A stretch of DNA of 29,228 bases from a virus. Below the pieces are notes generated by a model. It was given only the letters and a program-made list of their open reading frames with translations. It ran no database searches and was not told the DNA's origin. The stretch is from positions 1-29,228 of IMG/VR virus record IMGVR_UViG_3300025759_000485. One strand, given 5' to 3'. The position numbers were made by a program, and so were the translations under genes. How positions within the stretch are numbered: the first letter of the stretch is position 1; each line of letters opens with the position of its first letter. Of the stretch, positions 1 through 29,228 are shown in pieces.

Positions 1-2
1 AC

Positions 3-1367
3 ATCTACCCATACCATGATGCAGAAGGCGCACACGTTGCCAACAAGGTCAGACAGGTACAGACCAAGGGCTTCAATGCAGAAGGCATACTACCGCAAGC
101 AACTCTGTTTGGTCAGAAACATTTCCAGCAAGTAGGTAAGTTCATTACCCTATGTGAGGGTGAGGTAGATGCCATGTCTGCATACGAACTGATGGGTTCC
201 AAGTGGCCTGTCGTGTCAATCAAGAATGGCGCACAGTCTGCCTTGAAAGATGTGAAGGCTCAGTATGATTACCTCAATAAGTTTGAGACAATCGTCCTAT
301 GCTTTGACAACGATGAGCATGGTAAGAAAGCTGCTAATGCAGTGGCTCAACTCTTTGAACCTAATCGCTGTAAGATTATGGACATGGAGTACAAGGATGC
401 CAACGAATACCTAAAGCACAACAAGCGTGAAGAGTTCAATCGTGCATGGTGGAATGCAAAGCAGTATACACCTGCCGGTATCTTCAATCTTGCCGACATC
501 ACTGACCGAATGTATGCAGAGAACAACAGGGAAACAGTACTCTATCCCTATCAGGGATTGAACGATAAGCTTTTCGGAATGCGTACTGGTGAACTTGTTA
601 CGCTGACAGCGGGTACTGGTGCAGGTAAGTCAAGTCTGATGCGGGAACTTATGCACCATCTACTGACACAGACTACACACAACGTAGGTGTATTTTCCCT
701 AGAGGAAAACATTACACAGACTGCCTTTCACCTGATGTCTGTTGAGGCTAATGACCGTATCTACATTGATGAGATACGAAAGAACTACACAATGGAACAA
801 CTCAAAGCTCTTGAGGATAAGACCATTGGTACTCGCAGGTTCTTTGCCTTTGACCACTTCGGTTCAATGACTACTGATGAGATACTCAGCCGTGTACGTT
901 ACATGGTCAAGGCTCTTGATTGTAAGTTCATTCTGATTGACCACCTATCCATCCTTGTATCAGGCTTAGAAGGTGCAGATGAACGGCGTAACATTGACCA
1001 GCTTATGACTAAGCTTCGTAGTCTGGTAGAGGAAACGCAATGTGCAATGTTACTTGTCTCTCACTTGCGTAGAGCATCAGGTGACAGGGGGCAGGAAGAG
1101 GGTAAAGAGATTTCTCTTAACCATCTACGTGGCTCACATAGCATTGCACAGATTAGTGATGCAGTCATTGCACTAGAGCGTGACCAGCAAGCCAAGGATG
1201 AGACACAGGCTAACACAACTACGGTTCGTGTCTTGAAGAATCGTTATGCAGGTGAGACAGGTGTAGCAACCTACTTGCTATACGATAAGAAATCTGGTAG
1301 GATGTCGGAAATTGACAACCCCTTTGAGGTTAAGGATGACGCAACAGAGATGGAGGATTTCCTTTGA
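3..1367 (+). CDS. DNA primase-helicase (T7 gp4-like), 5' partial
   Basis: The frame is open to the left edge, so the N-terminus is missing; 454 residues are visible. A TOPRIM fold shows as CEGEVDA (visible residues 51-57) and a DND metal-binding triad in CFDNDEHG near residue 102. After a linker comes a RecA/DnaB-type helicase domain with Walker A AGTGAGKSS (DNA about 609-635), Walker B ILIDHL (about 930-947) and VSHLRR further on. This is the T7 gp4 order: primase first, hexameric helicase second. The protein would unwind the fork and make RNA primers for the polymerase encoded next. The last ten residues are acidic and end EDFL, similar in character to the acidic aromatic tail by which T7 gp4 docks on its polymerase (family knowledge; docking here is inferred). 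Its stop overlaps the next start. An internal ATG at 174 lies inside the TOPRIM domain and is not the true start. Confidence 0.95.
   Translation: MYPYHDAEGAHVANKVRQVQTKGFNAEGILPQATLFGQKHFQQVGKFITLCEGEVDAMSAYELMGSKWPVVSIKNGAQSALKDVKAQYDYLNKFETIVLCFDNDEHGKKAANAVAQLFEPNRCKIMDMEYKDANEYLKHNKREEFNRAWWNAKQYTPAGIFNLADITDRMYAENNRETVLYPYQGLNDKLFGMRTGELVTLTAGTGAGKSSLMRELMHHLLTQTTHNVGVFSLEENITQTAFHLMSVEANDRIYIDEIRKNYTMEQLKALEDKTIGTRRFFAFDHFGSMTTDEILSRVRYMVKALDCKFILIDHLSILVSGLEGADERRNIDQLMTKLRSLVEETQCAMLLVSHLRRASGDRGQEEGKEISLNHLRGSHSIAQISDAVIALERDQQAKDETQANTTTVRVLKNRYAGETGVATYLLYDKKSGRMSEIDNPFEVKDDATEMEDFL
1352..1356 (+). promoter_or_regulatory. Shine-Dalgarno that fixes the TTG start of DNA polymerase
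   Basis: GGAGG lies seven bases before a TTG at 1364. The TTG overlaps the TGA stop of the helicase (TTGA). No ATG lies in frame before the first exonuclease motif, so this site supports a rare TTG start and translational coupling of helicase to polymerase. Confidence 0.75.
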
Positions 1368-3010
1368 AAGTAGCACTAGACATTGAGACAGATGCGATTG
1401 ATGCCACAGTGATACACTGTATCGTGGCTCAAGACTTAGCATCTGGTGATGTCAAGAAGTGGTACGGTGATAACATCAAGGACTTCGCCGCTTGGTCTGA
1501 CAATGTAGATATCTTTGTCATGCACAACGGCGTGTCCTTTGATGCACCAGTATTGAATAAGCTAACAGGAAGCAACATCCCACTTAGAAAGGTGAGAGAC
1601 ACGCTTATCCTGTCTCAGCTTCTTGACCCATCATTGGAAGGTGGACACTCACTCGCAGCATGGGGTGAGCGTCTTGGCTTTCCCAAGATTGAATACAAAG
1701 ACTTCTCTTCTTTCAATGAAGAGATGCTAACTTATTGTATCAACGATGTAGAACTTACAGTTAAACTGTACCAACATCTACTACCTATGCTAAAGAAATA
1801 TTCTAAGAAGAGTATTGAATTAGAGCATCAGGTAAGAGCCATCGTTGACAGACAGGAACACAATGGTTTCAAGCTTAATGTTGTTGAGGCTTCGTGCTTA
1901 GTTGCACGGCTCACACAAGAGGCAGTAGCCATTGAAAGAGAAATGCAGGGTATATTCCCACCTATTGTTACTCAACGCTACTCAGAGAAGACTGGTAAGC
2001 GTTTAAAGGACAATGTAGAAGTGTTCAACCCTGCATCACGACAGCAGATAGGTAAACGCCTAATGGAGAAAGGTTGGAAGCCGAATAACTTTACACCTAC
2101 AGGACACCCCATCGTAGATGAAGGTGCGTTGAAGGATGTAGATATCCCAGAGGCAAAGAAAATTGCACACTATTTGCTGTTACAGAAGAGGGTGTCGCAG
2201 GTTCAGTCTTGGCTGAATGTTGTGAAGGACGATGGTAAAGTTCATGGTAGAGTTATTACCTTGAAGGCTATCAGCGGACGCATGGCTCACAACTCACCCA
2301 ACATGGCACAAGTACCAGCGGTGTACTCACCTTATGGTAAGGAGTGTCGTGCTGTGTGGATACCTAGTAATGATAACTATGTATTACTAGGCTGCGATGC
2401 CTCTTCCTTGGAGTTACGATGTCTTGCACACTATATGTGTGATGACAACTTTACTAAAGAGGTTGTGAGTGGAGACATCCATACTGCAAATCAAAAGGCG
2501 GCTGGACTACCTACTAGAGATGATGCCAAGACATTCATCTACGCATTAATTTATGGTGCGGGTCCAGCTAAGATTGGTTCCATCGTAGGCGGTGGTGCCA
2601 GAGAAGGTAAGACCATCATGGATAAGTTCATGGCTAACCTACCTGCCTTGAAATCTTTGCGTGATAAGATTGACAGAGCAGCTAGTAGTGGTTATGTTCG
2701 CGGCCTTGATGGTAGACTACTAAAGGTACGACAGCAACACGCTTCAGCTAACCTTCTATTGCAGGGTGCAGGGGCTATCATTTGTAAAGAATGGCTGCGT
2801 CAAATAACATTGGCTGCGCGACAGGGCTTTGACTATCGTCTTGTCGCCAGCATCCACGATGAATATCAGTTTGAGGTACGCTATGACCAAGCAGAAGAGT
2901 TTGGTAAGTTAACTCAGGCAGCTATGAAACGTGTAGAGAAAGAACTAAATGTTCAGTGTCCACTTGACAGTGAATATAAGATAGGTAACAACTGGTCTGA
3001 AACACACTAG
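1364..3010 (+). CDS. polA: DNA polymerase, family A, with 3'-5' exonuclease
   Basis: Replicative polymerase of 548 aa. The proofreading domain is intact: Exo I DIETD (D6, E8), Exo II with N55 and D60, Exo III with Y124 and D128. The polymerase domain has motif A CDASSLEL (D345, E350), motif B from R385 through K389, Y393 and Y397-G398, and motif C HDE at 498-500. The residue aligned with E. coli Pol I Phe762 and T7 Tyr526 is Tyr393. The protein ends NNWSETH, close in character to the NW...H end of T7 polymerase. At 548 aa it is well below T7 gp5 (704 aa), and no obvious thioredoxin-binding insertion is visible. The TTG start is chosen because of the GGAGG at 1352 and because the product begins MKVALDIETD, placing Exo I correctly. 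It is coupled to the helicase upstream. Confidence 0.97.
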   Translation: MKVALDIETDAIDATVIHCIVAQDLASGDVKKWYGDNIKDFAAWSDNVDIFVMHNGVSFDAPVLNKLTGSNIPLRKVRDTLILSQLLDPSLEGGHSLAAWGERLGFPKIEYKDFSSFNEEMLTYCINDVELTVKLYQHLLPMLKKYSKKSIELEHQVRAIVDRQEHNGFKLNVVEASCLVARLTQEAVAIEREMQGIFPPIVTQRYSEKTGKRLKDNVEVFNPASRQQIGKRLMEKGWKPNNFTPTGHPIVDEGALKDVDIPEAKKIAHYLLLQKRVSQVQSWLNVVKDDGKVHGRVITLKAISGRMAHNSPNMAQVPAVYSPYGKECRAVWIPSNDNYVLLGCDASSLELRCLAHYMCDDNFTKEVVSGDIHTANQKAAGLPTRDDAKTFIYALIYGAGPAKIGSIVGGGAREGKTIMDKFMANLPALKSLRDKIDRAASSGYVRGLDGRLLKVRQQHASANLLLQGAGAIICKEWLRQITLAARQGFDYRLVASIHDEYQFEVRYDQAEEFGKLTQAAMKRVEKELNVQCPLDSEYKIGNNWSETH

Positions 3011-3022
3011 AAAGGAGACAAC

Positions 3023-3439
3023 ATGAATAATTTAGAACCATCAAAAGAAAATCGTAAGAAGTTTGATTTAGATTTAGAGTACGGTAAAGTGCGTGAGCAA
3101 GCCGTAGCAGATATGCTTCAAGGAAAAAAGATTGAAGTAAAATCTGAGCGTGATGTCTGGCAGAACACAGGTAACATAGCGATTGAATACGAATCGTATG
3201 GTAAACCTAGTGGCATTGCTGCAACGGAAGCAGACTACTGGTTCCATAACCTATGTATAGGTGATGACATCTTTGCTACTCTTGTCTTTGATACAGACAG
3301 TCTACGCCGAATCATAGACAACCTAGACTACAAAAGGTCTGTCTCAGGTGGTGACCACAATGCATCTAAGATGTATCTTCTAAACTTACAGAAACTTTTT
3401 TCATCTGATGTAATAAAAGCATACAAAAAAAGATGTTGA
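3023..3439 (+). CDS. Small PD-(D/E)XK nuclease-like protein
   Basis: A 138-aa protein preceded by AAAGGAG six bases from the ATG. Residues 34-41 (GKKIEVKS) give the ExK half of a PD-(D/E)XK site (E38, K40). Acidic residues upstream (D17, E19) and a second strand around E55 in AIEYES could complete it. Similar compact ExK proteins occur beside phage polymerase genes as putative Holliday-junction or repair nucleases, which is a general resemblance rather than a named family. The stop codon overlaps the -35 box of the next gene's promoter. Nuclease fold is likely; substrate unknown. Confidence 0.6.
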   Translation: MNNLEPSKENRKKFDLDLEYGKVREQAVADMLQGKKIEVKSERDVWQNTGNIAIEYESYGKPSGIAATEADYWFHNLCIGDDIFATLVFDTDSLRRIIDNLDYKRSVSGGDHNASKMYLLNLQKLFSSDVIKAYKKRC

Positions 3440-3464
3440 CAGGGCTGCTTAGTTCTGTCACAAT
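3436..3464 (+). promoter_or_regulatory. Sigma70-like promoter for the SSB gene
   Basis: TTGACA (3436-3441, perfect -35), a 17-base spacer, and CACAAT (3459-3464, four of six to TATAAT). It lies at the stop of the upstream gene and about 55 bases before the SSB ATG. This points to host RNA polymerase raising SSB expression. Confidence 0.6.
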
Positions 3465-3520
3465 ACACTCACATTAACGAAAGCGGCGATGACCGCATCA
3501 CAGTAAAAAGGAGAATTAAT

Positions 3521-3997
3521 ATGCCAGTACTTTCAGGAAAATCTTTTTGGGCAGCAATCGCAACACCTAACACAACCTTTGAACCAGTATGGTCAATTGA
3601 TGTTGCACTCACTGGTCAGGAACTTGCTAAAGCACAGAACCTTGGTCTTAACATTAAGAACAAAGGTGATGAGCGTGGTGATTTCGTATCACTAAAACGT
3701 AAGGTAAACCGCCGTGATGGTTCAGAGAACACTGCACCTGCACTAAAAGATTCTCAGAAGCGTGACATGGGTAAGACCCTTGTTGGTAACGGCTCAGATG
3801 TGAACGTCTTGTTCAAGACATATGAGTGGGAGTATGCAGGTAAGTCAGGCATTGGTGCTGACCTACAAGCAGTACAGGTTGTGAACCTGATTCCTTACGG
3901 TGACTCTGAAGACTTTGACGTTGTTCCTAGTGGGTTTAATGCTGCTGAAGATGCGTTCTCTGACGACATCCCCTTCGGCACTTCAGTAGCCTCATAG
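3521..3997 (+). CDS. Single-stranded DNA-binding protein with acidic tail
   Basis: A 158-aa protein that would coat ssDNA at the fork and recruit partners. The core (about 5-128) looks like the podovirus SSB family analogous to T7 gp2.5: SGKSFWAAI at the start, then the conserved-looking stretch YEWEYAGKSGIGADLQAVQV. It ends in an acidic region with FSDDIPF (146-152), nearly the DDDIPF tip of bacterial SSB that binds partner proteins; here six more residues (GTSVAS) follow. AAAAAGGAG precedes the ATG by a few bases and a good promoter sits upstream. The gene sits between nuclease and modification genes, as expected of a replication SSB. The family call rests on pattern memory plus the tail. 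Confidence 0.75.
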   Translation: MPVLSGKSFWAAIATPNTTFEPVWSIDVALTGQELAKAQNLGLNIKNKGDERGDFVSLKRKVNRRDGSENTAPALKDSQKRDMGKTLVGNGSDVNVLFKTYEWEYAGKSGIGADLQAVQVVNLIPYGDSEDFDVVPSGFNAAEDAFSDDIPFGTSVAS

Positions 3998-4099
3998 GGA
4001 ATTAACTTCAAAAGGGTGCAGCATAAAAGATATATGGCTGTGGACTGGCTAGTGTAGGGTTGGGTACGCCAGTACTTCTTACAGAAAGGATTTGTTCTT
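3998..4099 (+). other. Intergenic stretch with an inverted repeat
   Basis: About 100 bases without a gene between SSB and the FkbM gene. It holds a perfect 6-bp inverted repeat ACTGGC (4044-4049) / GCCAGT (4068-4073) with an 18-base loop, and an AGAAAGGA ribosome site before the next ATG. No U-tract follows, so a terminator is unlikely. I could not find a convincing -35/-10 pair. Confidence 0.35.
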
Positions 4100-4711
4100 A
4101 TGATTAAGCGTGGAAAGTTTTGGTTCCCTGAAGATGATAATCATTTTAATGGGGAAAATTATCAGGTACATCACCGCAGGGAAAGCTTATCACATTGTGA
4201 TAAATTCAATACTGCTATTGATGTCGGCGCACACGTAGGAACTTGGGCTGTAGATTTACAGGAGTTCTTTGAAAAGGTGTATGCCTTTGAACCTGTACCT
4301 GTACATCGTGAATGCTTAGAAAGAAATGTTGATACAGATATTGTTGAGATACTTCCTTATGCTCTTGGAGATTACGATGGGAATGTTTGTCTATCTTACG
4401 CAAAGGATGGCAACAGTGGTACATCTTCTATCACAGAGGATGGAGACTATGAAGCAGAAATTCGTACACTAGACTCATTCGGATATAAAGATATTGACTA
4501 CATTAAGATTGATGTAGAAGGTTTTGAATTACAGTTTTTAAAAGGAGCAGCTGAAACAATAAAAGAAAATCGTCCAACAATTAACATAGAGGTTAAGAAT
4601 ACTTGTGAAAGATTTGGATATAAACAAGAAGACATATTTACTTATCTAACAGAACTTGGTATGATACCTGTAGGCAGAACAGTTGACGATTGGGTTTGGA
4701 GATATGCTTAG
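4100..4711 (+). CDS. FkbM-family SAM-dependent methyltransferase
   Basis: A 203-aa class I methyltransferase. Motif I is AIDVGAHVGTWA (39-50), the ribose-binding acid is E64 in FEPVP, and the family signature IKIDVEGFELQFLKGA spans about 135-150, followed by INIEV near 161. FkbM enzymes O-methylate sugars or polyketides, and in bacteria and phages they often sit with glycan genes. Here it sits alone among replication genes, 5 kb from the glycosyltransferases. It starts at an ATG with AGAAAGGA nine bases upstream. The substrate cannot be read from sequence; a surface or virion glycan is the best guess. Confidence 0.88.
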   Translation: MIKRGKFWFPEDDNHFNGENYQVHHRRESLSHCDKFNTAIDVGAHVGTWAVDLQEFFEKVYAFEPVPVHRECLERNVDTDIVEILPYALGDYDGNVCLSYAKDGNSGTSSITEDGDYEAEIRTLDSFGYKDIDYIKIDVEGFELQFLKGAAETIKENRPTINIEVKNTCERFGYKQEDIFTYLTELGMIPVGRTVDDWVWRYA

Positions 4712-4714
4712 TTG

Positions 4715-4721
4715 AAAGGAG
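4715..4721 (+). promoter_or_regulatory. Shine-Dalgarno selecting the start of the DUF3310 gene
   Basis: AAAGGAG seven bases before ATG 4729. The frame is open back to a TTG at 4690 inside the FkbM gene, but only the ATG at 4729 has a ribosome site and gives the normal domain start. Confidence 0.7.
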
Positions 4722-4728
4722 AAATGTA

Positions 4729-4947
4729 ATGGAAGATATGGTAGACCACCCACCTCATTACAATCAAGCAGGTGTAGAATGTATTGACGCAATAGAAGCA
4801 GCACTTGGTGCTGAGAACTTTGAGTTTTACTTACAAGGAAATGTAATGAAATATCTTTGGCGTTATCGTTATAAGAATGGCGTAGAAGATTTACAGAAAG
4901 CTAAGTGGTACTTAGAAAAACTAATTGATAGTACATACAGTCCTTAG
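4729..4947 (+). CDS. DUF3310 protein (T7 gp1.7 domain family)
   Basis: A 72-aa protein consisting almost wholly of the DUF3310 domain: DHPPHYNQAGVECIDAIEA, then FYLQGNVMKYLWRY, then NGVEDLQKAKWYLEKL. The same domain is part of T7 gp1.7, reported as a nucleotide kinase; most phage members are stand-alone and uncharacterised, so kinase activity is only possible here. AAAGGAG sites flank it on both sides, and it fits a nucleotide-metabolism role beside replication genes. Confidence 0.88.
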   Translation: MEDMVDHPPHYNQAGVECIDAIEAALGAENFEFYLQGNVMKYLWRYRYKNGVEDLQKAKWYLEKLIDSTYSP

Positions 4948-4961
4948 AAAGGAGTAACATA

Positions 4962-5831
4962 ATGGCTAAAATAAATACACTAATTGCAGACATATATAAG
5001 ATGCTTGAGGAAGGTGTAGATACTGGCACTATGGATAACCGTGACAGTATGGAAAAGTTTTCTAAGAGTATCTGGGCTGCTATGACAAGACAGTTGAAAG
5101 AAGGTACACATCAGCGTGAAGCAGGTGGTGGGTTACGAATGTCTCAGATTGGGAAACCTGACCGCCAACTGTGGTATACATACCGTGGAATAACAGAGCC
5201 GCGTCCAATTGATGGACAGACTAAACTAAAGTTTATGTTTGGAGATATCCTAGAGGCTTTGCTTGTACTGCTTACTGAGTTGTCTGGTCACAAGGTGACA
5301 GGTGAACAAGGTGAGGTAGAAATCAACGGTGTGAAAGGGCATCAGGATTGTATGATTGATGGTGTACTTACTGATATTAAATCAGCTTCACCATATGCCT
5401 TCAAGAAATTTAAAGAGGGTACACTACATACTGATGACCCATTCGGATACATTGCACAAATCTCTGGCTATGCAGAGGCAAACAACAAGGACAGTGCAGC
5501 ATTCTTTGCTGTTGATAAATCATCAGGTGAACTAGCCTTGATGAATGTTGAATCTGTTCATATGATTAGTGCCTCTTCTAGGATTGACAATGTAAAGTCT
5601 TTCTTAAAGTCTGAGATACCACCGCAACGATGTTATCCAGATGAGCCTGATGGTAAGTCAGGTAATAAAAAACTGGCGGTTGGATGCATCTTCTGTCCAT
5701 TCAATGAGGAATGCTGGAAGGATGCCAATGGTGGTATGGGATTACGTAAGTTCCAATACTCTAATGGTGTACGATACCTAACACAGGTAGCTAAGATTCC
5801 AGATGTTCCAGAGATTAGTAATGCCGCGTAG
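4962..5831 (+). CDS. RecB/Cas4-like PD-(D/E)XK exonuclease
   Basis: A 289-aa nuclease. Catalytic motifs in order are an N-terminal SQIGKPDRQLWYTY box (61-74), GHQD with D129, DIKS with D138 and K140, and QISGY (Q166, Y170), as in RecB-family nucleases. Near the C-terminus C242-x2-C245-x5-C251 matches the triple-Cys half of the Cas4/AddB iron-sulfur staple, with another Cys at 224. The Cys usually found in the N-terminal box before R-LWY is replaced by Pro-Asp here. In podoviruses such enzymes replace T7 gp6 exonuclease in degrading host DNA or removing primers. Starts at ATG with AAAGGAG, and its end overlaps the resolvase gene. Confidence 0.85.
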   Translation: MAKINTLIADIYKMLEEGVDTGTMDNRDSMEKFSKSIWAAMTRQLKEGTHQREAGGGLRMSQIGKPDRQLWYTYRGITEPRPIDGQTKLKFMFGDILEALLVLLTELSGHKVTGEQGEVEINGVKGHQDCMIDGVLTDIKSASPYAFKKFKEGTLHTDDPFGYIAQISGYAEANNKDSAAFFAVDKSSGELALMNVESVHMISASSRIDNVKSFLKSEIPPQRCYPDEPDGKSGNKKLAVGCIFCPFNEECWKDANGGMGLRKFQYSNGVRYLTQVAKIPDVPEISNAA

Positions 5832-6252
5832 ACCTACGAAAAATAGAGTACAAAAGCAGCATCAATACCGTTCTAATTCAGAACTGAATACTGCTTTTGT
5901 TCTTACCAAGTATAACATTGAGTTCAAGTATGAGCCAGATAAGATACCGTATGAGTGGCGTGAGGATAAGAACTATATCCCGGACTTCCTTCTACCTAAT
6001 GGTATCATACTTGAGGTCAAGGGAAGGTTCATGCTAGAAGACAGAAAGAAACATCTGTTCCTTCGTGACCAACACCCTGATGTGGATATTCGGTTTGTCT
6101 TTGATAACCCATATAGGAAACTATACAAGGGTGGTAAGATGACCTACGCAGATTGGTGTGATAAATATAACTTTAAATATTGCAAAGGTGGAGAAGGTAT
6201 CCCACTAGAATGGTTTAAGAAGAATGCTAAAAGAAGACATCGTACTAATTGA
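5821..6252 (+). CDS. Endonuclease I (T7 gp3-like Holliday junction resolvase)
   Basis: A 143-aa junction-resolving nuclease. From the start MPRRPTKNRV the catalytic residues are E21 (RSNSEL), D55 (YIPDFLLPNG), E65 and K67 (LEVKG), almost the same numbering as T7 endonuclease I (E20, D55, E65, K67). DRKKHLFLRDQHP and a KLYKGG segment also match the T7 protein. It resolves branched DNA before packaging and helps degrade host DNA. The ATG at 5821 overlaps the upstream gene by 11 bases. An in-frame ATG at 5803 would add six residues with no better ribosome site, so I prefer 5821. Confidence 0.92.
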   Translation: MPRRPTKNRVQKQHQYRSNSELNTAFVLTKYNIEFKYEPDKIPYEWREDKNYIPDFLLPNGIILEVKGRFMLEDRKKHLFLRDQHPDVDIRFVFDNPYRKLYKGGKMTYADWCDKYNFKYCKGGEGIPLEWFKKNAKRRHRTN

Positions 6253-6553
6253 TGTAGAGTTGAATGTCCCCAAGACAGCAGAGAAGGCTTTGTTTATGAC
6301 AGTAATACTACAAGCGTTACTGGATGCGACAAAGCCTTCTTATGATGGGGAGCCTGATACAGCCGTGCTTGAAAGAGATAGGGCTGTTGCTTGGTTCTTT
6401 GCATCTGTCGGTGTAACAGCGGAGGACTTCAACACAGTCTGTGACTATGCCGGAATAGACCCAGCATACATGAGAGACTTTGCATTCAAGGTTCTTAAAT
6501 CTGGAGAAGTTGAGTATGTCAGAAAAAGAATTAACGCAGTTTTAGGGCATTAG
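6224..6553 (+). CDS. Hypothetical phage protein, 109 aa
   Basis: Not firmly recognised. It overlaps the resolvase gene by 29 bases, which suggests coupling. The middle (RAVAWFFASVGVTAEDFNTV followed by CDYAGIDPAYMRDF) resembles a short helical module in many alphaproteobacterial phages, where a WF motif precedes a cysteine and an LDP-like turn; I know no function for it. No signal peptide or membrane segment is visible. The start is uncertain because only a weak AAGAAG precedes the ATG. Confidence 0.6.
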   Translation: MLKEDIVLIDVELNVPKTAEKALFMTVILQALLDATKPSYDGEPDTAVLERDRAVAWFFASVGVTAEDFNTVCDYAGIDPAYMRDFAFKVLKSGEVEYVRKRINAVLGH

Positions 6554-6557
6554 AATA

Positions 6558-6586
6558 TTGTACTTGTAGCCCATTTGTGCTACACT
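6558..6586 (+). promoter_or_regulatory. Probable promoter of the RNR gene
   Basis: TTGTAC (6558-6563), a 17-base spacer, TACACT (6581-6586). The match is moderate (three of six and four of six), but it lies in the only sizeable gap before RNR and has the same spacing as the other promoters in this arm. Confidence 0.4.
6565..6584 (+). promoter_or_regulatory. Inverted repeat in the RNR promoter spacer (operator candidate)
   Basis: TGTAGC (6565-6570) and GCTACA (6579-6584) form a perfect 6-bp dyad with an 8-base centre. It fills the promoter spacer and enters the -10 box, the place of a classic repressor operator. It could instead be an RNA hairpin. No U-tract follows. Confidence 0.4.
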
Positions 6587-6610
6587 TATTCTCTTGCACT
6601 TTGAAAAATG

Positions 6611-6617
6611 AAAGGGG
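6611..6617 (+). promoter_or_regulatory. Shine-Dalgarno selecting the RNR start
   Basis: AAAGGGG five bases before ATG 6623. The upstream in-frame ATG at 6608 directly precedes this site and has only GAAAA before it, so 6623 is the better start. Confidence 0.7.
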
Positions 6618-6622
6618 TTTCT

Positions 6623-8590
6623 ATGAGCAACCATTTACCTACAGATTACCAGAATTTTATTGCCCTGTCACGGTATGCACGTTGGAAAGAAGATGAGCAA
6701 CGGCGTGAAACGTGGGCTGAAACAGTACAAAGATACTTTGATTATATGGCGGGGCATCTTAGTTCCAACCATAACTACAAGCTTACAAAAGATTTACGTT
6801 CAGAACTAGAAGAAGCAGTCCTCAACCAGTCTATCATGCCAAGCATGAGAGCATTGATGACCTCTGGTCCTGCGCTTGACCGTTGTCATGTAGGTGGATA
6901 CAACTGTTCTTATGTACCAGTTGATAACCCACGTGCATTTGATGAGACTATGTACATCCTTATGTGCGGCACAGGTGTAGGATTTTCTGTTGAGCGAAAT
7001 GCAGTTGAGTGTCTTCCTTTTATTAATGAATCATTCCATAATACAGAGACTGTAATCAAGGTAGGTGACAGCCGCCCCGGATGGGCTAAGTCATTGAAAG
7101 AATTGATTGCTATGCTTTACACTGGACAGATTCCTAAATTCGATGTCAGCGAAGTACGCCCTGCAGGTGCAAGGCTCAAGACCTTTGGTGGTAGAGCCTC
7201 TGGACCACAGCCTCTTATTGAATTGTTTGACTTCTGTATTGAGAAGTTTAAAGGTGCAGCGGGGCGTAGACTATATCCAATTGAATGCCATGATATCATG
7301 TGTAAGATTGGTGAGGTTGTGGTAGTGGGCGGTGTTCGCCGTTCAGCCCTCATCTCTTTGTCTAATCTTAACGATGACCAGATGGCTCATGCTAAGTCAG
7401 GTAAGTGGTGGGAGAACGAAGGACAACGTGCGCTGGCTAATAACTCTGTTGCCTATAAGTATAAGCCTGAGATGGGTACATTCATGCGTGAGTGGTTGTC
7501 TTTGTATGACAGCAAGTCAGGTGAGCGTGGTATCTTCAATCGTGAGGCTGCTAAGAAACAAGCAACTAAGAATGGTAGACGCGATATTTATACAGGATTG
7601 AAGCACCCACTGACTAAACTTCCATTGGAGTATGACTACGGTTGTAACCCTTGCAGTGAGATTATCTTACGACCTTACCAGTTCTGTAACTTGTCAGAGG
7701 TGGTGGTGCGTGAGTCTGATACACTTGAGACACTGAAGAATAAGGTTCGCCTTGCTACCATTCTTGGAACCTTCCAAGCTACTCTTACTAATTTTAAATA
7801 CATTCGTAAGATTTGGCAGAAGAATACAGAAGAAGAGCGTTTGCTTGGTGTGTCTTTGACAGGCATCATGGACAACACGTTGACATCTACCAATGGTGGT
7901 AAGCTAGAGACTGCCCTTGAAATCCTACGTTCTGAATCAGTAATGACTAATAAGAATGTAGCTAAACAACTAGGCATCCCTCAATCAACAGCGGTTACCT
8001 GTGTGAAGCCTAGTGGTACAGTGTCTCAGCTTACTGACGCAGCATCAGGCATTCATGCACGACATAACCCATACTACATTCGTACTGTACGTGGCGATAA
8101 CAAAGACCCACTGACACAGTTCCTTGTATCACAGGGTATTCCTGCAGAGCCTGACGTAATGAAGCCTGATAGCACCACAGTGTTTAGCTTCCCAATGAAG
8201 TCACCTGCTAACGCTGTAACACGTACAGGTATGACAGCTATTGAACAGCTAGAACTATGGCTTACATACCAACGTCATTGGTGCGAACATAAGCCTAGCG
8301 TAACAATTTCAGTTAAGGAAAATGAATGGATGGACGTAGGTGCTTGGGTCTACAAACACTTTGATGAAGTATCTGGTATTAGCTTCCTGCCTTTCAGTGA
8401 GCATACATATCAGCAAGCACCTTATCAGGATATCAATGAGGCTCAGTATAAAGAGTGGGTAAGTAAGATGCCTAAGAGTGTGGACTGGTCTAAGCTACAG
8501 GACTTTGAAAAGGAAGACACTACATCAGGTGGACGTGAGTTGGCGTGTACTGCAGGTGTCTGTGAGATAGTTGACATCGCAGCGGCCTAA
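6623..8590 (+). CDS. nrdJ: Class II (adenosylcobalamin-dependent) ribonucleoside-triphosphate reductase
   Basis: A 655-aa enzyme converting ribonucleotides to deoxyribonucleotides for phage DNA synthesis. It matches the monomeric class II type of Lactobacillus leichmannii. The active-site set is complete: C95 in GYNCSY, the N342-P-C344-S-E346 radical-site motif, C355 in FCNL, and the C-terminal reducing pair C642-TAGV-C647, spaced like C731/C736 of the leichmannii enzyme. PSGTVSQL (463-470) is also present. No second subunit gene is nearby, and class II needs none. It depends on host or environmental B12 and works without the oxygen-dependent radical of class I. It has its own probable promoter with a dyad and is followed by a strong hairpin. 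Confidence 0.95.
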   Translation: MSNHLPTDYQNFIALSRYARWKEDEQRRETWAETVQRYFDYMAGHLSSNHNYKLTKDLRSELEEAVLNQSIMPSMRALMTSGPALDRCHVGGYNCSYVPVDNPRAFDETMYILMCGTGVGFSVERNAVECLPFINESFHNTETVIKVGDSRPGWAKSLKELIAMLYTGQIPKFDVSEVRPAGARLKTFGGRASGPQPLIELFDFCIEKFKGAAGRRLYPIECHDIMCKIGEVVVVGGVRRSALISLSNLNDDQMAHAKSGKWWENEGQRALANNSVAYKYKPEMGTFMREWLSLYDSKSGERGIFNREAAKKQATKNGRRDIYTGLKHPLTKLPLEYDYGCNPCSEIILRPYQFCNLSEVVVRESDTLETLKNKVRLATILGTFQATLTNFKYIRKIWQKNTEEERLLGVSLTGIMDNTLTSTNGGKLETALEILRSESVMTNKNVAKQLGIPQSTAVTCVKPSGTVSQLTDAASGIHARHNPYYIRTVRGDNKDPLTQFLVSQGIPAEPDVMKPDSTTVFSFPMKSPANAVTRTGMTAIEQLELWLTYQRHWCEHKPSVTISVKENEWMDVGAWVYKHFDEVSGISFLPFSEHTYQQAPYQDINEAQYKEWVSKMPKSVDWSKLQDFEKEDTTSGGRELACTAGVCEIVDIAAA

Positions 8591-8708
8591 TCCAAAGTTA
8601 GTGTGGAAGCGGGGTGATGGTTGGGTTCAATACAATCCACCCCGCAGCCATCCAAGTTATGAGGAGTGGCAGAAACTAAAGGAAAAGGAGAAAGAAAACG
8701 ATGGATAA
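8571..8708 (+). CDS. Possible 45-aa protein overlapping the RNR end
   Basis: The frame opens at TTG 8571 straight after an in-frame stop and runs to TAA 8706-8708, reading MTSQRPNPKLVWKRGDGWVQ then a Pro/Arg turn, SYEEWQKL and a charged Lys/Glu tail. A GTG at 8601 is another start (35 aa). The composition looks protein-like and it fills an otherwise empty gap. The ribosome site is poor, and the frame contains the hairpin at 8609-8645, so its sequence could be shaped by RNA structure instead. Function unknown. Confidence 0.4.
   Translation: MTSQRPNPKLVWKRGDGWVQYNPPRSHPSYEEWQKLKEKEKENDG
8609..8645 (+). repeat. Strong 8-bp GC-rich inverted repeat after RNR
   Basis: GCGGGGTG (8609-8616) pairs perfectly with CACCCCGC (8638-8645) around a 21-base loop, 19 bases after the RNR stop. 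No T-run follows, so it is not a standard intrinsic terminator. It may stabilise or punctuate the RNR transcript. Confidence 0.6.
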
Positions 8709-8805
8709 TACTATACTATTATTAACAGCTATATGGGCTATGCAAACTTTACTTTACTTTGATATGCGTTCTTTGCGTAAGAAAATTGAAAGCTATGAGC
8801 AGTAA
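8701..8805 (+). CDS. Small membrane protein, 34 aa
   Basis: Begins at ATG 8701 with AAAAGGAG ten bases upstream, a good ribosome site. The product has a short N-terminus (MDNT), one hydrophobic segment (ILLLTAIWAMQTLLYF, residues 5-20) and a basic then mixed tail (RSLRKKIESYEQ), giving a one-pass protein with the positive side likely in the cytoplasm. It overlaps the end of the 45-aa frame and the start of the HNH gene, so it is tightly packed. No family recognised; a role at the inner membrane (exclusion or lysis timing) is only a guess. Confidence 0.6.
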   Translation: MDNTILLLTAIWAMQTLLYFDMRSLRKKIESYEQ

Positions 8806-9241
8806 TCAACTAGAACTATTTACTATTGATTACCAAGAACCGGAAGACGGATTTGTTTGTATTAAATGTGGTATCCGGCAAAGTGAAAAACAATTTTATG
8901 TTGCTGAATATAGACACACAGAAAGAAGAGAAATTAAAAGAACTTGTAATACTTGTAAAAACAATCAAAGCAAACTTGTAAGACAATTAAAAAATACTGT
9001 ACCATACCCAGACAAAGATTATAGTTGTCCTATATGTAGCAGAACAATACAAGAGATTGGAAAGTACGGACAACCCAAACTACAAACATGGGTGCTTGAC
9101 CACTGTCATATTACTGAAACATTTAGAGGATGGATATGTCACCACTGCAACACTGGCATTGGTTCTCTTGGTGATAATATAGACAGATTAAAAAATGCAG
9201 TTAGCTATTTAAAAAAACATTTGACTTCTATGAAAAAATAA
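8795..9241 (+). CDS. Endonuclease VII-like HNH nuclease
   Basis: A 148-aa zinc-binding nuclease of the recombination endonuclease VII type. Cys pairs C22/C25 and C51/C54 form an N-terminal zinc-ribbon-like knuckle. C78/C81 and C115/C118 would hold the structural zinc of the HNH fold. The beta-beta-alpha metal core is LDHCHITETFRGWICHHCNT (101-120), with the D-H-x-H and N119 expected of the family. Such enzymes are either junction resolvases or free-standing homing-type nucleases. Since a T7-type resolvase is already present at 5821, a mobile HNH is plausible. The ATG at 8795 overlaps the small membrane protein by 11 bases; an upstream in-frame start at 8759 lies inside that gene and adds an unlikely leader. 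Confidence 0.85.
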   Translation: MSSNQLELFTIDYQEPEDGFVCIKCGIRQSEKQFYVAEYRHTERREIKRTCNTCKNNQSKLVRQLKNTVPYPDKDYSCPICSRTIQEIGKYGQPKLQTWVLDHCHITETFRGWICHHCNTGIGSLGDNIDRLKNAVSYLKKHLTSMKK

Positions 9242-9249
9242 ATTACAAT
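9221..9249 (+). promoter_or_regulatory. Strong sigma70-like promoter for the glycan gene pair
   Basis: TTGACT (9221-9226), a 17-base spacer, TACAAT (9244-9249): five of six at both boxes, the best promoter I found on this strand. Its -35 lies in the end of the HNH gene and the -10 sits about 40 bases before the GT8-like gene, suggesting separate early expression of that pair. Confidence 0.65.
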
Positions 9250-9288
9250 ACATTATCTTGAGTTTTGTTTAGGAGATGTATTAAGTAA

Positions 9289-10065
9289 ATGTTTAGTGAA
9301 AAGAAACCAGTAATCTATATAGGATATGACTCTCGTGAAGCTTCTGCATATGAAGTTTTGCGAGAGTCTATTTTGCGTTACACGCACAAATACGACATCA
9401 TTCCCTTAGTCCAAACATCTCTTAGACGCGCAGGTTTATACCGCCGTACCATTAGGCTTGACATAGAAACAGGTAGCCCTGCAAGGGTTGATGAGTTTGA
9501 TTGTCGCCCCTTCAGTACCGACTTTACATTTACCCGCTTTCTTATCCCAGCTTTAAACCAGTACTCTGGTTGGGCTTTGTTTATGGATTCGGATATGTTC
9601 TTACGTACTAACATTGAAGAATTGTTTGAAGAGTATACTCAGAACGAACAGTATGCTATCCAATGTGTACATCATAACTACAACCCATCATCAGGTATCA
9701 AGATGGATGGACAGGTACAACAGAATTACAATCGTAAGAATTGGTCTAGTCTTGTACTGTGGAACTGTTCACATAAGGCTAACTTAAACCTTACAGTTGA
9801 TGATGCTAACCTAAAGACAGGCGGTTGGCTACATGGCTTTGGTTGGTTAGAAGACGAACACATTGGTTCTATTAGTGAAGATTGGAACTGGTTAGATGGA
9901 TGGTCTTCAGAAAGTATTGATGCTAAGAACGTACACTTTACTACAGGTGGTCCTTGGTTTGCAGAGTGGGAACCAAAGAGAGATATAGATGCCACCTATG
10001 CAGGTGAGTGGAAAAAATTAAAAGCCAATATGATATTAGACAAAGAATTTGGAAAGGTAATTTAA
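9289..10065 (+). CDS. GT8-like glycosyltransferase
   Basis: A 258-aa GT-A fold enzyme expected to transfer a sugar from a nucleotide-sugar donor. It starts with a Rossmann-like strand (PVIYIGYDSREASAYEVL). The metal-binding DXD is D100-S-D102 in ALFMDSDMF, and the acceptor-side motifs SSLVLWNC (153-160) and HFTTGGPW (216-223) resemble GT8 relatives, which have a conserved H-x-x-G near the end. A stop directly precedes the ATG, which fixes the start; AGGAG is 13 bases away, rather far. It overlaps the next gene by one base (TAATG), so the two are probably coupled. No membrane segment: likely cytosolic. Confidence 0.85.
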   Translation: MFSEKKPVIYIGYDSREASAYEVLRESILRYTHKYDIIPLVQTSLRRAGLYRRTIRLDIETGSPARVDEFDCRPFSTDFTFTRFLIPALNQYSGWALFMDSDMFLRTNIEELFEEYTQNEQYAIQCVHHNYNPSSGIKMDGQVQQNYNRKNWSSLVLWNCSHKANLNLTVDDANLKTGGWLHGFGWLEDEHIGSISEDWNWLDGWSSESIDAKNVHFTTGGPWFAEWEPKRDIDATYAGEWKKLKANMILDKEFGKVI

Positions 10066-12383
10066 TGTATACATTTGTAACATCATTTAGTAAGGAAGGA
10101 TTTGATAGCTATGCTAAACATATGCTTGAAAGCGTTAAGGAAAAGTGGAATCCAAAGCATTTTAGACTCGTGGCGTATTACCATGATTTTAATATTGAAG
10201 ATGTACCTCATCCTGTTTGTGATACTATTAGCTACCGTAATCTAAATGACATAGAAGAGATGCTTGAGTACCGTGAGCGTATGAAACTACACGATGGTAC
10301 TGAAGGTGGTAAGATGCCATATAACTGGCGGCTTGATGCAATCAAGTGGTGTCATAAAGTTTATGCAATGACAGACCTTGCGTTTGAAATGATGGATGTA
10401 GATGACAAATATATTACCGCAGGTATTGAACCACCTGAAAACAATTGGATGATTTGGATTGATGCTGATACAGTAGCGACTAAACGTCTTGATGTTAAAC
10501 GTCTAGCTGAATGGTTACCAGATGCGGTTGACCTAGTACACTTAGGAAGAAAGGATACAGACTACAGTGAGACAAGTTTCATGGGCTTTAACTTGGGGGT
10601 TCATAATACTTGTAGTCTCCTTGCTGACCTTAGAGGTGCTTACACTATTGGCGAAGTAGTTGCTTATCGTGAATGGCATGATGGCTTTATCTTTGAACGG
10701 TTGTTAAATATTTACAAGGCACATGGTATGGAAGTACATAATCTTTCTCCTAATGTTAAAGGACTTGCAGCATTTGAACAGTCACCTCTTTCTGAATACT
10801 TTACTCACTTCAAAGGTAATTTAAAAAAGAATGTTGGTAATATGACAGTAACACCAGATGTTAATGGACCAAAAAGATACCAACAAATACTACAATTAAT
10901 CCTACACTACCGTCCCTCAAACATTGTTGAGACAGGAACTTGGAATGGTGGACGTGCTATCCAAATGGCAACTGCTGCATTCCAGTATACTAATGTAGTA
11001 AAGTATTATGGTTTTGATTTATTTGAAGATGCGACAGAAGAAACAGATGCACGTGAGTTTAACACAAAACCACACAACTCTATGGAAGCTGTTGAGAAAC
11101 GACTTCAAGAGTTTGCTGATAAAATGAAACAAGAAGGTAAAAAGTTTTCATTTAAATTATACAAAGGTGATACAAAAGAAACGCTATCTCAATGTAAAGA
11201 AATTAAAAGTGCAGACTTTGCATACATTGATGGTGGTAATTCTTATGAAACATCTAAGTCTGATTTTGAAAACTTAAAACACACACCTGTTATTGTTTTT
11301 AATAATTACTTTTCTAAAGATAGTAAAAAACGTATTCCAAAAAATGATAGCGTCAACCGTCTTGTAAAAGAAATTACAGCTTATGGAAAAGTAGTTCTTC
11401 CTAGTAGTGATGGTGTTACCGAAGGTGGTATTACTCATCTATGTTTTATTGCGATGAAAGAAGGACTACCTAAGATACCTGAAGAACTTACACGTGTACC
11501 TATTGTGGTTACACCAAAAGACTCACGACCTAAAGAAGAAATTATTGATAATGTCTTAGCCAATAAAAAACTTATTAAAGATTTTGATTGGATTAAAACA
11601 AGTAAAATTAATAATGAAACAGCAATCATTGTTTCTGGTGGACACAGTACTGACTTTGTAGAGTTAAAGAAACGTATTAAGAAAACTAAAGCTAAAGTAT
11701 TCTGTGTTAAACATAGCTATCCAATGTTACTTGAAAATGGTATTCAACCTTTTGCCTGTGTCGTCTTAGACCCTCGTCCTATTACAGGTACAAGTACACA
11801 TGGTGTAGTACGTAAGGATTTGTTTAAGACAGTTGACGATAAGACTATTATGCTTGTTGCTTCTATGACTGACCCATCTGTTACTGAATACCTACTTGAA
11901 CAAGGTGCTAATGTTAAAGGTTGGCAAGCTTATTCAGATGCTCTACGTGATATGTCTGTTATGGATAAGATTGTGGTGGACAAGGCTACAGGTATTGAAG
12001 AAGGTTCTACTCTAATTACTGGCGGTACTTGTGCAGCTATGCGTACCATTGCCATTGCACATACACTAGGGTTCAGAAACTTTGAACTGTTTGGATTTGA
12101 TTGTTCTGTTGGAGAAATAACAGAAGAAATGAAAAAGGAAACAACTGATACTGAGAAGTCTAAGCCTAAGTATATGCAGGTAGAAACTGGAGGACAAAAG
12201 TTCTGGACTACAGGTGAATTACTTGCAATGGCACAGGACTGTGAAAAGTTATTTGATAATGACCAGATGGATATGGGTATTACTTTCCACGGTGAAGGTA
12301 CTCTAGCTGCAGCCGTGTGGGAACAGTCTAAACGTGGACAAGAAAAATACTATACGGAATTATTGAATGACATCGCAGCTTAA
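10065..12383 (+). CDS. Three-domain glycosyltransferase / methyltransferase / Maf-like (DUF115) protein
   Basis: A 772-aa fusion. Domain 1 (about 1-255) is a GT-A glycosyltransferase with a D133-A-D135 metal motif in MIWIDADTVATKR. Domain 2 (about 262-460) is a class I SAM methyltransferase-like domain: NIVETGTWNGG (286-296) as motif I, YYGFDLFED as motif II, FAYIDGGNSYE as motif IV. Domain 3 (about 515-690) is DUF115/MptE-Maf-like: NETAIIVSGG, FACVVLDPRP, and the hallmark TGGTCAAMRTIAIAHTLGFR followed by ELFGFDCS. In flagellated bacteria Maf proteins transfer nonulosonic acids to flagellin. Start 10065 is chosen for GGAAAGG seven bases upstream and the one-base stop-start overlap; the frame is open further upstream to 10008. 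The fusion suggests building and methylating a glycan on one acceptor. The target is unknown. Confidence 0.85.
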   Translation: MYTFVTSFSKEGFDSYAKHMLESVKEKWNPKHFRLVAYYHDFNIEDVPHPVCDTISYRNLNDIEEMLEYRERMKLHDGTEGGKMPYNWRLDAIKWCHKVYAMTDLAFEMMDVDDKYITAGIEPPENNWMIWIDADTVATKRLDVKRLAEWLPDAVDLVHLGRKDTDYSETSFMGFNLGVHNTCSLLADLRGAYTIGEVVAYREWHDGFIFERLLNIYKAHGMEVHNLSPNVKGLAAFEQSPLSEYFTHFKGNLKKNVGNMTVTPDVNGPKRYQQILQLILHYRPSNIVETGTWNGGRAIQMATAAFQYTNVVKYYGFDLFEDATEETDAREFNTKPHNSMEAVEKRLQEFADKMKQEGKKFSFKLYKGDTKETLSQCKEIKSADFAYIDGGNSYETSKSDFENLKHTPVIVFNNYFSKDSKKRIPKNDSVNRLVKEITAYGKVVLPSSDGVTEGGITHLCFIAMKEGLPKIPEELTRVPIVVTPKDSRPKEEIIDNVLANKKLIKDFDWIKTSKINNETAIIVSGGHSTDFVELKKRIKKTKAKVFCVKHSYPMLLENGIQPFACVVLDPRPITGTSTHGVVRKDLFKTVDDKTIMLVASMTDPSVTEYLLEQGANVKGWQAYSDALRDMSVMDKIVVDKATGIEEGSTLITGGTCAAMRTIAIAHTLGFRNFELFGFDCSVGEITEEMKKETTDTEKSKPKYMQVETGGQKFWTTGELLAMAQDCEKLFDNDQMDMGITFHGEGTLAAAVWEQSKRGQEKYYTELLNDIAA

Positions 12384-12879
12384 AGAAAAGCAAGAGAAGT
12401 TCTGCCAAGCTTATATCCTGCATCGTAATGCTACAAGAGCAGCTATTGCGGCAGGGTATAGTGAGGCATCTGCACACAACCAAGGGTATAGACTTCTTCA
12501 AGACGACAAGATACAGGAGCGTATTGAAGAACTAACCAATGAAATTAGCACAGATGTAGATGTTATTTCTGAAATTGAAAAGCAATATGAGCAAGCAAGG
12601 AATGCTGGTCATGGGGCGGTAGCCCTCAAAGCCCTAGAGTTATTGTCTCGTGTACGTGGTAATAATACAGAAGACAATGATGCCACACCTGAATCTCTTG
12701 AAGCAGAGATTGTGGGAACCATGCAGATACTAGGTTTTGAAAAGGTGTTCCAGCTTCTTGCCGAAGCGTTTCCTGAACAGTTTGAGGGTGAGGAAGAAGA
12801 GGACGATGAGACTTTACTTCTTACCGAAGAACTTACTAGCACTACGGACACCGAAGCTGGCAGCGACAATGACACCTAG
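12367..12879 (+). CDS. terS: Terminase small subunit
   Basis: A 170-aa DNA-recognition subunit of the packaging motor. The N-terminus (LKEKQEKFCQAYILHRNATR, then AAIAAGYSEASAHNQGYRLL) is the HTH signature of the Terminase_2 family. A helical centre follows, and the last 35 residues are strongly acidic and Thr/Ser-rich. The start overlaps the Maf-like gene by 17 bases. It lies on the opposite strand from the virion genes, and no large subunit is in the window. Its 3' end overlaps the 3TM holin gene, read from the other strand, by 66 bases. Confidence 0.88.
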   Translation: MTSQLKEKQEKFCQAYILHRNATRAAIAAGYSEASAHNQGYRLLQDDKIQERIEELTNEISTDVDVISEIEKQYEQARNAGHGAVALKALELLSRVRGNNTEDNDATPESLEAEIVGTMQILGFEKVFQLLAEAFPEQFEGEEEEDDETLLLTEELTSTTDTEAGSDNDT

Positions 12880-13200
12880 TGTATACTGATACCAATCAGG
12901 CATGGTAGATAATGCAGCAAAGCCATCAGATACAATTGTTCTACCCCAGTCACCACAAAAACTAAGTATCAATGGTGCTGAGAAAATTAATGTAAGCCAT
13001 TCATCTTTCCAACTGGACGCAGAAGCATCTGCCATTTTAAGGTCCCAGTCTATTTCACCTGTGGCCTTCTTCTGCATGACAATGGCTTCAGCTTTGGCGT
13101 GGGCTACCTTTGCGTCCGTCTTGGCCTTTGATGTTTCTACAGAACCTTTTAACCAAGTACCTGCTAATTCTGCAATAGGTCCTATTAGAAGGTTTAACAT
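12814..13200 (-). CDS. GTA-type 3TM holin
   Basis: A 128-aa membrane protein matching the holin family known from gene transfer agent release in Rhodobacterales and common in marine phages. Residues 1-16 are hydrophobic or amphipathic, 20-48 are an Ala/Lys-rich helix, SSWKDEWLTLIFSAPLILS carries one membrane segment, and DWYQYTLGVIVAASFGVRS another. It would make holes in the inner membrane for the lysozyme encoded two genes upstream. CAGGAG precedes its ATG by six bases. It is the last gene of the minus-strand operon. Confidence 0.8.
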   Translation of the reverse strand: MLNLLIGPIAELAGTWLKGSVETSKAKTDAKVAHAKAEAIVMQKKATGEIDWDLKMADASASSWKDEWLTLIFSAPLILSFCGDWGRTIVSDGFAALSTMPDWYQYTLGVIVAASFGVRSASKFFGKK

Positions 13201-13236
13201 AGGCTTCTCCTGTTATTTGTAATACTTGTCCAAACA

Positions 13237-14031
13237 TTAGTAAGTAGGTATTTCATTTTTAATTAAGATACCCTGCCATGATGAAGACACAAAGTTATTA
13301 GTGCTTCCCACACTAATGGCACGAGATTCAATATCAGTTTTTTCTGGTATTTGTAGTGGATATGAAAACTTATCAATAAAAGTATTAGACTGTAATACAA
13401 TTTTAAGTTGTTCACGGAAAACATTTGTTCCAAAATTTCTTTGTAAAAATCTAACTTCAACATAAGAGTTTGCCTGTGAAACTGCAGAAGTAAAGTTAAT
13501 GTCATCAAGATATAAAGTATACCCAGCAGGTACTGTATAAACAGACATTTCTGTTTGACCTGCACCTAAAGGAATAGAAGCATAAACAATACCTGTAGGA
13601 ACACCAGCACTTGCTCCGGTGTTCGCAAGATAAATAGTTCCTGCAGCACCTCCACCTGAACCAGCAAGAGTAATATAAATACGATAAACTCTTAACCAAG
13701 ATGTTTGAGTAATTTTTTGCGTCTGACCAGTAAGTGTAATGTCTTCTTCTACTTCATTATAATCTGCATCAAGACCAACAATTTTTATAGAGTTAGCTCC
13801 TGTCCCACCATTCGCATCATCACCACTACTAGAACTTACATACAACTGAGCCGCAGTAGTAGGGTAAGAATATATACCACCTTGTGACCAAAGGGTTTCT
13901 TCTGTTCCATTAATATCTGGATTATATCCAAACTTATATACCGATTTATGAAAAGCAATCTGTTCCCTAGAAACCTGTAGTTCCCAAGGCTCATGCTTTC
14001 CTGTACGTGTCATTGAACTAGGCGTACCCAT
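13237..14031 (-). CDS. Beta-rich virion protein, 264 aa
   Basis: Not assigned to a named family. The sequence is rich in Thr, Ser, Gly and Val in short alternating strands (for example EDITLTGQTQKITQTSWLRV and AGTIYLANTGASAG), typical of tail spike, fibre or head-decoration proteins. A sequence like this recurs in marine podovirus virion clusters as I remember them. It lies between lysozyme and 3TM holin, so a structural gene interrupts the lysis cassette. GGGAG lies close upstream of the ATG. A surface or adhesion role is inferred. Confidence 0.65.
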   Translation of the reverse strand: MGTPSSMTRTGKHEPWELQVSREQIAFHKSVYKFGYNPDINGTEETLWSQGGIYSYPTTAAQLYVSSSSGDDANGGTGANSIKIVGLDADYNEVEEDITLTGQTQKITQTSWLRVYRIYITLAGSGGGAAGTIYLANTGASAGVPTGIVYASIPLGAGQTEMSVYTVPAGYTLYLDDINFTSAVSQANSYVEVRFLQRNFGTNVFREQLKIVLQSNTFIDKFSYPLQIPEKTDIESRAISVGSTNNFVSSSWQGILIKNEIPTY

Positions 14032-14067
14032 TTAACCACTCCCACTCTTCCTCATTATAAGGCAACA

Positions 14068-14553
14068 TTAAAACTCTCCACTCGCCATAGCGTCTGACAA
14101 AATCTTGGCTCTGCGTCCTACCTGCCTAGCCCACTTAGAATCTAGCATCTCTCTTGACGCGGCTTCCCAATTTTGTTCGTGTATAGCATTCCACATAAGT
14201 TTAAACTTACACAGTCTAGGTACACCCATATTAAATGCCATATCCATTAATACTAATTGTCTAACACTATCTAAGTTTTCTACACAAGTATGTACACGAC
14301 ATAGTTCATTTTCTACAATGGCAATGTCATTGAGGGCTAGATACCTTGCATCCGCTTCAGATATTCCATGCTCATAGACCACCTCCATACTAGGAATGTC
14401 AAGGTAGTCTAGCTCCTCACGACTGATACCACGGTCCTTTAGGTTCCTTCCAATACCAATGGTATCAATACCAAGACTATCTTTATAAACAGTTAAGACC
14501 ATACCTTCATGGTCTATTAGCTTATCAAGAAAGTTTGAACGGTTGTACTTCAT
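14068..14553 (-). CDS. Endolysin, GH24 (T4-type) lysozyme
   Basis: A 161-aa muramidase that cuts the MurNAc-GlcNAc bond. The catalytic triad spacing of T4 lysozyme (E11, D20, T26) is kept exactly: E16 in DHEGMVL, D25 in VYKDSLG, T31 in IDTIGIG. No signal peptide or membrane anchor is visible, so it should need a holin for release. Its start overlaps the end of the upstream holin-like gene by four bases (ATGA). Confidence 0.93.
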   Translation of the reverse strand: MKYNRSNFLDKLIDHEGMVLTVYKDSLGIDTIGIGRNLKDRGISREELDYLDIPSMEVVYEHGISEADARYLALNDIAIVENELCRVHTCVENLDSVRQLVLMDMAFNMGVPRLCKFKLMWNAIHEQNWEAASREMLDSKWARQVGRRAKILSDAMASGEF

Positions 14554-14795
14554 TTTGTGGTCCTTGATTCTGTAATTCTGTGGTTAGATGTACCGGGATT
14601 TTTACCTTCATGGTTCATCCACACAGCAAAGGCTCCTGTCATTGCACCAGTTACTACAGACACAAGACCTGCTTGCGCTGCGCTTGGGTCAGGCAAAGAC
14701 ATAAACCATTCTACCACACGCCAACTCATTAATGTCATAATCAACATCATAAATCGTGGCAGTAATTTCCATTCTAATATTTTTTCTGCAGCCAT
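14550..14795 (-). CDS. Holin-like two-TM membrane protein
   Basis: An 81-aa protein with two hydrophobic segments (about 11-32 and 39-60) separated by a short turn (SLPDPSAAQ), then a charged hydrophilic tail rich in Arg, Lys and Thr. This is the layout of a small class II holin. Coupling to the lysozyme gene by ATGA and to the upstream gene by TAATG supports a lysis role. It is the second holin-like gene in the operon; it may be the true holin, with the 3TM protein as partner or antiholin, or the reverse. Confidence 0.65.
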   Translation of the reverse strand: MAAEKILEWKLLPRFMMLIMTLMSWRVVEWFMSLPDPSAAQAGLVSVVTGAMTGAFAVWMNHEGKNPGTSNHRITESRTTK

Positions 14796-16054
14796 TACGA
14801 AACTGTACTTACTGGTTTAAAGATATCTAGTCCACGTAAACGTGTTCTTGATTTAGCATTCTTTTTAGAACCCGGCATTGAGTAAGAAGAAGTTGCTGCA
14901 TCATATGTAGCACCAATAGGACTAGGTGTAATACCATAAAGTGACGCTAGATAAGGGTCAATCTTTGTAGGGTCATACAAATTAGTTGTAGCTGTGCCTA
15001 CACCCTGACCATAATAAGAAGGGTCTGATGTAGGTACTGCAGACACTGCAGCATCTGTAACCGTAACAACAACTTTCTTTTCTTGTCCACCATCACCATC
15101 ATCGCGTCCACCGCCTGTATCAAATGGATTATATTCATTACGACCTGTATAAACTGCATCAAAAAGGTCACTAGGTTGATAAGCTTTATCACCAAGGCGT
15201 TGTCCACCTGTACCCATAACTTTATCAATAATAGACCCAAGACCTCTTGCAAGAGAACCCGGAAGACCTTTGGCAGGGGAAGTTACACCTACAATATTAC
15301 CTTTATTATCAGTAATAATATCATATACACCTTCTTTTAACCTGTCTTGTATTGCTCTTGAAAGAAAACTATCACGTGCTTCAAGTTCTTGCATCTGTGC
15401 TTGGGTATAACCTGCCTGTCCTCTTTCACCACCAAACAATCTTTGGTCACGAGGGGCAGCACTTTTAGGTCCATATGAAACAGGACCCCTATCACTACTT
15501 TGTCCACCGCCTTTAATATCATTATAACCTTTCCAGCTACCAAAGCCTGTACCTACACCAGCTTTATAGGTATCACTTACATCTACACCGGGTGTATAAT
15601 CATCACTTGTCTCAGCATCAATACCAGTGTCAGCATCAATACCGCTGTCATTTTTACTACTACTAGAAGAACTAGCAGCATCACGAGCTTCTGATTCACC
15701 TTCACTACCACCACCGCTATAGCTTCCACCACTCATGTCTCCCTGTAAGGACATTAAACCACCGGGTCCACGGTTAGGTACACCATCTAAAGAACCATAA
15801 AGGTTGGCTTCAAGAAGTATCTTTTGTTCAGCGGGTGTAATGTATGCAAGTTCAGCAACCACGTGGTCAGGAGAAGACAACCATTGTTTAGGAACGGTAA
15901 CTGTTTCTACTTCACCAAGATAGTTAGGACCTCCACCTTGATTAGCAGGTTTAACTTTTTTGTTTAACCGTATGTCTTTACCAGATGCAGCAGACTTACC
16001 ATACTCAATAACCCCTGCTAATCCTTTGGTATCCTTTGTTTTTTTCTTAGCCAT
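14795..16054 (-). CDS. Gly/Ser-rich virion-associated protein, 419 aa
   Basis: No named family. A basic N-terminus (MAKKKTKDTKG) and a conserved-looking patch (ELAYITPAEQKILLEANLYG, then PNRGPGGLMSLQGD) are followed by a long low-complexity Gly/Ser/Asp region (about 105-200), then a mixed region and a basic end (SRTRLRGLDIF). The N-terminal patch is of a kind I associate with proteins near the internal virion genes of marine podoviruses. It is probably carried in or scaffolded with the ejectosome. It overlaps both neighbours by one base (TAATG). Confidence 0.6.
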   Translation of the reverse strand: MAKKKTKDTKGLAGVIEYGKSAASGKDIRLNKKVKPANQGGGPNYLGEVETVTVPKQWLSSPDHVVAELAYITPAEQKILLEANLYGSLDGVPNRGPGGLMSLQGDMSGGSYSGGGSEGESEARDAASSSSSSKNDSGIDADTGIDAETSDDYTPGVDVSDTYKAGVGTGFGSWKGYNDIKGGGQSSDRGPVSYGPKSAAPRDQRLFGGERGQAGYTQAQMQELEARDSFLSRAIQDRLKEGVYDIITDNKGNIVGVTSPAKGLPGSLARGLGSIIDKVMGTGGQRLGDKAYQPSDLFDAVYTGRNEYNPFDTGGGRDDGDGGQEKKVVVTVTDAAVSAVPTSDPSYYGQGVGTATTNLYDPTKIDPYLASLYGITPSPIGATYDAATSSYSMPGSKKNAKSRTRLRGLDIFKPVSTVS

Positions 16055-19000
16055 TAGTCTAGTCCTTTTCCATATAGTGTTTGGTAACCTTGATACATTT
16101 CATTCCAAGGAACAATTTCCTTATTAGCATATGATTCTCTAGTTTCTTTAGGCATATAAGGAACAAACATATTTTTACTTGCAGCATTTAAAGCTTCTAA
16201 ATCTTGACTACTAATATCAGATTTTTCACCATTCATAGATATACCATTAGCAATATCTTCTAAATCAAAACCCATTCCCTTATATAATTGTATCATATCT
16301 TTTATATTTCTAAAAGCATTCAACCTAATTCTTTGAGTATCTTTAAAATTATCAAAGATTTCTTCTCTTGATGTATTGGGTGATTTTAATTGTTCATCAA
16401 CTTGATATTTTGACTGTCTTATTTTTTTAAACTCACGTCCAAAATTATAATACATACTTGCAGTTAAGTCTGCTCTTTGTTTTTTTAGTCCTAGTATTGC
16501 ATCTACATCTACAGAAGAAGGGTCAATTGTAGACCTATAATCAGTCATCCCACTTTGCTCATAGTTTTTTCTATTTTCCCACCATTTATAAAATCCGGGG
16601 TCAACAATATCAAAAATTTGCTTTGATACTTCTTGAAGTTGTCCTTTTGTAGTAGGTTCATTGCTATAATCTTTACCGTTTGATAAATCAAACAATGCTT
16701 CAGTAAGCATAGACGCACCAAGAAATGGTCCTATTGTTTGGTCCATAAGAGCAGCCGCAGTTTTATTAAATTCATAGTTTGTTTTTTGTGGGTCCATTCC
16801 AGTACCCATAAGAATTAAATCATGTGTATTATTTCCAAAAGCTTTTATAAAATTAAATGGGTCCCACGCACCTATGTTAAAATAATCTACACCTTTATGA
16901 CCATTAGCGTCTTCGTTAATACCACTCATAAATAATTTGTCAGAACCTACTTCATACACAGGTCCTGCCATTTCTATATTATCTGCTTCATCAGCATCAA
17001 TATTATGAACCATCATACTTGTATCCATAACTATTGATGGACCAGCACCTATAATAGTCATACCTGCTAAACGCTTTGCACCTTCTTCTGCCATACGTGC
17101 ATTTCCAGATACCAAATCTTGCATAGTATACTTGGCTAAGTTTTTACTAATTCGTGTCATTTCTGCAGGGAAAGACACAAAGTCACCTGTTGGTGCATAT
17201 CTTAAAAGTTTAATAGCAGTAGGAACAAGATTATAGTTAGGCATTAAATCTCTTGTTCTTTGTGCTGCCATTTCTTTTAAAGCTTCTTCATTAATATCTG
17301 GATAAGCTTCTTTTAAATAATTTAAAGTTTTTTCAAAGTGTGTAATTTTAAACAAATCATCTTCTGCTTGGTAAAGATTAGTTATCCATTCATCTGTTCT
17401 TCTTGCACCATTAACTACTTTACCAACAACACGTTTATCATTTGTGGTTCTATCCAACCAATCATTAACATCTTGTCCAATTCTTTTTAAGTTTACTTTT
17501 GTTTCTCCTAAACCTAAGTTAGAATTTGTAAGACCTAGTCTACTATACTCAGATAATTTTTTTCCAAGTTCTTTATTACTTTTCTTTCCCAAACTAACAG
17601 CAACTGATTCTAAAGCTTTAGACGCAGATTCTCCCATAGGAAGCATACCATTTGCCCCTAGCATAACCATATTACCAGCAACATTTTTTCCATGAGTAGC
17701 AGGGTTATATACTGTTTTTACTTTTTGAGATAATCCCTTTGCTGTTGTCCAATATTTTAAAACATCATCAGCCCAACGAGGATTTAATCCCTCTTCAAAA
17801 AGTTTTGCGTAAGCTTCATCAGCATATACATTTTGTAATGGACTCTTGATTGCTTTCTCTGCTATTTTTTGACCACCTATAATACTGCCTAAACCCTTTG
17901 AACCTAGTTCAGACATATCAACCATGTTTGATTGTCTTCTAACTTGGTTTTCAGCCAAATCTCTAGTAAGGGTTGGGTCTTTTGTCATAGCCTCTTGAAC
18001 CATTTCATCAAACTTACCCTTTAAAGTTAATGCCATTTGTTCTTGAAATTTATTTTCTGCATTTATTTGTGCAAGCTTTACATAAGATTTTGCAAAATTT
18101 TTAGCAGGGTCTTTAATTTCTCCAAACAACTCTCTAATTTCTATAGGCACATCTTTTCTTTTGTATAGTACTTTATTATTATACTTCATAAAATTTTTAT
18201 TAGCCGCGTCTTCAAGCATATCATAGAATACATTTTTATCTGTAGTGCCTACTAATTCTTCTAAAGCATCTTGAACATAAGGGTCATTCTTAGATTTCTG
18301 AAGTTTGTTAGCTATGAATTCTGCAGCGTTATCAATAATTTCAACATCTAAATTACCATCAACATCCATCATATCTTTACGCTGTTTAATACGGTTTTGA
18401 AGTTCTTTTCTAAAGGTAGGGTTCTCATAAAATTCATATGAACGTGTAAGCCATACTCCTTTTGAATCGTCAATAATAGCTTTTAATTCAGGAGAAGTAC
18501 CAGAATAAGAACTTAATGCTGTTTGTTCCGCATCTATAATTTTACGCATTTCTTCTGTAAGATTTGCAACATCAGGTGAATCTGCTCTTAATATGTTTTT
18601 AGCTGCTTCATCACCATTTAATGCAGGATTAATAATATCAGAAATATATCTTTCATTCTGTTGTATTTTAGTAGATAAGTCTCTTTTTATAAGTTCTGTT
18701 AATTCATCTGCATATCCAGTAGCAAGTTTATGTGCAGATTCAACAGCATTATCTCTAGCAATTGCTCTTGCTAAAGTTACATCATCTGTTCCTCTGCGTG
18801 ATGTCATATACATTGCAGTTTTTTTACCAAATTTACTTTTTCTTAGCGGCTCAGTAATACTATTAAGTTTAGTTGCAGTTGTTTTAACACCGCTTCTAAT
18901 TTTATTAAGATGTTTAGATGCTAAAACTTTTCCAATTACAGGAGCAGATGCCAGCAAACCTGCACCAATTAAACCTTCAAGTGCCATGTTTTGAATTAAA

Positions 19001-19776
19001 GCATTAAAATAATCCGACAACTCAGGGCTATCAGGGTTTAATGCAAACTCATCTAATTTTTTTAAAGCTTCTTCATCTTGTGTAATTGCTGCATATAAGT
19101 ATTCAACAGGGTTTTGTCTAGGGTCACTAATAACTGTTGTCCCAACAGCAGTAGACACCCCAAGCGCACCTCCCTTTACAGCAAGCTTGCTTTTACGTCC
19201 AAGTTTATTTAATTGTTGTACAACACGTGGCTCCAATTTACTAAGTTTAAGTCCAATTTGTCCTAGCTGTTGCGTTTTATTAGCTGTCCAAATCAAAGAC
19301 CCAATATCCGCACCAAGTTCTATTGCTGTGGCAATTGCGCCATCGCCATGATAAGGGTCACGTACCGCGTTATATGTTTCAGAAAGTTTTTCAGGAATAA
19401 CATTATCAATTGTTTGTTTTAATTTAGAATAATTTTCATCTGATAAAGCAGCTTCCGCACCTGCATCTGCAACAGTACCAACAAATTCTGCTGTTCCTAA
19501 AAGAATATTAGATACCAAACGAGTAGGTGCTAAAAAAATAGAATCTAATAATGTAGGTTCTGTTGGGTCTATACCACGTTCTATTAAAGCTTTTACATTA
19601 GGTTGGTTTTTAAAAGCTTTAAATTTTTTATTTGCCTCCCTAAACTCTTCCGGTCTTATTCCTTCCTTCCTAATAATTTCAGCAGTAACATCAGGCGTAA
19701 GATTACCCTGCTTTGAAATTTCTTCCAAAGTATTATAAGTTTTTTGAAAAGTTGCAGAACGAAAATCTAAAGGCAT
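16054..19776 (-). CDS. Large internal virion / DNA ejection protein, 1240 aa
   Basis: The largest gene in the window and the counterpart in position and size of T7 gp16. The sequence is mostly helical and charged, with hydrophobic Ala/Gly stretches (about 200-216 and 265-287, such as LEGLIGAGLLASAPVIG) that could enter the host membrane. Around residues 690-715 is a NPATHGKNVAGNMVMLGANG segment, a pattern I know from large polyvalent phage proteins delivered with DNA. No lytic transglycosylase signature was recognised. A short TTA-type repeat lies between its ribosome site and ATG. Role in ejection is inferred from size and context. Confidence 0.7.
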   Translation of the reverse strand: MPLDFRSATFQKTYNTLEEISKQGNLTPDVTAEIIRKEGIRPEEFREANKKFKAFKNQPNVKALIERGIDPTEPTLLDSIFLAPTRLVSNILLGTAEFVGTVADAGAEAALSDENYSKLKQTIDNVIPEKLSETYNAVRDPYHGDGAIATAIELGADIGSLIWTANKTQQLGQIGLKLSKLEPRVVQQLNKLGRKSKLAVKGGALGVSTAVGTTVISDPRQNPVEYLYAAITQDEEALKKLDEFALNPDSPELSDYFNALIQNMALEGLIGAGLLASAPVIGKVLASKHLNKIRSGVKTTATKLNSITEPLRKSKFGKKTAMYMTSRRGTDDVTLARAIARDNAVESAHKLATGYADELTELIKRDLSTKIQQNERYISDIINPALNGDEAAKNILRADSPDVANLTEEMRKIIDAEQTALSSYSGTSPELKAIIDDSKGVWLTRSYEFYENPTFRKELQNRIKQRKDMMDVDGNLDVEIIDNAAEFIANKLQKSKNDPYVQDALEELVGTTDKNVFYDMLEDAANKNFMKYNNKVLYKRKDVPIEIRELFGEIKDPAKNFAKSYVKLAQINAENKFQEQMALTLKGKFDEMVQEAMTKDPTLTRDLAENQVRRQSNMVDMSELGSKGLGSIIGGQKIAEKAIKSPLQNVYADEAYAKLFEEGLNPRWADDVLKYWTTAKGLSQKVKTVYNPATHGKNVAGNMVMLGANGMLPMGESASKALESVAVSLGKKSNKELGKKLSEYSRLGLTNSNLGLGETKVNLKRIGQDVNDWLDRTTNDKRVVGKVVNGARRTDEWITNLYQAEDDLFKITHFEKTLNYLKEAYPDINEEALKEMAAQRTRDLMPNYNLVPTAIKLLRYAPTGDFVSFPAEMTRISKNLAKYTMQDLVSGNARMAEEGAKRLAGMTIIGAGPSIVMDTSMMVHNIDADEADNIEMAGPVYEVGSDKLFMSGINEDANGHKGVDYFNIGAWDPFNFIKAFGNNTHDLILMGTGMDPQKTNYEFNKTAAALMDQTIGPFLGASMLTEALFDLSNGKDYSNEPTTKGQLQEVSKQIFDIVDPGFYKWWENRKNYEQSGMTDYRSTIDPSSVDVDAILGLKKQRADLTASMYYNFGREFKKIRQSKYQVDEQLKSPNTSREEIFDNFKDTQRIRLNAFRNIKDMIQLYKGMGFDLEDIANGISMNGEKSDISSQDLEALNAASKNMFVPYMPKETRESYANKEIVPWNEMYQGYQTLYGKGLD

Positions 19777-19784
19777 TATTATTA

Positions 19785-21473
19785 TTATCCTACTGGTTTA
19801 GGAGGAAGTACCATATCATCTATATTTTTATCTACACTACCCTCAACACTGTTTGGAACTGTGTTTTTATTTTCTACTTCATTTACTTTTTCTGGATTTT
19901 TTGCTTCTTCTGCTTTCCTTCTAAGAATTTCTTCTACTAATTTCTTTTTACTACTTTTTGTTTTATATAAAGAAGGATTTTCTGAAACAATTTCGTCTGC
20001 TTCATCTTTAGATTCTTCTATTAATCTTGGAACAAGCCCTTCATTTGTAGGTAAATTAACAAACGTATTTCCTAAAATATCTTTTATCATAGTTGACATT
20101 TGTGTATAGCTAGGATATTCCATTGTAGGTACTGTATAATCATACATGGATTCAGCAGATTCAAATCCAAGTTTAGCAAGTTTAACTTTTGCTTCTGCCT
20201 GACTAATCTTTCCCGCTGCTACTTCTTGTTGTATTTTTGTAATTTCATCTCTTGCCGTTTTCTTTTGTTCTTCTGCATATGTAGCAGCACCACCTAGTTG
20301 TGCGCCAAGCCCAGCTTCAGGGTCAGCGGCAGCATATCCAATAAGTAAATCACTAATATAATTTACAGGAGAAGAAGATTTTTCTAATTCTTTTTGCCTA
20401 TCCTCAAAGAGCTTTTGTTGTTCTGCCATTGCTTCATCGGCAGATGTTCCATAAGATGTTAAAGCTTCTTGTTGTTGAGTTAAAGCTTTAAGAACTTTAT
20501 CAAGTGCTGATTCTTGTTCTTCAGCTTGAGCCAATGGAGATGTATCTTTACTGCCTACACCCATGCCTGCAGCCAGCTTCTGTACCATACCAGACAAGCC
20601 ACCACCAGACTGATAGGCCACACGCCCACCTGAGTTAAAGAAACCAAAGCTACTACCAATCTTACCAGCAGCACCTAAGATACCTGCAAGGTTTTGTGCC
20701 GAAGAAGGTTGAGCAGTAGGTTGGAACTGTCCATAAGCTTGATAAGGATACCCATAAAGAGTAGATTGATATTGACCAAGAGCCTGATAAGGGAATTGCT
20801 TTTGTGCTTCGGCTTCCTGATATGCAATGTCCAGCCCTGCTTGCGTCATGCCACGTTGTGCTTCACCAATACCAGACAATGCAGTAAGTTCTGTAAGAGC
20901 CTGACGAGGAGCGACTTGACCAAGGGCAGATAGCCCAGAAGCTGCCGCACGTTCACGTTCCTTTTGTGCCTCAAAAGAACGTAGCCCTGTTTCATATGCA
21001 GCCTGTGAACCTCTAGTTTGAATATCACCTAAACGGCCTTGAAGATTTCGTTGTGATTCTGCCTCAAGAATGGCCTGACGAGAGCCACCATATCCACCCG
21101 CACCTGCAGCTTGTTGGCGAATCTGCTGCATAGGTACTTGTGCTTGACGTACTGCTTCACGCTTTTCTACATCTACAACTGCTTGCTGATATGGCGACAT
21201 ATACTGAGCAGCCGTAGCAGGGTCAAAGCGTTGTGTTTGTCCTAAAGTAAGAGCAGCGGCAGGATTAAAATATTGTTGACCCATACCAACAAGACCTGCA
21301 ATGCCTTGCATAGCTGCCTGTTCATCAGGACTAAATCCTGCAATACGTGGACCACCATAGGTCTGATAACCCAAACCTTTCTGTGTTTCATAAATATTTT
21401 TTGCTTCCGCAAGAACATCTTTAAGTCCAGACTTATAATCCTCTGGTACTGTATATGTAGGTGTAACCGCCAT
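19785..21473 (-). CDS. Internal virion / ejection protein, 562 aa
   Basis: The N-terminal half is Ala/Gln-rich and helical, with AAQYMSPYQQAVVDVEKREA near residue 90 and AAGAGGYGGSRQAILEAE near 120-137, a signature seen in many podovirus proteins next to internal virion genes. A Gly-rich FNSGGRVAYQSGGG hinge follows near 280, then coiled-coil-like Glu/Lys/Gln helices (about 320-450) and a basic/acidic tail. It likely forms part of the ejectosome with the 1240-aa protein. Only a single base separates its start from the upstream stop. No enzyme motif seen. Confidence 0.65.
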   Translation of the reverse strand: MAVTPTYTVPEDYKSGLKDVLAEAKNIYETQKGLGYQTYGGPRIAGFSPDEQAAMQGIAGLVGMGQQYFNPAAALTLGQTQRFDPATAAQYMSPYQQAVVDVEKREAVRQAQVPMQQIRQQAAGAGGYGGSRQAILEAESQRNLQGRLGDIQTRGSQAAYETGLRSFEAQKERERAAASGLSALGQVAPRQALTELTALSGIGEAQRGMTQAGLDIAYQEAEAQKQFPYQALGQYQSTLYGYPYQAYGQFQPTAQPSSAQNLAGILGAAGKIGSSFGFFNSGGRVAYQSGGGLSGMVQKLAAGMGVGSKDTSPLAQAEEQESALDKVLKALTQQQEALTSYGTSADEAMAEQQKLFEDRQKELEKSSSPVNYISDLLIGYAAADPEAGLGAQLGGAATYAEEQKKTARDEITKIQQEVAAGKISQAEAKVKLAKLGFESAESMYDYTVPTMEYPSYTQMSTMIKDILGNTFVNLPTNEGLVPRLIEESKDEADEIVSENPSLYKTKSSKKKLVEEILRRKAEEAKNPEKVNEVENKNTVPNSVEGSVDKNIDDMVLPPKPVG

Positions 21474-21474
21474 C

Positions 21475-22251
21475 TTACCTTAACTCCTCAAGTTTCTTAT
21501 CGCCATTAATTTGTTTTATCTGTTTAGTTGTACCAGTTGAATCTTTACGAACATCGTTTAAAAATTTATCTAGTTTTTCCGCACCTGAATCAGATGAGCC
21601 ATTACCTAAATTAGATACTACATCTGCAGGAATTACATACTCATCTCTACTAAGAAGTGCATTCTTAATTACAGGGTCACCCTGTACTTTAAAAGGAATA
21701 TCATCTGACATTCCATTACCACCATTATTATCTACATCAATCATACCTTCAAACGCACCATCAGGTCCTGTTCTTCCTATCTCTGCAACTGGTCCACCAA
21801 CTGTCTTACCTGCAGCTAACATCGCTGGTAATCCACTCATGTCGTCCATAGGCGGCTGTTGAGGGGGCATAGGTGGTTGGATAGCCATTTCCTGTTGAGG
21901 CGGCTGTATGGGCATTGTAGGCTGTTCTATAGGCATTTCTATTTCTTCAGGCCCTGCATTGTAGTCAGCAATCTTATTACGTCCAAAGTTCATTAACTCC
22001 TGCATAGCTTCTTTACCAGAGGTAATGGTAGGTTGCTGCATAAGACCTGAGATACCCCGGAATATTTCTTCAAGATTAAAAGCTTCAGGCAATCCGGTAC
22101 GTGGATTAACAGTCAACTGCCCCATAGACTTTAACATATTAATCTCTGGCTTAGACATATGTACAAGTTCAGAATCTCCTTGCCTACCCTTTAGTGCAAG
22201 AAGTCCTGAGATGCCACTCATTGGGGCTTGTCTATTAATAAAGTATGCCAT
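21475..22251 (-). CDS. Virion-associated protein with Pro/Gln linker, 258 aa
   Basis: Three parts: an N-terminal region with VHMSKPEINMLKSMGQLTVN then PRTGLPEAF; a Pro/Gln/Met linker (about 100-137); and a C-terminal patch with LLSRDEYVIPADVVSNLGNG, then GAEKLDKF. The VIPADVVS-LGNG patch recurs in marine phage proteins that precede internal virion genes, as I recall; the function is unknown. TAATG overlap with the gene upstream. The linker makes a structured enzyme unlikely. Confidence 0.6.
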   Translation of the reverse strand: MAYFINRQAPMSGISGLLALKGRQGDSELVHMSKPEINMLKSMGQLTVNPRTGLPEAFNLEEIFRGISGLMQQPTITSGKEAMQELMNFGRNKIADYNAGPEEIEMPIEQPTMPIQPPQQEMAIQPPMPPQQPPMDDMSGLPAMLAAGKTVGGPVAEIGRTGPDGAFEGMIDVDNNGGNGMSDDIPFKVQGDPVIKNALLSRDEYVIPADVVSNLGNGSSDSGAEKLDKFLNDVRKDSTGTTKQIKQINGDKKLEELR

Positions 22252-22466
22252 TACGTGTTTACCTTGTTTGGTGACATATAGTTAGATTGTGCCTTAGTCA
22301 TGTCTGCATGGAAGTTACTGCTCTTATTATACAACGAACCAAGGTTTAATGCCATACCCTGTGTTGTTTTTGTTCCAAAATAATCATTAGTTTGTACGAC
22401 ACCCTGATTAACATTTGTAATATAAGTACCGTTATTTAACATATCAAAATATTGTTTACTGTTCAT
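22251..22466 (-). CDS. Small hypothetical virion-cluster protein, 71 aa
   Basis: Polar, Asn/Ser/Thr-rich, no membrane segment and no family recognised. It is joined to genes on both sides by TAATG overlaps, so it is almost certainly translated with them. It may be a small tail or adaptor component. Confidence 0.55.
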   Translation of the reverse strand: MNSKQYFDMLNNGTYITNVNQGVVQTNDYFGTKTTQGMALNLGSLYNKSSNFHADMTKAQSNYMSPNKVNT

Positions 22467-22738
22467 TAGTTAAAATCCACCCATCCAGTTCCTTCAACAT
22501 AACCTTTAAACTTACCTTCTCCTGAAGAAAAAGCAACGTCACCATTCTTAGGTCTTCCAATATCTGCCACAGTTACCACTGTATATATATTTTTAGCAGG
22601 TGCAGAATCTACCTGCTTATCTCTTGTGTCTAGTTCATACCCTAATAAATCAGCAAACTGTCTAATTTCAACATATAGCTCTTCAGGTGTTAAAGTAGAA
22701 GCTAATGTATAAGAAGGTAGTTTAGGATAGTTAGCCAT
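22466..22738 (-). CDS. Small tail-associated protein, 90 aa
   Basis: The C-terminal half reads VVTVADIGRPKNGDVAFSSG then FKGYVEGTGWVDFN, a small beta domain of a type that ends many phage tail or fibre proteins. The N-terminal half is helical (TPEELYVEIRQFADLLGYEL). It sits directly after the tail nozzle gene, overlapping it by one base. An accessory tail component is the best guess. Confidence 0.55.
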   Translation of the reverse strand: MANYPKLPSYTLASTLTPEELYVEIRQFADLLGYELDTRDKQVDSAPAKNIYTVVTVADIGRPKNGDVAFSSGEGKFKGYVEGTGWVDFN

Positions 22739-24573
22739 TATCTCATACCGTCTGGTTGAATGTTAGCACGTACCGAACCCCAACGCCATGAACTATCAGA
22801 GTTTGCAGACACAATAATTTTTGCTTGTCTACCTCTACCACGTAGGTCTACTTTCTTAGTAGTCTGTTGAATAGTATAAGGTCCTTTAGTTATGACAGGA
22901 CTGTTAGGATATTCTTGGAACTGCAGTGTTAATTGAATATTACCATTGTTTGTAATAGTATAGTCTGGAATAATACGGTCAATAAACAAAAGACTATTAC
23001 CATCTTCAATATCAAATTCGGCAGATTCTAAGTAAGACGATAATATTTTACCGTCACCTGTATATACATTTTTAGGTTCATTATTCCATACGTAATTATT
23101 TGCAGTTGCGGATACCTTACCTGTACCTATTGTATCTTCAAAAATACTATGGTCTGAAAAAGTAGAATAGAATGAACTACCAAACGCCCAAGTGTTTTCT
23201 TTATAATTAAAAATAATATAACTATTAGGTTCAGTAGAATTTTGGTCAGGATATAACCAGATAATTTCATTAAACTCTGAGTTAATACCTGCAAATACTT
23301 TATCTTTATTTACTTCATTAAAGCTATCATATAAATATCTACGTACAGTACATGGAAGATTTCTTACACGTCCATCAAAAGCATAGAAGTTATTTTCACC
23401 CATCCAATAAGCAATGCCATCAACATCAATAGCTGCATGAGGTGCAATCAAACCACAGTTAGTACCTACCTGTTGAAAGTTAAATACAAAAGGCGGTCCT
23501 ACAAATTGCTGTGTATACATTGAACTATCTGTCCAAACAAAGATAGCATTTCGTGAACGGATTGCTCCTCTGATTTCTGTACCACCTGCAAGAATTACTT
23601 CACCAGATGTAGAAGAAATAGAAGGTGTCCAGTTATTAAAGTTTTCTTGGTCTGACCAACGAACAAGTAATGGATTATATTCAGATGTTCCAAATTCTTG
23701 TGAACCATACGAAATAAGATGTCTATCATTAGGAGACACACGAATATAATTATTTATGGAAGGGGCTGCCGAAACAACAACGGCTCTTTCAGGCGTAATA
23801 GATGCATCTACATTAAGATAAAATATTTTACCGCCACGTCTACAGGCTACTAAATCCTCACCCCAATTATCTAAAGTCCATTGAGAACTTTGGAAAGTAA
23901 TGGCACCAGCGGCGGCTGGTTGGTTCCATGCTCTTGCTCCAGTGGTAGACACACCTGCGTTATACCTAGATGCACCATAACCAGTTCCTTGAATAGGTAC
24001 AGTATTTTCAATAGGAAGAATAAAATTAATATCTGCAGTACCACCATCTACATATGTAGCAACTGCCGAAGTGGTAGCAGATATTGTAAAGTTATTAATA
24101 CCATTGGTTGAAACAACAGAATATTCACCTGATAATAAAATACCACTATTACCAATAGTAGTTGCAGAACTAATAAAAATTCTGTCATTGACAGACACAC
24201 CGTGATTTGTTATACTTATACTTACAAGAGGAGAGTTAATTTGTGTACTCATTACACTTGTTAAAGTGGCCGCAGAAACAAAAGGTGTACTATCATAAAG
24301 TTCATTTGATAATACTACATATAAATATTTTTCAGTACCAAAAGATATTAACTTTTTAGTATCATTATCTGACCATGTTAAAATGTCACGAGCAATTCCA
24401 TAGTAAGTAGCTTGAAAAGCTTTCTCATAACCACGAAAGTTTTCTGGCTTTCCTTCACGAAAGCGTACACGATTACCGTCATACCACTTTCCATCTTCAG
24501 CATATTGCGTAGATTCCCTATGAAACCCCGGAAGAAACTCAAGCTTAGAAAGTCTACCTGTTGTAGAAGCCAT
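22738..24573 (-). CDS. Tail nozzle / packaged-DNA stabilisation protein (P22 gp10-like)
   Basis: A 611-aa beta-rich protein of the podovirus tail nozzle class (P22 gp10, T7 gp12). Recognisable features are the N-terminal GRLSKLEFLPGFHRESTQYA and KWYDGNRVRFREGKPE box, repeated propeller-like blades with W/F-rich edges (LVRWSDQENFNNWTPS; GGTEIRGAIRSRNAIFVWTD), then IAPHAAIDVDGIAYWMGENN and IIWLYPDQNS. It would close the connector after packaging and extend the tail tube. Residues about 100-185 (Ser/Thr/Ile-rich) look like an inserted Ig-like or decoration domain. Neighbours are a fibre-like protein upstream and small tail proteins downstream. Confidence 0.85.
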   Translation of the reverse strand: MASTTGRLSKLEFLPGFHRESTQYAEDGKWYDGNRVRFREGKPENFRGYEKAFQATYYGIARDILTWSDNDTKKLISFGTEKYLYVVLSNELYDSTPFVSAATLTSVMSTQINSPLVSISITNHGVSVNDRIFISSATTIGNSGILLSGEYSVVSTNGINNFTISATTSAVATYVDGGTADINFILPIENTVPIQGTGYGASRYNAGVSTTGARAWNQPAAAGAITFQSSQWTLDNWGEDLVACRRGGKIFYLNVDASITPERAVVVSAAPSINNYIRVSPNDRHLISYGSQEFGTSEYNPLLVRWSDQENFNNWTPSISSTSGEVILAGGTEIRGAIRSRNAIFVWTDSSMYTQQFVGPPFVFNFQQVGTNCGLIAPHAAIDVDGIAYWMGENNFYAFDGRVRNLPCTVRRYLYDSFNEVNKDKVFAGINSEFNEIIWLYPDQNSTEPNSYIIFNYKENTWAFGSSFYSTFSDHSIFEDTIGTGKVSATANNYVWNNEPKNVYTGDGKILSSYLESAEFDIEDGNSLLFIDRIIPDYTITNNGNIQLTLQFQEYPNSPVITKGPYTIQQTTKKVDLRGRGRQAKIIVSANSDSSWRWGSVRANIQPDGMR

Positions 24574-24580
24574 CTAATAT

Positions 24581-25642
24581 CTACCTTGTCATATTTTTTA
24601 TGTAAGCACAATCAATAACTGCAGTTGTAACACTTGCAGTAACAGAAACATTTCTAACACTGTAAGCCATTACATCAACAGCGGTTGTTGCAGTATTTGT
24701 AGGGGCTGTTCCGTTACTAAATTTAAAATCATTTGCAAAAGATAATGTATGTGCAGCACTTGTAAGTGCAAAATAAATAAGACCTTGCTGCCCAACATTA
24801 ATATTGTCTGGTTGTCTTAGTGTGCTATCAGCGGCTACACTTACAATAAAGTTATTACCTGAATTTAAATTCATAGCAACAATACTTGTATCAGAAACTG
24901 CAATAGTTACAATAGGTGAGTAAGAATATCCACCACTTACTGCAACCTTACCTGCAAAAGTATTATCAGAACCTATTGTATTAGCATATCCAATACTTGA
25001 ATTAACATAACGAATATCTGTAGTTGATAGTGCTAATAAAGCAGGGTCTACAGTAGTTGTATTGGCAATAAATACAAGATTACCTGTTGCGGTTACAGAT
25101 GTAATAGGGTCTACAGTTGTCGTTTCAATCTCACCAACACTTGTAAGAACTGTTCGTGATGCTCCCCCACCTGTTGGAATATTTAAACCTTGAGTATCAA
25201 GACCACGAACATTAGTACCATCTGTTGTAATCATAAATGTTTGACTAGTGCCTACGGTGCTTGTTGGAATAGTAAAGCCTGTGGCAGTAGCACCAGTATT
25301 AATAATTTTAACAGTTCCTGTTGCAGATGTTTGATAGATTTTATTATGTACTACGTATGTTTTAGAAGTGGTAGGTAAAACAATATTAACTGCAGATGCA
25401 CTTACAATAACTCCTTGAAGTTCTAAAGTAGCCGCACGTGCCTCATCCCCTGTACCATCGTTTGTTGTAAGGGTTGTATTTAAAGGCATAGCAGCACCAG
25501 AAGTTCCTACTGTTACGTAAGAACCAACGGCATCATCAAGCAAGTCAATAACATTTTGATTTAGAATAGCACCCCAAGAGTTTGGATTTTCCCCATCTCC
25601 TTGTTTTTCTAATCTAATTCTACTGGTATAAGTTGAAGGCAT
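24581..25642 (-). CDS. Tail fibre / appendage protein, 353 aa
   Basis: The N-terminal box STYTSRIRLEKQGDGENPNS followed by WGAILNQNVIDLLDDAV is a common attachment module of phage tail appendage proteins. The rest is Thr/Val/Ala-rich beta sequence with repeated TVGTS/TVDP turns, ending in a small Cys-containing strand. It likely attaches to the tail beside the nozzle. A minus-strand promoter with a perfect -10 lies in the 40-base gap upstream, and TAGGAA precedes the ATG. Confidence 0.7.
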   Translation of the reverse strand: MPSTYTSRIRLEKQGDGENPNSWGAILNQNVIDLLDDAVGSYVTVGTSGAAMPLNTTLTTNDGTGDEARAATLELQGVIVSASAVNIVLPTTSKTYVVHNKIYQTSATGTVKIINTGATATGFTIPTSTVGTSQTFMITTDGTNVRGLDTQGLNIPTGGGASRTVLTSVGEIETTTVDPITSVTATGNLVFIANTTTVDPALLALSTTDIRYVNSSIGYANTIGSDNTFAGKVAVSGGYSYSPIVTIAVSDTSIVAMNLNSGNNFIVSVAADSTLRQPDNINVGQQGLIYFALTSAAHTLSFANDFKFSNGTAPTNTATTAVDVMAYSVRNVSVTASVTTAVIDCAYIKNMTR

Positions 25643-25674
25643 ATCTTTATTCCTATCATTAAACTGTTGTGCTT

Positions 25675-25703
25675 ATTATATACTATAAACGGTCAGAAGA
25701 CAA
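25675..25703 (-). promoter_or_regulatory. Internal sigma70-like promoter in the late operon
   Basis: Reading the minus strand: TTGTCT (25703-25698, four of six), a 17-base spacer, then perfect TATAAT (25680-25675). It overlaps the stop of the upstream gene and would start transcription about 25 bases before the ATG of the 353-aa tail protein. Confidence 0.45.
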
Positions 25704-25913
25704 TATACGGTCTAACTTATCTTCTACTCTGTGCAAAGCTTCCATCACCCTATTCATATCTTCTTTAAGTTCACCACGAGTTGCATAATCTTCTCTTGTT
25801 CTATTAAGAAGTATCTCAAGACGCTTAACTTCTTTGGTAGTGTTATTAGCCCACCATCCAAAGCCAGCGGCAATAAACATAAGAAGCATATCAATAAGGT
25901 TTGTCATATCCAT
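25683..25913 (-). CDS. Small TM / coiled-coil protein (spanin- or holin-like)
   Basis: A 76-aa protein with one N-terminal membrane segment (LIDMLLMFIAAGFGWW, about 6-21) followed by a heptad-like charged helix to the end. This is the shape of an inner-membrane spanin (Rz-like) or of small phage membrane proteins found near tail fibre genes. No outer-membrane lipoprotein partner was found nested in it, so a spanin role is only possible. Its ATG follows the upstream stop with no gap (TAAATG). Confidence 0.6.
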   Translation of the reverse strand: MDMTNLIDMLLMFIAAGFGWWANNTTKEVKRLEILLNRTREDYATRGELKEDMNRVMEALHRVEDKLDRILSSDRL

Positions 25914-26477
25914 TTAAAATTCTCTTCTGTCAGGCCATGCATGAATAGGTGCAGGTCCTTCAATAACAATGTCTTCACCTGTTCCTGAAGTAGGTGATTC
26001 AAACAAAGTAATAAACTCACCAATAGAAGTACAAGCAGTAATGTTTGTTTTAATAACATCACAACAAGATACAACTGCTGCACGATAGTTAGTTACACTT
26101 GTAGGAATAACACGACTACGTTCTGCATTTGCAATAATCATCCAATCAGTTGGAGTTAGCAAAGAGTTGGCAGTTTCATTAGTTTGATTTTTATACTGTG
26201 TTTTTAAACCAAAAGAATATACTGGATTACCTAAGTCATCTGTTATAGTTACAGATGTTTCTGTATTAATTTGTAATTCATCTTCTAAATTTTTAGGAAT
26301 ATCTGTATCCCAATAAAACCTTGTATCTACTGGCACAGGGTCATCTTCCCATACCAAACCACGGCTTACCTTTTCAGCATCATCCCAAATCATCCAGTTA
26401 GAAGGATGTTGTATACCATTGTCATCTGACCAAGCCCTACCTGCTCTGATAACTCTGTCATTATATTTCCAAGGCAT
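25914..26477 (-). CDS. Tail fibre assembly (chaperone)-like protein, 187 aa
   Basis: The C-terminal half has SLLTPTDWMIIANAERSRVI and TNYRAAVVSCCDVI, similar to the DW...R...E...P...YR...R helical motif of phage tail-fibre assembly chaperones. The N-terminal half is Trp-rich (WKYNDRVIRAGRAWSDDNGI, NWMIWDDAEK). It follows directly after the large fibre gene, the usual place for its chaperone. TAGGAGA precedes the ATG. It could instead be a small baseplate or tail component. Confidence 0.6.
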   Translation of the reverse strand: MPWKYNDRVIRAGRAWSDDNGIQHPSNWMIWDDAEKVSRGLVWEDDPVPVDTRFYWDTDIPKNLEDELQINTETSVTITDDLGNPVYSFGLKTQYKNQTNETANSLLTPTDWMIIANAERSRVIPTSVTNYRAAVVSCCDVIKTNITACTSIGEFITLFESPTSGTGEDIVIEGPAPIHAWPDRREF

Positions 26478-26495
26478 TTTTATATTCTCCTAAAA

Positions 26496-28973
26496 TTATC
26501 TGGCGTTAGCATATTTAAATGGGTTTTCTGCAAAGGCTATGTAGATATATCTTGGACTGCCGCTGTCATTTAATCGTGTCCAATTTGTTCTAATTTTAAA
26601 ACCATTAGAAAGAATATCTACGTTCTCACCAGTTGAAGTGTCTTCTGTAAGTGCTTGGTCAGGTGATAACCACGCCTGACTTCCATTGTAAGCGGTTCGT
26701 GTACTGTCCATCATATACCACGAATAACCAGTAGTGACCGCAGACTTGATAATAATAAACGCTGGCTTGAACCCTGTGTAAACGAATGGTCCATTGACGG
26801 AATTATTTCCTATATATTGGCCTATCTTGCTGTAGCCATCAACAGAGTGAAAACAATACGCAATTATGTCATTGCCACTGGTGTTGTTCCAAGAGGAAGT
26901 TCCAAGAGAAAACACATTTGAAGTTGGCGCAGTTGAGTTAAAAATAAACGTGTCGCCTGTTTCAGCGGTAGATTCGTTCAATTGTATGCGTTCATCTTCT
27001 GGATTTACACCGTTGTTTAACTTAAAATGGTAAGAACCCCACGGTCTCCCAGTAGGATAATCTCTGTCTTTTATGGTAATAAATTCAGGGGTACTAGACA
27101 GGCCGTGATAAACTGTGCCAGCCACACCTGTGCCAACGTAAGACACTATAGAAAACCCTGCGTCCGTATTTACCAAACCGCTTGAGGCTATTGTTGCACC
27201 GTTTGTTCCTGCGCTATTACTGAACGCTGTGCCAGCTTTCCAGTTCCATGCGACCTGAGTGCCGCCGTTATTCCAGCTTCCATAAGTAGCGTCTGCACCT
27301 AAAGTAAATCCATCGCTATCAAATGAGCTTAAGCCATCTGTAGTTGTTATTTCAGCGTAAGTGTCATCTGATATAAGCCATTTTTGAGTACCTCTAACAT
27401 TGTCCCATAAAGCATGAGCCGCAGCGTTGGGAGTACGTTTTTTTATCCAGACGAGTGACGGCTCAAACCCAACGCCAGTAATGCTTTGGTTTGCACCAGT
27501 GCCACTATAAAGCACAGTATTGAAATTCTCATCACTAAGTGAATTACCAAGTGGACCTACAACTGGCTCTGGAAGATTAGCTGTACACAAGGCAAGGTAG
27601 CCAGACGGCACAGAATACTTGAAGTCACCCACGCCGTTACCATCAGCGTTGCCGCCAGCGGTTGTTGCGCCAGCAAAGGTGCTGTCTTGACCGAAATTGA
27701 ATGTAACAGTGCTTCCATTGTAAACGCCAACCATCGGGTTATGCAGAAGGTCAGACACACCAGTAATAACAGGACTACCAGAATTTTGTGCAGTACCGTT
27801 GTGGTAAAAGTAAACATTGCCATTATCTAGGTCTATCGCAAATCCTAGAACATCACCAGCACTGGGGGCAGTGACAGAACTGACCGCTTTTGTTCCTGTG
27901 CCAATAAGATTTATTGTGCCATCACCTTCCCAAGACCAACCGTTTATACCAGCGACTACTGATGGAATTTGTGAATTAGTAGATGTATGAACAAGATTAC
28001 TTTCACCTGTTGCTGCACCTACAAAATTATAATAATTGGTGCCAGCAGTTACCTCACTATTTACATAAACTTCCCAATACCACTTGCCAGAAGATTGTTC
28101 AAAGGTGGATGTTATTCCTCCAGAATAGCTTACTGTGGTTCCTACGGCTTTTAGATTACCTTCTGAAAGCGTTACAGATGTCCCACTAGAAGGCTCAATT
28201 GAGTTCATTACAGAAAAGTTATTTGTAGGTGTGTCAATCATTTGGTCAGTTGTTGCAATATTATTAACAGACCAGTTATTACTATTACCTGAACTATCTA
28301 AACCTAAATTAGTAGCTGTTGAGTTATCTGAAAAATCAAGATAAAAACCATTTGTACCGTATGAACCACCGTAAGATTTTGGAATCCATACGCCTGACTT
28401 AGTTTCGCCAAAGCTGGTAGGGTCTAGGGCTTGACCGTCAATAAAATTAATTTCTGTCATATAGCCGTCAAAATACTGTGAGCCTGATGTAAATCTCCCA
28501 ATATTATGAGCATTGGTGCTGTTAAAATAACCATTTCCGCTAACTCTTGCTCCAATATTTAAAGCTTGCTGAATACCGTTAACATAAATCTCAGAACTTG
28601 AGCCACTCCGTTGAACAAGGATGTGATACCAAGAGCTTGTGTCTCTGAATTTACCAGATGTACTAAGTAAATTTTGCTGAGACCCACTAACATAAAATGT
28701 GTATCTTATAGTGTCATCACTATCAAATCTTATATATTCAAAATCATTTGCCCCAGAATATGCAATAAACATATTTGAAGACTGACTTATGTTGCCACGT
28801 TTTACCCACGCACTCCAAGTCCACGTTGTTCTGTTTGTTGCAGATGATGGTGTGCGGCTTAGATATGCGCTGTCATTGTCATTAAAGCGTAAGCTATCGT
28901 TGATTTCATAATCATAGAAACCACCACCTGTTGCACCTGACCCAAACCATATAGGACTATTTGTTAAAGACAT
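26496..28973 (-). CDS. Tail fibre with LamG, SPRY-like and three repeat domains
   Basis: An 825-aa modular receptor-binding candidate. Residues about 25-190 form a LamG/concanavalin-A-like domain (TWTWSAWVKRGN, WYHILVQRSG, SEIYVNGIQQ, FDGYMTEINFIDGQAL). About 255-430 are SPRY-like (GKWYWEVYVN, GDVLGFAIDLDNGNVYFYHN). After a hinge come three diverged copies of one beta domain, whose strands begin FEPSLVWIKKR (503), TPEFITIKDR (628) and FKPAFIIIKSA (735); the protein ends YIAFAENPFKYANAR. This last type is frequent in marine phage fibres (DUF7483-like, from memory). Lectin folds suggest binding of cell-surface sugars. CGGAG lies ten bases before the ATG. Parts of the gene are visibly more GC-rich than the rest of the late arm. 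Confidence 0.82.
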   Translation of the reverse strand: MSLTNSPIWFGSGATGGGFYDYEINDSLRFNDNDSAYLSRTPSSATNRTTWTWSAWVKRGNISQSSNMFIAYSGANDFEYIRFDSDDTIRYTFYVSGSQQNLLSTSGKFRDTSSWYHILVQRSGSSSEIYVNGIQQALNIGARVSGNGYFNSTNAHNIGRFTSGSQYFDGYMTEINFIDGQALDPTSFGETKSGVWIPKSYGGSYGTNGFYLDFSDNSTATNLGLDSSGNSNNWSVNNIATTDQMIDTPTNNFSVMNSIEPSSGTSVTLSEGNLKAVGTTVSYSGGITSTFEQSSGKWYWEVYVNSEVTAGTNYYNFVGAATGESNLVHTSTNSQIPSVVAGINGWSWEGDGTINLIGTGTKAVSSVTAPSAGDVLGFAIDLDNGNVYFYHNGTAQNSGSPVITGVSDLLHNPMVGVYNGSTVTFNFGQDSTFAGATTAGGNADGNGVGDFKYSVPSGYLALCTANLPEPVVGPLGNSLSDENFNTVLYSGTGANQSITGVGFEPSLVWIKKRTPNAAAHALWDNVRGTQKWLISDDTYAEITTTDGLSSFDSDGFTLGADATYGSWNNGGTQVAWNWKAGTAFSNSAGTNGATIASSGLVNTDAGFSIVSYVGTGVAGTVYHGLSSTPEFITIKDRDYPTGRPWGSYHFKLNNGVNPEDERIQLNESTAETGDTFIFNSTAPTSNVFSLGTSSWNNTSGNDIIAYCFHSVDGYSKIGQYIGNNSVNGPFVYTGFKPAFIIIKSAVTTGYSWYMMDSTRTAYNGSQAWLSPDQALTEDTSTGENVDILSNGFKIRTNWTRLNDSGSPRYIYIAFAENPFKYANAR

Positions 28974-28992
28974 ATTATTGTTACTCCGTTAA

Positions 28993-29228
28993 TTATGAGA
29001 ATGCAAGCATAGGTGTGCCAAGAAGAATACTACCAGTTGCTTTAACAAAGTAAGGAACTATATCTACAGCACCTGCCGTGCTTGATAATGTAAGTCCAGC
29101 AGCACCTGCAGTTTCATAGTCACTACTTAAAGACACAGTTCTACCAGCACCACTATGCGTAAAGATAAATACCCCTGACATTCCAGCTATTTCTGTTGTT
29201 GGATTACCAAGTGTTATATTTCCAGTAA
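28993..29228 (-). CDS. Tail fibre C-terminus, 5' partial
   Basis: The frame stays open to the right edge, so the start lies outside; the ATG at 29181 is internal. The visible 77 residues read TGNITLGNPTTEIAGMSGVF, then SGAGRTVSLSSDYE, STAGAVDIVPYFVKATG and end LLGTPMLAFS. This is the usual closing beta domain of phage tail fibre or appendage proteins. It stands directly upstream of the large LamG fibre, so two adhesion proteins are encoded in tandem. Confidence 0.7.
   Translation of the reverse strand, partial: TGNITLGNPTTEIAGMSGVFIFTHSGAGRTVSLSSDYETAGAAGLTLSSTAGAVDIVPYFVKATGSILLGTPMLAFS

Follow-up and report, generated by a model that had tools for sequence, protein, structure and literature searches.

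A gene pair fixed in an uncultured podovirus lineage may form a core module for glycan assembly whose methyl cap can be exchanged, with virion proteins as the likeliest target; we give this reading about an even chance. In the window, i.e., the whole stretch of 29,228 nucleotides analysed, the pair consists of a GT8-like glycosyltransferase gene followed by a gene coding for a fusion of glycosyltransferase (GT), methyltransferase (MT) and DUF115/Maf-like domains (Table 1).

Table 1. Features of the window discussed in the text
Feature	Position	Strand	Basis
Stand-alone FkbM-family methyltransferase	4100..4711	+	PF05050 5e-19; TIGR01444 2.8e-26
Sigma-70-like promoter TTGACT-17-TACAAT	9221..9249	+	Sequence; similar-distance element in relatives
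GT8-like glycosyltransferase gene, 258 aa, DSD motif	9289..10065	+	Profile matches, phrog_28018
772-aa fusion: glycosyltransferase - O-methyltransferase - DUF115/Maf-like	10065..12383	+	Domain profiles, fold search
Domain 1, predicted retaining-type GT-A glycosyltransferase, residues ~1-252	10065..10820	+	AF2, fold search, conservation
Domain 2, predicted class I metal-dependent O-methyltransferase, residues ~253-472	10821..11480	+	Methyltransf_24, fold matches
Domain 3, predicted DUF115/MptE-like, catalytic core of Maf/PseD at residues ~480-690, with conserved C-terminal helices	11481..12383	+	
Terminase small subunit (terS)	12367..12879	+	Terminase_2 1.1e-18; synteny

Conservation and putative promoter of the gene pair

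The fusion is encoded on at least 305 viral contigs at 44–100% identity, which rules out an assembly artefact, and the pair occurs in all 24 polymerase (polA)-selected relatives spanning the site, which rules out a patchy accessory gene. The order GT8-[GT-MT-DUF115] is maintained across relatives, and the GT and DUF115 motifs are nearly never lost. The pair is thus a fixed part of a large group of uncultured marine phages. No full-length fusion was found among cultured-phage records, nor any fusion among 84,980 cellular genomes scanned with two peptide patterns only. Judged by single genes, the closest cultured phages infect Pelagibacter, SAR116 and gammaproteobacteria. The preliminary description had called such a protein unusual in a podovirus, which is true of cultured phages only; in the uncultured lineage every relative that could be assessed carries the pair. 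An uncultured Caudovirales phage protein, A0A6J7X5Q0, is of the same length class, matches the fold over its full length and shares 33% identity; it is already databased as "methyltransferase domain containing protein", and no study on it was found. No description of MptE-like/DUF115 glycosyltransferases in phages was found in the literature searched.

The two open reading frames share a single base (TAATG), as first described, and the DSD motif occupies residues 100-102 of the GT8-like protein. The fusion gene in turn overlaps terS, its downstream neighbour in the window's lineage, by 17 b; there, the pair shares its strand with the replication genes, ahead of terS, and the structural genes lie on the opposite strand. 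The putative promoter, placed within the endonuclease VII gene and just beyond its 3' end, combines TTGACT (9221-9226), a 17-b spacer and TACAAT (9244-9249). Taken by itself this 10/12 match is at chance level, the region holding 27 promoter-like sites versus 35.6 expected. Among 51 non-identical upstream stretches of relatives, 26 contain a promoter-like site matching at least 10/12 positions versus ~3 expected, mostly at -50 to -65, and 8 of those 26 have a perfect TTGACA-17-TATAAT. This comparison rules out a chance origin and upholds the promoter proposed earlier; within it, the element was absent upstream of the pair in the more distant clade L059-L081.

Domain composition of the two proteins

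The GT8-like protein matches phrog_28018 (2e-50) and, by profile, WbbM (E 5e-4) and GT8 structures (E 5e-3). Its Glyco_transf_8 Pfam score is sub-threshold (16.9 bits versus a cut-off of 24.3), and the homologue from Pelagibacter phage Mosig exceeds that cut-off with 30.9 bits. For the fusion, a sequence search of the PDB brought no match to domain 1 or 2 and none better than chance to domain 3; fold comparison was needed. The AF2 model of domain 1 (pLDDT 92.7) matches GT6 alpha-1,3-GalT/ABO transferases and xyloside xylosyltransferase (E 1e-8 to 4e-7), and the motifs D133-A-D135, Y167SETS and W204HD are invariant. With a GT-A fold in the predicted structure and a conserved DxD, domain 1 is predicted to be a retaining-type, GT6/GT8-like GT-A enzyme. 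It resembles these families in fold, matching GT6 and one GT8 enzyme, next to a first gene that is itself GT8-like, but lacks significant sequence similarity to any solved structure. Phages Mosig and ct7QV12 encode stand-alone homologues of domain 1 amid separate GT, MT, sulfotransferase or aminotransferase genes.

Domain 2 combines a class I SAM fold with a Methyltransf_24/TylF signature: the fusion scores 36.3 bits against Methyltransf_24 (cut-off 26.3), and the fold matches are COMT/SpnH-type structures, including the rhamnosyl 4'-O-methyltransferase SpnH (4ce0). The Mg site of the sugar O-methyltransferases MycE and ThnM1 is formed by Asp275/His278/Asp304 (PMC9275233), which the positions D389-x-x-H392 and D413/D414 of domain 2 match in pattern. 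D-x-x-H and a second acidic metal ligand are found in 76 of 79 near relatives and are missing from the window, where the active site carries H392N, D413N and D414N and retains D389. Family and fold matches hence point to a metal-dependent sugar-type O-methyltransferase rather than FkbM, the family brought up in the preliminary description: PF05050 (FkbM) has no match within the fusion, its sole match in the window being the separate gene at 4100-4711. Nor can the window's fusion be credited with an active methyl cap, three conserved active-site residues of its methyltransferase being lost. The domain is like TylF/MycE/SpnH-type enzymes in its Methyltransf_24 signature, in the D-x-x-H and DD motifs of nearly all relatives and in the SpnH fold match; it differs in being flanked by GT and Maf-like domains within a fusion and, in the window, in the three replaced residues.

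The MptE-like family (old DUF115, PF01973) matches domain 3 in the window at 52 bits (cut-off 34.6) and all 33 fusion members. The best Foldseek match in the PDB is the Magnetospirillum Maf (5mu5, E 8.5e-9), and a PseD/Maf model matches residues 511-684 (3.5e-8). The full-length Maf/PseD model NF050051 reaches 32.5 bits versus a cut-off of 670, over positions 221-376 of 640 only. Domain 3 is therefore best read, from profiles and predicted fold, as the DUF115/MptE-like part of Maf/PseD, with the remaining Maf domains missing; it shares the catalytic core with these enzymes but lacks their N- and C-terminal regions, flagellar context and nonulosonic acid (NulO) genes, and is joined to GT and MT domains in one chain. 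Profiles and folds thus bear out the three-part composition first noticed, including its Maf-like third domain, and the GT-A fold, the invariant DxD and WHD motifs and the relation to Maf support the reading of the cassette as glycan-related.

The DUF115 family also contains pterin diphosphokinases. Domain 3 shares Pfam family and fold with one of them, MptE (8sd5), and the pair adjoins a class II RNR gene and terS, so that the modified molecule could be a nucleotide or a base of phage DNA, with domain 3 serving as a diphosphokinase of MptE type for a hydroxymethyl group and the GTs attaching sugar to the base. We regard this as highly improbable. The thymidylate-synthase-type hydroxymethylase family was not found in 11 genomes, which led us to reject DNA hypermodification, the closer family model is PseD and the fused MT is of a sugar type; the phage protein lies beside glycosyl- and sugar-type methyltransferases with no pterin context, and the Mosig and ct7QV12 homologues are likewise located amid glycan genes. 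It is also improbable, if less so, that the module modifies no macromolecule, its product being a small glycoside or a precursor of exopolysaccharide, or its effect a competition for the sugar nucleotides of the host: TylF/SpnH relatives do use small glycosides, but Maf-type domains elsewhere are protein glycosyltransferases and no small-molecule scaffold genes were recognised next to the pair.

Loss, exchange and possible replacement of the methyltransferase

On a tree of the GT and DUF115 parts, the fused MT active site was lost at least five times, the window included. Compared with its relative L004, the window is 72% identical in amino acids with a pS of 0.61 in the MT module, versus 97-99% and 0.11-0.15 in the flanks. 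Because synonymous divergence also jumps in the module, in-situ decay of the window's MT was rejected; a foreign module bearing H392N/D413N/D414N was recombined into the fusion. Sister contigs whose polA is 98% identical do not carry the FkbM gene; both this gene and the MT swap are recent arrivals in the window lineage. Another MT gene was present in four of five well-covered lost-site genomes versus none of 16 intact ones (p 8e-4, without correction for ancestry), and the extra genes of the four cases are of three different kinds, FkbM being that of the window. We propose that the FkbM gene replaces the disabled fused MT.

A competing account, which falls short of even but deserves weight, concerns the cap only and is compatible with the main glycan reading: the association would reflect chance and shared ancestry, the altered MTs being scaffolds and FkbM unrelated cargo. 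Few independent lineages were available and contigs are incomplete; moreover, lost-site MT domains are under purifying selection (e.g., pN/pS 0.06 for L307/L348), and may for that reason retain some other role. This account sits poorly with four independent cases involving three kinds of extra MT, with their absence from all intact genomes and with the recency of both events in the window lineage. One genome with a lost MT domain, G018, had no replacement on its 25-kb contig. L352 was considered as a DUF115-less variant and dismissed, its genome (G054) also encoding a complete fusion whose MT site is lost.

Acceptor of the putative glycan

We predict that a sugar would be joined to Ser/Thr of a protein by domain 3 or else by a GT, that the two GT-A enzymes would then lengthen the glycan using host nucleotide sugars, and that the MT would O-methylate a sugar to form the cap. 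The cap would be the variable part: a non-catalytic MT module can supplant the active one, after which a stand-alone enzyme, FkbM in the window, would probably give a different methylation. A phage virion protein is the most probable acceptor, given the fixation of the pair in the lineage and its position in the divergent phages G020 and G047, where it directly follows fibre-stabilisation-ejection genes on one strand; the opposite strands of pair and structural genes in the window's own lineage count against this. Mycobacteriophage capsids are glycosylated, and in Che8 and Rita phage-encoded glycosyltransferases decorate virion proteins, but that study (PMC11256854) mentions no fusion with a Maf-like or methyltransferase part, and the acceptor here is putative.

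Alternatively, the target could lie on the host surface (flagellin, LPS or capsule) and be glycosylated during infection, blocking superinfection or neighbour lysis, with the cap tuned to host variation. Maf/PseD proteins are flagellin glycosyltransferases (PMC11339370), the pair has its own upstream promoter, and domain exchange and cap variation are consistent with an arms race. We nevertheless judge this unlikely: the pair is universal rather than patchy, domain 3 is missing the N- and C-terminal regions of Maf, and no integrase was seen among the window genes scanned, so there is no evident need for stable exclusion. NeuB (PF03102) and CMP-NulO-synthetase-type (PF02348) genes were not found in the genomes or contigs of 12 relatives, near-complete ones included, which leaves the nonulosonic acid on flagellin suggested earlier unsupported. 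A nonulosonic acid donor could still come from host genes. A role as a defence system was set aside, PADLOC giving no match; a superinfection block or defence avoidance, as first envisaged, is possible and less economical than a core role in virion modification.

More tentatively, and somewhat unlikely in this full form, the fusion could be a lineage-wide glycosylation machine in one polypeptide, a Maf-type core turned decorator of virions (or host surfaces), whose methyl cap is switched off through dead MT modules and replaced by unrelated stand-alone MTs, resulting in serotype-like glycan variation. Few systems of phage protein glycosylation are known. If the virion-decorating role is true, the fixation of such a module across a widespread uncultured lineage would make entire phage groups dependent on it, and the way in which caps are lost and replaced would offer a direct handle on the reasons for glycan variation among phages. 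The fusion would also be a candidate self-contained protein glycosyltransferase, one that may not need nonulosonic acids.

Organization and distribution of the gene pair

Re-reading of the sequence found the promoter, both ORFs and their junction to be exactly as given in the preliminary description. The GT8-like gene and its partner, encoding a fusion of glycosyltransferase (GT, domain 1), O-methyltransferase (MT, domain 2) and DUF115/Maf-like (domain 3) parts, are preceded in this 29,228-b viral record by genes for a DnaB-type helicase, PolA, a Gp2.5-like protein, FkbM, a Cas4-type exonuclease, endonuclease I, a class II ribonucleotide reductase (RNR) and endonuclease VII. Downstream, the opposite strand bears virion genes, i.e., lysozyme, an ejection-type protein and a fibre with lectin and SPRY domains. 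The fibre-like protein, in which Laminin-G/ConA-like, SPRY and DUF7483 domains were found, is possibly a glycan-binding or glycosylated virion protein.

Coordinates of features in the window and in relatives
Feature	Source	Position	Remark
FkbM methyltransferase	window	4100-4711	inserted between Gp2.5-like gene and o4690, at this place in window lineage only
Sigma-70-like promoter	window	TTGACT 9221-9226, TACAAT 9244-9249	17-b spacer
GT8 gene	window	9289-10065	258-aa ORF
Hairpin	window	9320-9375	5' coding part of GT8 gene, ~80 b past promoter
Fusion	window	10065-12383	772-aa ORF; TAATG junction with GT8 ORF
Terminase small subunit ORF	window	after fusion	17-b overlap with fusion
Fibre-like protein	window	26496-28973	
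Glycan cluster	ct7QV12 (L083)	2165-6581	immediately before large terminase gene
Fusion, lost MT site	G054 (L415)	13996-16362, -	
Second GT-MT protein	G054 (L411)	7399-8766, -	sites intact
2OG-Fe(II) oxygenase	L307	7808-8380	
2OG-Fe(II) oxygenase	L406	10971-11549	
GT-DUF115 protein	G018 (L404)	13413-15161	582 aa, no MT domain; adjoins intact GT8 gene

The fusion is encoded on 305 contigs detected in a first viral scan, and a motif scan extended the family to members with 44% identity. No full-length match exists among 50,697 annotated phage records, where only domain 1 was found (26-27% identity, in Pelagibacter phage Mosig and podovirus ct7QV12), and a pattern scan of cellular genomes revealed none. 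The Mosig homologue directly adjoins a GT8 homologue, while the ct7QV12 cluster comprises a tibC-annotated GT, the stand-alone domain-1 homologue, a methyltransferase and a PLP-dependent sugar-aminotransferase-like gene. The fusion-bearing lineage is uncultured. Its RNR is 80% identical to that of Puniceispirillum phage HMO-2011, and the best cultured-phage identity is only ~39-48% for PolA and the terminase large subunit (the latter from relative G001); the pair was not seen in HMO-2011 or CRP-13. Core status was assessed in relatives picked by PolA to avoid bias and counted only if their contig covers the site: GT8 and the fusion are present in 24 of 24. Their order is preserved, mostly followed by the small terminase gene, which is not neighbouring in the divergent genomes G020 and G047, where the pair instead lies directly behind genes for fibre, stabilisation and ejection functions, with which it shares a strand.

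A lone 10/12 promoter match is at chance level in the AT-rich DNA of the window. Matches of at least 10/12 with 17-b spacing precede GT8 in 26 of 51 non-identical upstream stretches, related rows whose sequence around the promoter nonetheless differs, when shuffles predict ~3. They lie mostly at ~-50 to -65 and eight are perfect. The site is missing from clade L059-L081, so the promoter is a trait of only part of the family. The strong hairpin (17-pair stem followed by a T-rich stretch, fold z-score -3.7) is a possible attenuator; comparable stems occur in close relatives (L004, L007, L018, L016 and L008), with stem differences that preserve pairing in L007 and L018, and not in distant ones.

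Recurrent loss of the fused methyltransferase site

Metal-dependent sugar O-methyltransferases such as MycE and ThnM1 share a conserved active site, Asp275, His278 and Asp304, both aspartates binding Mg (PMC9275233). The equivalent motif of the fused METHYLTRANSFERASE, matched by pattern rather than superposition, is D389-G-G-H392 ... D413-D414. Of 79 near relatives, 76 keep this motif whole; N392, N413 and N414 are found in the window, L002 and L003. Other lineages have lost the site as well: NN in L307/L348, N..NN in L298, G389 and T392 in L292/L294/L347, and G389, N392 and H414 in G054, while L290 wholly lacks the MT domain and encodes a 582-aa GT-DUF115 protein. At least five site changes are required on a tree of the GT and DUF115 columns that predates the finding of G054. 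GT and DUF115 motifs are unbroken across these lineages, the altered GT of the G054 fusion being the sole exception. In genome G018, a 582-aa GT-DUF115 protein adjoins an intact GT8 gene.

Comparison of the window with relative L004 gives 97-99% identity for the GT and DUF115 parts (pS 0.11-0.15) versus 72% for the MT part (pS 0.61), which shows that the MT module of the window was swapped in. L307/L331 exhibit a similar, weaker pattern (pS 0.40 vs 0.70), while synonymous sites are saturated in L298/L288, making a swap indistinguishable from decay there. Lost-site modules are under purifying selection and are thus retained as folded parts.

Additional methyltransferases

Extra METHYLTRANSFERASES, FkbM genes, were found on 5 of 100 contigs, every one with a lost fused site (contig-level p 3e-6, which ignores shared ancestry, the five contigs really being two lineages). 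The FkbM of the window lineage is 100% identical in L419, L424 and L433, its closest annotated phage homologues showing 28-35% identity. It is missing from sisters with 98% PolA identity, indicating that both its gain and the MT swap are recent. The L298 genome encodes a stand-alone Methyltransf_24/Methyltransf_3 enzyme, and in G054 functions are naturally divided between the full fusion, with its lost MT site and altered GT motif, and a second GT-MT protein whose sites are intact. Where searches covered all four MT families, another MT occurs in 4 of 5 lost-site genomes versus 0 of 16 intact ones (p 8e-4, computed without ancestry correction for a hypothesis drawn from the same data). We infer a functional replacement of the fused MT by the extra genes. 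Close to the pair in two lost-site lineages, 2OG-Fe(II) oxygenase genes may represent another modifying enzyme.

Domain folds and predicted function

Domain 1, modelled alone from 52 sequences (mean pLDDT 92.7), is predicted to adopt a retaining-type GT-A fold; the PDB matches listed, at E 1e-8 to 4e-7 and TM 0.40-0.50, comprise GT6 alpha-1,3-galactosyl/ABO transferases together with a GT8 xylosyltransferase. Its W204-H-D motif is presumably akin to the WHD of GT6 enzymes. Domain 2 matches the Methyltransf_24 profile and COMT/SpnH-type structures, and domain 3 matches PF01973 in 33 of 33 members. The match of a PseD model to domain 3 is limited to the PseD core. For domain 3, the top PDB match of the full-length model is Maf 5mu5, with MptE 8sd5 likewise matched. 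Quality is lower for this model (pLDDT 77, pTM 0.45), hence the relative placement of domains is left uninterpreted. A pterin or DNA reading of the pair is disfavoured. A protein-linked glycan is the simplest account of these genes.

The acceptor could possibly be the host surface. Virion proteins are nevertheless the favoured candidates because the pair is fixed in the lineage and because of the gene order in G020 and G047. Neither NeuB nor CMP-sugar synthetase families were found, so a nonulosonic acid donor, if used, must be host-supplied. For a protein-linked glycan, Maf-type transfer would start the chain, the two GT-A enzymes would elongate it and an O-methyl cap, varied by the phages, would complete it.
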